A stretch of 56,261 bases of DNA from Bacteroidota bacterium (GTDB lineage: Bacteria; Bacteroidota; Bacteroidia; Chitinophagales; Chitinophagaceae): assembly GCA_026391455.1 (NCBI GenBank), contig JAPLEH010000072.1, positions 1-56,261 on the forward strand, in the 5' to 3' direction. The position numbers were made by a program, and so were the translations under genes. Each line of letters starts with the position of its first letter. Within the stretch, counting starts at the first letter, position 1. Below the pieces are notes generated by a model. The model was given only the letters and a program-made list of their open reading frames with translations. It made no database searches and was not told where the DNA came from. Positions 1-56,261 of this stretch are shown piece by piece.

Positions 1-76
1 TATGAGTCCCTTTTGAAATAATTTCCCGCAGATGATTCACTTCCTCTTTCGTCAAATGGATAGTATAATATTTCAT
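1..76 (-). CDS. IS630-like transposase, N-terminal fragment (runs off the window)
   Basis: Reading the minus strand from an ATG at 76-74 gives 25 codons beginning MKYYTIHLTKEEVNHLREII, open to the window edge. The pattern (short beta strand, L-T-x-E-E, then a helix ending in I-I-S-x-G) resembles the N-terminal helix-turn-helix of IS630-family transposases, which bind the element ends and insert at TA. Only the first helix is visible, so the family call is provisional. The gene points out of the window, and its upstream side lies against a broken surface-protein gene, as expected for the 5' end of an insertion sequence. Confidence 0.5.
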   Translation of the reverse strand, partial: MKYYTIHLTKEEVNHLREIISKGTH

Positions 77-132
77 GGTATTTGGTTTCCCAAATATAAA
101 GAAATATTATACGTCATAATAAATTTAACTTA
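1..132. mobile_element. End of an IS630-like insertion sequence
   Basis: The 55 bp between the transposase start (76) and about 131 are A/T-rich and non-coding. Immediately after, from codon 132-134, a reading frame matching the FG-GAP repeats of the downstream gene begins without its own start or signal peptide. IS630 elements duplicate a TA dinucleotide on insertion; a TA lies at 131-132, exactly where homology to the repeat pattern (N-T-S-x-P-G-x-I-S-F) starts. The outermost element sequence, read inward, would begin AGTTAAATTTATTATGACG. The other end is outside the window, so the inverted repeat cannot be verified. Confidence 0.45.
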
Positions 133-1742
133 ACACTAGTATCCCCGGTACTATTTCATTTGGTGCAAAGACTGATCTCACAACATTGGGCCAGTCTTAC
201 GAAATCTGTATGGGAGATATTGATGGTGACGGAAAAAAAGACATAGTGATCAGTTATGGTTTTACAAGTTCAACTATTTCCATTTACAGAAATACAAGTT
301 CATCCGGCTCTGTATCATTTTCTCCTAAAACTGATTTCGCTACCGGGCTAAACCCAAAGTTTATTGCTATCGGAGATTTAGATGGGGATGGCAAAAATGA
401 TATCTGTGTTACCAACAGGGGAGAACGTTATTTTTCAATATTTAAGAATAATGGTTCACCGGGTGTGGTATCCCTGCAGGCAAGAACTGATATAGTCTAT
501 CCAACTAACATGTTTAACAAATCAGTTGACATGGGTGATGTTGATGGAGACGGTAAACTTGATGTAATTGTCGGGGTTGACTTTACCGCACCGGGAACAT
601 TGATTTATAAAAATATCAGCACCGTTGGAAACATCACTCTGGCACTTGGTGCACAGTTGGATTCAGGAAACCCATGGGTTACCACGTTCGCAGATATGGA
701 TGGAGATAAGAAACCGGATATTATAGATGTGATCCCCGATTGGCATTTTATAAGGATATATAAGAATAAGACAAACGAGCCGGGCATATCAATGTTTTCA
801 CCGACAAGCGGAACCATCGGTACAACAATCACTTTAAGCGGTGTGAATTTTACGGGGGCTACCGCTGTAAGTTTTGGAGGTGTGTCGGCTTCATCTTTTA
901 CTGTTGCAAATTCAACCACCATTACTGCAGTTGTGGCCAATGGTGCATCTGGAATAATAAATGTTGAAACACCTTTTGGGACAGCAACAATTAATGGGTT
1001 TACGTTTTATCTCCTGCCACCTTCAATCAGTTCCTTTACGCCAAATACTGCGCGTGCAGGTGCGCTCGTTACCATCACCGGTACGAATTTTAATGGTACA
1101 AATACGGTCAGGTTCGGGGGTACAGATGCCGCTTCGTTTTTGGTGGTGGATAATAATACTATCCAGGCAATAGTTGGTAGTGGTGCCAGCGGTGCTGTAC
1201 AGGTATCACATGCAGGAGGCAGCGCTTCTATGCCCGGATTTGGTTTTGTAACCGGGCCAATACAAATATATACCCTACGCATGTGTCCGCAAGGCAATGT
1301 GTTTTTATCTTCGTTACAAACAGGAAGTAATTATCAATGGCAGGTGGATGAAGGGAGCGGGTTTACAAATATTTCAGACAACAGTAATTACAACGGTACT
1401 TCCAGTAGTATGATGCAGATCATCAGCCCCACTTCTTCCTGGTATGGTAATATGTACCGTTGTTTGATAACCACGCCCTCGGGGCAGGTCTTGAGCCCAA
1501 TTTATACTCTAAAATTCGAAACGATCTGGACAGGCAGCAATGACAGCGATTGGTTTAGTCCTCTAAACTGGGGCTGTGGGGTTTTGCCCAACGAAAATAC
1601 AGATGTAATCATACCTGGTAACCTCTCCAACTATCCGGTGATTAATGTTCCAGTTACTTGCCGGAGCCTTTATTTGCATCCTAATGCCAATATTTCTGTG
1701 GGCATGGGTGTGAATGTTACCATTAAAGGCCAGAATCCCTGA
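132..1742 (+). pseudogene. FG-GAP/VCBS and IPT/TIG repeat surface protein, 5' truncated by the IS
   Basis: The frame is open from a stop at 126-128 and reads N-T-S-I-P-G-T-I-S-F-G-A-K-T-D-L before the first start-like codon (TTG at 186), so the coding sequence began further upstream and was cut. It holds FG-GAP/VCBS repeats with calcium-loop D-x-D-G-D-G-K cores (around 210, 375, 540, 690), then two IPT/TIG domains (about 790-1005 and 1015-1250), an Ig-like stretch, and a W-x-G-x-N-x-D-W..NW region near the end. Such proteins are usually exported and bind surfaces or polysaccharide. No T9SS C-terminal domain follows; the frame stops in I-K-G-Q-N-P. Without a signal peptide the product is probably not exported, hence the pseudogene call. 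Confidence 0.65.
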
Positions 1743-1930
1743 GCAGGTTCAGGAATGCTGTCAAGGCCAGATTATTTTACACAATTTCTAAAATATTGGT
1801 TTAAGTCAATCGTTTGCTGTCAGGGTTGGCACTGTGTTTGCCTATTAGTGTCGGTTATGTCTCCGTTTTTAAGATTCTTGATCAGCCCTAAGGAAGCTGG
1901 TCTATGAAAAACACAATGTTCTAAGGCTTA

Positions 1931-1975
1931 CCTGTCGAACGACAGGGTTAAGGGCTCCGCAAGAGCCCTTTTTTT
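1931..1975 (+). terminator. Tandem hairpins with U-run
   Basis: A first stem CCTGTCG/CGACAGG (1931-1946, loop AA) is followed by AAGGGCTC (1950-1957), loop CGCAA, GAGCCCTT (1963-1970) and a T run to 1975. The second is a good intrinsic terminator. It lies about 190 nt after the stop of the truncated FG-GAP gene, which leaves room for a small transcript between them. Confidence 0.75.
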
Positions 1976-2270
1976 ATAGGGATTGATTTGGCTCATGTAT
2001 TTATGCCAAAAAAATACAATCAATCACCTGCATAGCAGATGCTTCTTTTGTTTATCAAAATGGAACCTATGCGGATATTAGGATGAACAAATAGTCCTTC
2101 CGGGACAAGTTTGGGTCGACCAGCAATTCTTCTCTATACGGAAAAAGGTAGAGCAGTTCTGTTATTATTAAAATAACTTCTCTTTTCATTCAATCATGAA
2201 ATTTATTTGAACGGTATTTCCCCGTCAAACTATTATCGACATTTTGTTGTTTTCCTTAAAAGAACAAATA
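1976..2270. other. Intergenic stretch without a recognised gene
   Basis: A/T-rich sequence between the terminator and the next gene. A 30-codon open frame starting near 2003 has no recognisable family and no context. No tRNA-like cloverleaf or convincing promoter was seen. The promoter of the following gene must lie here. Confidence 0.4.
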
Positions 2271-2765
2271 ATGGATAAAAAGTGGGTTAAACAAAATGGC
2301 TCCCGTTACGCATTCAGTGTAGAAGGCCAGGAGCGGGGAGTAATGGAAATACAACGAAATACGATGTCGGGGAAAGCGCTTTGTACCCTGGATGGCCGAT
2401 CGTTTACTATTCAGCGAACCGGCTTTTGGAAATCCTCCATAGAAGTAACGGATGACTCGGGAAATTTGTTGTTGAAGGTAAGCCCGGTAAAATGGTATGC
2501 CAGCAGTTGGGAAGTGAAGAGCCATGACAAAACATACCAATTGAAAGTACGGAACAATCCGTTGGCGGAATACGTACTGATCGATTCCGGAAAAGATATA
2601 CTGGCATATGGACTCGCTTCTACAAAAGAAGGGCTCCGGTTAAGGGTAAGCGACTCCGGTTCGCATGATCTGATGTTTGATTTCTTGTTATGGTATTTAT
2701 TTATTCCGGTGGCAGACGAAAACTTTGCCGGCGATTATCTGTTTTTACTCATGGCGGTAGCATAG
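2271..2765 (+). CDS. Hypothetical protein, possibly LURP-one/tubby-like fold
   Basis: The protein has 164 residues. An upstream TTG at 2244 would add nine residues, but ATG at 2271 is preceded by an A-rich stretch typical of Bacteroidota starts and begins with a normal soluble N-terminus (MDKKWVKQNG). The sequence alternates short beta strands with G-F-W-K-S, W-Y-A-S-S-W and a final hydrophobic F-L-L-W-Y-L-F-I-P segment. This recalls small LURP-one-related/scramblase-like proteins, but no diagnostic motif is present, so function is unknown. It stands alone on the plus strand. Confidence 0.6.
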   Translation: MDKKWVKQNGSRYAFSVEGQERGVMEIQRNTMSGKALCTLDGRSFTIQRTGFWKSSIEVTDDSGNLLLKVSPVKWYASSWEVKSHDKTYQLKVRNNPLAEYVLIDSGKDILAYGLASTKEGLRLRVSDSGSHDLMFDFLLWYLFIPVADENFAGDYLFLLMAVA

Positions 2766-3185
2766 GATCAGGGATTCACCATCTGGTACCACTCTTTTCC
2801 TGAAAAATGCTCTGCTGCATTACAGGTAGCCGATTATTAATCATCCAACAGGTTGGTGAATCTGAGATGATCATTTTATAATATGCTTGTGCTGATTTGA
2901 GGCTGGCTTGTTTTATCTTTAGTGATCAATGAATAAACGTTCAGTTATCTGCCTTTGCTGAGTGTATGATTGATAGTTATCCTGTTGCTGGCTGGTGGGT
3001 TATTTCTTTTTTCTATATTGGTGTTCTGTTTAGCGTTTCTTTAATATAACATATCGGCGTTTACGATTATTTTTATTCCGGTTCTATCAGTGGAAAGGTT
3101 CTACAGGTAGAACATTCCCGGTTAATAAGTTAGATAAATGCGCAATTCAGGCAAATATTTTAATGAACCAGACGGATTTCTGCAC
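2766..3185. other. Intergenic stretch with a 16-bp palindrome
   Basis: No gene was found. At 3098-3113 there is a perfect inverted repeat GTTCTACAGGTAGAAC, with a second copy of GGTTCTA at 3080-3086, about 75-90 bp before the likely start of the next gene. This looks like an operator or a small hairpin in the leader. A TATCTTTA match to the -7 box lies near 2918, without a matching -33 box. Confidence 0.35.
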
Positions 3186-3659
3186 ATGCGATATCAATTC
3201 ATTTTCATTGTTTCAGTGTTGGTTTTATTTTATTCCTGTTCCTATTTGTGTCAGGCATACCTGCGTAATCTTACGGATGAAGTGGTGATTGCTGATGTTC
3301 ATATATTGAACCCGGAGGATAGCAGCATTATTCCAAAGCGAATCAGGACTGCCAATGGTATTGCAGTATTAAAGAAGGATTTTATCACTGGCTTCAGTCA
3401 TACGTCCGAAATTCGTCGTCTCGATAACCTGCATTACCAGGTCCTGATCAGGCCTGGTTCTACGATCAATCTGTCAGATATTACGGGAGCCTTTATGAAC
3501 GGAGCGCCGATTTCCAACCAGCGTGTGGTGCTAATCAGTTCCAAAGGCACTGATACATTAATGAACGGATGGGGCCGTAGAAGAAATGTAAAGTTTCATT
3601 ATATTGGAGGAGGGCTGATTGTACCTGGCTCAGTGATTTATTATGATTGTGTCAAATGA
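3186..3659 (+). CDS. Hypothetical membrane-anchored or lipoprotein
   Basis: An upstream in-frame ATG at 3138 would place 16 hydrophilic residues before the signal; starting at 3186 puts a hydrophobic stretch (I-F-I-V-S-V-L-V-L-F-Y-S-C) right at the N-terminus with a cysteine that could be lipidated (157 residues). The rest is beta-rich: an A-D-V-x-I-x-N segment like the start of a carboxypeptidase-regulatory-like fold and a glycine-rich end (Y-I-G-G-G-L-I-V-P-G). No family is recognised. It lies 55 bp before the M23 peptidase gene on the same strand and may be co-transcribed with it. Confidence 0.6.
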   Translation: MRYQFIFIVSVLVLFYSCSYLCQAYLRNLTDEVVIADVHILNPEDSSIIPKRIRTANGIAVLKKDFITGFSHTSEIRRLDNLHYQVLIRPGSTINLSDITGAFMNGAPISNQRVVLISSKGTDTLMNGWGRRRNVKFHYIGGGLIVPGSVIYYDCVK

Positions 3660-3714
3660 TAGTATCCAGGCAGCGCCGCTTTTGTATGAATAAAAAAAAT
3701 GATCTACGGGGAGT

Positions 3715-4323
3715 ATGAGACTCAAACGAAATAGCAGATTCAGACTCTTCCTTTATATCACAGGCGTATTATTCATCCTTACGGTAGCTTTTGTGCTGTC
3801 TTTTTTCTATATCCACACTTCCGTAACCCGCAATCTCGATACACATATTTATGAACTACCATTCCAAAAAGGCACCCAACACCGGGTTGTGCAGGGCTAT
3901 GGCGGCCTCTTCTCCCACCAGTCAGTGGCAGCCATCGATTTTGCCATGCCGGTGGGTACACCAGTTTGCGCCGCCAGGGGAGGAGTGATATACAGTTACC
4001 GCGACAAAAGCCGGGAAGGCGGGATCTGGCCACGTTACACGAATAGAGCCAATTTTATCATCATACGCCACGATGATGGCAGTTTTGGTTGTTACTGGCA
4101 TCTGCAGCATAAGGGGGTTCTTGTCAAATCCGGAAGGGTAGAAGCGGGGCAAGTGATCGGGCTAAGCGGGGCAACCGGCCAGGTCATAAGGCCGCATTTG
4201 CACTTTTCGGTAAAGAACACATTGAATTATAAAAAAGACTCATTTGTTCGTGCCAAATTCAACACGACCCGGGGTGTGGTGCTGCTCAGCAATCGGGTGG
4301 TGTATGAAAGGCCAGTTGAATGA
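3715..4323 (+). CDS. M23-family metallopeptidase (LytM/peptidoglycan endopeptidase)
   Basis: The protein has 202 residues with an N-terminal membrane anchor (about residues 10-35). The peptidase domain follows: S-H-Q-S-V-A-A-I-D-F-A-M-P-V-G-T-P-V gives the first zinc ligands (His, Asp), and R-P-H-L-H-F-S-V gives the H-x-H ligand. M23 enzymes cut peptide cross-links in cell-wall peptidoglycan in the periplasm. The domain is close to the C-terminus, with no LysM or SH3 binding domain, so this is a short membrane-bound form. Whether the adjacent hypothetical protein works with it is unknown. Confidence 0.85.
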   Translation: MRLKRNSRFRLFLYITGVLFILTVAFVLSFFYIHTSVTRNLDTHIYELPFQKGTQHRVVQGYGGLFSHQSVAAIDFAMPVGTPVCAARGGVIYSYRDKSREGGIWPRYTNRANFIIIRHDDGSFGCYWHLQHKGVLVKSGRVEAGQVIGLSGATGQVIRPHLHFSVKNTLNYKKDSFVRAKFNTTRGVVLLSNRVVYERPVE

Positions 4324-4549
4324 CCAGTGATTTCGTCCCGGTATCAAAAGGGGTATGAATCAATGGCCGAAAGAGACTTTTGAACTTGCAGCCCCTTCAA
4401 TTTATGTTAAGTTAAAGAAAAGGGAAGCGAAATTGACATTATCTATCAAAAAAGAAACCCATCTAAATATATGTTAATCAATGTATTATATATATAATCG
4501 CTGGCGCAGTCAAAGTTTTCCCACATTGAATAAAATTCTTTCTCAACTA
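4324..4549. other. Intergenic region before the S10 promoter
   Basis: No gene is supported in these 226 bp. Open frames on both strands here overlap the promoter described next and have no family resemblance. The rpsL-rpsG-fusA genes that often precede rpsJ are absent. Confidence 0.5.
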
Positions 4550-4581
4550 TTTGGAACGTATGGGGCTTACCCCTACCTTTG
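4550..4581 (+). promoter_or_regulatory. Bacteroidota-type promoter of the S10-spc cluster
   Basis: TTTG at 4550-4553, a 20-nt spacer, and TACCTTTG at 4574-4581 match the phylum's -33/-7 consensus (TTTG, TAnnTTTG) perfectly. Transcription should start near 4587, leaving a leader of about 25 nt before rpsJ. The promoter rules out the longer rpsJ frame starting at 4579. Confidence 0.85.
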
Positions 4582-4611
4582 CACTCCCAAAAGAAAATTG
4601 GGTATTCACAC

Positions 4612-4917
4612 ATGTCGCAGCGAATCAGAATCAAATTACAGTCTTACGATCACAACCTGGTAGATAAATCTGCAGAAAAAATCGTAAAAACCGTACGCAG
4701 TACTGGTGCAGTAGTAACAGGCCCTATTCCCCTGCCTACCCGCCGCAAAATTTTTACAGTATTGCGTTCACCCCACGTTAATAAGAAGAGTCGTGAACAG
4801 TTTCAGCTCGCTACACATAAGCGTTTGCTGGATATTTACACTTCTTCCAGCCGTACGGTAGATGCGTTGAGTAAGCTCGACCTGCCCAGTGGTGTGGAAG
4901 TAGAGATCAAAGCGTAA
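4612..4917 (+). CDS. rpsJ: 30S ribosomal protein S10
   Basis: 101 residues, the usual length. It contains the characteristic G-P-I-P-L-P-T motif and the [12 protein letters not shown] segment. The start is ATG 4612 because the upstream in-frame ATG lies inside the promoter -7 box. S10 sits in the 30S head and also acts as NusE in antitermination. It is the first gene of the cluster and is separated from rplC by a long structured leader. Confidence 0.98.
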
Positions 4918-5278
4918 AAGGCGCTGTGGCGATGAAGGTGTTGCTTAATGAATAAAGCAAAAAGTTCTTAAAATAAATTTTCGTTATCTCTCAATTCGTT
5001 TCGGCGAAAAAAAGAGCTCTGACATTAACGGCTGCCAATTGTTACGACAATTAGCAGTTAAACATAAAACAAGCCATTCAGGGTTTGTTTACTGCCGGTA
5101 CTTCTACTTCCTGATTCAAATCAGGAAAACAAAGGAAAAGGTCGGCAGCAAACGGGGATTGACCCCCCGGATAATATTTTTTCGTTTTAGATTCAAGGCA
5201 TGCCATGTATCTACAACGAAAAAAATAAAAAATATCCGGAGAATGTCCCAATAATCCTGCAGGCATAAATTGATCAAC
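4918..5278 (+). promoter_or_regulatory. Structured rpsJ-rplC leader (candidate r-protein autoregulatory RNA)
   Basis: This 361-nt spacer holds consecutive stems. They are CTGC-c-AATTGT/ACAATT-a-GCAG (5032-5057, loop TACG); AAACAAGCC/GGTTTGTTT (5067-5090); an arm pair CTGCCG/CGGCAG (5092-5097 with 5143-5148) enclosing TTCCTGATT/AATCAGGAA (5108-5127); and a long A/T-rich stem starting CCGGATA (5167-5173) and closing with TATCCGG (5233-5239). No gene fits here. Ribosomal operons are often controlled by such leaders (for example the L4-responsive S10 leader of enterobacteria), but the ligand here is unknown. Confidence 0.5.
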
Positions 5279-5896
5279 ATGAAAGGTATTATTGGGAAAA
5301 AAATCGGGATGACGAGTGTCTTCGATCCCGCAGGCAAACAGACCGCCTGTACCATCATTGAAGCAGGGCCCTGTGTGGTGACCCAGGTTAAGACCAAAGA
5401 GTCTGACGGCTACAATGCTCTCCAGCTTTCTTTCGGCGACAAAAAGGAAAAGAATACTACTAAAGCCGAGAAGAACCACTTCGCAAAAGCACAAACCGCC
5501 CCAAAACGGTTTTCCAAAGAATTCAGAGATTATTCCATTGAAAAAAATATTGGTGAAACCATTACTCTCGACATTTTCGCTGAAGGCGATAAAGTTGAAG
5601 TGGTAGGTACCACAAAAGGTAAAGGTTTCCAGGGTGTGGTAAAACGCCACGGTTTCCATGGTGTGGGCCAGCAATCACACGGTCAGCACGACCGTCAGAG
5701 AGCTCCGGGTTCACTGGGTAACTCTTCAGACGCTTCCCGCGTAATGAAGGGTATGCGCATGGCCGGCCGTATGGGTAACGACCGTGTAAAACTGAAAGGA
5801 CTGAAAGTGGTGAAGATTTTCCCTGAGAAAAACTACATCCTGATCAGCGGATCTGTTCCCGGTCATATCGGTTCTATCGTATTAATCCAGAAGTAA
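5279..5896 (+). CDS. rplC: 50S ribosomal protein L3
   Basis: 205 residues. It opens with [11 protein letters not shown], the family signature. The loop containing [18 protein letters not shown] reaches towards the peptidyl-transferase centre. ATG 5279 is chosen over a TTG at 5270. It is the first gene after the structured leader and is followed at 40 nt by rplD. Confidence 0.98.
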
Positions 5897-5916
5897 AGAC
5901 AAGGCACGCCTTGTCT
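5897..5916. repeat. Perfect palindrome in the rplC-rplD spacer
   Basis: AGACAAGG, loop CACG, CCTTGTCT begins at the last base of the rplC stop region and fills half of the 40-nt spacer. There is no U-run, so it is not a terminator. Similar GAGAC...GTCTC palindromes are a common dispersed type in Bacteroidota genomes (from memory, not checked here). Confidence 0.6.
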
Positions 5917-5936
5917 CAACAATAAACAAGAAAGAA

Positions 5937-6572
5937 ATGCAAGTAGAAGTTTTAAATACAAACGGGAAAGCAACAGGCAGAACAGTAGAACTGCCCGAAG
6001 AGATCTTCGGTGCTGAACCCAATAATCACGTGATTTACCTTGCCGTGAAACAATACCTTGCTGCACAACGCCAGGGTACACATAAAGTAAAGACTCGTGC
6101 GGAAGTACAAGGTGCAAGCCGCAAACTGCACCGTCAAAAAGGTACCGGTGGTAGCCGTAAGGGTAATATCCGTAACCCCTTGTACAAAGGTGGTGGTACT
6201 ATCTTCGGTCCCAAACCTCACAGCTATGATATCAAGCTGAACAGGAAAGTAAAAGACCTGGCTAAAATATCTGCCCTGTCTCACAAAGCAAAAGAAAATG
6301 CGATCGTGGTGGTGGAAGATATCACTATGGATAAGCCTAAAACAAAAACCTTTGTAGACATTCTGGGTAACCTGAAACTGGCTGATAAGAAGTCAATGTT
6401 CATCATGCCTGAATACAATGACAATGTGCAGATGTCTATCCGCAATGTACCTTCTGTTCTCGGTGTATTGCTTAGCGATATCAACACTTATGACATTGTA
6501 AACTCTGAAGTACTGGTGCTGACAGAAAGTGCAGCTAAGATCTTTACTGACGAAGACAAGGCAGAAGCATAA
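5937..6572 (+). CDS. rplD: 50S ribosomal protein L4
   Basis: 211 residues. It shows the H-K-V-K-T-R-A-E-V-Q-G region with R-Q-K-G-T-G-G-S-R-x-G (exit-tunnel loop, where macrolide-resistance changes occur in other bacteria) and the typical C-terminal V-L-V-L-T-E-S-A motif. In some bacteria L4 represses its own operon through the S10 leader; whether it does so here is unknown. rplW follows after 28 nt. Confidence 0.98.
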   Translation: MQVEVLNTNGKATGRTVELPEEIFGAEPNNHVIYLAVKQYLAAQRQGTHKVKTRAEVQGASRKLHRQKGTGGSRKGNIRNPLYKGGGTIFGPKPHSYDIKLNRKVKDLAKISALSHKAKENAIVVVEDITMDKPKTKTFVDILGNLKLADKKSMFIMPEYNDNVQMSIRNVPSVLGVLLSDINTYDIVNSEVLVLTESAAKIFTDEDKAEA

Positions 6573-6600
6573 TTACAAATTGATTAAAGCATAATAAGCG

Positions 6601-6900
6601 ATGAAAGTATCTGACGTTTTAATAAAACCCATTTTGACAGAAAAAGCAAATGCACAGCAGGAAAAACTGCGCCGCTATGCGTTCAAAGTGGCCCGTAAAG
6701 CCAATAAACTGGAGATCAAAAAAGCGATCGAAAGTTTCTATGGTGTTACCGTAACAGCCGTGAACACTGCTGTGGTACCGGGAAAAAACAAAAGCCGTTT
6801 TACAAAAGCCGGTGTTATTTCAGGCCGCAAGCCTGCTTATAAAAAGGCCTATGTAACGGTGGCAGAAGGTGAGAATATCGATCTCTATTCGAATATTTGA
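6601..6900 (+). CDS. rplW: 50S ribosomal protein L23
   Basis: 99 residues, beginning S-D-V-L-I-K-P-I-L-T-E-K as in the family. L23 lies at the exit of the peptide tunnel and is the docking site for trigger factor and SRP. The gene is followed by a 90-nt spacer containing a small ACCGGTAATACCGG repeat before rplB. Confidence 0.97.
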   Translation: MKVSDVLIKPILTEKANAQQEKLRRYAFKVARKANKLEIKKAIESFYGVTVTAVNTAVVPGKNKSRFTKAGVISGRKPAYKKAYVTVAEGENIDLYSNI

Positions 6901-6990
6901 TCCCTGTTTCTATAATGGCAATCAACCGCCGCGAAGTGTTGGAATAAGTAACCGGTAATACCGGGAAAAACAAAACGAAGAAATTTAAAA

Positions 6991-7827
6991 ATGGCACTCA
7001 GAAAATTTAAACCCATTACCGCTGGTACCCGCTGGAGAATTGGTAATGCCTACGCGGAAGTAACTACCAATGTACCTGAAAAGACACTGGTGGAAGCAAA
7101 ACCCAGAACCGGAGGTCGTAACTCTTCAGGTCACCTGTCTATGCGTTACAGAGGTGGTGGACACAAGAAGAAATATCGTATCATCGATTTCAAAAGAAAT
7201 AAAGCAGGCGCAGCTACTGTAGAGTCTGTTCAATATGATCCCAATCGTACCGCTTTTATCGCCCTGCTGAATTATGCAGATGGTGAAAAACGCTATATCC
7301 TCGCCCCCCAGGGCCTGCAGGTAGGTGCTATCGTGGAAAGTGGTGCTGATGTTGCCCCCGAAGTAGGAAATGCACTGCCAATGAAGAATATGCCCCTTGG
7401 TACCAACGTGCATAATATCGAAATGCAGCCTGGCCAAGGTGGTAAACTTGCCCGCAGTGCCGGATCATCTGCACAGCTTACCAACAAAGAAGAAAAATAT
7501 GCGATCCTGAAGATGCCTTCCGGAGAGCTGAGAAAAGTACTGATCAACTGTTATGCAACCGTAGGTGTGGTAAGCAACAGCGACCACTTCCTGCAGAGCA
7601 TGGGTAAAGCAGGCCGTAACCGCTGGAAAGGTATCAAACCCAGAAACCGTGGTGTGGCGATGAACCCTGTAGATCACCCGATGGGTGGTGGTGAAGGTAA
7701 AGCTTCCGGTGGACAGCCCCGCAGCAGAAACGGACAGTACTCAAGAGGTCTGAAGACAAGAACGAAAGGAAAAGGAAGTGATAAGATGATCATTCAGCGT
7801 AAGAACGGAAGTAAACTGGCTAAATAA
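6991..7827 (+). CDS. rplB: 50S ribosomal protein L2
   Basis: 278 residues, the normal length. Family motifs are [10 protein letters not shown] near the N-terminus and [16 protein letters not shown], which carries the conserved histidine near the peptidyl-transferase centre. The C-terminus is lysine-rich. It is followed by a 122-nt spacer bracketed by inverted repeats. Confidence 0.98.
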
Positions 7828-7833
7828 AATGAA

Positions 7834-7944
7834 TAATGTGCAAATATGAAAATGTGAAAATTAAATTCATGTTTGCTCCTTGTAAATAAAATTTTGATAG
7901 TGGGAATCATTTTCACATTTCCACATTTTCAAATTTTCAAATTT
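7834..7944. repeat. Spacer-bracketing inverted repeat, rplB-rpsS (element 1)
   Basis: The left arm (7834-7860) begins 6 nt after the rplB stop and contains AAATATGAAAATGTGAAAA. The right arm (7910-7944) contains TTTTCACATTTCCACATTTTC followed by two CAAATTTT words and ends 5 nt before the rpsS ATG. The arms pair over about 20 bp with few mismatches, so the whole 122-nt spacer would fold into one stem and bring stop and start within about 12 nt. Four more spacers in this cluster have the same construction. Confidence 0.75.
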
Positions 7945-7949
7945 AAAAA

Positions 7950-8219
7950 ATGGCACGTTCGATTAAAAAAGGTCCTTACATCGCTACCCACCTCGAGAAA
8001 AAGGTGATGGCTATGAACGAAGGCAAAAACAAAAAAGGGGTGATCAAGACCTGGAGCCGCCGCTCTACTATCTCTCCTGATTTTGTGGGACACACATTTG
8101 CTGTGCACAATGGCAATAAGTTCATCCCGGTATATGTAACGGAATTCATGGTGGGACATAAGTTAGGTGAATTTGCACCAACCCGCCAGTTCAAAGGACA
8201 CTCTAAGAAAGATGGTTAA
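7950..8219 (+). CDS. rpsS: 30S ribosomal protein S19
   Basis: 89 residues. It starts [10 protein letters not shown], and the family core W-S-R-R-S-T-I and [14 protein letters not shown] are present. S19 is in the 30S head near the A-site finger. The ATG is preceded by AAAAAA rather than a Shine-Dalgarno site, and these A's are the tail of the upstream repeat arm. Confidence 0.98.
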
Positions 8220-8257
8220 TATGGTTCCGGGAATTTTTCCCGCCATGTATAAACCTC

Positions 8258-8330
8258 AGTAAACAAAGAATTTCATTGCTATCAGGAAAGAGTTTATCAC
8301 TCAGGACTTATAGCTAAAAGCTAAATAAAA
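8258..8330 (+). repeat. Dispersed repeat copy in the rpsS-rplV spacer
   Basis: The 33 nt at 8258-8290 (core ACAAAGARTTTCATTGCT, then CAGGAAA) recur almost unchanged at 10498-10528 in the rpmC-rpsQ spacer. Downstream, both copies end with AGCT-word runs (here AGCTAAAAGCTAAA) directly before the start codon. The first half of this spacer also has a GGGAA/TTCCC hairpin near 8230. The resemblance is far above chance for unrelated spacers. Confidence 0.65.
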
Positions 8331-8756
8331 ATGGGATCCAGAAAAAAAATTGCGGCGGAAGCCCGTAAGGAAAAAAGGAAATCATACTTCGGTGCTACAC
8401 TGAATAACTATCCCACATCTCCCCGTAAGATGAGGTTATTAGCAGACCTGATCCGCGGTATGAATGTGGAGAAAGCTCTGGCAGTACTGGAACACAGTGC
8501 CAAACATTCATCTGAGCCGATGCGCAAACTTGTATTGAGTGCCATCAACAACTGGAAACAGAAAAACGAAGGCGGAGATGAAAGCCAATTGATCGTAAAA
8601 ACAGTATTTGTCGATGGTGCCCGTACGCTGAAACGTATGCGCCCGGCTCCTCAGGGACGTGGCTACCGTGTACGTAAACGCAGCAACCACGTAACTGTGA
8701 TAGTGGGTACTAAAGAAGAAGCCACAGTTGTAACTGAAACGAAAGAAACGAAATAA
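8331..8756 (+). CDS. rplV: 50S ribosomal protein L22
   Basis: 141 residues, somewhat longer than the approximately 110 of E. coli. The central [13 protein letters not shown] motif and the tunnel loop around [14 protein letters not shown] are typical. The N-terminal basic extension and the E/T/K-rich C-terminal tail (T-E-T-K-E-T-K) account for the extra length and are common in this phylum. Confidence 0.98.
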
Positions 8757-8819
8757 CAAATAACGAATCCCAAAGGCCCGAACGGCACTTGGAATTTTAA
8801 ACCTGGAATTTTTAATATT

Positions 8820-9599
8820 ATGGGTCAGAAAGCAAATCCGATTGGTAACAGGTTAGGCATCATCCGCGGTTGGGAGTCTAACTGGTACGGCAGCAAAAAA
8901 GATTATGCCGGTAAACTGATCGAGGACCACAAAATCAGGACATACCTGAACGCACGTATCAACAAGGGTGGTATCTCCAAAATTGTGATCGAGCGTACAC
9001 TGGGTAAACTGATCGTTACTATCCATACCTCCAAGCCCGGTATCATCATCGGAAAAGGTGGTGGGGAAGTAGATCGTATCAAGGAAGAACTGAAGAAGCT
9101 TACTGGTAAAGATGATGTGCAGATCAACATCCTGGAGATCCGCCGTCCTGAGCTGGATGCGATGATCGTGGGTGACACGATTGCGCGCCAGATCGAAAAC
9201 CGTATCAACTTCAAACGTGCTACCAAAATGGCTATTGCCTCTGCACTGCGTATGGGTGCTGAAGGGATAAAAATAAAATTAAGCGGACGTCTGGCTGGTG
9301 CAGAGATCGCACGTAGCGAGGAGTTCAAACAGGGGCGTGTACCCCTCCACACATTCCGTATGGATATTGATTATGCCAACGTGTTCGCACAAACCGTTTA
9401 TGGTAAAATCGGTATCAAAGTATGGATATGTAAAGGTGAAGTACTGGCGAAGAGAGATCTGAACCCCAATTTCATTGCCGGCGGTAAGAACGAAGGCGGC
9501 GGTGGTGAAAGAAGGGAAAGAAATGAAGGCCGTGGCGGTGATCGCCGTGATGACAGAAGAGGCGGCGACAGAAGAGGCGGAGGCGGAAGAAGAAACTAA
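8820..9599 (+). CDS. rpsC: 30S ribosomal protein S3 with Gly/Arg/Asp-rich C-terminal tail
   Basis: 259 residues. It starts [12 protein letters not shown], with the KH domain [10 protein letters not shown] and the usual R-R-P-E-L-D region; S3 forms part of the mRNA entry pore and helicase. After about residue 221 the sequence becomes a low-complexity tail of G, R, E, D and N ([10 protein letters not shown], then repeated R-R-G-G-D). This resembles RGG-type RNA-binding segments and extends beyond the E. coli protein. The spacer before it ends in the word pair GGAATTTTAAACCTGGAATT. Confidence 0.97.
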
Positions 9600-9602
9600 T
9601 AT

Positions 9603-9699
9603 GCAAATGTGAAAATGTGCGTATGTGTGAATAACACCAACACATTAAAATCAGAACAGTCATTTTCACATTTCCACATTTTCTAATTTTCAAATTTTT
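9603..9699. repeat. Spacer-bracketing inverted repeat, rpsC-rplP (element 2)
   Basis: Left arm 9603-9631 (CAAATGTGAAAATGTG then GTATGTGTGAA) starts 4 nt after the rpsC stop. Right arm 9661-9699 (CATTTTCACATTTCCACATT, then A/T-rich CAAATTTT words) ends 6 nt before the rplP start. AAATGTGAAAATG pairs perfectly with CATTTTCACATTT. It has the same family and placement as the rplB-rpsS element, but the loop sequence is unrelated. Confidence 0.78.
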
Positions 9700-9705
9700 T
9701 ATAAA

Positions 9706-10128
9706 ATGTTACAACCGAAAAGATCGAAGCACAGGAAAATGCAGAAGGGTCGCATGAAAGGCGACGCGAAAAGAGGAGCCACTATTTCATTTGGTTCTTA
9801 TGCATTGAAAGCGCTGGATAGTCACTGGATTACTGATCGCCAGATTGAAGCTGCACGTCAGGCTCTTACCCGTGAAATGAAAAGGGAAGGTAATGTGTGG
9901 ATCCGCATTTTCCCCGACAAACCCATTACCCGCAAACCTGCCGAAGTAAGGATGGGTAAAGGTAAAGGTAACCTGGAGTTCTGGGCAGCAGTGGTAAAAC
10001 CCGGTCGTATCTTATTCGAGATCGACGGCGTAAGTGAGACCGTAGCACGCGCTTCCCTGTCGCTCGCCGCAGGTAAACTGCCAATCAAAACGAAGTTCAT
10101 CATGCGCCGTGACCTGGTTACTGCGTAA
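9706..10128 (+). CDS. rplP: 50S ribosomal protein L16
   Basis: 140 residues. It starts [11 protein letters not shown], followed by the family features [18 protein letters not shown] and the K-G-K-G-N-L-E-F-W loop; L16 organises the A-site and 5S rRNA region. The start follows the A/T-rich arm of the preceding repeat. Confidence 0.98.
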
Positions 10129-10135
10129 GATATAA

Positions 10136-10244
10136 AAGTGTAAATGTGAAAATGTGTAAATGTGTGATCGGGGACGGTAGGAACAAATAGTGGTGAAGAG
10201 CAGAACGAAAGCAGCACATTTCCAAATTCCGAATTATCAAATTA
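10136..10244. repeat. Spacer-bracketing inverted repeat, rplP-rpmC (element 3)
   Basis: Left arm 10136-10166 is a run of three GTAAATGTG-type words (AAATGTGAAAATGTGTAAAT in the middle). Right arm 10214-10244 (GCACATTTCCAAATTCCGAA, then TTATCAAATTA) ends 6 nt before the rpmC ATG. Pairing is less perfect than in elements 1 and 2, but the word composition and the stop-proximal/start-proximal placement are the same. Confidence 0.68.
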
Positions 10245-10250
10245 ACAACG

Positions 10251-10457
10251 ATGTCAAAGAAAGCAGATTTTGTAAAAAGCATTCACGGTATGAATGAGCA
10301 GGACCTGAAGGCCCGGCTCGAAGAAGACAAACAACGCCTGAAAAAGCTGGAGTTTGCACATGCCATTTCTCCGCTGGAAAACCCGATGTCTATCCGTGCC
10401 TTACGTAAGGACATCGCCAGGTTGAATACTGAATTGAAATTAAAGCAACAAGCATAA
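10251..10457 (+). CDS. rpmC: 50S ribosomal protein L29
   Basis: 68 residues. The two-helix family pattern is present: L-K-A-R-L-E-E-D-K-Q-R-L-K-K-L-E-F, then N-P-M-S-I-R-A-L-R-K-D-I-A-R-L-N-T. L29 lies next to L23 at the tunnel exit. rpsQ follows after 110 nt. Confidence 0.96.
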   Translation: MSKKADFVKSIHGMNEQDLKARLEEDKQRLKKLEFAHAISPLENPMSIRALRKDIARLNTELKLKQQA

Positions 10458-10460
10458 ATC

Positions 10461-10566
10461 ATAGCTATCTGCTTATAGCTGAAGCTGTGGGCCGATTAGT
10501 AACAAAGAGTTTCATTGCTGCAGGAAACGGGTATCAGACTCCAACCAGGCAGCTCAAAGCTTAAAA
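10461..10566. repeat. AGCT-word spacer repeat, rpmC-rpsQ, with second copy of the dispersed core
   Basis: The left side (10461-10487) is made of AGCT words (ATAGCTATCTGCTTATAGCT). The right side (10550-10563, CAGCTCAAAGCTTA) lies directly before the rpsQ start and can pair with it partly. In between, 10498-10528 repeats the core found at 8258-8290. The rpsQ-rplN spacer ends with a related arm (AGAGCTCAAAGCTTAAATAA, near 10902-10921). Confidence 0.6.
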
Positions 10567-10567
10567 A

Positions 10568-10825
10568 ATGGAAGCAAGAAATTTAAGAAAAACAAGGATA
10601 GGTGTGGTAACCAGCAACAAAATGGCAAAGACCATTACGGTAGCGGTTGAAAGAAAAGTAAAGCACCCTATCTATGGAAAATTCGTGAAGAAGACCACCA
10701 AATTCCACGCGCATGATGATAAAAATGAATGCAGCATTGGTGATGTGGTGAAAATTATGGAGACCCGCCCCCTCAGCAAAACAAAACGCTGGAGACTGGT
10801 GGAAGTAGTGGAGAAAGTGAAGTAA
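10568..10825 (+). CDS. rpsQ: 30S ribosomal protein S17
   Basis: 85 residues. It shows [16 protein letters not shown] and the oligonucleotide-binding signature [18 protein letters not shown], both diagnostic. It is an early-binding 16S rRNA protein. It sits between two AGCT-word spacers. Confidence 0.98.
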
Positions 10826-10925
10826 TATTATCAGTGCGTGCTACTGGCCCAGTCAGTTGCCGTAATAACTAATAATTGTGTAAACTGCTCGCAGCCCACA
10901 GCTAAGAGCTCAAAGCTTAAATAAA

Positions 10926-11294
10926 ATGATTCAGCAAGAAAGCCGGTTAAATGTAGCGGACAACAGCGGTGCCAAAGAGGTGCTTTGTATTCGTGTACTA
11001 GGCAACAGCGGTCAGCGTTATGCCGGAATTGGCGACAAGATTGTAGTTACCGTTAAAGATGCTTTGCCACAAGGTGGTATCAAAAAAGGTACCGTGGCAA
11101 AAGCCGTAATCGTTCGTACCACTAATAAACTGCGTCGTAAAGACGGATCCTATATCCGCTTTGATGACAATGCAGTAGTGATACTGAACCAGGCCGATGA
11201 GCCCCGCGGTACACGTATTTTCGGCCCGGTAGCCAGAGAACTTCGTGATAAAGGATATATGAAAATTATATCACTGGCCCCTGAAGTATTATAA
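10926..11294 (+). CDS. rplN: 50S ribosomal protein L14
   Basis: 122 residues, the standard length. It starts [17 protein letters not shown], with the C-terminal signature [15 protein letters not shown]14 contributes to the intersubunit bridge and is the binding site of RsfS. Confidence 0.98.
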
Positions 11295-11298
11295 TCCA

Positions 11299-11374
11299 TC
11301 CGCCCGGGCAGGCGGTTAAAAACAGGGTTATCCCTGGTACGATACAAAATAATTAATCATCCGCCACAGCGGAT
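11299..11374. repeat. Three tandem small hairpins, rplN-rplX spacer
   Basis: Within 76 nt there are CCGCC/GGCGG (11300-11315), CAGGG/CCCTG (11323-11336, loop TTAT) and ATCCGC/GCGGAT (11359-11374, loop CACA). None has a U-run. The first and third share the CCGCC/GGCGG motif, suggesting copies of one short palindromic repeat. The spacer is 93 nt. Confidence 0.6.
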
Positions 11375-11387
11375 AAAGAATAGAAAA

Positions 11388-11732
11388 ATGAAAGCAAGAT
11401 TTAAACCAAAGTACAATATCCGTAAAGGAGACAATGTAGTGGTGATTGCCGGAGACGACAAAGACCTAGCAAAACCCCGCATAGTAAAAGAAGTGCTGGT
11501 GGATGAAGCTAAAGTGATCGTGGAAGGTGTTAACATCATTTCCCGACACACCAAACCATCTGCTCAAAACACCCGCGGTGGTATTGTGAAAAAAGAAGCT
11601 CCGATCCACATCAGCAATGTTATGCTTTGGGACGCTGCTCAAAAGGCCGGTGCCCGCGTAACACGTGTACGCAAAGACGGCAAAACAGAACGAGTGTTTA
11701 AAACAAAAAAAACGCAGGGAGGTAAAAAATAA
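11388..11732 (+). CDS. rplX: 50S ribosomal protein L24
   Basis: 114 residues. The KOW motif is visible as [15 protein letters not shown], and the segment [10 protein letters not shown] is typical. It starts 50S assembly. Its stop overlaps the next start (TAATG), the only overlapping pair in the ribosomal cluster, which implies translational coupling with rplE. Confidence 0.97.
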
Positions 11733-12301
11733 TGAGTACTAAAACTTATACCCCGAGACTGGCAGATAAGTACAAAAACGATGTTGTACCTGCTCTGGTA
11801 AAAAAATTCGCTTACGGATCTGTAATGCAGGCTCCGCGGCTGGAAAAGATTTGCCTGAACCGTGGCGTAAACGGTGCAGTATCTGACAAAAAACTGGTGG
11901 ATATTGCCCTGGAAGAACTTACCATCATCAGCGGACAGAAAGCGGTAGCCACCCAGTCTAAGAAGGATATCTCCAACTTTAAACTCCGTAAGAATATGCC
12001 GATCGGAGCAAGAGTAACACTCCGTGGTGATAAAATGTACGAATTCCTCGACCGTCTTATCGCAGTGGCGCTTCCCCGTGTACGTGATTTCAAAGGTGTG
12101 AACGAAAAAGCTTTTGATGGCCGTGGTAACTATACACTGGGTGTAACCGAGCAGATCATTTTCCCCGAGATCGACATCGATAAGGTAAATCGTATTACTG
12201 GTCTGGATATTACATTCGTTACCACAGCCGGTACCGATGAAGAGGCATATGAACTGTTGAAAGAACTCGGAATGCCTTTCAAAAACGCGTCAAAAAATTA
12301 A
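11732..12301 (+). CDS. rplE: 50S ribosomal protein L5
   Basis: 189 residues. Family features are I-C-L-N-R-G-V-N in place of the usual K-I-x-x-N-x-[10 protein letters not shown], and [17 protein letters not shown]. It binds 5S rRNA and contacts P-site tRNA. The start is fixed by the 1-nt TAATG overlap with rplX. Confidence 0.98.
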
Positions 12302-12381
12302 TAATAAACTATCCTGTGCGAACGCCGGTAAAAACGGGAACCACAAAGGATATCGAATTTTAAAACTGGAATTTTAAAACT

Positions 12382-12651
12382 ATGGCAAAAACATCAGTAA
12401 CAGCCAGGCAAGCAAAAAGAGAGCGTATGGTGGCACAACATGCTACTAAAAGAGCCGAGCTGAAAAAAGCAGGCGATTGGAAAGCGCTTGATGAAATGCC
12501 CAGGAATTCTTCCAAGGTTCGGTTGAAGAACCGTTGCCAGATCACCGGCCGTCCGAAAGGATATATACGTTATTTCGGTCTGTCCAGGATCATGGTAAGG
12601 GATATGGCCCTGAACGGAAAAATACCCGGACTTAAAAAAGCCAGCTGGTAA
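12382..12651 (+). CDS. rpsN: 30S ribosomal protein S14 (zinc-free form)
   Basis: 89 residues with the C-terminal signature [14 protein letters not shown]. Only one cysteine is present, so this is the long C-minus form without the CxxC zinc ribbon of the 61-residue type. Its start is preceded by the word pair GAATTTTAAAACTGGAATTT, similar to the one before rpsC. Confidence 0.97.
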
Positions 12652-12729
12652 GAAGCTGGAAACAGGTAAGGCCTCTTGCCGGACCTGCGTAAAACAAAAA
12701 TTCAGAACTGATTTAATTCAAGTAATAAT

Positions 12730-13128
12730 ATGGTAACAGATCCTATAGCAGACTACCTGACCAGAATACGTAACGCACAAATGGCTGGTCACCGTGTGGT
12801 GGATATTCCTGCTTCTAACTTAAAGAAGCGTATTACAGAGATCCTGTACAATCAAGGCTATATCCTGAAATACAAATTTGAGGATGACAGTAAACAAGGC
12901 GTGATCAAAATCGCTTTGAAATATGATCCCTCTACGAAGCAACCTGCTATTCAGAGCATGGAAAGAATCAGCAGCCCCGGTTTACGTCAGTATGCCAGGC
13001 CCGCAGAATTCCGCCGTGTAAAAAATGGCCTGGGTGTGGCAATCATCTCCACTTCAAAAGGTGTGATGACCGACAAAGAAGCGAAAGCGCAGAATGTAGG
13101 TGGTGAAATACTTTGCTATATCTATTAA
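12730..13128 (+). CDS. rpsH: 30S ribosomal protein S8
   Basis: 132 residues. It has D-P-I-A-D-Y-L-T-R-I-R-N-A near the N-terminus and the C-terminal S-T-S-K-G-V-M-T-D-K-E-A block. In enterobacteria S8 is the autoregulator of the spc operon. The spacer before it has a CAGGT..GGC/GCC..ACCTG hairpin (12663-12687). Confidence 0.98.
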   Translation: MVTDPIADYLTRIRNAQMAGHRVVDIPASNLKKRITEILYNQGYILKYKFEDDSKQGVIKIALKYDPSTKQPAIQSMERISSPGLRQYARPAEFRRVKNGLGVAIISTSKGVMTDKEAKAQNVGGEILCYIY

Positions 13129-13139
13129 ATGATAATAAA

Positions 13140-13188
13140 ATTTCTGATACATTAAGCTGAATCTATACTAAGCTGACCGGTCAGAAAT
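13140..13188. repeat. Bracketing inverted repeat, rpsH-rplF spacer
   Basis: ATTTCTGA (13140-13147) and TCAGAAAT (13181-13188) are perfect inverted copies enclosing two direct TAAGCTGA words. It fills most of the 88-nt spacer, with the arms 11 nt after the stop and 28 nt before the start. The sequence differs from the AAATGTG family, but the layout is the same. Confidence 0.55.
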
Positions 13189-13216
13189 ATTCACAACAAA
13201 CGAAAATAAATACAAC

Positions 13217-13771
13217 ATGTCACGTATAGGTAAGAAACCCGTAACAGCTCCAGGTGGTGTAACGATCTCCGTAGGTAAAGATAATGTGGTAACTGTAAAG
13301 GGACCCAAAGGCGAACTGAAACAAGCTATTGACCGCGATATCGCAGTAGAGATCAAAGATGGTAACATCATTTTTAACCGTCCTACTGATCAGATCCGTC
13401 ATCGCGCATTACACGGTCTATACCGTTCACTCGTGTCAAACATGGTGAAAGGTGTAACTGATGGATTCGAAAGAAAACTGGAACTGATCGGGGTAGGTTT
13501 CAAAGCCGCTAATCAGGGAAATGTACTCGACCTCGCATTAGGTTATTCGCACAATATTATTTTCGAAGTTCCCAAAGAACTGAAAGTGGCTACTGCTCAG
13601 GAAAAAGGTCAAAACCCGATCATTACTCTTGAAGGTATCGACAAACAACTGATCGGACAGGTGGCAGCCAAATTGCGCAGCCTTCGTAAGCCTGAACCGT
13701 ACAAAGGAAAAGGTGTACGCTATGTAGGTGAAGTGGTACGTAAGAAAGCTGGTAAAGCTGCTGGTAAGTAA
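13217..13771 (+). CDS. rplF: 50S ribosomal protein L6
   Basis: 184 residues. It starts M-S-R-I-G-K-K-P-V, with the duplicated fold and the C-terminal K-P-E-P-Y-K-G-K-G-V-R-Y signature. L6 lies near the sarcin-ricin loop. A 138-nt spacer with an inverted repeat follows. Confidence 0.98.
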   Translation: MSRIGKKPVTAPGGVTISVGKDNVVTVKGPKGELKQAIDRDIAVEIKDGNIIFNRPTDQIRHRALHGLYRSLVSNMVKGVTDGFERKLELIGVGFKAANQGNVLDLALGYSHNIIFEVPKELKVATAQEKGQNPIITLEGIDKQLIGQVAAKLRSLRKPEPYKGKGVRYVGEVVRKKAGKAAGK

Positions 13772-13774
13772 TCA

Positions 13775-13868
13775 AGGTGAAAATGTGATAAATGTGCTGA
13801 TCTGGAAATTGGCATACGAACAGCGACGAATGGAATTCTCACATTTTCATATTCTCAAATTTTGAAAG
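13775..13868. repeat. Spacer-bracketing inverted repeat, rplF-rplR (element 4)
   Basis: The left arm (AGGTGAAAATGTGATAAATG, from 13775) begins 3 nt after the rplF stop. The right arm (TCTCACATTTTCATATTCTC then AAATTTTGA, 13837-13866) closes it: TGAAAATGTGA pairs with TCACATTTTCA. Unlike the other copies, about 40 extra nt lie between the right arm and the rplR start. Confidence 0.7.
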
Positions 13869-13909
13869 TATCATTCCTGGCAGAATCAGGGATTTAAATA
13901 AGAAAGAAA

Positions 13910-14272
13910 ATGAACCCAAAAGTAAAATCACAAAGAAGAAGTAATATCCGCTACCGGATACGTCGTAGAATCGGCAACGGTACTGCACAAAAGCCCCGTC
14001 TCTCTGTTTACAGGAGCAACGCTGATATTTATGTGCAACTGATTGACGATGCTAATGCACAAACACTGGCGGCAGCCTCTTCAAGGGATAAAGATATCAG
14101 TTCACAGAAACTGCCCAAAAAAGACAAAAGCAAACTGGTGGGTGAATCCATTGCCCGTAAAGCAGCAGCACTGGGAATAAAAGATGTTGTGTTTGACAGG
14201 GGAGGATACCTCTACCACGGCCGCGTAAAATCTGTGGCTGATGGAGCAAGGGAAGGTGGACTTCAATTTTAA
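13910..14272 (+). CDS. rplR: 50S ribosomal protein L18
   Basis: 120 residues. The family pattern [20 protein letters not shown] and the C-terminal [13 protein letters not shown] are present. It binds 5S rRNA. rpsE follows after 32 nt. Confidence 0.98.
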
Positions 14273-14304
14273 TTTTTATAGCAAACTTTTAATTACAAGT
14301 ATAA

Positions 14305-14823
14305 ATGTCAAAGCTTAACGTAAATAAGGTAAAAGCCGGAGACCTGGAACTGAAAGATAAAGTGGTGGCCATTAACCGCGTGGTAAAAACAACCAAAGGC
14401 GGACGTGCCTTCAGTTTTTCTGCTCTCGTGGTAGTTGGCAATGAAAACGGTGTGGTGGGCCATGGCCTCGGTAAAGCCAAAGAAGTTCAGGAAGCTATTA
14501 CAAAAGGTATCGAAGATGCCAAGAAGAACCTGATCAAAGTTCCTGTAATGAAAGGCACTATCCCCCACGACCAATGGGCGAAAGAAGGCGCTGCTAAAGT
14601 GCTGATCAAACCCGCCGCACATGGTACGGGTGTGATCGCAGGAGGCTCAATGCGTGCTGTGCTGGAAGCTGCAGGTGTAACAGACGTACTGGCAAAATCA
14701 CTCGGCTCTGCCAACCCCCACAACGTGGTAAAGGCAACCTTCAAAGCGCTGGCTTTGTTACGTGAGCCGATTACTGTTGCCAAAACACGTACCCTCGGCC
14801 TTAAAAAAGTATTCAACGGTTAA
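14305..14823 (+). CDS. rpsE: 30S ribosomal protein S5
   Basis: 172 residues. It shows R-V-x-K-T-x-K-G-G-R-x-F-S-F and G-N-x-x-G-x-V-G-x-G-x-G-K-A-K-E-V, the double-stranded-RNA-binding fold, and a C-terminal [15 protein letters not shown]. Together with S3 and S4 it forms the mRNA entry site. Confidence 0.98.
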
Positions 14824-14842
14824 TCTAACTAATAAACCCAGT

Positions 14843-14860
14843 AATCCCTCCGCAGGGATT
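14843..14860. repeat. Hairpin in the rpsE-rpmD spacer
   Basis: AATCCCT, loop CCGC, AGGGATT followed by only TTGG. The U-run is too short for a strong terminator. It could mildly attenuate or protect upstream mRNA ends, or be one more dispersed palindrome. Confidence 0.5.
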
Positions 14861-14883
14861 TTGGATTTACAAACTGGAAAGAA

Positions 14884-15063
14884 ATGAGCAAGATTAAAAT
14901 TACACTGGTAAAAAGCCCGATTGACAGACCGGAACGCCAAAAGCTGACCGTACAGGCACTCGGCCTTAATAAGACCAACTCTGTAAAAGAGGTGGAAGCT
15001 ACTCCTCAAATCCTGGGTATGATCCGTAAGGTATCTCACCTGGTTAAAGTGGAAAATGCCTAA
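14884..15063 (+). CDS. rpmD: 50S ribosomal protein L30
   Basis: 59 residues; the small size is normal for this protein. The sequence starts [13 protein letters not shown] and contains [10 protein letters not shown] and [11 protein letters not shown], the L30 signature. It sits between rpsE and rplO as in most bacteria. Confidence 0.96.
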
Positions 15064-15071
15064 ACCCGCTG

Positions 15072-15153
15072 TGGGAATTTGTAAATGTGTCGGAAAGTGA
15101 AAATAGCGTAACGCAACATTCACACACACATTTCCAGATTTCCACTTTTTAAC
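15072..15153. repeat. Spacer-bracketing inverted repeat, rpmD-rplO (element 5)
   Basis: Left arm from 15072 (TGGGAATTTGTAAATGTGT) starts 8 nt after the rpmD stop. Right arm 15121-15153 (CACACACACATTTCCAGATT then TCCAC) pairs with it. About 49 nt remain between the right arm and the rplO start. It belongs to the same AAATGTG word family as elements 1-4. Confidence 0.68.
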
Positions 15154-15202
15154 ATTAGTATTAAGCGAGGGGTGATTCCCCGTAAGTATAAAATCAAAAA
15201 AA

Positions 15203-15652
15203 ATGAAATTACATCAATTAAAGCCTGCAAAAGGCGCAACACACAAAGACAAACGTATTGGCCGTGGTGACGGTTCCGGACATGGTGGTACTTCTACAAA
15301 AGGTACAAAGGGTGGACAAAGCCGCGCCGGTTATAAAAGTAAAATGGCCCACGAAGGTGGTCAGATGCCCATTCAGCGCCGTATTCCTAAGCGTGGGTTT
15401 AAGAATCCCCACCGCATTGAGTACAAAGTACTCAACCTGGGTCAGATAGCGCAATTGGCGGAAAAATATAACATCACTGAATTCTCACTGGAAAATCTTT
15501 ATATCAATGGCCTGATCGCTCAGACTGACAGAGTAAAGATTCTGGGAAATGGGGAGCTGAACGGCAAATACAGCTTTAAAGTAAATGCTATCAGTGAAAA
15601 AGCAAAAGCCGCCATTGAAGCAGCAGGCGGAACTGTGGAAATAGTGAAGTAA
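15203..15652 (+). CDS. rplO: 50S ribosomal protein L15
   Basis: 149 residues. The glycine-rich N-terminus (R-I-G-R-G-D-G-S-G-H-G-G-T-S-x-K-G) and G-F-x-N-P-H-R-I-E-Y are typical. It is the last ribosomal protein gene of the cluster and is followed by a terminator before secY. Confidence 0.98.
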   Translation: MKLHQLKPAKGATHKDKRIGRGDGSGHGGTSTKGTKGGQSRAGYKSKMAHEGGQMPIQRRIPKRGFKNPHRIEYKVLNLGQIAQLAEKYNITEFSLENLYINGLIAQTDRVKILGNGELNGKYSFKVNAISEKAKAAIEAAGGTVEIVK

Positions 15653-15698
15653 TTTCAGTAACTTACACGGCGCATTTTAAGTGCGTCTTTTATTTAAT

Positions 15699-15733
15699 AC
15701 CAGTTAGTTAAAATAGTTGACTGGTTTTTTTTT
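15699..15733 (+). terminator. Intrinsic terminator/attenuator between rplO and secY
   Basis: ACCAGT (15699-15704) and ACTGGT (15720-15725) enclose a further partly paired region and are followed by a run of T's to 15733. It lies only 25 nt before the secY start. Upstream, CGCA/TGCG plus a T-rich stretch (about 15670-15695) may add to it. This would let ribosomal protein mRNA end before secY, with partial read-through. Confidence 0.65.
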
Positions 15734-15758
15734 AGTGGCTTTAAACTTTTAAATCCCC

Positions 15759-17102
15759 GTGAAGAAATTAATACAGACACTGAAGAATATCTGGAGCATC
15801 GAAGAGCTGCGAGGAAAGATTCTTTTCACCCTGATGATGATCGCCATCTACAGGGTGGGGTCGCATATCGCACTCCCTGGTATTAACCCCAATGAGATTG
15901 CAGCCAAAGGAGATGGAAACTCCGGTATCCTTGGCCTTATTGATGCATTCTCCGGAGGCTCATTCAGCAATGCTTCCATTTTTGCGCTCGGTATCATGCC
16001 TTATATATCTGCCTCGATCTTTATGCAACTGATGACCGTATTGGTTCCCAGTTTCCAGAAAATGCAAAAAGAAGGGGAGAGCGGACGTAAAAAAATCAAC
16101 CAATACACCCGTTACCTCACCGTCGCTGTAACTGTTTTACAGGCATCAGCATATGTGGGATATCTGAACAGTTTAGCGAAGAACTCACCCGGTATGATTT
16201 ATAGTTCCAGCTATCCGTTCTGGTTGTCAACTACTATCGTGCTTACTGCCGGTACAATGTTCGTAATGTGGATGGGCGAAAAGATCACTGACAAAGGATT
16301 GGGAAATGGTACTTCACTTATTATCATGATCGGAATCGTGGCACGTCTCCCGCAAAACTTCTTACAGGAGTTGAGTGCCAAATCCACTCGTAATGGTCAG
16401 ATACTGATCTTTATCGTGGAGATCGCTATCCTCATTGCTATCGTAATGGGCTGTATCATGCTGATTCAGGGGGTACGTAAAGTACCGGTAAATTACGCCA
16501 AACAAATCGTGGGCAACAGGCAATTTGGCGGAGCCCGCCAGTTCCTGCCGCTCAAAGTGAACAGTGCTGGTGTAATGCCTATCATCTTTGCTCAGGCTAT
16601 CATCTTCATACCTACCATTATCGGTAACTTTGGAAGTTCCAGTCAGGGTGGCGGTATCATGCGGCTGCTGACTGACCACAGTAATGTTTGGTATATGCTG
16701 ATCTATTCCATCGTGGTAATCGGCTTCACGTTCCTGTACACAGCCCTTATATTTAACCCCAAGCAGATTGCTGATAATCTGAAACAGAATAATGGTTTTA
16801 TCCCCGGCGTAAAACCCGGTCAGCCTACAGCCGATTATATCGGGGCTATTATGGATAAAATTACCTTCCCCGGTGCCATTATGCTGGCGTTTGTAGGTAT
16901 CCTGCCGGGTATCGCACAGCGTATGGGTGTAACTCAGCAATTCTCTACCTTCTTTGGAGGTACTTCCCTCCTGATTATGGTGGGAGTTATTCTGGATACA
17001 TTACAGCAGATTGAAACCCAATTGCTGATGCGCCAGTACGATGGCCTGATGAAAAGCGGTCGTATCCAGGGCAGACAAACGTCATCAGCCGTACAGATGT
17101 AA
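15759..17102 (+). CDS. secY: Protein translocase subunit SecY
   Basis: 447 residues with ten predicted membrane helices. It is the channel-forming subunit that moves unfolded proteins across the inner membrane with SecE/SecG and SecA. Family features are the R-V-G-S-H-I-A-L-P-G-I N-terminal segment, the plug region G-G-S-F-S-N-A-S-I-F-A-L-G-I-M-P-Y-I-S-A-S-I and a G-x-L-P-G-I near the end. The start is GTG, unlike the ATG starts of the ribosomal genes, and terminators flank it on both sides, suggesting lower expression than its neighbours. Confidence 0.97.
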   Translation: MKKLIQTLKNIWSIEELRGKILFTLMMIAIYRVGSHIALPGINPNEIAAKGDGNSGILGLIDAFSGGSFSNASIFALGIMPYISASIFMQLMTVLVPSFQKMQKEGESGRKKINQYTRYLTVAVTVLQASAYVGYLNSLAKNSPGMIYSSSYPFWLSTTIVLTAGTMFVMWMGEKITDKGLGNGTSLIIMIGIVARLPQNFLQELSAKSTRNGQILIFIVEIAILIAIVMGCIMLIQGVRKVPVNYAKQIVGNRQFGGARQFLPLKVNSAGVMPIIFAQAIIFIPTIIGNFGSSSQGGGIMRLLTDHSNVWYMLIYSIVVIGFTFLYTALIFNPKQIADNLKQNNGFIPGVKPGQPTADYIGAIMDKITFPGAIMLAFVGILPGIAQRMGVTQQFSTFFGGTSLLIMVGVILDTLQQIETQLLMRQYDGLMKSGRIQGRQTSSAVQM

Positions 17103-17121
17103 TAAAGACCTTGAACATATC

Positions 17122-17157
17122 AGCCCGGCAGTTTATACTTGCCGGGCTTTATTTTTT
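17122..17157 (+). terminator. Strong terminator after secY
   Basis: AGCCCGGCA (17122-17130), a 9-nt loop, TGCCGGGCT (17140-17148), then TTATTTTTTT. It ends the secY transcript 20-55 nt after its stop and thereby separates map from the cluster. Confidence 0.9.
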
Positions 17158-17169
17158 TAAAGATATTTG
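17138..17169 (+). promoter_or_regulatory. Possible map promoter overlapping the secY terminator
   Basis: CTTG at 17138-17141, a 20-nt spacer, and GATATTTG at 17162-17169 (7 of 8 to TAnnTTTG) have the same geometry as the rpsJ promoter. The start of transcription would fall near 17175, one or two nt before the map ATG, giving a nearly leaderless mRNA. Confidence 0.4.
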
Positions 17170-17176
17170 CAAAACA

Positions 17177-17998
17177 ATGGCCCAGATAAAAACAGATGCC
17201 GAAGTAGAACTGATGCGGCAAAGTGCCCTCCTCGTGAGTAAAACCCTTACGGAAGTAGCTACCATGCTTAAGCCGGGCATGACAAGTATGTACATCGATA
17301 ACTTTATCGGTTCATTTGTACGGGATCATGGCGCCGTTCCTTCCTTTCTAAACTATCATGGGTATCCTTTTAACTCCTGTTTGTCTGTTAACGATGTGGT
17401 GGTACACGGATTTCCGTCCGAAGCTGAATTGAAAGAAGGGGATATCATTTCTGTGGATATAGGGGTGATCTTAAACGGCTGGCATGGCGATCATGCCTAC
17501 ACATTTGCCATTGGTGACCCCGGGGAAGAAGTGATAAAGCTGATTCAGGTTACTAAGGAATCCCTCTATAAAGGCATTGAAAAAGCCATAAGCGGCAACA
17601 GAACGGGCGATATCGGTTTTGCCATACAAGAACATACCGAAAAGAAACACGGCTACGGAGTGGTACGCGAACTGGTGGGACATGGGCTGGGCCGAAACCT
17701 GCATGAGGACCCGCAAGTGCCGAATTACGGAAAGCGTGGCAGCGGAACCAAACTGAAAGAAGGTATGGTACTCGCTATAGAACCGATGATCAACCTCGGA
17801 AAAAAAGATGTATATACAGAATCAGATGGATGGACCGTACGTACCCGGGACCATAAAGCATCCGTACATTTTGAACATGATGTATGCGTACGCAAACATC
17901 AGGCGGATATTCTCTCCGATTACAGTATCATTGAAAAAGCAGAGAAGGCAAACCCCAACCTGTTTACTTCAAAACCAGTATTACTCTCCGCAGAATGA
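17177..17998 (+). CDS. map: Methionine aminopeptidase, type I
   Basis: 273 residues from ATG 17177. A longer frame from 17111 would read through the secY terminator stem, so it is rejected. The enzyme removes the initiator methionine from new proteins. Metal ligands are visible in S-V-D-I-G-V-I-L-N-G-W-H-G-D-H-A (two Asp), E-L-V-G-H-G-L-G (His) and A-I-E-P-M-I (Glu), plus the last Glu in S-V-H-F-E-H-D. In many genomes infA and the alpha operon follow map; here a convergent unrelated gene follows 9 nt after the stop. Confidence 0.96.
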   Translation: MAQIKTDAEVELMRQSALLVSKTLTEVATMLKPGMTSMYIDNFIGSFVRDHGAVPSFLNYHGYPFNSCLSVNDVVVHGFPSEAELKEGDIISVDIGVILNGWHGDHAYTFAIGDPGEEVIKLIQVTKESLYKGIEKAISGNRTGDIGFAIQEHTEKKHGYGVVRELVGHGLGRNLHEDPQVPNYGKRGSGTKLKEGMVLAIEPMINLGKKDVYTESDGWTVRTRDHKASVHFEHDVCVRKHQADILSDYSIIEKAEKANPNLFTSKPVLLSAE

Positions 17999-18007
17999 AC
18001 TGCCCGG

Positions 18008-18598
18008 TCAAAGGATCCGGTACTTTAACTCGATCCGCTCATCTTTCCATATCTCCTGCGGACTGATATAAGTGTCATTCAATTGAAACACCACGCCGGC
18101 TTTGGCAAAAGCATCCCGAACCAATTCAGAACAGATATAGTTCTTATTCTTTTCCCGCTTCCCGATTTGGAATAATATCCTGGTCATAATCCGGATGATC
18201 TCCCAATTATCATACGGCCGGGTGAGTTCATCTAAACCAAAACTGATAGCCCTGTTCAGCTTTTCCTGCTCCAGTTCAAAATTCAATTTGGCAACCACGA
18301 TCTGTCCCTTATAACTTCTCTTCTTCCCCTTATAGTCGCGTAAATACTTTGACATAGGAATAAGCCGGATACCTACATATGGCTCTGCTTCCAGCACCAT
18401 TACTCTGTTCAACGCGGTGTCTTTATAAATAATGGCCACATGACTCCACACGCTTTTCGTTAATCGCTGAATGATACCGGAAAAGGTATAACTCCCTGAA
18501 CTGAAAAAAATGTGACCGGTTTTGAGGTATTCCCGGATCTTCTCATAGGGAACTACCGGTAATTCCTTGAGTTGCTTTTTGGTGATCGTTGCTGCCAC
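18008..18598 (-). CDS. YiiX/YebB-like NlpC/P60-related cysteine hydrolase
   Basis: 196 residues with a GTG start at 18598. W-S-H-V-A-I-I supplies the histidine and Y-I-C-S-E-L-V the cysteine of the circularly permuted papain-like fold of the YiiX (DUF830) group, whose members are thought to cut amide bonds in lipid or peptidoglycan-linked substrates. No signal peptide is visible, so it is probably cytoplasmic or peripheral. It converges with map (9-nt gap) and diverges from the amylase genes. Confidence 0.75.
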   Translation of the reverse strand: MAATITKKQLKELPVVPYEKIREYLKTGHIFFSSGSYTFSGIIQRLTKSVWSHVAIIYKDTALNRVMVLEAEPYVGIRLIPMSKYLRDYKGKKRSYKGQIVVAKLNFELEQEKLNRAISFGLDELTRPYDNWEIIRIMTRILFQIGKREKNKNYICSELVRDAFAKAGVVFQLNDTYISPQEIWKDERIELKYRIL

Positions 18599-18709
18599 AA
18601 AATGTATTTGTACGAACTTAAGAAATCCATTCTTGCTGTCAAAAGATTAAACAACAATTGCCTGTTAGAAAGTAAAAATGTACATTCAATTATATTAAAC
18701 TTTTTAACT

Positions 18710-21244
18710 ATGTGTAAACTCTTACTTCGCCTTTATGTTTTCTCCTTATTCTTCCTTGCAGGAAAGGAGATACAGGCACAACAGGTATTTATGCAGGGAT
18801 GGTATTGGGATTATCCAAAGACTGCCGCAGGAAAAAGCTGGGCCGATACCTTACGTTTGAAAGCTGCAGCACTAAAGCAGAGCGGCATTACACATATCTG
18901 GTTTCCCCCGCATGCCGTGGCCAGCTTTGGCACTACCAGCAACGGCTACGATCCAAAGGATCTGTTTATTGGAAATCAAACAACGGGGCTTGGTACCAGA
19001 GCGGCCCTCAATGCCATGTTGAGCCAGTTTACCAGTCAGGGCATTGTACCAGTGGCCGATGTGATTTACAACCACCGCGATGGAGGAGCGCCGGAAGTAA
19101 ATTCAGCCGTAAAAAATTATATCACGAATTTTTATACGGCCAGCAAAGAACCATTTCCGTCAGACAGGTTTCGCTGTGCTTTGCCTGTCGGTGGAAGCAC
19201 GGGAAATGGCGCCGGCGATTACTATATCAAGATCAGTTCAAAAACTGGTAACAGCCGATTTAGTAATTATGGATATAAACTACTGGCAAAAACGAACCGG
19301 GTAGGGGAGAGTGCGCTGGCCCCGTTGAATGAAACAGAACCCAATGGTGGGGGTGATTGCAGCCAGGCCAATAATGTACTGCCACTAGGCAGAAATATGC
19401 TGGCAGTAGTGGAAACCTCTGCCGGTTGTAACACGGATGAATTCAAACTTACGCTGGCTGCCAATAGTTATTTTGCTGCTGGAGATACGGTATTTATTTA
19501 TCTCACCAATACAGGCGGCTATTCCGATCACCGCATTTATGGTATTTGGAGTTCATCCAGAAATACGGATATCTCCAGTGAATTGCTCTACCAGACCTAT
19601 ACCAATTTCAACAACCTGCCCAGCGGACGCGGGCAAATGAATTTTGAATCCTTTAAGCCAAACTCAACTAATGCTGCCACCACTTTTCTCAATGGCGACT
19701 GGGATGGTATGTTTTTCTTTTACGACTATGATCATACACAAAAAAGAACAAAGGACAGCCTTATCAATTATACCAAATGGAACTGGAGTACACTCGGCGT
19801 TCGCGGTTTCCGGATGGATGCGATAAAACATTTCTCTCCCGAGTTTGTGGGTGATATGCTCGACAGCCTGCACCAGTCTGGTATGGATCCCAATTTTGTA
19901 GTAGGAGAATGGTATGGCACCAATGCCACTGAACTCAGCGGATGGATCAATAATGTAAAAAGTTATATGAATGCCGGTACGCTTGCTGCTATTCAACCGA
20001 AAATATTTGATTTTACCCTTCGGGAAAATTTACGACAGGCCTGCGATAATGCTGGGTTTGATGTGCGGAATGTATTTACCGGCAGTCTTCGGGATGCTGC
20101 GGGTATGAGCGGATTTAATGCAGTAACATTTGTAAATAATCATGATTTCCGGGATGCGTCTGGCTTCGCCTCTCTGGTGCGCACTTCACCTAACCTCGCA
20201 TATGCATACATTCTCACCAATAACCAATTGGGTGTACCCACGATTTTCTATCCGGATTATTATGGATACCCTGCCCCCTCCGGTGGTGTGTACAGTTACC
20301 ATCCCACCAATCTACCTCCATACAAAACAGAGCTGGATAAACTGATGAAGGCCCTGAAACTTTATATCAATGGTTCGCCTTCGGTGGATTACCTCAACCG
20401 TTTTAGCACCCCATACAGTGCCAATTTTATTCAGGGAAGTTCAAACAGGGCGCTGGTGTATCAGTTGCAGGGCTTTGCCGCCAACGGAAATAAAGATGTG
20501 ATCGTTGCGATCAATTTTGGCAATACCACACTCAAAGTGGACCATGGTATTAACACACGTGGCGGTGCCATAACTCCCGGTACGGTGTTTACTGATGTAC
20601 TTGCCAGATCTGCCTTTCCCTTTCAGGTGGTGAGTGGCAGCAATCAGGTATATATTGAATTACCCCCGCAGAGCTATTCTGTGTGGGTACAGGGATCAGT
20701 ACCCGTCGTAACCAGGGGTATGCCATTGTTTACCGTAACCAACGAAGGAAAGAAAGCCAAATTATTGTGGGAAGCGGTTGAAAATAACGAAGTATCCTCC
20801 TTCCGGATTCAGCGTTCTTCCGATGGAATTCAGTTTGATCAGATAGGTACAGTAACGGCAGCCATTACCGATGGAAGACAGGCATACGCCTTTACTGACG
20901 TACAACCTTTCGTGGGACAGAAAACCTATTACCGCGTGGAAATAGTACGGAAAGACAACCAACAACAACGTACAGAGATCCGCGATATAACTATCGATGC
21001 ATATACGTACTCATTGCAGTTGCTTGGTAATCCAGTAAACACGAATCTGGATTTCACTTTCGATGCACCGGCCGGAATGGCTACTGCACGAATCATCGAT
21101 CAGCAGGGACATATCATGCTGCGGCAGCGGCTCAGTGGCGATACGCGTACGCGCATCCCTGTTAGTAAGCTTTCATCCGGCACCTATGTGCTGGTGATTT
21201 CAATGGATGGTAAACAATATACAGCATCATTTGTAAAACAATAA
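18710..21244 (+). CDS. Secreted alpha-amylase (GH13) with T9SS sorting domain, copy 1
   Basis: 844 residues from ATG 18710; the frame is open 46 codons further upstream but those lack a signal. The order is signal peptide (1-23), GH13 barrel with an inserted domain (about 165-290), a C-terminal all-beta amylase domain, an FN3-like segment and a T9SS type-A sorting domain at the end (L-L-G-N-P-V-N-T to A-S-F-V-K-Q). Catalytic regions: D-V-I-Y-N-H (Asp117), F-R-M-D-A-I-K-H (nucleophile Asp370), V-G-E-W-Y (acid/base Glu400) and N-N-H-D (Asp479). It hydrolyses alpha-1,4-glucans outside the cell or on its surface. The neighbour at 21355 is a close duplicate. Confidence 0.92.
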   Translation: MCKLLLRLYVFSLFFLAGKEIQAQQVFMQGWYWDYPKTAAGKSWADTLRLKAAALKQSGITHIWFPPHAVASFGTTSNGYDPKDLFIGNQTTGLGTRAALNAMLSQFTSQGIVPVADVIYNHRDGGAPEVNSAVKNYITNFYTASKEPFPSDRFRCALPVGGSTGNGAGDYYIKISSKTGNSRFSNYGYKLLAKTNRVGESALAPLNETEPNGGGDCSQANNVLPLGRNMLAVVETSAGCNTDEFKLTLAANSYFAAGDTVFIYLTNTGGYSDHRIYGIWSSSRNTDISSELLYQTYTNFNNLPSGRGQMNFESFKPNSTNAATTFLNGDWDGMFFFYDYDHTQKRTKDSLINYTKWNWSTLGVRGFRMDAIKHFSPEFVGDMLDSLHQSGMDPNFVVGEWYGTNATELSGWINNVKSYMNAGTLAAIQPKIFDFTLRENLRQACDNAGFDVRNVFTGSLRDAAGMSGFNAVTFVNNHDFRDASGFASLVRTSPNLAYAYILTNNQLGVPTIFYPDYYGYPAPSGGVYSYHPTNLPPYKTELDKLMKALKLYINGSPSVDYLNRFSTPYSANFIQGSSNRALVYQLQGFAANGNKDVIVAINFGNTTLKVDHGINTRGGAITPGTVFTDVLARSAFPFQVVSGSNQVYIELPPQSYSVWVQGSVPVVTRGMPLFTVTNEGKKAKLLWEAVENNEVSSFRIQRSSDGIQFDQIGTVTAAITDGRQAYAFTDVQPFVGQKTYYRVEIVRKDNQQQRTEIRDITIDAYTYSLQLLGNPVNTNLDFTFDAPAGMATARIIDQQGHIMLRQRLSGDTRTRIPVSKLSSGTYVLVISMDGKQYTASFVKQ

Positions 21245-21266
21245 TCATCTGCTGCCAACTGCCAGG

Positions 21267-21300
21267 CAATACCCGGTTATAAATATGTAATCGGGTATTG
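21267..21300 (+). terminator. Hairpin between the two amylase genes
   Basis: CAATACCCG (21267-21275) pairs with CGGGTATTG (21292-21300); only TTT follows, so termination may be partial. The second amylase starts 55 nt later. Confidence 0.5.
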
Positions 21301-21354
21301 TTTGGTTATGCTATAAAGAATAGCTAATTTTATTATATTATTATAATTGATTAT

Positions 21355-23898
21355 ATGTGTAAACACTTACTTCGCCCGGCTTTATTGTTTTTTTTCCTGA
21401 TCAGTTGCGTTTGCCTTTCTGCTCAACAGGTAATGATGCAGGGATGGTATTGGGATTACCCCAAAACACCGGATGGCAAGAGTTGGGCGGATACCTTGCG
21501 GTTAAAAGCGGCATCGTTGAAACAAAGTGGCATTACACATATCTGGTTTCCACCACATGCGGTAGCCAGTTTTGGCCCTTCCAGCAACGGGTATGACCCA
21601 AAGGACCTATTTATCGGCAATCAAACGACCGGGCTTGGTACACGTCCAGCGTTGAATAATATGCTGTCTGAGTTTACTGCACAGGGTATCGCCCCCGTGG
21701 CCGATGTAATCTTCAATCACCGCGATGGAGGAGCACCCGAAGTAAACCCTGCTGTAAAAAACTATATTACTAATTTTTATACGGCGGCAAAGGAGCCCTT
21801 TCCTTCCGACCGTTTTCGTTGTGCGTTACCGTTAGGGGGCAGTACCGGCAATGGTGCAGGGGATTATTATTTCAAGATCAGTTCAAAAACGGGAAATGTG
21901 CGGTTCAATAATTTTACCTATAAAATCTATGCACAAACCAACCGTGTGGGCAACCAGGGATTAGCTGCACTCACCGAATCTGAACCCAATGGGGGAGGCG
22001 ATTGTGGTCAGCCCAATAATACCGTGCCATTGGGAAGGGATATGAACGCCACCGTAGAAACCACCACTGGTTGCAACACCGATGAATTCCGTATCACCCT
22101 TACCAGTACTGATTTTTTTGCCGCAGGCGACACCCTTTTTATTTTTCTGAATAATACAGGCGGCTATTCTGATCATCGTATTTATGGCATTTACAGTGCA
22201 TCCCGCGCACAGGATATCGTAGGTGAACTACTTTACCAAACCTACACGGATTATTCATCGCTGCCGAGCGGAAGGGGACAAATGAATTTCGAATTCTTCA
22301 AACCTAACAGTTTGACAGCTTCCACTACTTTTTTGAATGGTGATTGGGATGGTATGTTTTTCTTTTATGATTATGATCAGTTTCAGAAACGTACAAAAGA
22401 TTCGCTGATTAATTATGCCAAATGGAACTGGACGGATCTTGGAGTACGGGCCTATCGCATGGATGCGGTAAAACATTTTACGCCGGAATTCGTCGGCGAT
22501 CTGCTGGATAGTTTGCATCAGTCTGGCATGGACCCCTCGCTGGTGGTGGGCGAATGGTATGGCAGCAATACCAGCGAACTCAGTGGCTGGCTGAATAATG
22601 TGAAGAGCTACATGAATGCGGGTACACTGGCCGCGATACAACCCAAGATTTTCGATTTCGCTTTACGAGAAAATCTCCGGCAGGCATGCGATAACAACTC
22701 ATTCGATGTGCGGAATGTCTTCACTGGAAGTTTACGCGATGCAGCCGGCGTGAGCGGCTTTAATATCGTTACCTTTTTAAATAACCACGATTTCAGGGAT
22801 CCATCGGGCTTTGCATCGTTGGTGCGCAATAATCCGGATCTGGGTTATGCCTATCTGCTTACGAATAACCAATTGGGCGTACCCACTATTTTTTATCCGG
22901 ATTACTATGGATATCCTGCCCCATCGGGTGGATTATACAGCTATCATCCCACCGGTATGCCTGCATATAAGGCACCAATCGACCGGCTCATCCAGGTGTT
23001 GAAATTCTATATCAATGGGTCTCCGTCTGTCGATTACCTGAATCGTTTTGGCACTCCGTATACATCGAATTTTATTCAGGGTAGCTCTGATAAAGCGCTG
23101 ATCTATCAGTTGCAGGGCTATGCCGGCAACGGTAACCGGGAAGTAATTGTAGCCATCAATTTTGGGAATACCACATTGAGAGTGGATCATGCCATTAATA
23201 CCCGCGGAGGAACGATTGCACCCGGCACCAATTTTACGGATGTGTTGGGTAACTCCGCATTCCCTTTCCAGGTATTGAATGGCAGCAATCAGGTGTATAT
23301 AGAATTACCTCCCCGCAGTTATTCGGTATGGGTGCAGGGTAGTCTTACGGTATTACCTTTAACTTGGCTGAATTTTTCTGCCGTACCAGAACGCAACAAC
23401 GTACAATTGACCTGGGAGATTTCGGATAATCAGGAGTTGCGGTCTTTTTCAGTACAACGGGCAGATGATGGCGTACATTTCAATACGATCGCAACCATAC
23501 CGGCAGCACCGGGCGCAGGAAACCGGGTATACCAGCATACAGACAAACAAACCAAATTGAATCAGGCGATGCTGTACAGGATCGAAGCCGAGAAACTCGA
23601 CCGGCAGAAAACATTATCCGATATCCGGCTCGTTCGTTTAGACAGGGATGATCTGGTCTTGCGCATCGAAGGGAATCCGGTAAAAGAATTCATCCGATTG
23701 AATGTTCAATACCATTCATCTGCACCTGCTGTAATACGGATCTTAAATATGGCCGGTGCAACCATACAGGAACAAACGGTACAACTACGCCCCGGGGAGC
23801 AACGTATAACAATACCCGCAGGCCAATTGGCAACAGGACAGTATCAATTGGTCATAACGGCGGGATCCATACAAAGGGTTGCATCCTTTATACGGTAG
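21355..23898 (+). CDS. Secreted alpha-amylase (GH13) with T9SS sorting domain, copy 2
   Basis: 847 residues. It has the same architecture as the preceding gene, with catalytic Asp117, Asp370 and Glu400 at identical positions. The barrel and insert are nearly superimposable between copies, while the last 180 residues (FN3-like linker and sorting domain, E-G-N-P-V-K-E to V-A-S-F-I-R) have diverged strongly. Even the first codons are shared (M-C-K-x-L-L-R). This points to tandem duplication followed by selection on the catalytic part. It is likely exported by T9SS and attached to the surface. Confidence 0.92.
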   Translation: MCKHLLRPALLFFFLISCVCLSAQQVMMQGWYWDYPKTPDGKSWADTLRLKAASLKQSGITHIWFPPHAVASFGPSSNGYDPKDLFIGNQTTGLGTRPALNNMLSEFTAQGIAPVADVIFNHRDGGAPEVNPAVKNYITNFYTAAKEPFPSDRFRCALPLGGSTGNGAGDYYFKISSKTGNVRFNNFTYKIYAQTNRVGNQGLAALTESEPNGGGDCGQPNNTVPLGRDMNATVETTTGCNTDEFRITLTSTDFFAAGDTLFIFLNNTGGYSDHRIYGIYSASRAQDIVGELLYQTYTDYSSLPSGRGQMNFEFFKPNSLTASTTFLNGDWDGMFFFYDYDQFQKRTKDSLINYAKWNWTDLGVRAYRMDAVKHFTPEFVGDLLDSLHQSGMDPSLVVGEWYGSNTSELSGWLNNVKSYMNAGTLAAIQPKIFDFALRENLRQACDNNSFDVRNVFTGSLRDAAGVSGFNIVTFLNNHDFRDPSGFASLVRNNPDLGYAYLLTNNQLGVPTIFYPDYYGYPAPSGGLYSYHPTGMPAYKAPIDRLIQVLKFYINGSPSVDYLNRFGTPYTSNFIQGSSDKALIYQLQGYAGNGNREVIVAINFGNTTLRVDHAINTRGGTIAPGTNFTDVLGNSAFPFQVLNGSNQVYIELPPRSYSVWVQGSLTVLPLTWLNFSAVPERNNVQLTWEISDNQELRSFSVQRADDGVHFNTIATIPAAPGAGNRVYQHTDKQTKLNQAMLYRIEAEKLDRQKTLSDIRLVRLDRDDLVLRIEGNPVKEFIRLNVQYHSSAPAVIRILNMAGATIQEQTVQLRPGEQRITIPAGQLATGQYQLVITAGSIQRVASFIR

Positions 23899-23918
23899 TG
23901 GAGGCTGGATAATTCCGT

Positions 23919-23926
23919 TATTTTTG
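23919..23926 (+). promoter_or_regulatory. -7 promoter box before the flavoprotein gene
   Basis: TATTTTTG matches TAnnTTTG perfectly, but no TTTG lies at the expected distance upstream. Transcription would begin near 23932, about 8 nt before the TTG start codon, giving a very short leader. Confidence 0.45.
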
Positions 23927-23939
23927 CCAAAACATCAAA

Positions 23940-25163
23940 TTGAAGCACCTGGTAGTAATTGGCGGGGGAGCGGCAGGTTTTTTCTGTGCCATAAATGCGG
24001 CCCGGATGAATCCGCAACTCCGGGTTACGTTGCTGGAAAAATCCGGCAAGCTCCTCTCAAAGGTAAAAGTGAGCGGGGGCGGACGCTGCAATGTGACACA
24101 TGCCTGCGATGATATAACGGTGATGAGTAAGCGCTATCCGCGTGGAGGTAATTTTGTAAAGAAACTATTTCATCTTTTTTTTACCACTGACACCATTGAA
24201 TGGTTTCGCCAGCGCGGCGTGCAATTAAAGACCGAAGCGGACGGACGGATGTTTCCGGTAACCGATTCATCCCAAACCATTATGGATTGTCTGTTAAACG
24301 AGGCTTCTAAATTTTCCATTGAAATTTTATTGCATACTGAAGTAAAGGGTATTCAAAAAAACGGAGATGTATTTACCTTGCTTACCCATCCCAACGGGGA
24401 GATAAAAGCGGATCAGGTATGTGTGGCTTCTGGAGGATATCCGAAAACGGAAATGTTCAACTGGTTGACAGCCTGTGGTCATACAATCGAACCCCCGGTA
24501 CCATCTTTATTTACGTTTAACCTGCCGGGGCATCCCATTCGCGAACTCATGGGAGTAAGTGTACCGGAAGCCGTGGTAAAAATCGCTGGTACCAAAATGG
24601 AACAGCTGGGCCCCTTGCTGATCACCCATTGGGGATTAAGCGGCCCTGCTGTACTGAAGTTAAGTGCCTGGGCTGCCCGGGAATTGGCAGCTTGTAATTA
24701 TCATTTCACGGTGCTGGTCAACTGGCTGCCAGGTATGCATGAGTCCAAACTACAGGAGCAAATACAGTCGCTCCGTTTTACATTGGCTTCGCAAAAGATA
24801 TATACCAAAAATCCATTTTCTCTGCCTTCCCGTTTATGGGAATACATTTTGCAGCAGATCGGAGTAAAGCCGGACATCCGATGGGCCGACTTGCCGGCAA
24901 AAGATGCAAACAAACTGGTAAAACAATTATGCGGGGGTGAGTATGCGGTAAAAGGCAAGACCACCTTTAAAGAAGAATTTGTGACCGCTGGTGGCATACG
25001 GCTCAGTGAAGTGGATCCTTCCACGATGATGAGCAAAATCGTGCCCGGGCTTTTCTTTGCTGGTGAGATACTGGATGTGGATGGGGTAACTGGCGGATTT
25101 AATTTTCAGCATGCCTGGAGCAGCGGGTATGTGGCGGCGGCATCTATTGCTGGTAATAGTTGA
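23940..25163 (+). CDS. HI0933/YhiN-family FAD-dependent oxidoreductase (BaiN-like)
   Basis: 407 residues, TTG start; no ATG exists before the nucleotide-binding motif V-I-G-G-G-A-A-G. S-G-G-G-R-C-N and the C-terminal F-F-A-G-E-I-L-D-V-D-G-V-T-G-G-F-N are the family signatures. It binds FAD and probably reduces or oxidises a small metabolite; the substrate is unknown. The next gene starts 8 nt after its stop, so it is co-transcribed with the arsenosugar-type transferase. Whether it belongs to that pathway is open, since these flavoproteins occur in many contexts. Confidence 0.85.
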   Translation: MKHLVVIGGGAAGFFCAINAARMNPQLRVTLLEKSGKLLSKVKVSGGGRCNVTHACDDITVMSKRYPRGGNFVKKLFHLFFTTDTIEWFRQRGVQLKTEADGRMFPVTDSSQTIMDCLLNEASKFSIEILLHTEVKGIQKNGDVFTLLTHPNGEIKADQVCVASGGYPKTEMFNWLTACGHTIEPPVPSLFTFNLPGHPIRELMGVSVPEAVVKIAGTKMEQLGPLLITHWGLSGPAVLKLSAWAARELAACNYHFTVLVNWLPGMHESKLQEQIQSLRFTLASQKIYTKNPFSLPSRLWEYILQQIGVKPDIRWADLPAKDANKLVKQLCGGEYAVKGKTTFKEEFVTAGGIRLSEVDPSTMMSKIVPGLFFAGEILDVDGVTGGFNFQHAWSSGYVAAASIAGNS

Positions 25164-25171
25164 TTTTTTCT

Positions 25172-25867
25172 ATGCAGCTTAGTATTATTATACCCACATT
25201 AAACGAAGCCGATCAGATCAGCAACCTCGTTTATTATCTTCAGCAGCACACAAAAAACAGTGCCGCAGAAATCATCGTATCCGACGGCGGAAGTACAGAC
25301 GAAACGGTAACATTGGCCTCCGCGGCTGGTGCTACGATCATCCGCAGCCCGCAGAAAGGAAGAGCGGCGCAAATGAATGCAGGTGCTGCAGCGGCAAGCG
25401 GCGATGTCTTATATTTTCTTCATGCGGATACGGTGCCTCCTGTAACCTTCTTTAATGATATTATGAATGCTGTTGCTTCAGGTAATACCATGGGGAGATA
25501 TCGTACACGGTTTAACAGTCATAAATGGTACCTGAAGATCAATGCATGGTTTACGCGGTTTGATTGGTTTGTTTGTATGGGTGGTGACAACTCATTATTC
25601 ATTACAAAAGATTTGTTTGATGCCGATGGTGGCTTTCAGCAGGATATGCAGATCATGGAGGAATATGAATTTTGTGATCGGGTAAGAAAAGCTGGTTGTA
25701 ATTACAAAGTTATGCGGGGAGAAATACTGGTCTCTGCCCGGAAGTATGATACCAATAGCTGGTGGACCGTACAAATGGCAAACCGCAGGATCGTACGCAT
25801 GTACAGGAAAGGTAGCTCCCAGCAGGAGATGAAAGATCAGTATAGAAAAATGCTGCGTTACCGCTGA
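25172..25867 (+). CDS. TIGR04283-like glycosyltransferase (arsenosugar / rSAM-selenodomain transferase 2)
   Basis: 231 residues. A GT2-type start (L-S-I-I-I-P-T-L-N-E-A-D-Q-I) is followed by V-S-D-G-G-S-T-D-E-T, S-P-x-K-G-R-A-A-Q-M-N-A-G-A and L-H-A-D-T, which is the pattern of the TIGR04283 group. C-M-G-G-D-N-S-L-F and E-E-Y-E-F-C-D-R-V complete the fold. Members of this family cluster with ArsS-type radical SAM enzymes and are annotated as arsenosugar biosynthesis transferases. The ATG at 25172 is preferred to a TTG at 25160. It converges with the nucleoside phosphorylase. Confidence 0.8.
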   Translation: MQLSIIIPTLNEADQISNLVYYLQQHTKNSAAEIIVSDGGSTDETVTLASAAGATIIRSPQKGRAAQMNAGAAAASGDVLYFLHADTVPPVTFFNDIMNAVASGNTMGRYRTRFNSHKWYLKINAWFTRFDWFVCMGGDNSLFITKDLFDADGGFQQDMQIMEEYEFCDRVRKAGCNYKVMRGEILVSARKYDTNSWWTVQMANRRIVRMYRKGSSQQEMKDQYRKMLRYR

Positions 25868-25921
25868 TCTTCACCCGATAAACATGTAAGATATCAACAG
25901 AGAGCCTAAAAGAAGAAGGTA

Positions 25922-26743
25922 TTACAGTTGCCTGATTACATCCTCAAACAAATCACTGAGCACTATGTCGCATTTTCCGGCAATTTCTATGATCTCTTTA
26001 ATATTTACTGGTTTGAGGTTGTCCGGATCACATTCATCGGTAATCACGCTGATGGCTGCACAAGCGATTTGTAACTGATTGGCGACAATGATCTCCGGAA
26101 TGGTACTCATGCCAACCATATCTGCCCCGGCATTTCGCAAAAAGCGGTACTCTGCTTTTGTTTCCAGATTAGGGCCTTGCACAGCCACATAGACTCCTTT
26201 TTTTAATTCAATCCCCTTTAGAGCGGCTGCCTCCTGTAGTAACTGCTTCAGGTGTGGAGCATACGGCTCACACATATCGGTAAAGCGTTGACCGAATGCC
26301 GGATCACTCAGCCCACGGAGCGGGTTATCGGGCAACAGATTGATATGGTCATCAATTAAAATAAGATCCCCTTTTTTAAAATGTGTATTGATGCCACCAG
26401 CCACATTGCTTACAAAAAGCTCCTGTACACCCAGCTCTTTCATAACCCGCACCGGAAAGGTGATCTCCTGCATCGAGTATCCTTCATAGTAATGAAACCG
26501 GCCCTGCATGGCCATTACTTTTACAGACCCGATTGTGCCATAGAGTAAATTTCCTTTATGAAATTCCACGGTCGACACAGGAAAATGGGGTATATCGCTG
26601 TAAGAAAGGATGATGGGGTTTTCAATTCTGGCTGCCATCGCGCCGAGCCCGGTACCCATGATAATACCGGTTCGCGGATCTTCAAACCCTTTTTCCCGGA
26701 GAAATTGGGCTGTCTGTTTTATTGCATCCATCGTCAGTTGCAT
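25922..26743 (-). CDS. Purine-nucleoside phosphorylase (trimeric type)
   Basis: 273 residues. It has G-T-G-L-G near the N-terminus, Q-G-R-F-H-Y-Y-E-G-Y (phosphate and ribose contacts), N-V-A-G-G-I-N, V-Q-G-P-N-L-E-T-K-A-E, M-V-G-M-S-T-I-P-E and the base-specificity segment V-I-T-D-E-C. It splits purine nucleosides with phosphate into base and ribose-1-phosphate. It is an ordinary salvage enzyme, but such phosphorylases also occur in arsenosugar gene sets, where removing adenine from an arsenic-adenosine intermediate is a plausible step. It diverges from the thioredoxin-DUF547 gene, with 84 bp between the start codons. Confidence 0.92.
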   Translation of the reverse strand: MQLTMDAIKQTAQFLREKGFEDPRTGIIMGTGLGAMAARIENPIILSYSDIPHFPVSTVEFHKGNLLYGTIGSVKVMAMQGRFHYYEGYSMQEITFPVRVMKELGVQELFVSNVAGGINTHFKKGDLILIDDHINLLPDNPLRGLSDPAFGQRFTDMCEPYAPHLKQLLQEAAALKGIELKKGVYVAVQGPNLETKAEYRFLRNAGADMVGMSTIPEIIVANQLQIACAAISVITDECDPDNLKPVNIKEIIEIAGKCDIVLSDLFEDVIRQL

Positions 26744-26827
26744 GGTAAATATTTTAAGAAAGGGTAATCTTTTACCGGTAAATTTACGTTTATACTATTT
26801 GTTTCGATTAGTTGATAACAGATACCC

Positions 26828-28114
26828 ATGCGCTATTTCTTTATATTACTCATTGTTTTAATGCAAATTCCTTCCCGGGCCCAGCAGGCTTATGCCGTTC
26901 ACACAAAGGCCGGTGAATTGAATTTCCCTCTGGTGCTTTCTGCTGTGCCTGCACCTTCCTCTTTGGCGGAAGCGAGGGATCGGCTGGTGATCATCGATTT
27001 TTTTGGAACCTGGTGCGGCCCCTGTGTGCGTGCTTTACCAAACCTTCAACAATTACAGAAAAAATTTGATAAAGAAATCCGGATCATACTGGTGGCAGAG
27101 GAAAATATACAGACGTTGAAAAAGTTTATAGCAAAATATGAAAGCTTTAATCTGCCCATGGTGATCGATACAGGATCGTTGATACGCAGTGCCATTCAAC
27201 CACCTTATTATCCTTATTCGTTGGTCATTGCAAAGAACGGCGAAATCTTGGATCTTCCCTCGCAGGGACAAATTACGGAAGAATCCATCCGCGGATGGAT
27301 TAATTCACAGGATAGCAACAAACTGGCTATAAATACGACTCCCCCTACGAATCGGAATGTTCCTGAATTAAATCCTGTTAAAACTGAAACAAAAATGTCT
27401 TCCCCCGCTATTGCTTCTGCTAACCGGCTGATACAGCTTTCACAGGATTTTTTGCTTGCCGCAAAAACCGGAGAAAATACTTCCGATTTTACAAGGCAAC
27501 TTAAGGACATAACGCTTTCAGAACTGGAGGCGGCAGTATATACCGATGATGAAAAGAAAGCTTTCTGGATAAACCTGTATAATGCCTGGACGCAGGTACT
27601 GTTAAAAGAAAATCCGAACCGGTATCAGAAACGGGGCGCGTTTTTTGGGAACCGTATTATTCAGATAGCGAATCATCATTTCAGTCTGGATGATATCGAA
27701 CATGGTATTCTCCGGCGTTCCAAAATAAAATGGAGCCTCGGTTACCTGAATAAATTCTTTCCCCGGAAAATTGAAAAAATGCTGCGGGTAAACAAACTGG
27801 ATTTCCGCCTGCATTTTGCACTCAACTGCGGTGCAAAAAGTTGTCCGCCCATAGCCTTTTATAAACCCGGAGAAATAGACCGGCAATTGGATCAGGCAGC
27901 AAAGGCTTATTTAACAAGTGAAGCAGTTTACGACACCGCTGCGAACCGGTTGATGTTGCCGGCGATCATGGGTTGGTTTCGTCATGATTTTAATGGGAAA
28001 AAAGGGATGATAGCGCTCTTGAAAAAAAATACCATCCTGCCTGCAGATAAATCGCCACGTATACGATTTAAAAAATATGATTGGTCTCTCTTCCTTCAAA
28101 ATTATAAACAGTAA
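26828..28114 (+). CDS. Thioredoxin-like/DUF547 fusion protein
   Basis: 428 residues: signal peptide (1-18, ending S-R-A-Q), a TlpA-type thioredoxin domain with W-C-G-P-C (Cys63, Cys66), a proline-rich linker (about 165-190), then DUF547 (A-F-W-I-N-L-Y-N-A-W at 245-254; L-D-D-I-E-H-G-I-L-R; L-N-C-G-A-K-S-C-P-P-I). The linker contains an internal Met (190) that looks like the start of a formerly separate DUF547 protein. Both domains are known as separate neighbours in arsenosugar-type gene sets. It is presumably periplasmic. The next gene begins 3 nt after the stop. Confidence 0.85.
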   Translation: MRYFFILLIVLMQIPSRAQQAYAVHTKAGELNFPLVLSAVPAPSSLAEARDRLVIIDFFGTWCGPCVRALPNLQQLQKKFDKEIRIILVAEENIQTLKKFIAKYESFNLPMVIDTGSLIRSAIQPPYYPYSLVIAKNGEILDLPSQGQITEESIRGWINSQDSNKLAINTTPPTNRNVPELNPVKTETKMSSPAIASANRLIQLSQDFLLAAKTGENTSDFTRQLKDITLSELEAAVYTDDEKKAFWINLYNAWTQVLLKENPNRYQKRGAFFGNRIIQIANHHFSLDDIEHGILRRSKIKWSLGYLNKFFPRKIEKMLRVNKLDFRLHFALNCGAKSCPPIAFYKPGEIDRQLDQAAKAYLTSEAVYDTAANRLMLPAIMGWFRHDFNGKKGMIALLKKNTILPADKSPRIRFKKYDWSLFLQNYKQ

Positions 28115-28117
28115 AAC

Positions 28118-28453
28118 ATGGAGAATCATTATTACAATGCAAAAGATCTGGGAAAGTTTGGCAGTATCGCTGACTTTCAGAAACCCATGGCAGGTAAATT
28201 CTTTGCCTGGTATGGTGAAGTGTTTGGCGAAGGCAGTCTCAGTGCAAGGGAAAAATCACTGATTGCGCTGGCGGTGGCCCATGCCGTGCAATGTCCCTAT
28301 TGTATTGATGCCTACAGCAGTGATGCATTTGAAAAAGGATGGAGTGAGGCACAAATGATGGAGGCCGTACATGTGTCCGCTGCTATCAAAGGAGGCGCAG
28401 CGCTGGTTCATGGTGTACAGATGATGAATAAAGTAAAGGAAGTGGCTATGTAA
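28118..28453 (+). CDS. AhpD/carboxymuconolactone decarboxylase-like protein of the arsenosugar set
   Basis: 111 residues, one AhpD-type helical domain with C-P-Y-C (Cys59-Cys62) in the pattern A-V-x-C-P-Y-C-I-D-A-Y-S. This matches the group annotated as arsenosugar biosynthesis-associated peroxidase-like proteins, some of which are selenoproteins elsewhere; here both positions are cysteine and no in-frame UGA occurs. It probably reduces or oxidises a thiol-linked intermediate. It is tightly coupled to the thioredoxin-DUF547 gene upstream and lies 40 nt before arsS. Confidence 0.82.
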   Translation: MENHYYNAKDLGKFGSIADFQKPMAGKFFAWYGEVFGEGSLSAREKSLIALAVAHAVQCPYCIDAYSSDAFEKGWSEAQMMEAVHVSAAIKGGAALVHGVQMMNKVKEVAM

Positions 28454-28493
28454 TCAGGCAATATCGTTCGGTCAATACAAATCATCGTCAACT

Positions 28494-29549
28494 ATGAAGT
28501 CGCTGAAAGCACAACAGCATATATTGTCGGATGTACACCGGCAGTTGGAAATACTGGAGAAAGGGAATAATGACAAGGGTGCCTATCTGTTGGTTCCTTT
28601 TCAGCAGAAGCTGGAGGAGTCCGGTTTGTTTCCGCTTACACCATTGGGTACTGAAATTCTGCAGGTGAATGTCGGGAAAATGTGCAACCAGGTTTGCAGG
28701 CATTGCCATGTGGATGCCGGACCCGACCGCAAAGAGATCATGACCCGGCAAACCATGCAAGAATGCCTCGACGTTATTGATAAAGATTCAAGTATCAGAA
28801 CAGTGGATCTTACGGGAGGTGCGCCGGAATTGAATCCGGATTTCAGATGGTTTGTGGAAGAAATTAGAAAAAGGGGCAGGCATATCATTGTGCGCTGTAA
28901 CCTGACCATTATCCTTTCCAATAAACGATTTTATGATCTTCCGGATTTTTTTAAAGCCAACCAGATCGAAGTGGTTTCATCGTTGCCCTTTTACACCCGG
29001 GATCGTACAGACAGGCAGCGCGGGGATGGTGTGTTTGAAGATTCGATAAAAGCACTGCAAATGTTGAATGCTGTTGGCTATGGCCTGGAAGGAAGTGAAC
29101 TGAAACTGAATCTGGTGTATAATCCGGCAGGTGCATTTCTTCCGCCATCACAGGCTGCATTGGAAAAGGAATTTAAATTGGCATTGAAAAAGGATTTTGG
29201 CATATCCTTTCATGCTCTTTTTGCTATTACGAATCTGCCTATCAGCCGCTTTCTTGATTACCTTTTAGAAAGCGGTAATTATGAAAAGTATATGGAGAAA
29301 TTACTGGCCGCATATAATCCTAATGCTGCGGCCAATGTGATGTGCCGGAATACGATTTCAGTCAGTTGGGATGGGTACATCTATGATTGTGATTTTAACC
29401 AGATGCTCGACATGAAAGTGGATTGTATGTCGAAGCATATTTCCAGTTATGACCCGCATGTACTTTCAAAAAGATCCATTGTGGTAAATCAACACTGTTT
29501 TGGCTGTACGGCGGGGGCCGGCAGCAGTTGCGGCGGTACGGTGGTATAA
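28494..29549 (+). CDS. arsS: ArsS-like radical SAM enzyme (arsenosugar biosynthesis)
   Basis: 351 residues. The iron-sulfur motif M-C-N-Q-V-C-R-H-C-H (Cys64, Cys68, Cys71) is followed by D-L-T-G-G-A-P-E-L (SAM contact). The C-terminal part is rich in cysteine (M-C-R-N-T, D-C-D-F-N-Q-M-L, H-C-F-G-C-T-A-G-A-G-S-S-C-G-G), as in the TIGR04167/DUF3641 family. Known ArsS proteins attach the adenosyl group of SAM to dimethylated arsenic. The substrate here is inferred from family only. No arsM methyltransferase is in the window. Confidence 0.88.
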   Translation: MKSLKAQQHILSDVHRQLEILEKGNNDKGAYLLVPFQQKLEESGLFPLTPLGTEILQVNVGKMCNQVCRHCHVDAGPDRKEIMTRQTMQECLDVIDKDSSIRTVDLTGGAPELNPDFRWFVEEIRKRGRHIIVRCNLTIILSNKRFYDLPDFFKANQIEVVSSLPFYTRDRTDRQRGDGVFEDSIKALQMLNAVGYGLEGSELKLNLVYNPAGAFLPPSQAALEKEFKLALKKDFGISFHALFAITNLPISRFLDYLLESGNYEKYMEKLLAAYNPNAAANVMCRNTISVSWDGYIYDCDFNQMLDMKVDCMSKHISSYDPHVLSKRSIVVNQHCFGCTAGAGSSCGGTVV

Positions 29550-29670
29550 ACACGAATGATTTACCTGTTACAATAACAAGAAAGGTTAATGTAACCCCAA
29601 ACTATTTATAAAGGAACAGAACTTTTAACCCGCCATTCCGAATTTATGGCGGCTGATATGAATATCATTT

Positions 29671-30273
29671 ATGCAACAGGCGATCATCATATTTGTAAGG
29701 CATCCCGAATTGGGGAAAGTAAAGACCCGGCTGGCCCGGGAAATTGGTGATGATAAGGCGCTGGAAGTGTACAAAAAGTTGTTGCAGCTTACGCATGATA
29801 CGGTGATCGAATGCAGGGCGGACAAATATGTCTATTATGCGGATCGCATCAGGCTGGATGATCTGTGGGAGGAAGATTATTTTATCAAGCGTTCACAACA
29901 GGGCGAAGATCTCGGCGAACGTATGCATCATGCATTTACGGATGTTTTTGGGAAGGGCTATGGGAAAGTGCTGATCATTGGCAGTGATTGTCCGGGTATT
30001 ACGCCAAAATTTTTGGAAAACACCTTTATGCACCTCGACAGTTATGATGTGGTGATCGGTCCGGCGGCTGATGGGGGGTATTATCTGCTCGGCTTGAAGG
30101 AACCTGATCTTTTATACTTTCAAAATAAAGAGTGGAGTTCAGCTTCGGTGCTGGATGCAACGGTGAGGGATATCCGAAAATCGGGCAGTTCCTACTGTTT
30201 ATTACCGGTATTGAATGATGTTGATACCCTTCATGATCTTCTTCAATGGGAAAGTCAGTCAGCTGCTGACTGA
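29671..30273 (+). CDS. TIGR04282-like glycosyltransferase (arsenosugar / rSAM-selenodomain transferase 1)
   Basis: 200 residues. It opens I-I-F-V-R-H-P-E-L-G-K-V-K-T-R-L-A, with D-L-G-E-R-M-H-H-A-F, I-I-G-S-D-C-P-G-I-T and I-G-P-A-A-D-G-G-Y-Y-L-L-G-L, the DUF2064/CofC-like nucleotidyl- or glycosyltransferase pattern of TIGR04282. It is the partner of the TIGR04283-like protein at the other end of the gene set. A 121-nt spacer separates it from arsS, so it may have its own promoter. Confidence 0.83.
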   Translation: MQQAIIIFVRHPELGKVKTRLAREIGDDKALEVYKKLLQLTHDTVIECRADKYVYYADRIRLDDLWEEDYFIKRSQQGEDLGERMHHAFTDVFGKGYGKVLIIGSDCPGITPKFLENTFMHLDSYDVVIGPAADGGYYLLGLKEPDLLYFQNKEWSSASVLDATVRDIRKSGSSYCLLPVLNDVDTLHDLLQWESQSAAD

Positions 30274-30655
30274 TGAATTGGTAATACACATTTTTTAACT
30301 TTGCTGGTTTACGTTCTGATATCTCATACTCGCGTTTTTGTACACCTGCTTTATAAGTTAGCAGGCTTCTTCTGGTATTACGTTGACTTTTTTATACAGC
30401 TTATTCCTGCATGGCTGGCGAAATGCGAATAAATAAGCCGGATATGGTTATGCCAGATAATTACACCCATTTTGGATAAGTTTAGTGGCGTTTCGGCAAT
30501 TAGGGCACACGATTTTGCTTCAACAGAAGTCAAAATGGCAGTGGAAGGATTGATTAGTCTGTTTGCCCGGAAAGGCTTTGTTAATTCCGGGAATTATGAT
30601 AAGTATTTATATCTAACTCTCTTGATTATGCTTTATATTTATTGAAAGGTATAGC
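30274..30655. other. Intergenic region, no gene supported
   Basis: It contains a CCTGCT/AGCAGG hairpin (around 30345-30366) that could end the upstream transcript weakly, and an A/T-rich stretch before the kinase gene with TATATTTA at 30634-30641, an imperfect -7 box. A 36-codon open frame at 30535-30645 has no recognisable content. Confidence 0.35.
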
Positions 30656-32527
30656 ATGAAAAACCTTCGATATTTATTTTTTACCGTTCTACTTTTGAGT
30701 GGGCTGTCAATCTATGCGCAGTCAGAAGCAACTCCCGGTTCCTTGTTAAAAAAAGTTAGTGATATGCCGGATACAATGGCTGCCCGTTTGCTGTTCGACG
30801 AAGCTAATCTGTATTATTTAAAAGGGATGAATGATAGCGGCGTTTACTTCTTTACTGAATCGCTGAAAAGGTACGAAAGGTCTGGGAATCACCGAAAGGT
30901 GGCCGATACCAAATTGGCGCTTGTGAAGTGTAAAATACACCTTCAGCAATTCGACGCAGCCCAGCAGATTCTGTTTGATTGCCTACGAAGCGGGGAACAG
31001 TACAAAATGCCTGCCGTGCAGGCTATGGCGAAAGCCCTGATCTCATTTGTATTTAATTACCGGGGAAAACCAAAGGAGGCATTGGGATATTGCAGGGAGT
31101 CGGACAATTTGTTTAATGCATTGAAGGATACTGCAGGTCTTTTGTTTTTGTATCCGATATTTATTACATCACTCGGTATGAATGCGGATACGGTTACGGC
31201 AATGCAATATTTTTCCAAGGGTATGTTGTTGTTTGACGAATATGAAAAAAGCAGTTTGTTGCCGGATGCTGACCGCGAGCATATACCCCTCAAAAGGATG
31301 GCGCTGATTTTCAATTCGGTGAATTTAATGACAACCAACGATTATCTGGGGCAGGCGTTACGTGAAACGGAGAAAGTAAAGGTAAAAATAGAAACCCGTG
31401 CTAATACCTATGAGCAATTTGAACTGGCAACCCTTACAGCGGTGATTTACCTTAAGCTGAAAGAGTTTAAAAAGGCTCAGCTTTTTGCCGAGAAGGCAGT
31501 GGGTATGATACGCCCGGAAAGTGGTAATCATAGCCAGTTGGCGGATGTATATCATATTATTTCCGACGCATCAGATTCGTTGGGGGAATACCGGAAAGCG
31601 TATAATGCCATGGTATTGTTTAAGCAGTATAATGATTCTGTTTTCAATGCCAATTCACTGGAAGCGATACACACGGTCGAAGCACGGTACGAATCTGAAA
31701 AAAAGGAACAACAGATTCAGGTGCTCAACAGGGACAAGAATGTGCAAAGACGGCTTATAGTTATTTCAGCGGTTGGTTTGCTTGGTTTGCTGTTGTTGCT
31801 GATATTTGTTGTAAGGTCCAAATCATTGCAACGGAAACTGCTGATCAAAGAGAAGGAATCGCAGAAGATTGAGCTGGAGCAGAAAATGAATGAATTGGAA
31901 CAAACGGCACTGAGGGCTCAAATGAATCCACATTTTATTTTCAACTGTATGAATTCCGTACAACGGTATGTAATCCATAACGATATTGATGGTGTAAACA
32001 GGTATCTGGCTTTGTTTGCCGGCCTTATCCGGCAGACACTCGAAAATTCGGGAAAAATCTATGTTTCGCTGAAGGATGAAATGTCCTATCTGGAAGCCTA
32101 TATTCGCGTTGAGCAAATGCGTGGAGATGATATGTTCGATTATGAAATAAAGGTGGATCCCAATCTGGATACATCCGGTATTCAGATTCCTAATATGCTC
32201 ATACAACCTTTTGTAGAAAACTGTATCCGCCACGGAGTAAGACAGGATGGCAGCGAACGTGCAAAGCTGAATATTACTGTTACAATGGAAAAGAAACTGC
32301 TTGTGGTGGTGGAAGATAATGGCCCCGGCATTAATTCGAACAGAGGCTATGTTGGGAAGGAATTTTCCGGTCACCATTCTATGGGCAGTTCGTTGACAGA
32401 AAAGAGGATTGAACTGTATAACAAATTACACTATGAAAAGATCAGTATTTCTGTAATTGATAAATCCGATGAGAATAAGGATGATTCTGGAACAAAAGTA
32501 TGTTTGTGTTTTCCTATTGAATATTGA
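30656..32527 (+). CDS. LytS/YpdA-type sensor histidine kinase with TPR-like periplasmic domain
   Basis: 623 residues: signal peptide (1-22), TPR-like helical repeats to about 345, one membrane helix (L-I-V-I-S-A-V-G-L-L-G-L-L-L-L-L-I-F), a coiled coil, then the His_kinase domain with Q-M-N-P-H-F-I-F-N (His426 phosphorylated) and an HATPase segment (V-E-D-N-G-P-G-I). Signals detected by the TPR region are unknown in this phylum. It lies 5 nt before its response regulator. Confidence 0.9.
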   Translation: MKNLRYLFFTVLLLSGLSIYAQSEATPGSLLKKVSDMPDTMAARLLFDEANLYYLKGMNDSGVYFFTESLKRYERSGNHRKVADTKLALVKCKIHLQQFDAAQQILFDCLRSGEQYKMPAVQAMAKALISFVFNYRGKPKEALGYCRESDNLFNALKDTAGLLFLYPIFITSLGMNADTVTAMQYFSKGMLLFDEYEKSSLLPDADREHIPLKRMALIFNSVNLMTTNDYLGQALRETEKVKVKIETRANTYEQFELATLTAVIYLKLKEFKKAQLFAEKAVGMIRPESGNHSQLADVYHIISDASDSLGEYRKAYNAMVLFKQYNDSVFNANSLEAIHTVEARYESEKKEQQIQVLNRDKNVQRRLIVISAVGLLGLLLLLIFVVRSKSLQRKLLIKEKESQKIELEQKMNELEQTALRAQMNPHFIFNCMNSVQRYVIHNDIDGVNRYLALFAGLIRQTLENSGKIYVSLKDEMSYLEAYIRVEQMRGDDMFDYEIKVDPNLDTSGIQIPNMLIQPFVENCIRHGVRQDGSERAKLNITVTMEKKLLVVVEDNGPGINSNRGYVGKEFSGHHSMGSSLTEKRIELYNKLHYEKISISVIDKSDENKDDSGTKVCLCFPIEY

Positions 32528-32532
32528 ACTGT

Positions 32533-33300
32533 ATGAAAATAGCTGCTTTAATAATTGATGACGATTCTGACAGCCGGCTGATACTTAGAAAATTTCTGAG
32601 CGACCGGTTCCCGGATATAATACTGACAGGAGAAGCAGCAACTGTAAAACAGGGCCTATCTCTTATCGTTAAAACAAAGCCGGATCTGCTGTTACTGGAT
32701 ATCGAACTTGCTGATGGCACCGGATTTGATTTGTTGCGTGCGGTGCCCGAAAAAAAATTTGAAGTGATATTCATTACAGCATTTGATCGTTTTGCTGTGG
32801 AAGCGTTTCGCTATGCCGCCATGGATTACTTATTAAAGCCTATTGCTTTCGACGAATTAAATAATGCCCTCATAAGGGTGAATGAACGTATCCGCGACAG
32901 GTATTTTACTTTGCATTGGAATACTTTGTCACATAATTTACAAACAAATACGGCCAGTGAAAAAAGACTGGCTATCGCAACCGGAAACGGGTATATATTT
33001 AAGGATATCAATAAAATTGTTCGCCTTGAATCGCATAGTAATTATACCCATTTTTATTTTTTCGGCGAGGCAAAACAGGTGTCATCCCATACGCTGGGAT
33101 ATTATGAAGAAATGTTGCCTGAGGATCAATTTTGCCGCATACATCATTCCCATATCATCAATAAGGATTATATCGAACAGTATCTACGTGAAGGGGCTGG
33201 AGGAAAAATTACCATGAAGGATGGCATGGAGCTGGATATTTCACAGCGACGCAAGGCCGATGTGCTGGATAAATTATTGTCGAAGAGCAGGGGACGATGA
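32533..33300 (+). CDS. LytTR-family response regulator
   Basis: 255 residues from ATG 32533 (a TTG nine nt earlier overlaps the kinase stop and is less likely). The receiver domain has acidic D9-D10, phosphoacceptor Asp56 in L-L-L-L-D-I-E-L and the K-P motif in Y-L-L-K-P-I. The LytTR DNA-binding domain covers about 150-250 (R-L-E-S-H-S-N-Y-T-H, F-C-R-I-H-H-S-H-I-I-N). It is the partner of the preceding kinase; targets are unknown. Confidence 0.92.
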   Translation: MKIAALIIDDDSDSRLILRKFLSDRFPDIILTGEAATVKQGLSLIVKTKPDLLLLDIELADGTGFDLLRAVPEKKFEVIFITAFDRFAVEAFRYAAMDYLLKPIAFDELNNALIRVNERIRDRYFTLHWNTLSHNLQTNTASEKRLAIATGNGYIFKDINKIVRLESHSNYTHFYFFGEAKQVSSHTLGYYEEMLPEDQFCRIHHSHIINKDYIEQYLREGAGGKITMKDGMELDISQRRKADVLDKLLSKSRGR

Positions 33301-33460
33301 AATATAAAAATGCATCGGTAAAAAAGGTCATTCTTTTGAACGGCCTGCCTTATTCAGGATGCAGGACTACCTGAAATAATTTAAAAGAGCTCATCTCAAA
33401 AGTGAAATAAAGGTTATGCGAATCACATAAATGAAAATCTTCTACGTCACTTTGGCGAGT

Positions 33461-33498
33461 AAAACAGGCTGTCTCCTATTTTTGAGACAGCCTGTTTT
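33461..33498. terminator. Bidirectional terminator
   Basis: AAAACAGGCTGTCTC (33461-33475), loop CTATTTTT, GAGACAGCCTGTTTT (33484-33498): a perfect 15-bp stem with A's on one side and T's on the other. It lies between the converging response regulator and lipoprotein genes and serves both. Confidence 0.92.
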
Positions 33499-33518
33499 TA
33501 TTGGCTAAACGGTTGTAT

Positions 33519-34289
33519 TTATTCAACCGCTATCATTTCATTGGCCATCCGAATGTTCGCATTGATGCCCGCCACATTTCCAAACCACCAATCTGCACTT
33601 GATTTTTTGTGAAGAACCCTTGTTTTCGTGCCGTTTACGTTGATATGATCTCCCTGGAGAAATAATGCAATGGCCTGTGCTCCCAATGGAGTTATTGCAC
33701 GGAGTTTGTTGTAATACGCATTATAAGTAAGCTCATAGCCATCACAATCCCCCAAATAAAAATCCACAATCCGTGATGAGTTGGATGCCGGGCTATACGG
33801 TGCATTCGGATTGGAAGCCCAGTAGTAGTATTCCGGATAGGGCAGAAACTCACAACCGCTTCCGCCACCACCGGGTGTTACTTTTTGGGTCATACGTTTC
33901 GCAGCGGCAGGGTCAAATACACTTACCAGATTTTGATCCGAAATCCTGTTGAGTGGCTGATTGAACTGCTTTTTACTTTCAATGTTGTACTGATCAAACA
34001 GTTGCATGAATTTGTTTTCAGTCATGGCTACCTGTCCTTTACTGCTGTTGATTCTGTACACTGCCAGATAAAATGCTTTCAACTGTTCTTCATTCAGATT
34101 GTTGTAAGCAGTTCTAAGTGAACCATATCCATTGTCGATAGGTTGGGTGAACTTTTCCGCCAGTTTTTCAACATTCACTGCCGCGGCAGTTTCTTCTTTT
34201 ACTGCTTGTTTCTGGCAACTGACAAAAACCAAGGCACAAACAGGCAATAGCATCAGGGCTGACATTAGTTTTCTTTTCATAGACTTCAT
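33519..34289 (-). CDS. Hypothetical lipoprotein
   Basis: 256 residues. The signal ends in V-F-V-S-C, a lipobox with Cys25 as the modified residue. The following part has a helical region (N-L-N-E-E-Q-L-K-A-F-Y-L-A-V-Y) and a G-G-G-G-S-G-C-E-F-L-P-Y-P-E segment with spaced cysteines. No known family was recognised. It is a single gene with its own upstream region, ended by the shared bidirectional terminator. Confidence 0.7.
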   Translation of the reverse strand: MKSMKRKLMSALMLLPVCALVFVSCQKQAVKEETAAAVNVEKLAEKFTQPIDNGYGSLRTAYNNLNEEQLKAFYLAVYRINSSKGQVAMTENKFMQLFDQYNIESKKQFNQPLNRISDQNLVSVFDPAAAKRMTQKVTPGGGGSGCEFLPYPEYYYWASNPNAPYSPASNSSRIVDFYLGDCDGYELTYNAYYNKLRAITPLGAQAIALFLQGDHINVNGTKTRVLHKKSSADWWFGNVAGINANIRMANEMIAVE

Positions 34290-34441
34290 TTTAAATTTAA
34301 ATTAATTGATTACAGCAGAGACTATTTATCGTAACGCTGGTAAAGCAATTTACTTTTACTTTATGGCCACTTTCGACTGCTTCGTTTAAATGCAATTATT
34401 TTTTGAGTAAGTGCCTGTAAAAGGGAATAATTGCAGGGGCA

Positions 34442-35446
34442 TTATGCCTTCACCGCCGGTGTAACCTGTACATAGGACCAGGCTAAGATGGGCATAGCGG
34501 GTATGGCGGCGGTGTAAATGGGGCCAGCCAGTATTCCAATTGCCGTGGCGGTTAGTAAGAGGTATATCGGATACAACACCAACAGCAACCCTACCATCAC
34601 CGAATCATAATGATCATTGTCGCGGGTGCGTTTCCAGATGAGGGATTTTATGGTAAGATAAAGGGGGGCATGGAGGAGCCAGCCGATGATGGCAGGAATA
34701 AAAAGCAATATTTTTTTCCATCGTGCGATGGGTATAGAAAGTTTTTGTTTTTGCGTTAGCAAATCTTTTTTATCGATCTCCATCACACCTTTTTCCAGCT
34801 CGCGTTGCAGTATTTTGTTGAAAGCTATATTGCGAGCGCCATCCGGGCTTTGCAGGTCAATATCTGTTACCCTGATCGGTTCTCCAAAATGAATGAATAC
34901 ATTCTTTCCAAACCGCGTAAACGAACTGTAATTGATGGCCACCGGCAGTACGGTCAGCGGAATCTTTTCTTCCCAGGCTTTAATGGCCAGCCGCGCCGTA
35001 CCTTTCTTCAGCGGACGCAGGTGCCATTCATTGATACATTTTCCTTCACTGAAAATTGTTACAATCCCTTTTTGCCTGAACAAACGAATACAGTCTTCAA
35101 AGGTTTGATAATTCGAGCTGAGATTTTCCACGCCTTCACTGGTGCGATATACCGGCAGGATATATAGTTTTTTCAGTAAGCGGGCAATGAAAGGTTTTTT
35201 AAAAGCGTCGCCGCGTGCGAGTGACCATACGGGTTGATCAAAGAGGGTGTCGATGATGACCGAATCCAGAAACGAATTGGGGTGATTGCAGGCCAGCAAT
35301 ATCGGGCCTTTGCTCCGTAGATGGGCAGGATGATTGATGATCACCTTCCGGCAATAGATGCGGATCGCGAGCCGGGAGGCTATTTTCAGCAATCGGTAGA
35401 GCAAATTACTTTTTCGGGTGAATATAAGAAGAAATGAGTAATGCAA
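34442..35446 (-). CDS. 1-acyl-glycerol-3-phosphate acyltransferase-like protein (PlsC family)
   Basis: 334 residues with a TTG start at 35446 (no nearby ATG; another TTG 14 codons later is possible). The PlsC catalytic motif is N-H-P-N-S-F-L-D (H-x4-D), and the substrate motif is F-S-E-G-K-C. Two or three C-terminal membrane segments (about 245-325) make it longer than simple AGPATs. It probably transfers acyl chains to a lysophospholipid or a related glycerol lipid at the inner membrane. Confidence 0.8.
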   Translation of the reverse strand: MHYSFLLIFTRKSNLLYRLLKIASRLAIRIYCRKVIINHPAHLRSKGPILLACNHPNSFLDSVIIDTLFDQPVWSLARGDAFKKPFIARLLKKLYILPVYRTSEGVENLSSNYQTFEDCIRLFRQKGIVTIFSEGKCINEWHLRPLKKGTARLAIKAWEEKIPLTVLPVAINYSSFTRFGKNVFIHFGEPIRVTDIDLQSPDGARNIAFNKILQRELEKGVMEIDKKDLLTQKQKLSIPIARWKKILLFIPAIIGWLLHAPLYLTIKSLIWKRTRDNDHYDSVMVGLLLVLYPIYLLLTATAIGILAGPIYTAAIPAMPILAWSYVQVTPAVKA

Positions 35447-35668
35447 ATCTGGCGTGATACCGGTGATATATCCGTTTGGGAAAACGCAAATAAGGGACTA
35501 TTCATATATTTATTGCCGAAACGGGATTATGAATCTATACACTAAATAGAAATAAGATCATGCATCGCCGAAGAAGGGCAGGGCCGATGCGGATAGCACG
35601 GGGGTAATTATTTACATTAGAGGAATCACCTGACAGGAGTTACTAACCGAATAAATAATTCATCTAAT

Positions 35669-36232
35669 ATGGCAGTATCCAAAAAAGCTGGAGGAAGTGA
35701 CCATGCAGCGCTGTTCGCCACACTGAAAGAGCGTTTTGAAAAATATATGAACCGGCATAAAGGCATGCAATGGACAGATGTGCAGGCAAGGTTGGCAAAG
35801 AAACCAGCTAAGGTTGCTTCGCTATCTGCCATGGAAGCTACAGGGGGAGAGCCCGATGTAACCGGCTTTGATAAAAAGACTGGCGAATATATGTTTACGG
35901 ACTGTTCGCCCGAAAGTCCGCAGGGAAGGAGAAGTTATTGTTATGACCGTGCTGCACTGAATGCAAGGAAGGAGTTTAAACCTAAAAATACCGTTGTGGA
36001 TGTAGCTGCAGAACTGGGTATTGAGTTGCTGAATGAAGAGCAGTACCGGGCCTTGCAGGAACTCGGCAGCTTTGATACCAAAACGTCCAGTTGGATACTA
36101 ACGCCACCGGACATACGAAAATTGGGGGGTGCCCTTTTTTGCGACCGCCGGTACAATACGGTTTTTGTATACCACAATGGAGCGGAATCTTACTATGCGG
36201 CCAGAGGTTTCCGGGGTATGCTCCGTGTATAA
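35669..36232 (+). CDS. DUF4256 protein
   Basis: 187 residues. The sequence M-E-A-T-G-G-E-P-D-V, F-T-D-C-S-x-E-S-P-x-G-R-R-S-x-C-Y-D and L-G-G-A-L-F-x-D-R-R-Y-N-T-V-F-V-Y-H-N-G-A is the DUF4256 signature over the full length. No biochemical role is known. It converges with the DUF4287 gene at 7 nt. Confidence 0.88.
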   Translation: MAVSKKAGGSDHAALFATLKERFEKYMNRHKGMQWTDVQARLAKKPAKVASLSAMEATGGEPDVTGFDKKTGEYMFTDCSPESPQGRRSYCYDRAALNARKEFKPKNTVVDVAAELGIELLNEEQYRALQELGSFDTKTSSWILTPPDIRKLGGALFCDRRYNTVFVYHNGAESYYAARGFRGMLRV

Positions 36233-36239
36233 AAAGCTA

Positions 36240-36458
36240 TTATTTGCTTTTACCTTTAAAGGTTGCATAAATAGCCATGGCGTGTCCGTGTCCCAATGAA
36301 AATTCTTCTTTCAACCAGTTGGTAATTTCGGTGGCTTTAATGGTTGGAACGAGGTCATCGCCTTTTATGTACCCTTTTTTTTGAGCCAGTTTTTTGAAGT
36401 CTGCGGGCGATTTTCCGGTTTTAGCTTTGATATTATCAATATAGGCCTGAAAGGACAT
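36240..36458 (-). CDS. DUF4287 protein
   Basis: 72 residues: S-F-Q-A-Y-I-D-N-I-K-A-K-T-G-K-S-P-A-D-F followed by L-K-E-E-F-S-L-G-H-G-H-A-M-A-I-Y, which defines DUF4287. It is a small helical protein of unknown role; in some relatives the domain is fused to a DUF5655 domain. No terminator was seen in the short gap to the convergent neighbour. Confidence 0.85.
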   Translation of the reverse strand: MSFQAYIDNIKAKTGKSPADFKKLAQKKGYIKGDDLVPTIKATEITNWLKEEFSLGHGHAMAIYATFKGKSK

Positions 36459-36664
36459 AGGAGGAAGATTTTCTCAAATGTATGATTTTATTAAAAATAA
36501 TATGCTATTACAAGCTGATGCTACGGGTGACTGAGGAGTGGTCGGCAAGATAAACGGAGCGTCCCCGTCGTAAGTGCCGGAAAGGCTGCAACTGTCGCTC
36601 AATCAGGGCGTTATAATTGCTCAAATCGGTCTGTTTTTCCTGCTGAAATACCATTATTTTATTT

Positions 36665-36723
36665 TATCTTTGCCGCCCCGAATCCTGACGGTGTCAGGGA
36701 AACCCTTCGGGATTAATAAAATC
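36665..36723 (+). promoter_or_regulatory. rpsA -7 box and leader hairpins
   Basis: TATCTTTG (36665-36672) is a perfect -7 box; the -33 region is weak. Transcription should begin near 36678. The 45-nt leader can form CCTGAC/GTCAGG (36684-36698), or alternatively pair AATCC (36681-36685) with GGATT (36710-36714), with CCC/GGG inside. The two are mutually exclusive, as in some translational switches. The position of the -7 box excludes the longer rpsA frame from 36574. Confidence 0.55.
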
Positions 36724-38652
36724 ATGGTTTTAAATTTCATTTTCAAACAATTAAACGCTGATGCACAGGAGTCTGGTGCTGATATTCCGGCCGAAGCCGA
36801 TACAGCAGCAACTACAGCGACAATAACTGCACCTGTAGCGGAGCCCATTGTGGCCAGCGCTCACGACGATTTCGACTGGAGCGTTGACAAACGCAACGTC
36901 ACTTCTTATTCAAAAGATGAAAAAGAAAAGTATGACAAAGTGTATGAAAATACCTTTGTACAACTGAATGACGGTGAACTGATGAAAGGTACCGTGGTAG
37001 GTCTTACCAAAACCGATGTGGTACTGAATATCGGATTCAAAAGTGATGGTCTGATCTCTCTGAATGAATTCCGTGATCTTCCGAATCTTGCAGTAGGCGA
37101 TGAAGTGGAAGTAATGATCGTGGAAAAAGAAGACAGGGATGGTCACCTGAACCTGAGCCGCCGCCAGGCACGTATTACCCGTGCATGGGAGCGCATTATG
37201 GAAGTACATAAAACCGGCGAAGTTATTACGGGTGTGGTTACTTCTAAAACCAAAGGTGGTCTGATCGTGGATGTATTCGGAATGGAAACCTTCCTGCCCG
37301 GTTCACAAATTGATGTGAAGCCCGTAACCGATTACGATCAGTTTGTAGGTAAGACCATGGAGTTTAAAGTGGTGAAGATCAACGAAACCATTAAGAATGC
37401 CGTGGTATCGCACAAAGCACTTATCGAAAGCGATATCGAAGCACAACGTGCAGAGATCATGAGCAAACTGGAGAAAGGCCAGGTGCTTGAGGGAACTGTA
37501 AAGAATATCACCGACTTTGGTGCCTTTATGGATCTCGGTGGACTGGACGGTCTGCTTTATATTACCGATATTTCATGGGGACGTATCTCTCATCCTACCG
37601 AAGTGCTTAAACTTGATCAGAAGATCAATGTGGTGGTACTCGACTTTGATGATGAGAAAAAACGTATCAGCCTGGGTCTGAAACAACTGACCCCGCATCC
37701 CTGGGATGTACTGGCTGAGAACATTGCAGAAGGCAATGTAGTAAAAGGTAAAGTGGTGAACATTGAAGATTACGGTGCTTTCCTGGAAATTCAGCCTGGT
37801 GTTGAAGGTCTGGTACACGTATCTGAGATCACCTGGGCCAATACCCCCATCAATGCAAAAGAATTCTTCAAATTGGGCGATGAGCATGAAGCCAAAGTGG
37901 TTACACTGGATAAGGCAAGCCGCAAGATGAGCCTTTCTATCAAACAACTTTCTGCTGATCCCTGGAATGATATCGAAACCAAATTTGCAGAAGGAAGCCG
38001 TCACAGCGGACTGGTGAAAAACATTACCAATTATGGTGTGTTTGTGGAACTGGCCCCCGGTATCGGTGGTATGATCCATATCAGCGACCTGAGCTGGCTG
38101 AAGCGCTTCAATCACCCCAGTGAATACACCAAAGTAGGTTCTACTATTGATGTAATGATCCTGGGTATTGATAAAGAAAACCGTAAACTGCAACTCGGAC
38201 ACAAACAACTCGAAGAAGATCCCTGGAATTCCCTGGCCGATACATTTGCCATTGGTTCACTCCATGAAGGCACTGTAAGCCGCCGGGATGATAAAGGTGC
38301 AACAGTACAACTTTCTTACGGACTGGAAGGATTTGCTCCTAACAGGCACCTGCAGAAAGAAGATGGCAAAAGCATCGGTGCTGATGAAACAGCCCAGTTT
38401 ATGGTGATCGAATTCGACCGCAATGAAAAACGCATCGTGGTGTCTCACACCCGTATCTGGGAGCAGGGTAAAGTAGAAGAAGCAGAAGCTGTAAAAAGAG
38501 AAGCAAGGGCCGATGCGGATAATACCCGTAAGGCAGTGAAGAATGTTCAGGCAAAAGTGGAAAAAGCAACTCTGGGTGACCTGGGTGTGCTGGCCGACCT
38601 GAAGAAGAAAATGGACAGCGGTGCTGCTGATGAAACCAAAGCTGCTGAATAA
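36724..38652 (+). CDS. rpsA: 30S ribosomal protein S1
   Basis: 642 residues with an acidic, Ala/Thr-rich N-terminal extension and six S1 RNA-binding domains (examples: G-T-V-V-G-L-T-K-T-D, G-A-F-M-D-L-G-G-L-D-G-L, G-V-F-V-E-L-A-P-G-I-G-G). S1 recruits and unfolds mRNA, which is important in this phylum because most genes lack Shine-Dalgarno sites. The C-terminal tail is charged and helical. It stands alone, with promoter and terminator of its own. Confidence 0.96.
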   Translation: MVLNFIFKQLNADAQESGADIPAEADTAATTATITAPVAEPIVASAHDDFDWSVDKRNVTSYSKDEKEKYDKVYENTFVQLNDGELMKGTVVGLTKTDVVLNIGFKSDGLISLNEFRDLPNLAVGDEVEVMIVEKEDRDGHLNLSRRQARITRAWERIMEVHKTGEVITGVVTSKTKGGLIVDVFGMETFLPGSQIDVKPVTDYDQFVGKTMEFKVVKINETIKNAVVSHKALIESDIEAQRAEIMSKLEKGQVLEGTVKNITDFGAFMDLGGLDGLLYITDISWGRISHPTEVLKLDQKINVVVLDFDDEKKRISLGLKQLTPHPWDVLAENIAEGNVVKGKVVNIEDYGAFLEIQPGVEGLVHVSEITWANTPINAKEFFKLGDEHEAKVVTLDKASRKMSLSIKQLSADPWNDIETKFAEGSRHSGLVKNITNYGVFVELAPGIGGMIHISDLSWLKRFNHPSEYTKVGSTIDVMILGIDKENRKLQLGHKQLEEDPWNSLADTFAIGSLHEGTVSRRDDKGATVQLSYGLEGFAPNRHLQKEDGKSIGADETAQFMVIEFDRNEKRIVVSHTRIWEQGKVEEAEAVKREARADADNTRKAVKNVQAKVEKATLGDLGVLADLKKKMDSGAADETKAAE

Positions 38653-38684
38653 TCAGTCATAACCAAATTCTGGATTTGTAATAC

Positions 38685-38712
38685 AGGCTGCCTCCGGGCA
38701 GCCTTTTTTTTT
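38685..38712 (+). terminator. Terminator of rpsA
   Basis: AGGCTGCC, loop TCCG, GGCAGCCT followed by a run of T's. It lies 33 nt after the rpsA stop. Confidence 0.93.
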
Positions 38713-38779
38713 GCCACCCTGAGCATCATTTATGACAAATTTTAAAAATTCAGGGTCTTTTTTTATTAAAAACGCCTTC

Positions 38780-38878
38780 CATAGTAAAAATACGTAAGTG
38801 AAAATGGAATGTACGTAGGGAATCTTGAAAAAAAACTACGCAAAAACTTGTAAGTAAGCAAAATTGCTTATACTTTAG
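38780..38878 (+). promoter_or_regulatory. SdrD promoter with three TACGTA-type boxes
   Basis: CTTG (38847-38850), a 20-nt spacer and TACTTTAG (38871-38878) form the promoter. Upstream lie TACGTA at 38791 and 38812 (21 bp apart, two helical turns) and TACGCA at 38837. The last is in the context AAAACTACGCA-N4-CTTG, and the first is within CATAGTAAAAATACGTA; both contexts recur at 45517-45541 before another SdrD-type gene. The leader to the SdrD start is about 150 nt long and otherwise featureless. This is probably the binding region of an activator. Confidence 0.6.
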
Positions 38879-39034
38879 CGCTCCATCTCCGTAAAAACCG
38901 TACACCACTTTCCTAAGAATTTCCAAAAAGAAATCCCTCCTGAAGACCGCAGTTGTGCCCGTTCATTATGGGTACAAAATCTGTGGATCCTGGCTATAGC
39001 CGGTCCTCAAAAAACATTTTTAAAATTTTTGAGC

Positions 39035-42000
39035 ATGAAAATGAATTCGCCTCTTGTTCCGTCCCGTATTACCCTTTTCACAAAGGCTTCACGGAGATTT
39101 TTTTCCATGGTTGTGGTTTTGCTGATTTCAGCGGGTGCATTTGCACACGACGTTACCGGCTATACTTCTAACTGTGCCTCTGGTCCTCAGTACACCATTA
39201 CAGCTACTGTTACCAACGTAAACAGCTCGTCCAATTATCGCTGGCAGTGGAAGAATGCTTCCGGTGCCTGGGTTTGTTTTGTAAACGGAGCTAATACCAT
39301 TAACGGTAATAGTTACAATGTAACGGGTGCAGTATTTAACCTCACGACCACACCCGGCCCCTTGGTATTTACTAATCCCAATATCGGTTTACAGGGATTG
39401 GAAGTGCGTATGGTAATTTCCGATGGTGCAGGCGTAAATCCCTGTAACCTTCCGGCGGGTAATACCTGGACCAGTGCCACCAACTTTTTTATCCATGTAT
39501 CAGGTACTCCCTGCGCAGGACCCTGCAACGGTCGCGTAACCAGTCTTTATTTTAATAAAATGGATGGAGGTGCGGATATTCCCATTACTAACGGAGGTAC
39601 TTATTCGCCAAACCTGTTATTAAACTTGTACAATCTGGAAGCTGCTACAACTGGTACTGTAGGTAGTGTTCAATTCACTATTAGCGGACCAACTGCGAGT
39701 TCCAATATAGAAAATACAGCACCTTATAACGCACCAGCTACTGGTGGCGGAGCATGGGTTCCAGCACCCGGTGCCTACTCTATTAATATGAAAGTATACA
39801 GTGCTTCCGGCGCTACCGGCAGTATCTGTCACGATACTACCGTAAACATCACCATCGGTAATGATTGTGATTGTATCAATCAGGCAGGTAATCTGCTCGT
39901 GAACGGAAGCTTCGAGAACGGAACCACCGGATGGTCTGGCAGCAATGGTGCTGTTACTACCGGTACCGGATATGTAATGTGCGGCAATGCCAATGGATTC
40001 CTGCAATGGACATCGGGTACTGCAAAAATCTGGCAGGATGTAACGGGTATTGCTCCCGGTTCTTCTGTTACATTCAAAGCTTATGCAGGTACACATACTG
40101 CTGGTCAGGCCTGCTCACCTAAACTTAGCCTGTTATTCCTGAATGCATCCGGTGTTGTGATCTCACAATCTGATGTGGCCATCACCCGTGATGTGGATGT
40201 AAATAATAATGTGCTGCAACTCTATTCTATTTCTGCTGTGGCACCCGCCAATACTGTAACGGTGCGCGTACAGGGTACCACTACCTGCGACTGGTTGAAA
40301 CTGGATGCTTTCTGTCTGAATGCCACACCCCCTGCATCATTGGGTGACAGGGTATGGAAAGATGACAATGCAAATGGTATTCAGGATCCCGGTGAAGTAG
40401 GTATCTCCGGTGTTACACTGGTATTATATAATTCAGCCGGACAGATCGTAGGTACTACCACCACCGATGCTACTGGTTTCTACAAATTCAGCAACCTGGC
40501 GCCCGGCAGTTATACTGTACGGATCGTGCCTCCTGCTAATTATACATTGTCTCCCAAAACGCAGGGCACTGACCTGAGCCTCGACAGTGATTTCGATGTG
40601 GTGTCGTATACCACTTCTGCTGTAACACTGGTGGCCGGACAGAACAGAACGGATATTGATGCTGGTCTCAACTTCAAACAAACTATTCCTGCCAGCGTGG
40701 GCGACCGCGTATGGCTCGATCTTAACGCAGACGGTATTCAGGATGCGAACGAACCCGGTGTATCTGATGTACTGGTAACCCTTTACAACAGTGCAGGTGT
40801 GGCCGTGGCAAACATGTATACCGATGCTAGCGGATTATATCTCTTTACTAATGTGGCTCCCGGATCTTACACAGTTGGTGTAAGCCTTCCACCAGCCATG
40901 GTATTTACTGTAAATAATGGTGCCGTTAGCGTTGCCAACAACAGTGACGTTAACCCTGCCAACGGACGTACTGCTTCTTTCACCGTAAATGCAGGCGATC
41001 AGATCCGCTATGTGGATGCAGGTATCAAAGCACAAACAAGTGGTACGGCGAGTGTGGGTGATTATGTATGGAATGATATTGATAAAGATGGTGTGCAGGA
41101 AGCTGGTGAACCCGGAATCCCTGGTGTTACCGTGCGCCTGGTAAATGCCACTACCAATACAGTTGTAGCAACCACCACTACCGATGTAAACGGATACTAT
41201 ATCTTTAATAATGTAACTCCCGGAAACTATCAGGTGGAATTCGTAACACCTGCCGGCTATACGGTTACTACCAAGTTGAATTCATTCCCTCTCGAAAGCG
41301 CCACTGACAGTGATGTGGATGCAGGCACAGGACGTACTGCCGCCTTTACCGTAACTACCGGTCAGCGTATCACTACCGTGGATGCCGGTTACTGGCTTAC
41401 TACTGCTCCCGGTACCGCCAAACTCGGTGACCGTGTTTGGTACGATCTGAATCAAAATGGTATTCAGGATGCCGGTGAGCCCAGTGTATCGGGTGTTACT
41501 GTAACGCTTTACAACAGTGGTGGTACTGCTATTAAGCAAACCAGCACTGATCAGAATGGTAACTACCTCTTTACTGATCTCGCTGCAGGTACATACTCTG
41601 TAGGTTTCAGCAATATTCCTTTCGGTTATACATATACGTTACAAGGACAGGGTACCGCTGCTACCGGCAGTGATGCAAACCCTGCTACAGGACGTACCGG
41701 TACCGTAACACTGGTAGCCGGACAAACCAATCTGGATCTTGATGCAGGTATCCGCTCTGCGATGGCAGGTAACGGATCATTGGGTAACAGGGTATGGTTT
41801 GACCTTAACAATAATGGATTGCAGGATGCTGGTGAAGTAGGTGTGCAGGGTGCAACCGTAGAATTGCTGGATGCTGCCGGTAATCCGGTGGATAAAGATC
41901 CCAATACTGCCGGTGTACAACCGACTACCACTACCACCAATGCATTAGGTGAATACCTCTTTACTGGTTTGAATGCTGGTGAATACCGCGTTCGTTTCAG

Positions 42001-43687
42001 CACACTGCCTGCGGGTTATGTGGTGGTAACAAAGAATGCCGGTACCAACCGCGAACTGGACAGTGATGGTAATGCACTCGCTACAGGAACTTCCACCACT
42101 GATGTGATCACGCTTGCTGAAAACCAGGATCGTCTGGATATTGACCTCGGTATTTTCAACAGTACTGCTCCGTTGGGTCAGTTGGGTGACCGAGTTTGGT
42201 TTGATGTGAATAATAATGGTGTACAGGATCCGACAGAACTGGCTGGTGTACCTGGTGTATCTGTAACATTACTGGATGCTGCCGGATTGCCTATCCGTTC
42301 TACCGTAACAGATAAAGATGGTCTGTATAAATTTATCAACCTGGCTGATGGAACCTATTCAGTACAGTTCAGCAACCTGCCTGCAGGATTCACCTTCTCT
42401 CCGAGAGATCTGGGTGGTGTGGATGCAAATGACAGTGATGCTGATCCCAATACTGGTAAAACAGGTACTTATGTGATAGCTGGAGGTAACTCTAATATGA
42501 CCGTGGATGCTGGTCTCTATTCCACCAGGGCTGCACTGGGTGATTATGTATGGTTCGATGCAGACAGCGATGGTATACAGGATGCAACAGAAGCGGGTAT
42601 CCCCGGTGTAACAGTGATCCTTTATAATACTGCAGGTACTGCTCTTGCATCAGCGATTACTGATCAGAATGGCAGATATTATTTCAGCAACCTGACTCCT
42701 GGTACTTATTCAGTTGGATTCAGCACTACTCCTGGCAAACTGGTATTCACCCTCAGAGATGTGGTGGCTGCCGGCGATGCTGCGGACAGCGATGCTGATC
42801 CTGCTACCGGAAGAACCGGAAACTATACACTCGCTGCCGGTCAGGTGAACATCACAGTAGATGCTGGTCTGAAACCAATCATCCCTGCTTCTGTTGGTGA
42901 CTTTGTATGGTACGATCTTAACAGAGATGGTATTCAGGATATTGACGAACCCGGTGTACCCGGTGTAATTGCTATACTTTACAATTCAGCTAATCAACCT
43001 ATCGGTTCTGCTGTAACAGATGGCAACGGTTATTACCTTATCACCAATGTGCCTCCCGGAACCGGTTATTATGTGAAATTCTCTAACCTGCCGGATGACA
43101 CGTATCCCTATACATTACAGAATGTGGGTGGTGCAAACGCTAATAACAACAGTAAAGCGGATGCAAACGGTCAAACCGGAACATTCAACGTAGCAGAAGG
43201 ACAAAATATCACCAACATTGATGCGGGTATCGTGAAACTCATTAACCTGAGCGGTAATGTATGGCATGATGTGAACGCAATGTCTGACGGATTTGTAAAC
43301 AACAGCGGTGCTGCACAAAATCCTCCCGCTGCTGCTATACCGGTTGGTCTGCGTGTTTATCTGGTGAATACTGCTACCGGACTTGTTGAGCAGGTAACAT
43401 TTGTAAACACTACGACGGGTACTTTCTCCTTCCCCGATGTAACACCTAAAACTGTGTACTCAATCGTATTGAGCAGTTCACAGGGTATCATTGGTGCGCA
43501 GCCCCCGGCATCTAACCTGCCTTCAGGCTGGATCAATACCGGACAGAAGAATGCTAACCCGCCGAACAACCCTGCAGGTAGCGACGGATTGAATGATGGA
43601 ATCCTGATCGTACCGGTAGAAACCTCCGATGTGATCAATGCCAACTTTGGTATCAGACTGAGAGGCGGTGACGTTGTACTTGGATAA
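39035..43687 (+). CDS. Large SdrD_B-repeat surface protein
   Basis: 1550 residues from ATG 39035 (a TTG at 39029 is less likely). The order is signal peptide (ending A-G-A-F-A-H-D), an Ig-like region, a DUF642-like jelly roll (L-L-V-N-G-S-F-E-N-G), eight SdrD_B repeats of about 115 residues (each with G-D-x-V-W-x-D-x-N-x-x-G-x-Q-D, a calcium-binding loop, and Y-x-F-x-N-L-x-x-G-x-Y), and a variant ninth domain. It is probably an adhesin or matrix protein. No T9SS sorting domain ends it; the last residues are R-L-R-G-G-D-V-V-L-G. A T9SS-signal protein gene follows in the same direction. Confidence 0.88.
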   Translation: MKMNSPLVPSRITLFTKASRRFFSMVVVLLISAGAFAHDVTGYTSNCASGPQYTITATVTNVNSSSNYRWQWKNASGAWVCFVNGANTINGNSYNVTGAVFNLTTTPGPLVFTNPNIGLQGLEVRMVISDGAGVNPCNLPAGNTWTSATNFFIHVSGTPCAGPCNGRVTSLYFNKMDGGADIPITNGGTYSPNLLLNLYNLEAATTGTVGSVQFTISGPTASSNIENTAPYNAPATGGGAWVPAPGAYSINMKVYSASGATGSICHDTTVNITIGNDCDCINQAGNLLVNGSFENGTTGWSGSNGAVTTGTGYVMCGNANGFLQWTSGTAKIWQDVTGIAPGSSVTFKAYAGTHTAGQACSPKLSLLFLNASGVVISQSDVAITRDVDVNNNVLQLYSISAVAPANTVTVRVQGTTTCDWLKLDAFCLNATPPASLGDRVWKDDNANGIQDPGEVGISGVTLVLYNSAGQIVGTTTTDATGFYKFSNLAPGSYTVRIVPPANYTLSPKTQGTDLSLDSDFDVVSYTTSAVTLVAGQNRTDIDAGLNFKQTIPASVGDRVWLDLNADGIQDANEPGVSDVLVTLYNSAGVAVANMYTDASGLYLFTNVAPGSYTVGVSLPPAMVFTVNNGAVSVANNSDVNPANGRTASFTVNAGDQIRYVDAGIKAQTSGTASVGDYVWNDIDKDGVQEAGEPGIPGVTVRLVNATTNTVVATTTTDVNGYYIFNNVTPGNYQVEFVTPAGYTVTTKLNSFPLESATDSDVDAGTGRTAAFTVTTGQRITTVDAGYWLTTAPGTAKLGDRVWYDLNQNGIQDAGEPSVSGVTVTLYNSGGTAIKQTSTDQNGNYLFTDLAAGTYSVGFSNIPFGYTYTLQGQGTAATGSDANPATGRTGTVTLVAGQTNLDLDAGIRSAMAGNGSLGNRVWFDLNNNGLQDAGEVGVQGATVELLDAAGNPVDKDPNTAGVQPTTTTTNALGEYLFTGLNAGEYRVRFSTLPAGYVVVTKNAGTNRELDSDGNALATGTSTTDVITLAENQDRLDIDLGIFNSTAPLGQLGDRVWFDVNNNGVQDPTELAGVPGVSVTLLDAAGLPIRSTVTDKDGLYKFINLADGTYSVQFSNLPAGFTFSPRDLGGVDANDSDADPNTGKTGTYVIAGGNSNMTVDAGLYSTRAALGDYVWFDADSDGIQDATEAGIPGVTVILYNTAGTALASAITDQNGRYYFSNLTPGTYSVGFSTTPGKLVFTLRDVVAAGDAADSDADPATGRTGNYTLAAGQVNITVDAGLKPIIPASVGDFVWYDLNRDGIQDIDEPGVPGVIAILYNSANQPIGSAVTDGNGYYLITNVPPGTGYYVKFSNLPDDTYPYTLQNVGGANANNNSKADANGQTGTFNVAEGQNITNIDAGIVKLINLSGNVWHDVNAMSDGFVNNSGAAQNPPAAAIPVGLRVYLVNTATGLVEQVTFVNTTTGTFSFPDVTPKTVYSIVLSSSQGIIGAQPPASNLPSGWINTGQKNANPPNNPAGSDGLNDGILIVPVETSDVINANFGIRLRGGDVVLG

Positions 43688-43696
43688 TGCATATTA

Positions 43697-43730
43697 AACC
43701 CGTTCATTGCTGAAAGGGAGTGAACGGGTT
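43697..43730 (+). terminator. Hairpin between the SdrD gene and its downstream partner
   Basis: AACCCGTTCA (43697-43706), a 14-nt loop and TGAACGGGTT (43721-43730), followed by ACTTACATATTTTTTG. It may act as a partial terminator or an mRNA-processing stem that lowers expression of the second gene; no separate promoter is visible there. Confidence 0.5.
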
Positions 43731-43763
43731 ACTTACATATTTTTTGATTATAAAACCTAAAAA

Positions 43764-45392
43764 ATGAGCACAAAAATTAAACTCTACACTTCATCCTTAT
43801 GCCTGCTTTTACTAGGCAGTGTCGCTATGGGGCAAACCACCCTGGAGATGACAACAAGGAACTTTGTGGGCAACCCAGCGGTTGGTCCCATCACAAACCC
43901 GATCGGCCCGATCTCCTTTGAGCGGGACGCTAACAACAACAACCAGTTCAGTACCGCTACGGGCAACAATGCTATAAACGTAACGATGTCGCTGAACAAC
44001 CAGCAGTTTACCGGTCTTACATACAGTAATATCTCTACCGGTCTGGCATTTGGTGGCGCTCCCACTACAGCCGTGGATGTGAATTTCCCTGCTGTACAAA
44101 AAGTGGATCCCAATGACACTTACAACCTGTTGGGTTCATTCAGTGCTGCTGTAGGCGGTCCCACGAATGATATGTTTACGTCTAACCCCTCTTCTCCTGC
44201 TACTGTGCAGGGTGGTACAGGTATCATTGCCGGAAATTTTGCTTCTCCTGCCAATGGTTCTAACGGAGCGGTTGGAATGTTCACGGCTGCACAGGTTCTG
44301 TTCGACAGACCCGGTGGTCCTGCTGTGCATAACAGCGCAACCCGTTATTATTATGGTGATTTAGTGATCACCTTCAGCCGGTTTGTTGCCAACCCGGTTA
44401 TTCATGTAGCTGGTCTGGGTGGTTCTTACCGTTATTTCCCTGTAGGTGGTACCAATATTAATGATCCGGCTCAATGGCAGTCAACGTTCTTCTCTACAGA
44501 GTTTGATGTTACGCCTGCATTCCCCATTACCCGTATGTCTGGTAACCAATTCTTCAACGTATCCGGCAACAGCATTACCAACAGCGCCACCACGCCCAAT
44601 GGAGCATCAGTAAGCACGGTTGGTGGACTGTTTCAGGATCTCGGTGCTGCTTCCGGTAGCTTCCGTATCAATGGAACAGTGAAAGTGGTAACATTGAGGA
44701 TCTTCCTCCGCGGAAGCAATGCCTCTCAGTTTCCCTGGTCTACCGTACAGGCGAATGTAAATGGTGGTAACCGCAATCCTTTCACTGGTGATATCTGGTG
44801 GGTATCTGCATCTACTGAGCCTGCTCAGTTGATCACACTGCCTTCTACTGGTCTTAACCTGAATGCAGCTTTGAATGGTAATGATGTAGTACTGAACTGG
44901 AAAACGCTGACTGAGATCAACAGCAATCATTTTGAAATAGAAAGAAGCACTGATGGCAGAAACTTCACGTCTATCAGCAGCAGAAATGCGGCTGGCAACA
45001 GTGTATCTGAAATTACATATAACATGATTGATCCCGGTATGAATGTACCCGCTTATTACTACCGTGTTAAACTGGTGGATAATGATAACCGGTATTCATA
45101 CAGTAATGTAGCCATGGTTCGTAAAGCCGGCAGTATTAAAGACGTGCGTGTGTTCCCGAACCCCGCCGCCAGCCAGTTGAACCTTGAATTCTCCAATGCT
45201 AAAGGAAACTACATGGTCACCCTGTACAACCAGGCTGGTCAGGAAGTGCTCTCTCAGCGTGCCAACATCACATTTGGTGTACAATATGTGACTGTAAACC
45301 GCAATGCATTGTCTAAAGGCAGCTACCTCGTTCGTGTAAGAAGTACTGATAATGGCGAGGTATTGTTTACAGAGAAAGTAATGTTCCAGTAA
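43764..45392 (+). CDS. Secreted protein with FN3-like segment and T9SS C-terminal domain
   Basis: 542 residues. Signal peptide (L-L-L-L-G-S-V-A-M-G-Q), a unique beta-rich region of about 330 residues, an FN3-like segment (V-L-N-W-K-T-L-T-E-I-N-S-N-H-F-E-I-E-R-S) and a T9SS type-A sorting domain starting V-F-P-N-P-A-A-S and ending T-E-K-V-M-F-Q. It is exported and anchored or released at the cell surface. Together with the SdrD gene upstream it may form a two-protein surface structure. Confidence 0.82.
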   Translation: MSTKIKLYTSSLCLLLLGSVAMGQTTLEMTTRNFVGNPAVGPITNPIGPISFERDANNNNQFSTATGNNAINVTMSLNNQQFTGLTYSNISTGLAFGGAPTTAVDVNFPAVQKVDPNDTYNLLGSFSAAVGGPTNDMFTSNPSSPATVQGGTGIIAGNFASPANGSNGAVGMFTAAQVLFDRPGGPAVHNSATRYYYGDLVITFSRFVANPVIHVAGLGGSYRYFPVGGTNINDPAQWQSTFFSTEFDVTPAFPITRMSGNQFFNVSGNSITNSATTPNGASVSTVGGLFQDLGAASGSFRINGTVKVVTLRIFLRGSNASQFPWSTVQANVNGGNRNPFTGDIWWVSASTEPAQLITLPSTGLNLNAALNGNDVVLNWKTLTEINSNHFEIERSTDGRNFTSISSRNAAGNSVSEITYNMIDPGMNVPAYYYRVKLVDNDNRYSYSNVAMVRKAGSIKDVRVFPNPAASQLNLEFSNAKGNYMVTLYNQAGQEVLSQRANITFGVQYVTVNRNALSKGSYLVRVRSTDNGEVLFTEKVMFQ

Positions 45393-45434
45393 GCATAGTT
45401 TAAAAAAATGAGCAACCAAAACATTTAATTATTT

Positions 45435-45497
45435 CGGCTGTTTTTTGCTCAAAATTTTACAGCCGTTTTTTAGCCCCCGTTCACGGGGGCTTTTTTT
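45435..45497 (+). terminator. Tandem terminators
   Basis: CGGCTGT (45435-45441) with ACAGCCG (45459-45465) and TTTTTT, then AGCCCCCGT (45472-45480), loop TC, ACGGGGGCT (45483-45491) and a T run. Two good terminators in series insulate the next SdrD unit. Confidence 0.9.
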
Positions 45498-45516
45498 ATG
45501 CATCATGAAAAACAGG

Positions 45517-45568
45517 CATAGTAAAACTACGTATTGCTTTGAATTGTAAAATAGGTTTTTTATTTTGT
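45517..45568 (+). promoter_or_regulatory. Promoter of the second SdrD gene with the shared operator
   Basis: CATAGTAAAACTACGTA (45517-45533) matches 16 of 17 positions of 38780-38796. TACGTA ends 4 nt before TTTG (45538-45541), and after 19 nt comes TATTTTGT (45561-45568), an imperfect -7 box. The 4-nt distance from box to TTTG equals that at the first SdrD promoter. A perfect TGGCATA-G-TATGCCA palindrome at 45621-45635, 20 nt before the start codon, may add leader control. Confidence 0.55.
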
Positions 45569-45654
45569 GCTTCAACCCGATCCACCAACCCTGCCTGATG
45601 TCCTTCCTGAATTAATTAACTGGCATAGTATGCCATCATGAAAACTATTATACA

Positions 45655-46695
45655 ATGAAACTCATTCATGTTGTTTTGGGAAGGATCGTACTTATTTTTC
45701 TGTTTTCCAGTTTTAGCTTCTGTAGTAAAGCGCGGGATATTGCTCCCTCTTCACTGCTTAGTACAGCTTCTGTGGGCGACCGTGTGTGGCTCGACAGGGA
45801 TGCCAATGGCCGCCAGGATGTATGGGAAGTGGGTTTTCCGGGTATAGAAGTCCAGTTGCTAAATGAGAGTGGCGTACGGATAGCTACAGTACATACCGAT
45901 GCCAATGGGTTTTACACTTTCGCTGATGTGGATGCCGGCACTACTGGTAAGACCTATGAAGTATGGTTCAAATTGCCCGACAATTATCAGTTTTGCAGAA
46001 GAAATGGCACCATTACCGATGCTCAGAACAGCGATGCCAATGAATTGACCGGCAAATCCGGTCCCTTTTTACTTTTACCCGGGCAAAACAATGATGCGTT
46101 GGATGCCGGCGTGATCAGCCCGGCGTTAGGTGCATTACCCCTGCATACGCTCGATCTTACCGCTGAACTTAAAAGCGGTCAGATAAAACTCAAATGGCTG
46201 GCCGAAAATGAAATGAACACCCGGCGTTTTGTCATTCAACAAAGTACAAACGGAACCGATTTTACTACGATCAACCTGGCAGGTATCAACGGCATTCAGA
46301 ACATACCCACGTATTATTTTTATACGGTGGATATGAACATGGTTCCGGGAGCTATGGTTTTATATTTTCGGATAAGGGCCGAAGATGAAAACAATCGTGC
46401 GGCCTATTCCAATATTGCAGTGGTGCGGATGGAAAGAATATCCGATGTGCGCTTATGGCCCAATCCCTTTTTACATAATATACAGGTGAGTTATTACAGC
46501 ATCGCAGCCACTACCCTTGATGTACGCCTCACGGATAATACAGGCGGCGAAAAATGGAAAGGGGTGATGGAAGTGAACAAGGGCATGAATCAACTAGTGA
46601 TCGATGATCTCGCCCGGCTTACAACCGGCATTTACTTACTTCAACTTACGGACCGCCAAACCGGCCAGACTTTTACCGGTAAACTGATAAAGTAA
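45655..46695 (+). CDS. SdrD_B-domain protein with T9SS sorting domain
   Basis: 346 residues: signal peptide, one SdrD_B domain (S-V-G-D-R-V-W-L-D-R-D-A-N-G-R-Q-D), an FN3-like segment (K-L-K-W-L-A-E-N-E-M-N-T-R-R-F) and a T9SS type-A sorting domain (L-W-P-N-P-F to F-T-G-K-L-I-K). It looks like a minimal relative of the large SdrD protein joined to the C-terminal half of the 43764 protein. It is probably a surface protein under the same regulator. Confidence 0.85.
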   Translation: MKLIHVVLGRIVLIFLFSSFSFCSKARDIAPSSLLSTASVGDRVWLDRDANGRQDVWEVGFPGIEVQLLNESGVRIATVHTDANGFYTFADVDAGTTGKTYEVWFKLPDNYQFCRRNGTITDAQNSDANELTGKSGPFLLLPGQNNDALDAGVISPALGALPLHTLDLTAELKSGQIKLKWLAENEMNTRRFVIQQSTNGTDFTTINLAGINGIQNIPTYYFYTVDMNMVPGAMVLYFRIRAEDENNRAAYSNIAVVRMERISDVRLWPNPFLHNIQVSYYSIAATTLDVRLTDNTGGEKWKGVMEVNKGMNQLVIDDLARLTTGIYLLQLTDRQTGQTFTGKLIK

Positions 46696-46813
46696 CTATC
46701 AAATCTTACTTGTTTATGCTTTTTCTCCTGAGGGGGTAAAATTCTGTTGCAGGGGCACGCCATTCCATACAATTGCTTAAATTGGGTTCTGTTTGCCGAA
46801 ATAAAATATCCCA

Positions 46814-47584
46814 ATGGCCTCCTTTAGCGACAGATTAAAAAATTTTCACCCGGTCAGAAAGATCGTATATTTCTTTGTTGGGCTTTTTTCTTATCCGGGT
46901 CTGGCCATCATCAATAAATTAAAGATCAGCGGTACAGAACATTTTAAGGATCTCCCACCGAGAAATGTATTATTTGTAAGTAACCATCAGACTTATTTTG
47001 CCGACGTGATCACCTTCCTGCATATATTTTGTGCAGTGAAATGGAGAAAAAATAATCGCCTGGGGGTGCCTTATTACCTCCTCAATCCTTTTACCCGTGT
47101 AAACTATGTGGCCGCAGAAGAAACGATGAAAGGAAGTTTTATCAGCCGGATTTTTTTGCTTGCCGGTGGTCTAACGGTGAAGCGTACATGGAAAGCAGAA
47201 GGTAACGAGAAGCGGAGAGGCCTTGATCCATCGGACACCCGAAAGATCACACGGGCATTGCAGCATAACTGGGTCATTACCTTTCCGCAGGGAACCACCA
47301 AGCCCTTTGCACCTGGAAGAAAAGGTACGGCTCTCATCATTAAACAAATGAAACCAGTTGTAATTCCGGTGGTGATCTCCGGATTTTGGCGGGCCTTCAA
47401 TAAAAAAGGGTTACGATTCAAAAAGAAGAATACATTGCTTACGGTAACATTTAAACCACCGTTGGTGATCGATTATGAAGCTCCGGCTGAATTGATATTG
47501 ACCCAAATCATGGATGCCATTGAACAAAGTAAAAAATTCATGCTGATGGGGAAACATCATTGGCAAACAGGGGCGAAGTTGTAA
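46814..47584 (+). CDS. Lysophospholipid acyltransferase family protein
   Basis: 256 residues. The catalytic motif is S-N-H-Q-T-Y-F-A-D (H-x4-D), and the second motif is F-P-Q-G-T-T, with Gln where AGPATs usually have Glu. An N-terminal amphipathic or membrane segment (I-V-Y-F-F-V-G-L-F) is present. It probably acylates lysophosphatidic acid or a similar lipid; the E-to-Q change leaves substrate choice uncertain. It converges with the thioesterase gene. Confidence 0.82.
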   Translation: MASFSDRLKNFHPVRKIVYFFVGLFSYPGLAIINKLKISGTEHFKDLPPRNVLFVSNHQTYFADVITFLHIFCAVKWRKNNRLGVPYYLLNPFTRVNYVAAEETMKGSFISRIFLLAGGLTVKRTWKAEGNEKRRGLDPSDTRKITRALQHNWVITFPQGTTKPFAPGRKGTALIIKQMKPVVIPVVISGFWRAFNKKGLRFKKKNTLLTVTFKPPLVIDYEAPAELILTQIMDAIEQSKKFMLMGKHHWQTGAKL

Positions 47585-47627
47585 GTTTTAAGTGTTAAGG
47601 TATACGGCTGTTAACTTAAAACTTACA
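47582..47627. repeat. Inverted word repeat filling a convergent spacer
   Basis: GTAAGTTTTAAGTGTTAA (47581-47598, including the acyltransferase stop codon) pairs with TTAACTTAAAACTTAC (47611-47626) with a 2-nt bulge. The word AAGTTTTAAG repeats inside, as AAATGTG does in the ribosomal spacers. It may serve as a stem shared by both converging transcripts. Confidence 0.65.
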
Positions 47628-47638
47628 ACTTATCACTT

Positions 47639-48154
47639 CTAGTCTTTAAAAAACAGGGCTTTCAGTTCCAGCGCATCGTCTGGTTTCATTTTTCCGCCAA
47701 GTACAAGACGCAATTGTCTTCTGCGGAGGGCTCCGTCAAATAATTTTTTCTCTTCTTCTGTTTCTGCATTAAGCTGGGGTACTGGTCTGGGTTTACGGTT
47801 GGGATCGAGTGCCACGAATGTATAGTAGGCTTCGTTGCTTTTGTATTTATATTGCTGGGTCATATCTTCTCCCCATACTTTCAGGTGTATCTCCATGGAG
47901 GAGTTAAAGGCCCGTGTTACTTTGGCCTCTATGTGTACCGCATTCCCAAGTTTGATGGGATTCTCGAAGGAGATATTGTCGACAGAAGCGGTCACCACCG
48001 GGGCGTTGCAATGCTTTTGTGCGGCAAGGGCAGCGGCAATGTCCATCCAGTACATTAGTCTTCCTCCCATCAGGTTGCCGAATACATTGGTATCGTTGGG
48101 GAGTACGATCTCTGTCATGATCGTGAGACTGGCTGCTGCTTTCCTTGCTTCCAT
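47639..48154 (-). CDS. Acyl-CoA thioesterase, YciA/BACH-like hotdog fold
   Basis: 171 residues from ATG 48154, chosen because the 15 residues before it in the longer frame are basic and atypical. The motif P-N-D-T-N-V-F-G-N-L-M-G-G-R-L-M-Y-W-M-D carries the catalytic Asn/Asp of this family, and S-V-D-N-I-S-F-E-N-P-I is the second strand. It releases CoA from acyl-CoAs in the cytoplasm. It is the last gene of a minus-strand run beginning with the cryptochrome. Confidence 0.88.
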   Translation of the reverse strand: MEARKAAASLTIMTEIVLPNDTNVFGNLMGGRLMYWMDIAAALAAQKHCNAPVVTASVDNISFENPIKLGNAVHIEAKVTRAFNSSMEIHLKVWGEDMTQQYKYKSNEAYYTFVALDPNRKPRPVPQLNAETEEEKKLFDGALRRRQLRLVLGGKMKPDDALELKALFFKD

Positions 48155-48223
48155 CGTTTTTCTTTTTTGTTTTACTGCATTGATTATAATGCCGTGCAAA
48201 GATAAGCAGTATGTTCCTCCCGG

Positions 48224-49351
48224 TCAGGCCCGTTGCAGTAGTGCATGATTTTTTTCCTTTTTTCGCATACTGGCTCCGCATTTTTTCCAATAACTAAAGA
48301 AGGAATGAAAAGAGCCGCTGACTTCCGGAAAAAGCCAATCGCGGTCATCTTTTGTACCTGGAAAATGTTTGTACAAAGGATGTTCTTTGGAATATACAGC
48401 GGGAAAGGAGGCCAGTCCGGGTATTTCATTTAATTCTCCGGTAAACACCTGTAGCCCACTGATATTGCCGGCAAGTGCCAGTATGAACCGGAGCACACGC
48501 TCGCTCACCGGATGTTTGCGGAAATGGGATGGTTCCAGTAGTAGAATTCGGTTTGCCGCTATATCTTTTTTCCAGTTTGGATCAAGGTTATAGGATGTAT
48601 AGAGCAGCAAGGGAAGGGTGGGATCCAATACTGGTACTTTTTTCTCTGGAAGTACTGTAAGGGGTGAAAAGGGGATATGACGGTTAAGTATATGCGGAAT
48701 TTCAAGATGCGGCAGTATTTCATACGAATAATCGAGGAACGTATCCCGTTGCACCATACCTGTATATTTATTGATATTCTCCTGGTTGCAATAATATTGT
48801 TTGGATGAAAAATGTCCGGTTACCCATTGCCAGCTAAGTGCATTACTCGCCAGGTCGCCATCCAGTAAATGATAATACATCCAGGAGGCAGGTGTTTTCC
48901 AATCTGCCTTACCTACATTGCAGGCAATACTGGCAATATACATCCGCAGGTGGTTATGTATGTATCCTGTCTGGTACAATTGTGCCACTGCATCATCCAC
49001 CGCATCAATACCTGTTTCCGCCCTTAGCAGGGCCTCGGGTATTTGCTGATGACGTGTGCCGGTATAGCGCAGACGCATATCGTCGAGGATATCATCTTCC
49101 GCATATTGCCAGGTGCGTTGAAAGAATTCCCGCCAGGACATTTGTTGCATCAACCTCTCGAGTTGATCTGTTGAATACCCTTTTTCTTCCAACCGGTCCA
49201 GAATTTGGCGGGTGGAGATTACCCCTCTGGCAATATAGGGCGAAAGAAATGATACCGCACCGGTTGTGAAATTGCGCGTTTTGCCATATTCGATGGGATC
49301 TATTGCATTGATCAGTTTTAGTATGTCGGGATAGTGTATGGGGAATTGCAT
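48224..49351 (-). CDS. Photolyase-like FAD-binding protein without N-terminal domain
   Basis: 375 residues. The region T-G-A-V-S-F-L-S-P-Y-I-A-R-G-V-I-S and M-S-W-R-E-F-F-Q-R-T-W, with W-M-Y-Y-H-L-L-D-G-D-L-A-S-N-A-L-S-W-Q-W, is the FAD-binding helical domain of photolyases. The alpha/beta antenna domain (about 130 residues) is missing and an unknown C-terminal part (about 240-375) is added. Its role in light sensing or repair is unclear. It shares the operon with a full-length cryptochrome. Confidence 0.85.
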   Translation of the reverse strand: MQFPIHYPDILKLINAIDPIEYGKTRNFTTGAVSFLSPYIARGVISTRQILDRLEEKGYSTDQLERLMQQMSWREFFQRTWQYAEDDILDDMRLRYTGTRHQQIPEALLRAETGIDAVDDAVAQLYQTGYIHNHLRMYIASIACNVGKADWKTPASWMYYHLLDGDLASNALSWQWVTGHFSSKQYYCNQENINKYTGMVQRDTFLDYSYEILPHLEIPHILNRHIPFSPLTVLPEKKVPVLDPTLPLLLYTSYNLDPNWKKDIAANRILLLEPSHFRKHPVSERVLRFILALAGNISGLQVFTGELNEIPGLASFPAVYSKEHPLYKHFPGTKDDRDWLFPEVSGSFHSFFSYWKKCGASMRKKEKNHALLQRA

Positions 49352-49472
49352 AACAGTATAACAAAAAATCGCAGCACTGGTTCTGTGCTGTTTTTCAAAA
49401 TATTGTTGATAAAGATTTTATTTCCGGTGTTCATTTGTTCAACAAAACCTTGTTCCCCTATACAAAAGTTTG

Positions 49473-49610
49473 TTAACGGTTTTGCCTGCACTGTTCGCTG
49501 CAATATTTCACTTCTTCCCATACCTTCTCCCATTTTTTCCGCCATTGAAACGGCCTCTTGCAAACGGAACAAATCTTTACAGGCAGATCAGCTTTCTTTT
49601 TTTGCTTCAT
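49473..49610 (-). CDS. DUF2256 zinc-ribbon-like small protein
   Basis: 45 residues, below usual gene-finding limits. K-I-C-S-V-C-K-R-P-F-x-W-R-K-K-W, then V-W-E-E-V-K-Y-C-S-E-Q-C-R, is the DUF2256 signature; the four cysteines (14, 17, 37, 41) probably bind zinc. The start overlaps the cryptochrome's last 23 nt, implying coupled translation. DUF2256 genes are commonly next to photolyase or cryptochrome genes; the function is unknown. Confidence 0.92.
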   Translation of the reverse strand: MKQKKKADLPVKICSVCKRPFQWRKKWEKVWEEVKYCSEQCRQNR

Positions 49611-51105
49611 AGTCCAGTTTGTTTAGAAAGGATTCTGCCTGCTGCAGGTGGGCATTTCTTTTTTCTGCAGGCATTTTATCAAATGTATGGAGGAGCATAT
49701 TCAGTCGCGGATTTTGCTGAAAGAATGAACGGTGTACATGCATGAATCGCCAGAAAAGTCCATCCCATATCGCATTCCAGCTATCTGAGGCGGTACTCGC
49801 TTTATAGTCACTCATTTTTACAATATAATTGCTGCCGCTGATATAGGGTTTGGTGGTCATTAATCCGCCATCGGCAAATTGGGTCATGCCGTATACATTG
49901 GGTACCATTACCCAGTCATAACTATCTGCATACATGATCATGAACCAGCGATAGACCTCATCCGGATCGAATTCGCAAAGCAGCATAAAATTCCCAAGGA
50001 TCATCAGTCTTTCTATATGATGCGAATAACCGGTCTTCCACACTTTTTGGATCACCTTATCCACGGGTACTATTCCGGTTGTCCCGTTCCAGAAGGAAGG
50101 AGGGATTTTACGGGTAAAGCCCCAATAATTGGTAGTGCGCTGCCGGCTGCCTTCCCGTTCGTACACAATACGGATAAACTCCCGCCACCCCATTACCTGA
50201 CGTATGAAACCTTCCACCGAGTTCAGGGGCGTTTGAAAACGCTGCGCTGCACCCAGTGCTTTATCGATTATTTGTTGCGGATGCAGCAACCCGATATTGA
50301 GCATTGGCGTAAGCACACTGTGGTAGAGGAAATGTTCACTTGCCACAATGGCATCTTCATAGATGCCGAATTTTTCAAATCGTTCGCTGAGAAACCGGTC
50401 CAGCCAGGCTTCTGCATCACTATGGGTAATGGGATAAAAAAGCGGTTGTGCTTCACCGTTATGATGTGCAAAATGTTGTTTGGTATATGCGATAGCTTCC
50501 TTTATGTAATCATTGGATGGACCGGGTCCTGTAACCGGGATGGATTCTCCTTTGGGAATTTTTTTCCGGTTATCGGTATCAAAAGTCCATTTGCCTCCGG
50601 CAGGTTGTCCTGAATTGTCCAGCAATATCTTTCGTTCCTTTCGTTGCCAGGTATAAAAGTCAGTTTGAAAGTATTTTTTCCGCTGATCAAAATACGGATT
50701 CACGGCTTCCATCCGATTGAGAAAATTGGGAGAGTCCGTGCGTACATATTGCATACCGGCGCTACGGGTACTTTCCTGTATCCGTTTTTCAAGCCAATTG
50801 TCGGTAGTAGCCGTATAATGAATAATGGTTATCTGTTGCGCAGCCAATGCCTGTATCAGCACGCGTATATCCGACTCTTCCCGGATAGCTTCAATATAAT
50901 GTACGGTATACCCATCCGATCGCAGGCGATCAGCATAATACTGCATGGAAGCCCGATGGAGTACGATCTTTTGCTGATGAAAAGGATATTGGGTGAAATA
51001 AAGGGATTCTTCTACCAGATATACAGGTCGCCCCTTATCCAATGATGGATGCTGCAGGTACAATTGGTGAGGAAACACGAGTGAAACAGCATAGTTTTTG
51101 GTCAT
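49588..51105 (-). CDS. Cryptochrome/photolyase, FeS-BCP (PhrB/CryB) type, lacking cluster cysteines
   Basis: 505 residues. It shows the N-terminal domain (F-P-H-Q-L), the FAD domain R-Q-V-M-G-W-R-E-F-I-R and the C-terminal M-P-N-V-Y-G-M equivalent (V-M-V-P-N-V-Y-G-M-T-Q-F-A-D-G-G) of the (6-4)-photolyase-like bacterial family. Characterised relatives hold a [4Fe-4S] cluster on four cysteines. Here the whole protein has one cysteine (Cys377, in L-L-C-E-F-D), and the usual D-Y-C-x-x-C region reads M-S-D-Y-K-A-S-T (431-438). It may repair DNA lesions or act as a light sensor without a cluster. It heads the operon with DUF2256 and the photolyase-like gene. Confidence 0.88.
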   Translation of the reverse strand: MTKNYAVSLVFPHQLYLQHPSLDKGRPVYLVEESLYFTQYPFHQQKIVLHRASMQYYADRLRSDGYTVHYIEAIREESDIRVLIQALAAQQITIIHYTATTDNWLEKRIQESTRSAGMQYVRTDSPNFLNRMEAVNPYFDQRKKYFQTDFYTWQRKERKILLDNSGQPAGGKWTFDTDNRKKIPKGESIPVTGPGPSNDYIKEAIAYTKQHFAHHNGEAQPLFYPITHSDAEAWLDRFLSERFEKFGIYEDAIVASEHFLYHSVLTPMLNIGLLHPQQIIDKALGAAQRFQTPLNSVEGFIRQVMGWREFIRIVYEREGSRQRTTNYWGFTRKIPPSFWNGTTGIVPVDKVIQKVWKTGYSHHIERLMILGNFMLLCEFDPDEVYRWFMIMYADSYDWVMVPNVYGMTQFADGGLMTTKPYISGSNYIVKMSDYKASTASDSWNAIWDGLFWRFMHVHRSFFQQNPRLNMLLHTFDKMPAEKRNAHLQQAESFLNKLDYEAKKES

Positions 51106-51178
51106 GCAACTGGTAATGATGATGTAATGTAGTATTCAACAAAAAGCCGGTTGTATTGTTGATTGGTAAATCATTTTT

Positions 51179-51895
51179 ATGGAATCATTGAAAGGCAAGC
51201 ATATACTGATCACCGGGGCAACCGGGGGTATTGGGTCGCATACAGCCCGTTTGTTGTCCGGAAGCGGGGCTAAATTATTTCTGACAGGTCGAAATGGTGT
51301 CAAATTGCAACAGTTGGCTTCCGAACTGGGTATTAGTGAAGCGGATTCTGTTACCTGCGATATAGCAGAGCCGGAACAAGTGGCCTTGCTGAAAGAACGA
51401 TTTTTTGCAGTGCATCCCACGCTGGATATTCTGGTCAATGCAGCCGGTATTGGCATCATCAAGACGCTGGAGACCATGACCGAAGCGGAATTTTTAAAGA
51501 CCCTTCATTATAATCTTTACGGCCCTTTTCTATTGGTCAAAAATTTTTTGCCTGCCATGAAGGAAGTAAAAAAAGGACTTATTATAAATATTCCCGGTGT
51601 GTTAGGCAAAGTACCCATGGCCGGGGCTGCTGCTTACAGTGCCAGCAAATATGGGTTGGTGGGTATGATGCAGAGTATTCGCGAGGAAGTAAAACGTACA
51701 GATATACGCATTACGAATATTTTCATGGGTGGTGTGGATTCAGCTTTTTGGGATAACATCGATCTGCGGGTGCAGCGGGAAAAAATGATCCAGGTGGAAG
51801 AAGCGGCCCGGGCCATTTGGTTTTTGTGCCAGCAACCCGCCAGTGGTGTGGTGAGTGAAATGGTATTGCAACCCTTTAACCACCAGGCGATATAA
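51179..51895 (+). CDS. Short-chain dehydrogenase-like protein without the catalytic serine
   Basis: 238 residues. The NAD(P) site is T-G-A-T-G-G-I-G, N-A-A-G is present, and Y-S-A-S-K (Tyr153, Lys157) is intact. At the place of the catalytic serine, 13 residues before the Tyr, stands Gly140 (I-N-I-P-G-V-L-G instead of the usual I-N-I-S-S). Activity may be reduced or changed. It is divergent from the cryptochrome operon with 73 bp between the starts; SDR genes near photolyase genes are common in this phylum. Confidence 0.85.
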   Translation: MESLKGKHILITGATGGIGSHTARLLSGSGAKLFLTGRNGVKLQQLASELGISEADSVTCDIAEPEQVALLKERFFAVHPTLDILVNAAGIGIIKTLETMTEAEFLKTLHYNLYGPFLLVKNFLPAMKEVKKGLIINIPGVLGKVPMAGAAAYSASKYGLVGMMQSIREEVKRTDIRITNIFMGGVDSAFWDNIDLRVQREKMIQVEEAARAIWFLCQQPASGVVSEMVLQPFNHQAI

Positions 51896-51912
51896 ATACG
51901 AGCAAAGTCAGG

Positions 51913-51942
51913 TTGCCAATTATCCGGTTTCAGCTAATTTTG
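51913..51942 (+). promoter_or_regulatory. Promoter of the proline dehydrogenase gene
   Basis: TTG (51913-51915), a 19-nt spacer and TAATTTTG (51935-51942), a perfect -7 box. Transcription would start near 51948, about 30 nt before the start codon. The promoter begins 18 nt after the SDR stop. Confidence 0.7.
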
Positions 51943-51976
51943 CGGCAGCCCTTCCGGGCCCTCAAACGATCGCCAT

Positions 51977-53209
51977 ATGGATAACACTCAATCAGTCATT
52001 TCTTTTGATAATACAGAATTCGCTTTTGAATATAAATCGGATCAACAACTCAAAAAGGCCCGTTTTCTCTTCAGTATGATGGGCAAACCCTGGATGGTCA
52101 AAATGGGTACACGGCTGGCACCCTGGGCCGTAAAAGTGGGCCTACCCGTAAAAGGCCTTATTCGAAAAACCATTTTTGCTCAATTTGTAGGTGGAGAAAC
52201 GCTGGAACAAACAGCAGAAGTAGCCAAAGTGCTGGGCAACTATCATGTACAGGTGATCCTTGATTATGGCGTGGAAGGCAAAGAGGGAGAAGATAATTTC
52301 GATCATGCCTGCGAAGAGTTCATCCGGGTTATCAATTATGCAGCTACCCAACCGAATATTCCTTTCATGAGTGTAAAAGTTACTGGCTTCGCACGGTTTG
52401 CCCTGCTGGAAAAACTGGATACATTGATGCATGAAGGAGAGGGGACATTGATGAAACGTTATCTGCATGCGGTTGAATTACTTCCTGCTGAAGAAAAAGA
52501 AGAATGGCACCGGGTTCGTCACCGCGTGATGCGTGTATGCGGTGCCGGTGCAGAAAAGAAAGTGGGAGTTTTCATCGATGCGGAAGAGACCTGGATACAA
52601 GACCCCGTTGACGCACTGACGATCCTGATGATGGATACGTTCAATAAAGAAAGATGTGTGGTGTATAATACACTCCAGCATTACCGGCATGACCGGTTGA
52701 AATTCCTCCATGATTGTTATGAAGCGGCAGTGGAACGAAAATTTATTTTGGGTGCTAAACTCGTGCGCGGCGCCTATATGGAAAAAGAGCGGAAGCGTGC
52801 CGCAGAAAAAAATTATCCTTCTCCCATTCAGCCCGATAAAGAAAGCAGCGATCGTGATTATAATGCCGGAGTGAAATTCTGTATCGATCATATTGAGCAG
52901 GTGGCATTGGTGGTGGCATCTCATAACGAATACAGTAATTTATATGCCACACAACTATTACGCGAAAAAGGACTTCCGTTGAATCACCCGCATGTACACT
53001 GGAGCCAGCTCTACGGCATGAGTGACAATATCACCTTCAACCTGGCCCATGCCGGATGCAGCGTGAGTAAATACCTGCCTTTTGGCCCCATTAAAGATGT
53101 AATACCCTACCTCATGCGGCGGGCGCAGGAGAATACTTCGGTAAAAGGGCAGACAGGAAGAGAACTGGGTTTGATCAATAAGGAAATGGCCCGCCGAAAG
53201 AAAGGATAG
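51977..53209 (+). CDS. Proline dehydrogenase
   Basis: 410 residues, a single-function PRODH (no P5C dehydrogenase domain follows). The FAD-barrel motifs G-V-F-I-D-A-E-E-T-W, K-L-V-R-G-A-Y-M-E-K-E-R, V-A-S-H-N-E-Y and the final Y-L-M-R-R-A-Q-E-N are present. It oxidises proline to pyrroline-5-carboxylate and passes electrons to quinone at the membrane. It has its own promoter. Confidence 0.93.
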   Translation: MDNTQSVISFDNTEFAFEYKSDQQLKKARFLFSMMGKPWMVKMGTRLAPWAVKVGLPVKGLIRKTIFAQFVGGETLEQTAEVAKVLGNYHVQVILDYGVEGKEGEDNFDHACEEFIRVINYAATQPNIPFMSVKVTGFARFALLEKLDTLMHEGEGTLMKRYLHAVELLPAEEKEEWHRVRHRVMRVCGAGAEKKVGVFIDAEETWIQDPVDALTILMMDTFNKERCVVYNTLQHYRHDRLKFLHDCYEAAVERKFILGAKLVRGAYMEKERKRAAEKNYPSPIQPDKESSDRDYNAGVKFCIDHIEQVALVVASHNEYSNLYATQLLREKGLPLNHPHVHWSQLYGMSDNITFNLAHAGCSVSKYLPFGPIKDVIPYLMRRAQENTSVKGQTGRELGLINKEMARRKKG

Positions 53210-53233
53210 TTGTAACGGGCGGTAACAGGTCGC

Positions 53234-53264
53234 TTGTTTTTTTCGCGCAAAAAGGTTATATTTA
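53234..53264 (+). promoter_or_regulatory. Promoter of the duplicated lipoprotein genes
   Basis: TTG (53234-53236), a 20-nt spacer and TATATTTA (53257-53264; 7 of 8 to TAnnTTTG), 16 nt before the start codon. The spacing equals that of the rpsJ promoter. Confidence 0.5.
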
Positions 53265-53280
53265 AATTATAACTTATGCC

Positions 53281-53715
53281 ATGATAAAATCGATTCTCAG
53301 CTTCTTGTTAATCTTTTTTCTGGTTGCCTGTAAAAAAAACGCCAGTGAAGCCAATCTGAATGAACCCGTTGAGCCATCTCTTGGATTAGGGGGTAAATGG
53401 GAAGCGATCACGCATTATTACAGCAATGGCAGTGGACTCAACCAGGTGAACCTGACAGGGGCCGACCGGTTCATAGTGGACTTCAAATCCGACAGTACCT
53501 TATTTCATTCAGCCAACGCCCCCACGTATCATGTTACATATGACCGGTACGGACTCACTCAATCCGGATCTACATTAATTATTAATGTGGCTTCAACGGC
53601 CACTTTACTGAACAGGATCTGGTATTATGGTTTTGTTGACAGTACACGCACGTATTTGATACTGAGCATTAATCCTGGGTATGAGCCCGATTATTACCAT
53701 ATGAAACGGATATAG
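53281..53715 (+). CDS. Small lipoprotein, copy 1 (lipocalin-like size)
   Basis: 144 residues. The lipobox is L-V-A-C (Cys17). The body is beta-rich: G-G-K-W-E-A-I-T-H-Y, F-K-S-D-S-T-L-F-H-S, I-W-Y-Y-G-F and Y-Y-H-M-K-R-I at the end. This G-K-W...F-x-x-D-x-T pattern resembles small lipocalin-like lipoproteins of Bacteroidota, but no exact family is known to me. The next gene is a paralogue of the same length. Confidence 0.78.
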   Translation: MIKSILSFLLIFFLVACKKNASEANLNEPVEPSLGLGGKWEAITHYYSNGSGLNQVNLTGADRFIVDFKSDSTLFHSANAPTYHVTYDRYGLTQSGSTLIINVASTATLLNRIWYYGFVDSTRTYLILSINPGYEPDYYHMKRI

Positions 53716-53754
53716 CGTCTTTGCCTAAAATCTGATTATATTAAAATTTACAAA

Positions 53755-54189
53755 ATGAAATATTTCTATTTTTTTCTGCTATTAATTCTTGCGGGTTGTT
53801 CAAAGCAAGATAATACCACACCGGATGATGGTATCGTTTATATAAATGGTACCGGTCTTGAAGGAAAGTGGATAGCCGTCAGGCATTATGGGAGTAATGG
53901 TGGCGGTATGATAGAAATGGCTTTAACCGGTGATCAACGGTTCACGGTAGAATTCAAATCTGACAGTACACTTTATCATTCCGCTACATGCCCTACCGGT
54001 AATTTTGTATATGATTCCTATTCGCTTGTGAATGCGGTACCGCCGTATACGCTTCGTGTCAAATCCTCTGCCTCCTCTTTCTCCAGAGTCTGGTATTATG
54101 GGTTTGAGGATAATAACACCAATGAATTACTATTGGCGGTACAGCCTGGCATTGAACCGAATTATTACCGTATGAAACGGATAAAATAA
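53755..54189 (+). CDS. Small lipoprotein, copy 2
   Basis: 144 residues, with lipobox L-A-G-C (Cys15). It shares with copy 1 the blocks G-K-W-x-A, Y-x-S-N-G, L-T-G-x-x-R-F, F-K-S-D-S-T-L-x-H-S, W-Y-Y-G-F and Y-Y-x-M-K-R-I. The gap between the genes is 39 nt. They arose by tandem duplication and have diverged considerably, so the roles may have split. Confidence 0.78.
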   Translation: MKYFYFFLLLILAGCSKQDNTTPDDGIVYINGTGLEGKWIAVRHYGSNGGGMIEMALTGDQRFTVEFKSDSTLYHSATCPTGNFVYDSYSLVNAVPPYTLRVKSSASSFSRVWYYGFEDNNTNELLLAVQPGIEPNYYRMKRIK

Positions 54190-54194
54190 AGGAT

Positions 54195-55202
54195 TTACTG
54201 GATCTTAATTTTACCAGTTATAGTGTTTAGCTCCTCCATGATCTCTTTCTTATTGGAAAGCAGGGCCACATGAAATACTAATCCTGCTTCAATAGCAGAT
54301 GCCGGAATGATCTGTTCGCGCAGGTAAAATTTATCCTTTTCAGCATTGAAAAGTAACCAATCATACGATTGCTGTAAGAACGAAGCTTTTACCCGAAGGG
54401 CTGTACTATCAGTCAGTCCGTATTCCTTATGAAAGAAAGTGGGGTGATGACCGGTATAAATAGTAAGACTGGTATATTGATCGTCAGTCAGTTTTTTGAA
54501 TTTATTTATTTTGAATACACTGAAATCATATTTTTCATCAAGTGTTACAAAATAATTCGCTGGTAGCTCAAAGGTGAATTGTTTGGAGGTGCCGGGGATT
54601 TTATAAGTTTCTGTATGTGCATTCAAAACGATGCTGCGGGTGCCTTTGCTGAGGGTGTTAAATATGCGCTCGGTAAGTCGTACATATTCCTCTTTTTCAT
54701 TCCAGGCATCCGGATTGATATAGGCGTCAATACGCGTTACGGTATTGTCGGGCGATTGCACCAACAGGCTGTTGACCAGTATGGCATTTTGTGAGGAATC
54801 GAACAGGGAGGGGGTGGAAAGTACCGCCAGCAAAGAAGCGGAATCCATTATTTTTCGGCGCGTAAAATCGAAGTCGGGCTCCACCTGTTTCGAGATATCT
54901 TCATACAAGGTATTGCCGCCCAGTGAAAACAGGTCTTGTGCGAAAAATACCAGCCGCATTTTGCCATTATCGGAAATAATGCGCGTTTCTTTATTCTCAT
55001 TGGGATCGGCTGCCATGATATCAGCTACGCGCGGGCTGTTGACCGCCGTGGCGGGAAATTGCAGGAATAACTTTTTATTTAAAATCGAAATGGATTTAGA
55101 AAGGGGTAGGGTATCCGCCCATGGGGTTTGAGCAGAAAGGGAGGCGGAAAAAAACAGCGACAGGCCAGCAAGGAATACGGAACGCACCAATTGTTTATGC
55201 AT
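54195..55202 (-). CDS. Hypothetical secreted protein
   Basis: 335 residues from ATG 55202, chosen because a signal peptide (F-L-A-G-L-S-L-F-F-S-A-S-L-S-A-Q) then begins near the N-terminus; a longer frame would add 16 residues ahead of it. The body shows no known domain (K-K-L-F-L-Q-F-P-A at the start, a D-A-Y-I-N-P-D-A-W segment in the middle). Its stop is 5 nt from the stop of the convergent lipoprotein. Confidence 0.7.
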   Translation of the reverse strand: MHKQLVRSVFLAGLSLFFSASLSAQTPWADTLPLSKSISILNKKLFLQFPATAVNSPRVADIMAADPNENKETRIISDNGKMRLVFFAQDLFSLGGNTLYEDISKQVEPDFDFTRRKIMDSASLLAVLSTPSLFDSSQNAILVNSLLVQSPDNTVTRIDAYINPDAWNEKEEYVRLTERIFNTLSKGTRSIVLNAHTETYKIPGTSKQFTFELPANYFVTLDEKYDFSVFKINKFKKLTDDQYTSLTIYTGHHPTFFHKEYGLTDSTALRVKASFLQQSYDWLLFNAEKDKFYLREQIIPASAIEAGLVFHVALLSNKKEIMEELNTITGKIKIQ

Positions 55203-55362
55203 ACAGGCAATCTTTGGATAAAGATAAAGAACATGGCCTTTTAGCTGCATCGCCGGTCAAAATGTACCCAATATTTTTCGCTGTTTCGGGCCTATTAACA
55301 GGTTCTCCCCACAGGGGGCTGTTTGAAGGGGTTGGCTGACCTGTTTTAAGTAACTTGCGCAC

Positions 55363-56157
55363 ATGCATGAATACCATCGTTTACTGCAGCATATTCTCGA
55401 AACCGGGGTGCAAAAGACGGACCGTACGGGTACGGGCACGCTGAGCTGTTTTGGTTACCAGATGCGGTTCGACCTGCAAAAAGGTTTTCCGCTGGTGACC
55501 ACTAAAAAGGTACACCTGAAAAGCATCATTTATGAATTGCTGTGGTTTTTAAAGGGGGAAACCAATATTCAGTACCTCAAAGAGCACGGGGTAAAGATCT
55601 GGGATGAATGGGCCGATGCCAATGGCGACCTGGGGCCGGTATATGGTAAGCAATGGCGCAGTTGGGAAGGGGCCAATGGGGTGGTGGTGGACCAGGTGAC
55701 CGAACTCATCGAACAAATAAAAAAGAATCCGGATAGCCGCCGACTGATCATCAGCGCCTGGAATGTGGCCGATCTGCCGAAAATGGCGTTAATGCCCTGT
55801 CACAATATGTTTCAGTTTTGGGTGGGCAATGGTAAATTAAGTTGCCAGTTGTACCAGCGGTCTGCTGATGTATTTCTGGGGGTGCCCTTCAATATTGCTT
55901 CGTATGCCTTACTCACGATTATGATCGCACAGGTATGCGGATTGCAACCCGGGGAATTTGTACATACGTTTGGAGATGTACATATTTACAATAATCACCT
56001 GGAGCAGGTAAAATTGCAATTGACACGTGAACCCTATCCATTGCCTGAAATGAAACTGAATCCGACGGTAACAAGTATTTTCGATTTTCAATATGAAGAT
56101 TTTACCCTGGAAAATTATCAATGCCATGCAGCGATAAAAGCACCGGTGGCGGTGTAG
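55363..56157 (+). CDS. thyA: Thymidylate synthase
   Basis: 264 residues, the same length as the E. coli enzyme. The active-site cysteine is Cys146 in [25 protein letters not shown] (dUMP and folate binding) and the C-terminal I-K-A-P-V-A-V are typical. It makes dTMP from dUMP with methylene-tetrahydrofolate. Confidence 0.97.
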
Positions 56158-56159
56158 TG

Positions 56160-56207
56160 TCCCGATAGCTATCGGGATGGTGAATAGTGAATGGTGAATT
56201 GTGAATC
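56160..56207. repeat. Palindrome and GTGAAT-word run after thyA
   Basis: TCCCGATAGCTATCGGGA (56160-56177) is a perfect 18-bp palindrome starting 2 nt after the thyA stop. It is followed by GTGAATAGTGAATGGTGAAT and GTGAATC words to 56207. The word run looks like the left arm of another spacer-bracketing element whose right arm would lie outside the window. Confidence 0.55.
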
Positions 56208-56261
56208 AATGCCGTTTACTTAAGCTACAATTGTTTGTAATTCATTGAAGGTGGTTTCTTT

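What the first reader, a model, noticed from the sequence alone, without database searches (positions are those of the whole stretch)
7834..15153. Five ribosomal spacers are bracketed by AAATGTG-word inverted repeats
In the spacers rplB-rpsS, rpsC-rplP, rplP-rpmC, rplF-rplR and rpmD-rplO the left arm starts 3-8 nt after the stop codon. In three of them the right arm ends 5-6 nt before the next ATG; in the other two it lies 40-50 nt before. Arms are built from the word AAATGTGAAAATGTG and its complement, while the loop sequences between them are unrelated. If folded, each spacer collapses and the ribosome could pass from stop to start; the A/T-rich right arm also supplies the A-rich start context this phylum uses instead of Shine-Dalgarno sites. 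Other spacers use other words (AGCT, TTTCTGA) in a similar layout. This could be a translational coupling device, or a mobile repeat that settles only in spacers.
Basis: partly seen in the sequence, partly recalled or inferred. Interest (0 to 1): 0.7.

Follow-up and report, generated by a model that had tools for sequence, protein, structure and literature searches.

The report
Word-built hairpin spacers between operon genes
Several gaps between ribosomal genes in this bacterium are filled with short repeated DNA words placed so that the two ends of a gap can pair with each other; related species show the same layout with other words, but close relatives with small genomes lack it in these genes, so it looks like expanded spacer DNA that folds in the messenger RNA and not like an essential translation device.

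Summary
The inverted AAATGTG-word arms are real: strong in rplB-rpsS and rpsC-rplP, weaker in rplP-rpmC and rplF-rplR, not significant in rpmD-rplO. They belong to a wider class: degenerate tandem arrays of 7-9-bp units, strongly enriched in intergenic DNA, G-rich words on the left of a spacer and C-rich on the right, also between convergent genes. Relatives carry other words in the same spacers, and a spacer's two arms match each other far better than swapped arms. Matched arms go with short tandem-gene spacers, not with ribosomal genes as such. The rplB-rpsS type is better described as two covarying RNA hairpins with complementary loops. Against a coupling device: predicted folds do not shorten the stop-start path, the start side is more open than in shuffles and arm mismatches show no G-U excess, and the eight congeners of 2.6 Mb or less have no arrays in this operon. 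Against a classic MITE: own-genome hits share arm words only. Best reading: spacers expanded by word arrays, retained in polycistronic mRNA mostly when self-complementary; a subset has become conserved RNA structure. Function is inferred, not shown.

The parts
7828..7949 (+). rplB-rpsS spacer; left arm 7835-7861, right arm 7917-7943
   Evidence: the repeat finder 85% complementary; SW 37, 0 of 400 shuffles; similar element at the same spacer in G008, L020 and G304
7838..7878 (+). hairpin H1: 7838-7849 pairs with 7867-7878; loop carries GTGAAAAT 7854-7861
   Evidence: minimum-energy fold; in 7 aligned elements 7 of 10 pairs have changes on both sides
7900..7924 (+). hairpin H2: 7900-7907 pairs with 7917-7924; loop ATTTTCAC 7909-7916 complementary to the H1 loop
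   Evidence: 3 of 8 pairs with changes on both sides; loop-loop complement kept in 98% of cells but nearly invariant, so covariation is not tested
9600..9705 (+). rpsC-rplP spacer; arms about 9598-9635 and 9659-9696
   Evidence: SW 27, 0 of 400 shuffles
10129..10250 (+). rplP-rpmC spacer; left array 10134-10164, right words about 10215-10243
   Evidence: p 0.0125; RNA fold worse than shuffles, z +1.6; 13-22 nt in 17 of 18 congeners
13772..13909 (+). rplF-rplR spacer; arms 13778-13791 and 13836-13849, followed by a separate conserved hairpin before rplR
   Evidence: p 0.0325
15064..15202 (+). rpmD-rplO spacer; weak arms about 15074-15103 and 15122-15147, followed by a conserved GCGAGGGG..CCCCG hairpin before rplO
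   Evidence: p 0.095 for arms; whole spacer RNA z -4.1, second hairpin included
10826..10925 (+). rpsQ-rplN spacer with AGCT words on the start side
   Evidence: start-side stem covaries in the 13 of 51 deduplicated spacers that matched the anchors, 0 of 5000 permutations; the window's own segment pairs only 4 of 8

Best explanation
These are intercistronic spacers that have grown by accumulation of degenerate tandem words (units of 7-9 bp) with a fixed polarity, G-rich words on the stop side and C-rich words on the start side. In short spacers inside polycistronic mRNAs the version that persists is mostly one whose two ends carry the same word in opposite orientation, so that the added RNA folds on itself and leaves the A-rich start region open; some copies (rplB-rpsS type) have become conserved two-hairpin RNA with complementary loops. 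Shown: arrays, unit sizes, polarity, matched arms, turnover between congeners, RNA covariation in the rplB-rpsS type. Inferred: that folding of the spacer is why they persist, and that growth is by slippage-like duplication. It is not needed for translation of the operon in congeners that lack it.
For: Units of 7, 8, 9 and their multiples dominate; sizes 4-6 and 10-13 are absent or rare. Array bases are 1.7-3.2% of intergenic against 0.09% of coding DNA in 40 stretches not chosen for the pattern. Polarity 47 agree, 14 disagree there, 157 to 37 in relatives' ribosomal spacers. Matched arms in 52 of 71 two-sided ribosomal spacers against 15-17% swapped, and in 7 of 11 short same-strand spacers elsewhere (10% swapped). 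Ribosomal spacers fold better relative to shuffles (mean z -2.70, n 448) than other same-strand spacers (-1.24, n 239); start side more open than shuffles in 97 of 120. Two-hairpin type: 0 of 500 shuffles as high, 91% of cells paired against 32-54% when slid. In 16 congeners and this genome, spacer length and array bases follow genome size, Spearman 0.89 each.
Against: Mismatches in array arms show no G-U over A-C excess (56 to 65; 48 to 42 in an earlier cut over all inverted repeats), which selection on RNA pairing should give; they look like independent random bases. rplP-rpmC does not fold as RNA. In the core-anchored hairpin test the absolute score at cores (17.1) barely exceeds that at random anchors (16.5); only the comparison with swaps separates them. 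The z-scores of ribosomal spacers include other conserved hairpins. Convergent spacers (n 61) also fold well (z -2.37), by eye mostly terminators. Related species are not independent. Short convergent spacers with arrays on both sides number only 2 (1 matched), so operon-specificity is not established.
Confidence: 0.45

Rival explanations
1. Translational coupling device: the spacer hairpin masks the downstream start or brings it near the stop, and a terminating ribosome passes on.
For: Arrays lie close to stop and start (median offsets 3 and 5 nt in 71 two-sided ribosomal spacers); elements also in spacers that look like ATP synthase operon spacers; arms co-vary.
Against: Start-side 18 nt are more open than in shuffles; exterior path not shortened; arrays with the same polarity between convergent genes; eight congeners of 2.6 Mb or less have none in this operon. 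Closeness to stop and start would follow from any insertion into a spacer of about 20 nt.
Confidence: 0.15
2. Mobile inverted-repeat element (MITE- or REP-like) that settles in spacers.
For: rplP-rpmC is 122 nt here and 21 nt in G008, one of the closest congeners by S3; the right half of the rplB-rpsS element recurs in other ribosomal spacers of congeners, 97% in G008 rpsC-rplP.
Against: In this genome the other listed hits cover only query 24-67 of 68, the arm words (33 of 55 candidates were scored); many unrelated words share the layout; no Y1 transposase found in G008, a fragmented assembly that has the elements.
Confidence: 0.15
3. Ribosomal-protein-binding leader RNAs inside the operon; the words are incidental. 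This can be true of the rplB-rpsS subtype together with the best explanation.
For: Two-hairpin covariation, rpsQ-rplN stem covariation; right half of rplB-rpsS 92% identical to G008 while 279 of 551 four-fold sites differ in seven genes.
Against: The type occurs at rplB-rpsS, rpsC-rplP, rplV-rpsC and, at lower score, in atp spacers, so no single ligand; no hit in 143 of 147 family genomes at E <= 1e-4 with strict filters; no Rfam match.
Confidence: 0.12
4. Pure mutational by-product: slippage and template switching build arrays and inverted arms; no function.
For: No arrays in this operon in the eight congeners of 2.6 Mb or less; no G-U excess; matched arms not tied to ribosomal genes once length is held; slippage on heptanucleotide units is a published proposal, as summarised in the Introduction of PMC4679880.
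Against: Covariation and conservation of the rplB-rpsS type; mismatches that look random do not suggest one arm copied from the other.
Confidence: 0.3

Closest known systems
Long simple sequence repeats / heptanucleotide repeats of bacteria (Mrazek 2007, not read; as summarised in PMC4679880, Introduction read)
   Same: Tandem units of 5-11 nt, heptanucleotides most abundant in most genomes
   Different: Here units are 7-9 nt, degenerate, with many words per genome, left-right polarity and matched inverted arms
Intergenic TAACTGA heptamer repeats (PMC4679880, passages and Introduction read)
   Same: Direct repeats just before start codons; in one Bacteroidetes genome one set right after a stop in reverse orientation; found in five Bacteroidetes
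   Different: One fixed word; matched arms on both ends of a spacer are not described in the passages seen
REP palindromes with RAYT transposases (PMC3733652, search listing only; RAYT link recalled)
   Same: Short intergenic inverted repeats
   Different: No single family sequence here; Y1 transposase not found in G008
Ribosomal leader RNAs of Bacteroidia and Flavobacteria (PMC7247131, passages read)
   Same: Structured RNA before ribosomal genes
   Different: The table passages list L13 and S4 for Bacteroidia and S4, S15, S16 for Flavobacteria, none for this operon in these lineages; no Rfam match

Membership tests
Long simple sequence repeats (5-11 nt) | tandem repetition of a short unit beyond chance | tested here: met
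   77 segments in the first 21 sources, 0 in shuffles; unit spectrum
Long simple sequence repeats (5-11 nt) | near-identical units | tested here: not met
   units degenerate, mismatches concentrated in columns: variance 1.58 against 0.73 expected, p<0.05 in 40 of 134 arrays
Translational coupling hairpin | start region sequestered until upstream translation | tested here: not met
   start side more open than shuffles in 97 of 120 sampled ribosomal spacers (prediction only)
Translational coupling hairpin | downstream translation depends on upstream translation | not testable with these tools
   needs reporters or profiling
MITE | copies share interior as well as terminal repeats | tested here: not met
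   listed own-genome hits confined to arm words (33 of 55 candidates scored)
MITE | target-site duplication | tested here: inconclusive
   one difference, window against G008 rplP-rpmC, by eye only; flanks too diverged
REP/RAYT | associated Y1 transposase | tested here: inconclusive
   4 in G000, 0 in G008, but G008 is in 1110 contigs
Ribosomal leader RNA | covarying secondary structure | tested here: met
   rplB-rpsS type and rpsQ-rplN stem in 13 spacers
Ribosomal leader RNA | binds an r-protein of the operon | not testable with these tools
   no binding data
Ribosomal leader RNA | match to a described family | tested here: not met
   no Rfam match at gathering score in the window; only E 0.69 in 4000-17200, inside a gene
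Intrinsic terminator | G+C stem followed by T run | tested here: not met
   none of 13 sites lies in the five spacers; shuffles give 8.7, sd 3.1

The most novel reading that the evidence does not exclude
A class of intercistronic RNA in Chitinophagaceae in which a stop-side hairpin presents a loop word that pairs with a start-side arm (loop-loop or pseudoknot), placed in ribosomal and ATP synthase operons, and in which the word itself is swapped between spacers and species while the complementarity is kept: a rewritable, self-complementary spacer code whose arms are written with fixed strand polarity at gene ends.
Probability: 0.2. Interest if true: 0.8.

Novelty: new variant of a known kind. 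Interest (0 to 1): 0.5.

Why it matters
Bacteroidetes naturally lack Shine-Dalgarno sequences (PMC6847099, start of abstract seen in the listing), so what lies between operon genes may matter for start choice. Here spacer words differ between species while self-complementarity recurs, and small-genome relatives lack the arrays in the same operon. That is a natural experiment on whether intercistronic structure matters; the unexplained 7-9 unit size and strand polarity point to an unknown way in which intergenic DNA grows.

Tried and rejected
Half-spacer duplex energies were too crude. Genome-wide arm matching without regard to arrays picked mostly terminator-like hairpins, judged by eye. RNA alignment of 33 rpsQ-rplN spacers gave no consensus fold; the anchored stem test could use only 13 of 51. 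A telomerase-like or reverse-transcriptase origin, suggested by G-rich strands pointing outward from genes, found no RVT_1 match in 11 of 14 genomes searched, among them G000, G001, G008, G010 and G015. The apparent ribosomal specificity of matched arms (Fisher 5e-7, 52 of 71 against 8 of 36) disappeared when spacer length was held and is withdrawn. Absence of arrays in small congeners by intergenic count alone is not significant (0 of 22 against 40 of 392, p 0.15); the operon comparison carries that claim, on rounded genome sizes and 16 of the 18 congeners fetched, some of them incomplete. On checking, my confidence in the best explanation went from 0.5 to 0.45 because the control is weaker than I first wrote. 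The rivals overlap, so the odds need not add to one.

Errors and dropped rows: the rplC query was read out of frame (13 stops), so rplC-rplD rows are unreliable; without them the main counts are unchanged (65 of 444 instead of 449; polarity 60 to 22 and 97 to 15; 52 of 71), but still contain a few. One search read only plus-strand loci and was redone. L003 duplicates the window; 15 of 77 near-duplicate loci were dropped; short spacers were dropped as stated per call. One search covered 69 of the 80 loci and 17 of the 18. Genes in stretches are simple longest-ORF calls with some errors; the stretches were not screened for other ribosomal genes and several were chosen around AATGTG hits; one 'array' is a run of N. 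Literature: five repeat words searched in full text, none found; other searches are.
Full report
OBSERVATION. The window is contig C55 of a 5.5 Mb genome whose S3 protein is closest to records named Chitinophagaceae. The five spacers hold 9 of 13 AAATGTG and 7 of 13 CACATTT of the window in 627 of 56,261 bases. Left half against right half exceeds all 400 dinucleotide shuffles in rplB-rpsS and rpsC-rplP, is modest in rplP-rpmC (p 0.0125) and rplF-rplR (0.0325) and not significant in rpmD-rplO (0.095). In rplF-rplR and rpmD-rplO a separate hairpin, conserved in relatives, fills the last part before the start, which explains why the right arm lies further back there.

WIDER CLASS. In 40 stretches of the genome not chosen for the pattern, arrays with unit 7, 8 or 9 occur in 40 of 392 intergenic regions of at least 50 bp: 27 of 250 same-strand, 8 of 62 convergent, 5 of 80 divergent; array bases are 3.2, 2.7 and 1.7% against 0.09% of coding DNA. 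Among sizes 4-13 only 7-9 are common; multiples of these and a little at 10 and 23 also appear. Words include AATGTGnn, AATTTGnn, AGGTTnnAT, AGCTnnn and GTACATC. Mismatches concentrate in some unit positions more than expected (variance 1.58 against 0.73; 40 of 134 arrays p<0.05). The doubled word AATGTGNNAATGTG occurs 85 times in this genome and 84 times in congener G010, its reversed control 0 times. Of ten other genomes of the family or class sampled without regard to the pattern, in one or two stretches each, four showed arrays (small samples, one further stretch too short).

POLARITY. In the 40 stretches the array in the left half is G-rich in 26 and C-rich in 8, in the right half C-rich in 21 and G-rich in 6 (p 3e-5). 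It holds for same-strand (29 of 39) and convergent pairs (11 of 12); divergent pairs are too few (7 of 10, p 0.34). Non-array intergenic DNA shows almost no such skew. In relatives' ribosomal spacers: left 60 to 22, right 97 to 15. A rule that also holds between convergent genes is not about stop-to-start passage. I have no tested explanation for it.

MATCHED ARMS. In 62 deduplicated relatives own arms reach the score cut in 65 of 444 spacers, against 3.0% with another spacer of the same species and 2.6% with the same spacer of another species. Among spacers with arrays on both sides, 52 of 71 ribosomal ones match, against 15-17% swapped; elsewhere in this genome 6 of 24 same-strand (13% swapped), 1 of 9 convergent and 1 of 3 divergent. 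Holding length, with stretches of some congeners added, short (60-160 nt) same-strand spacers elsewhere match in 7 of 11 and ribosomal ones in 51 of 70; long same-strand ones in 7 of 23, long convergent in 0 of 7; short convergent ones number only 2, one matched. So matched arms go with short tandem-gene spacers, not with ribosomal genes as such, and operon-specificity is not established. The words at one spacer differ between species (GATGTCT, GGAAGTCGG, GGTGAAAG, AGCT and others).

TURNOVER. In 18 congeners rplP-rpmC is 13-22 nt in 17 and 46 nt in one; here 122, so a gain here is likelier than many losses. Between this genome and G008, 279 of 551 four-fold sites differ in seven genes, so turnover need not be fast. 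Mean operon spacer length and array bases follow genome size in 16 congeners and this genome (Spearman 0.89 each); all eight of 2.6 Mb or less have no array bases (mean spacers 24-47 nt), as does one of 3.4 Mb. Sizes are rounded and some assemblies incomplete.

RNA. RNAalifold on seven rplB-rpsS-type elements gave two hairpins. Counting them plus the loop-loop helix: 91.2% of cells paired, 10 pairs changed on both sides, 0 of 500 shuffles as high, slid structures 32-54%. The structure came from the same sequences, which favours it over slid versions. The loop-loop helix hardly varies and so is not tested. A second test, on 27 spacers with TGAAAA..TTTTCA cores (some of them in the first set), finds core flanks complementary above swaps (17.1 against 14.0, p 0.0001); 5 of 27 rank in the top 5% and 13 in the top 15%; at random anchors own and swapped do not differ (16.5 and 16.4, p 0.42), but the absolute score there is nearly as high. 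A covariance model built from the seven scores 88 bits or more only on them, and the next best is 53 bits, in the loci searched; some matches also appear on the reverse strand, so part of the score is the inverted words. In 147 family genomes 4 have hits at E <= 1e-4: this window (two), G304, G212 and G267; by reading their flanks the last three look like rplB-rpsS, atpF-atpH and atpD-atpC spacers. Congener hits to the right arm also lie between tandem genes that look like rpoA-rplQ, rpmB-rpmG and iscS-iscU (by eye). At rpsQ-rplN a start-side stem covaries in 13 usable spacers (0 of 5000 permutations), though the window's own pairs only 4 of 8.

AGAINST COUPLING. Ribosomal spacers fold better than shuffles (mean z -2.70, n 448) but without a shorter exterior path (median +4.6). 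The last 18 nt before the start are more open than shuffles (0.71 against 0.58; 97 of 120), the first 18 after the stop more paired (0.46 against 0.57). In array arms G-U and A-C mismatches are 56 to 65 and others 225; in other inverted repeats G-U to A-C is 42 to 32: no sign of wobble tolerance in the array arms, and mismatches resemble unrelated bases, as if both arms were built separately from the same word. This weakens RNA selection on the arms and is the main reason for moderate confidence.

CONCLUSION. Real, recurrent in the family, variable, and absent from this operon in small-genome congeners. I commit to expanded, self-complementary spacers (0.45), with pure by-product the strongest rival (0.3).

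Noticed in passing
window 6917-6949 (rplW-rplB): Strongly conserved ATGGCAATCAACCGCCGCGAAGTGTTG segment in several congeners: a 10-codon ORF (MAINRREVLE) or an RNA hairpin.
   Followed up: no
window about 13148-13190 (rpsH-rplF): Conserved CTGATACATTAAGCYGAA..ARGCTGACCGGTCAG element in congeners, RNA-like, no Rfam match.
   Followed up: no
window about 13876-13894 and 15164-15188: Conserved hairpins TCCTGGCAGAATCAGGGA before rplR and GCGAGGGG..CCCCGTAAGT before rplO across genera.
   Followed up: partly
window 5177-5224: 24-nt inverted repeat, 88% complementary, no loop, upstream of rplC.
   Followed up: no
G000:C16:14629-14779 (in L093): Long array alternating AAATGTG and AGATGTG units, minisatellite-like.
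   Followed up: no
rpsQ-rplN spacers of relatives: Conserved CAGCCTCTGA motif in a number of relatives' spacers.
   Followed up: no
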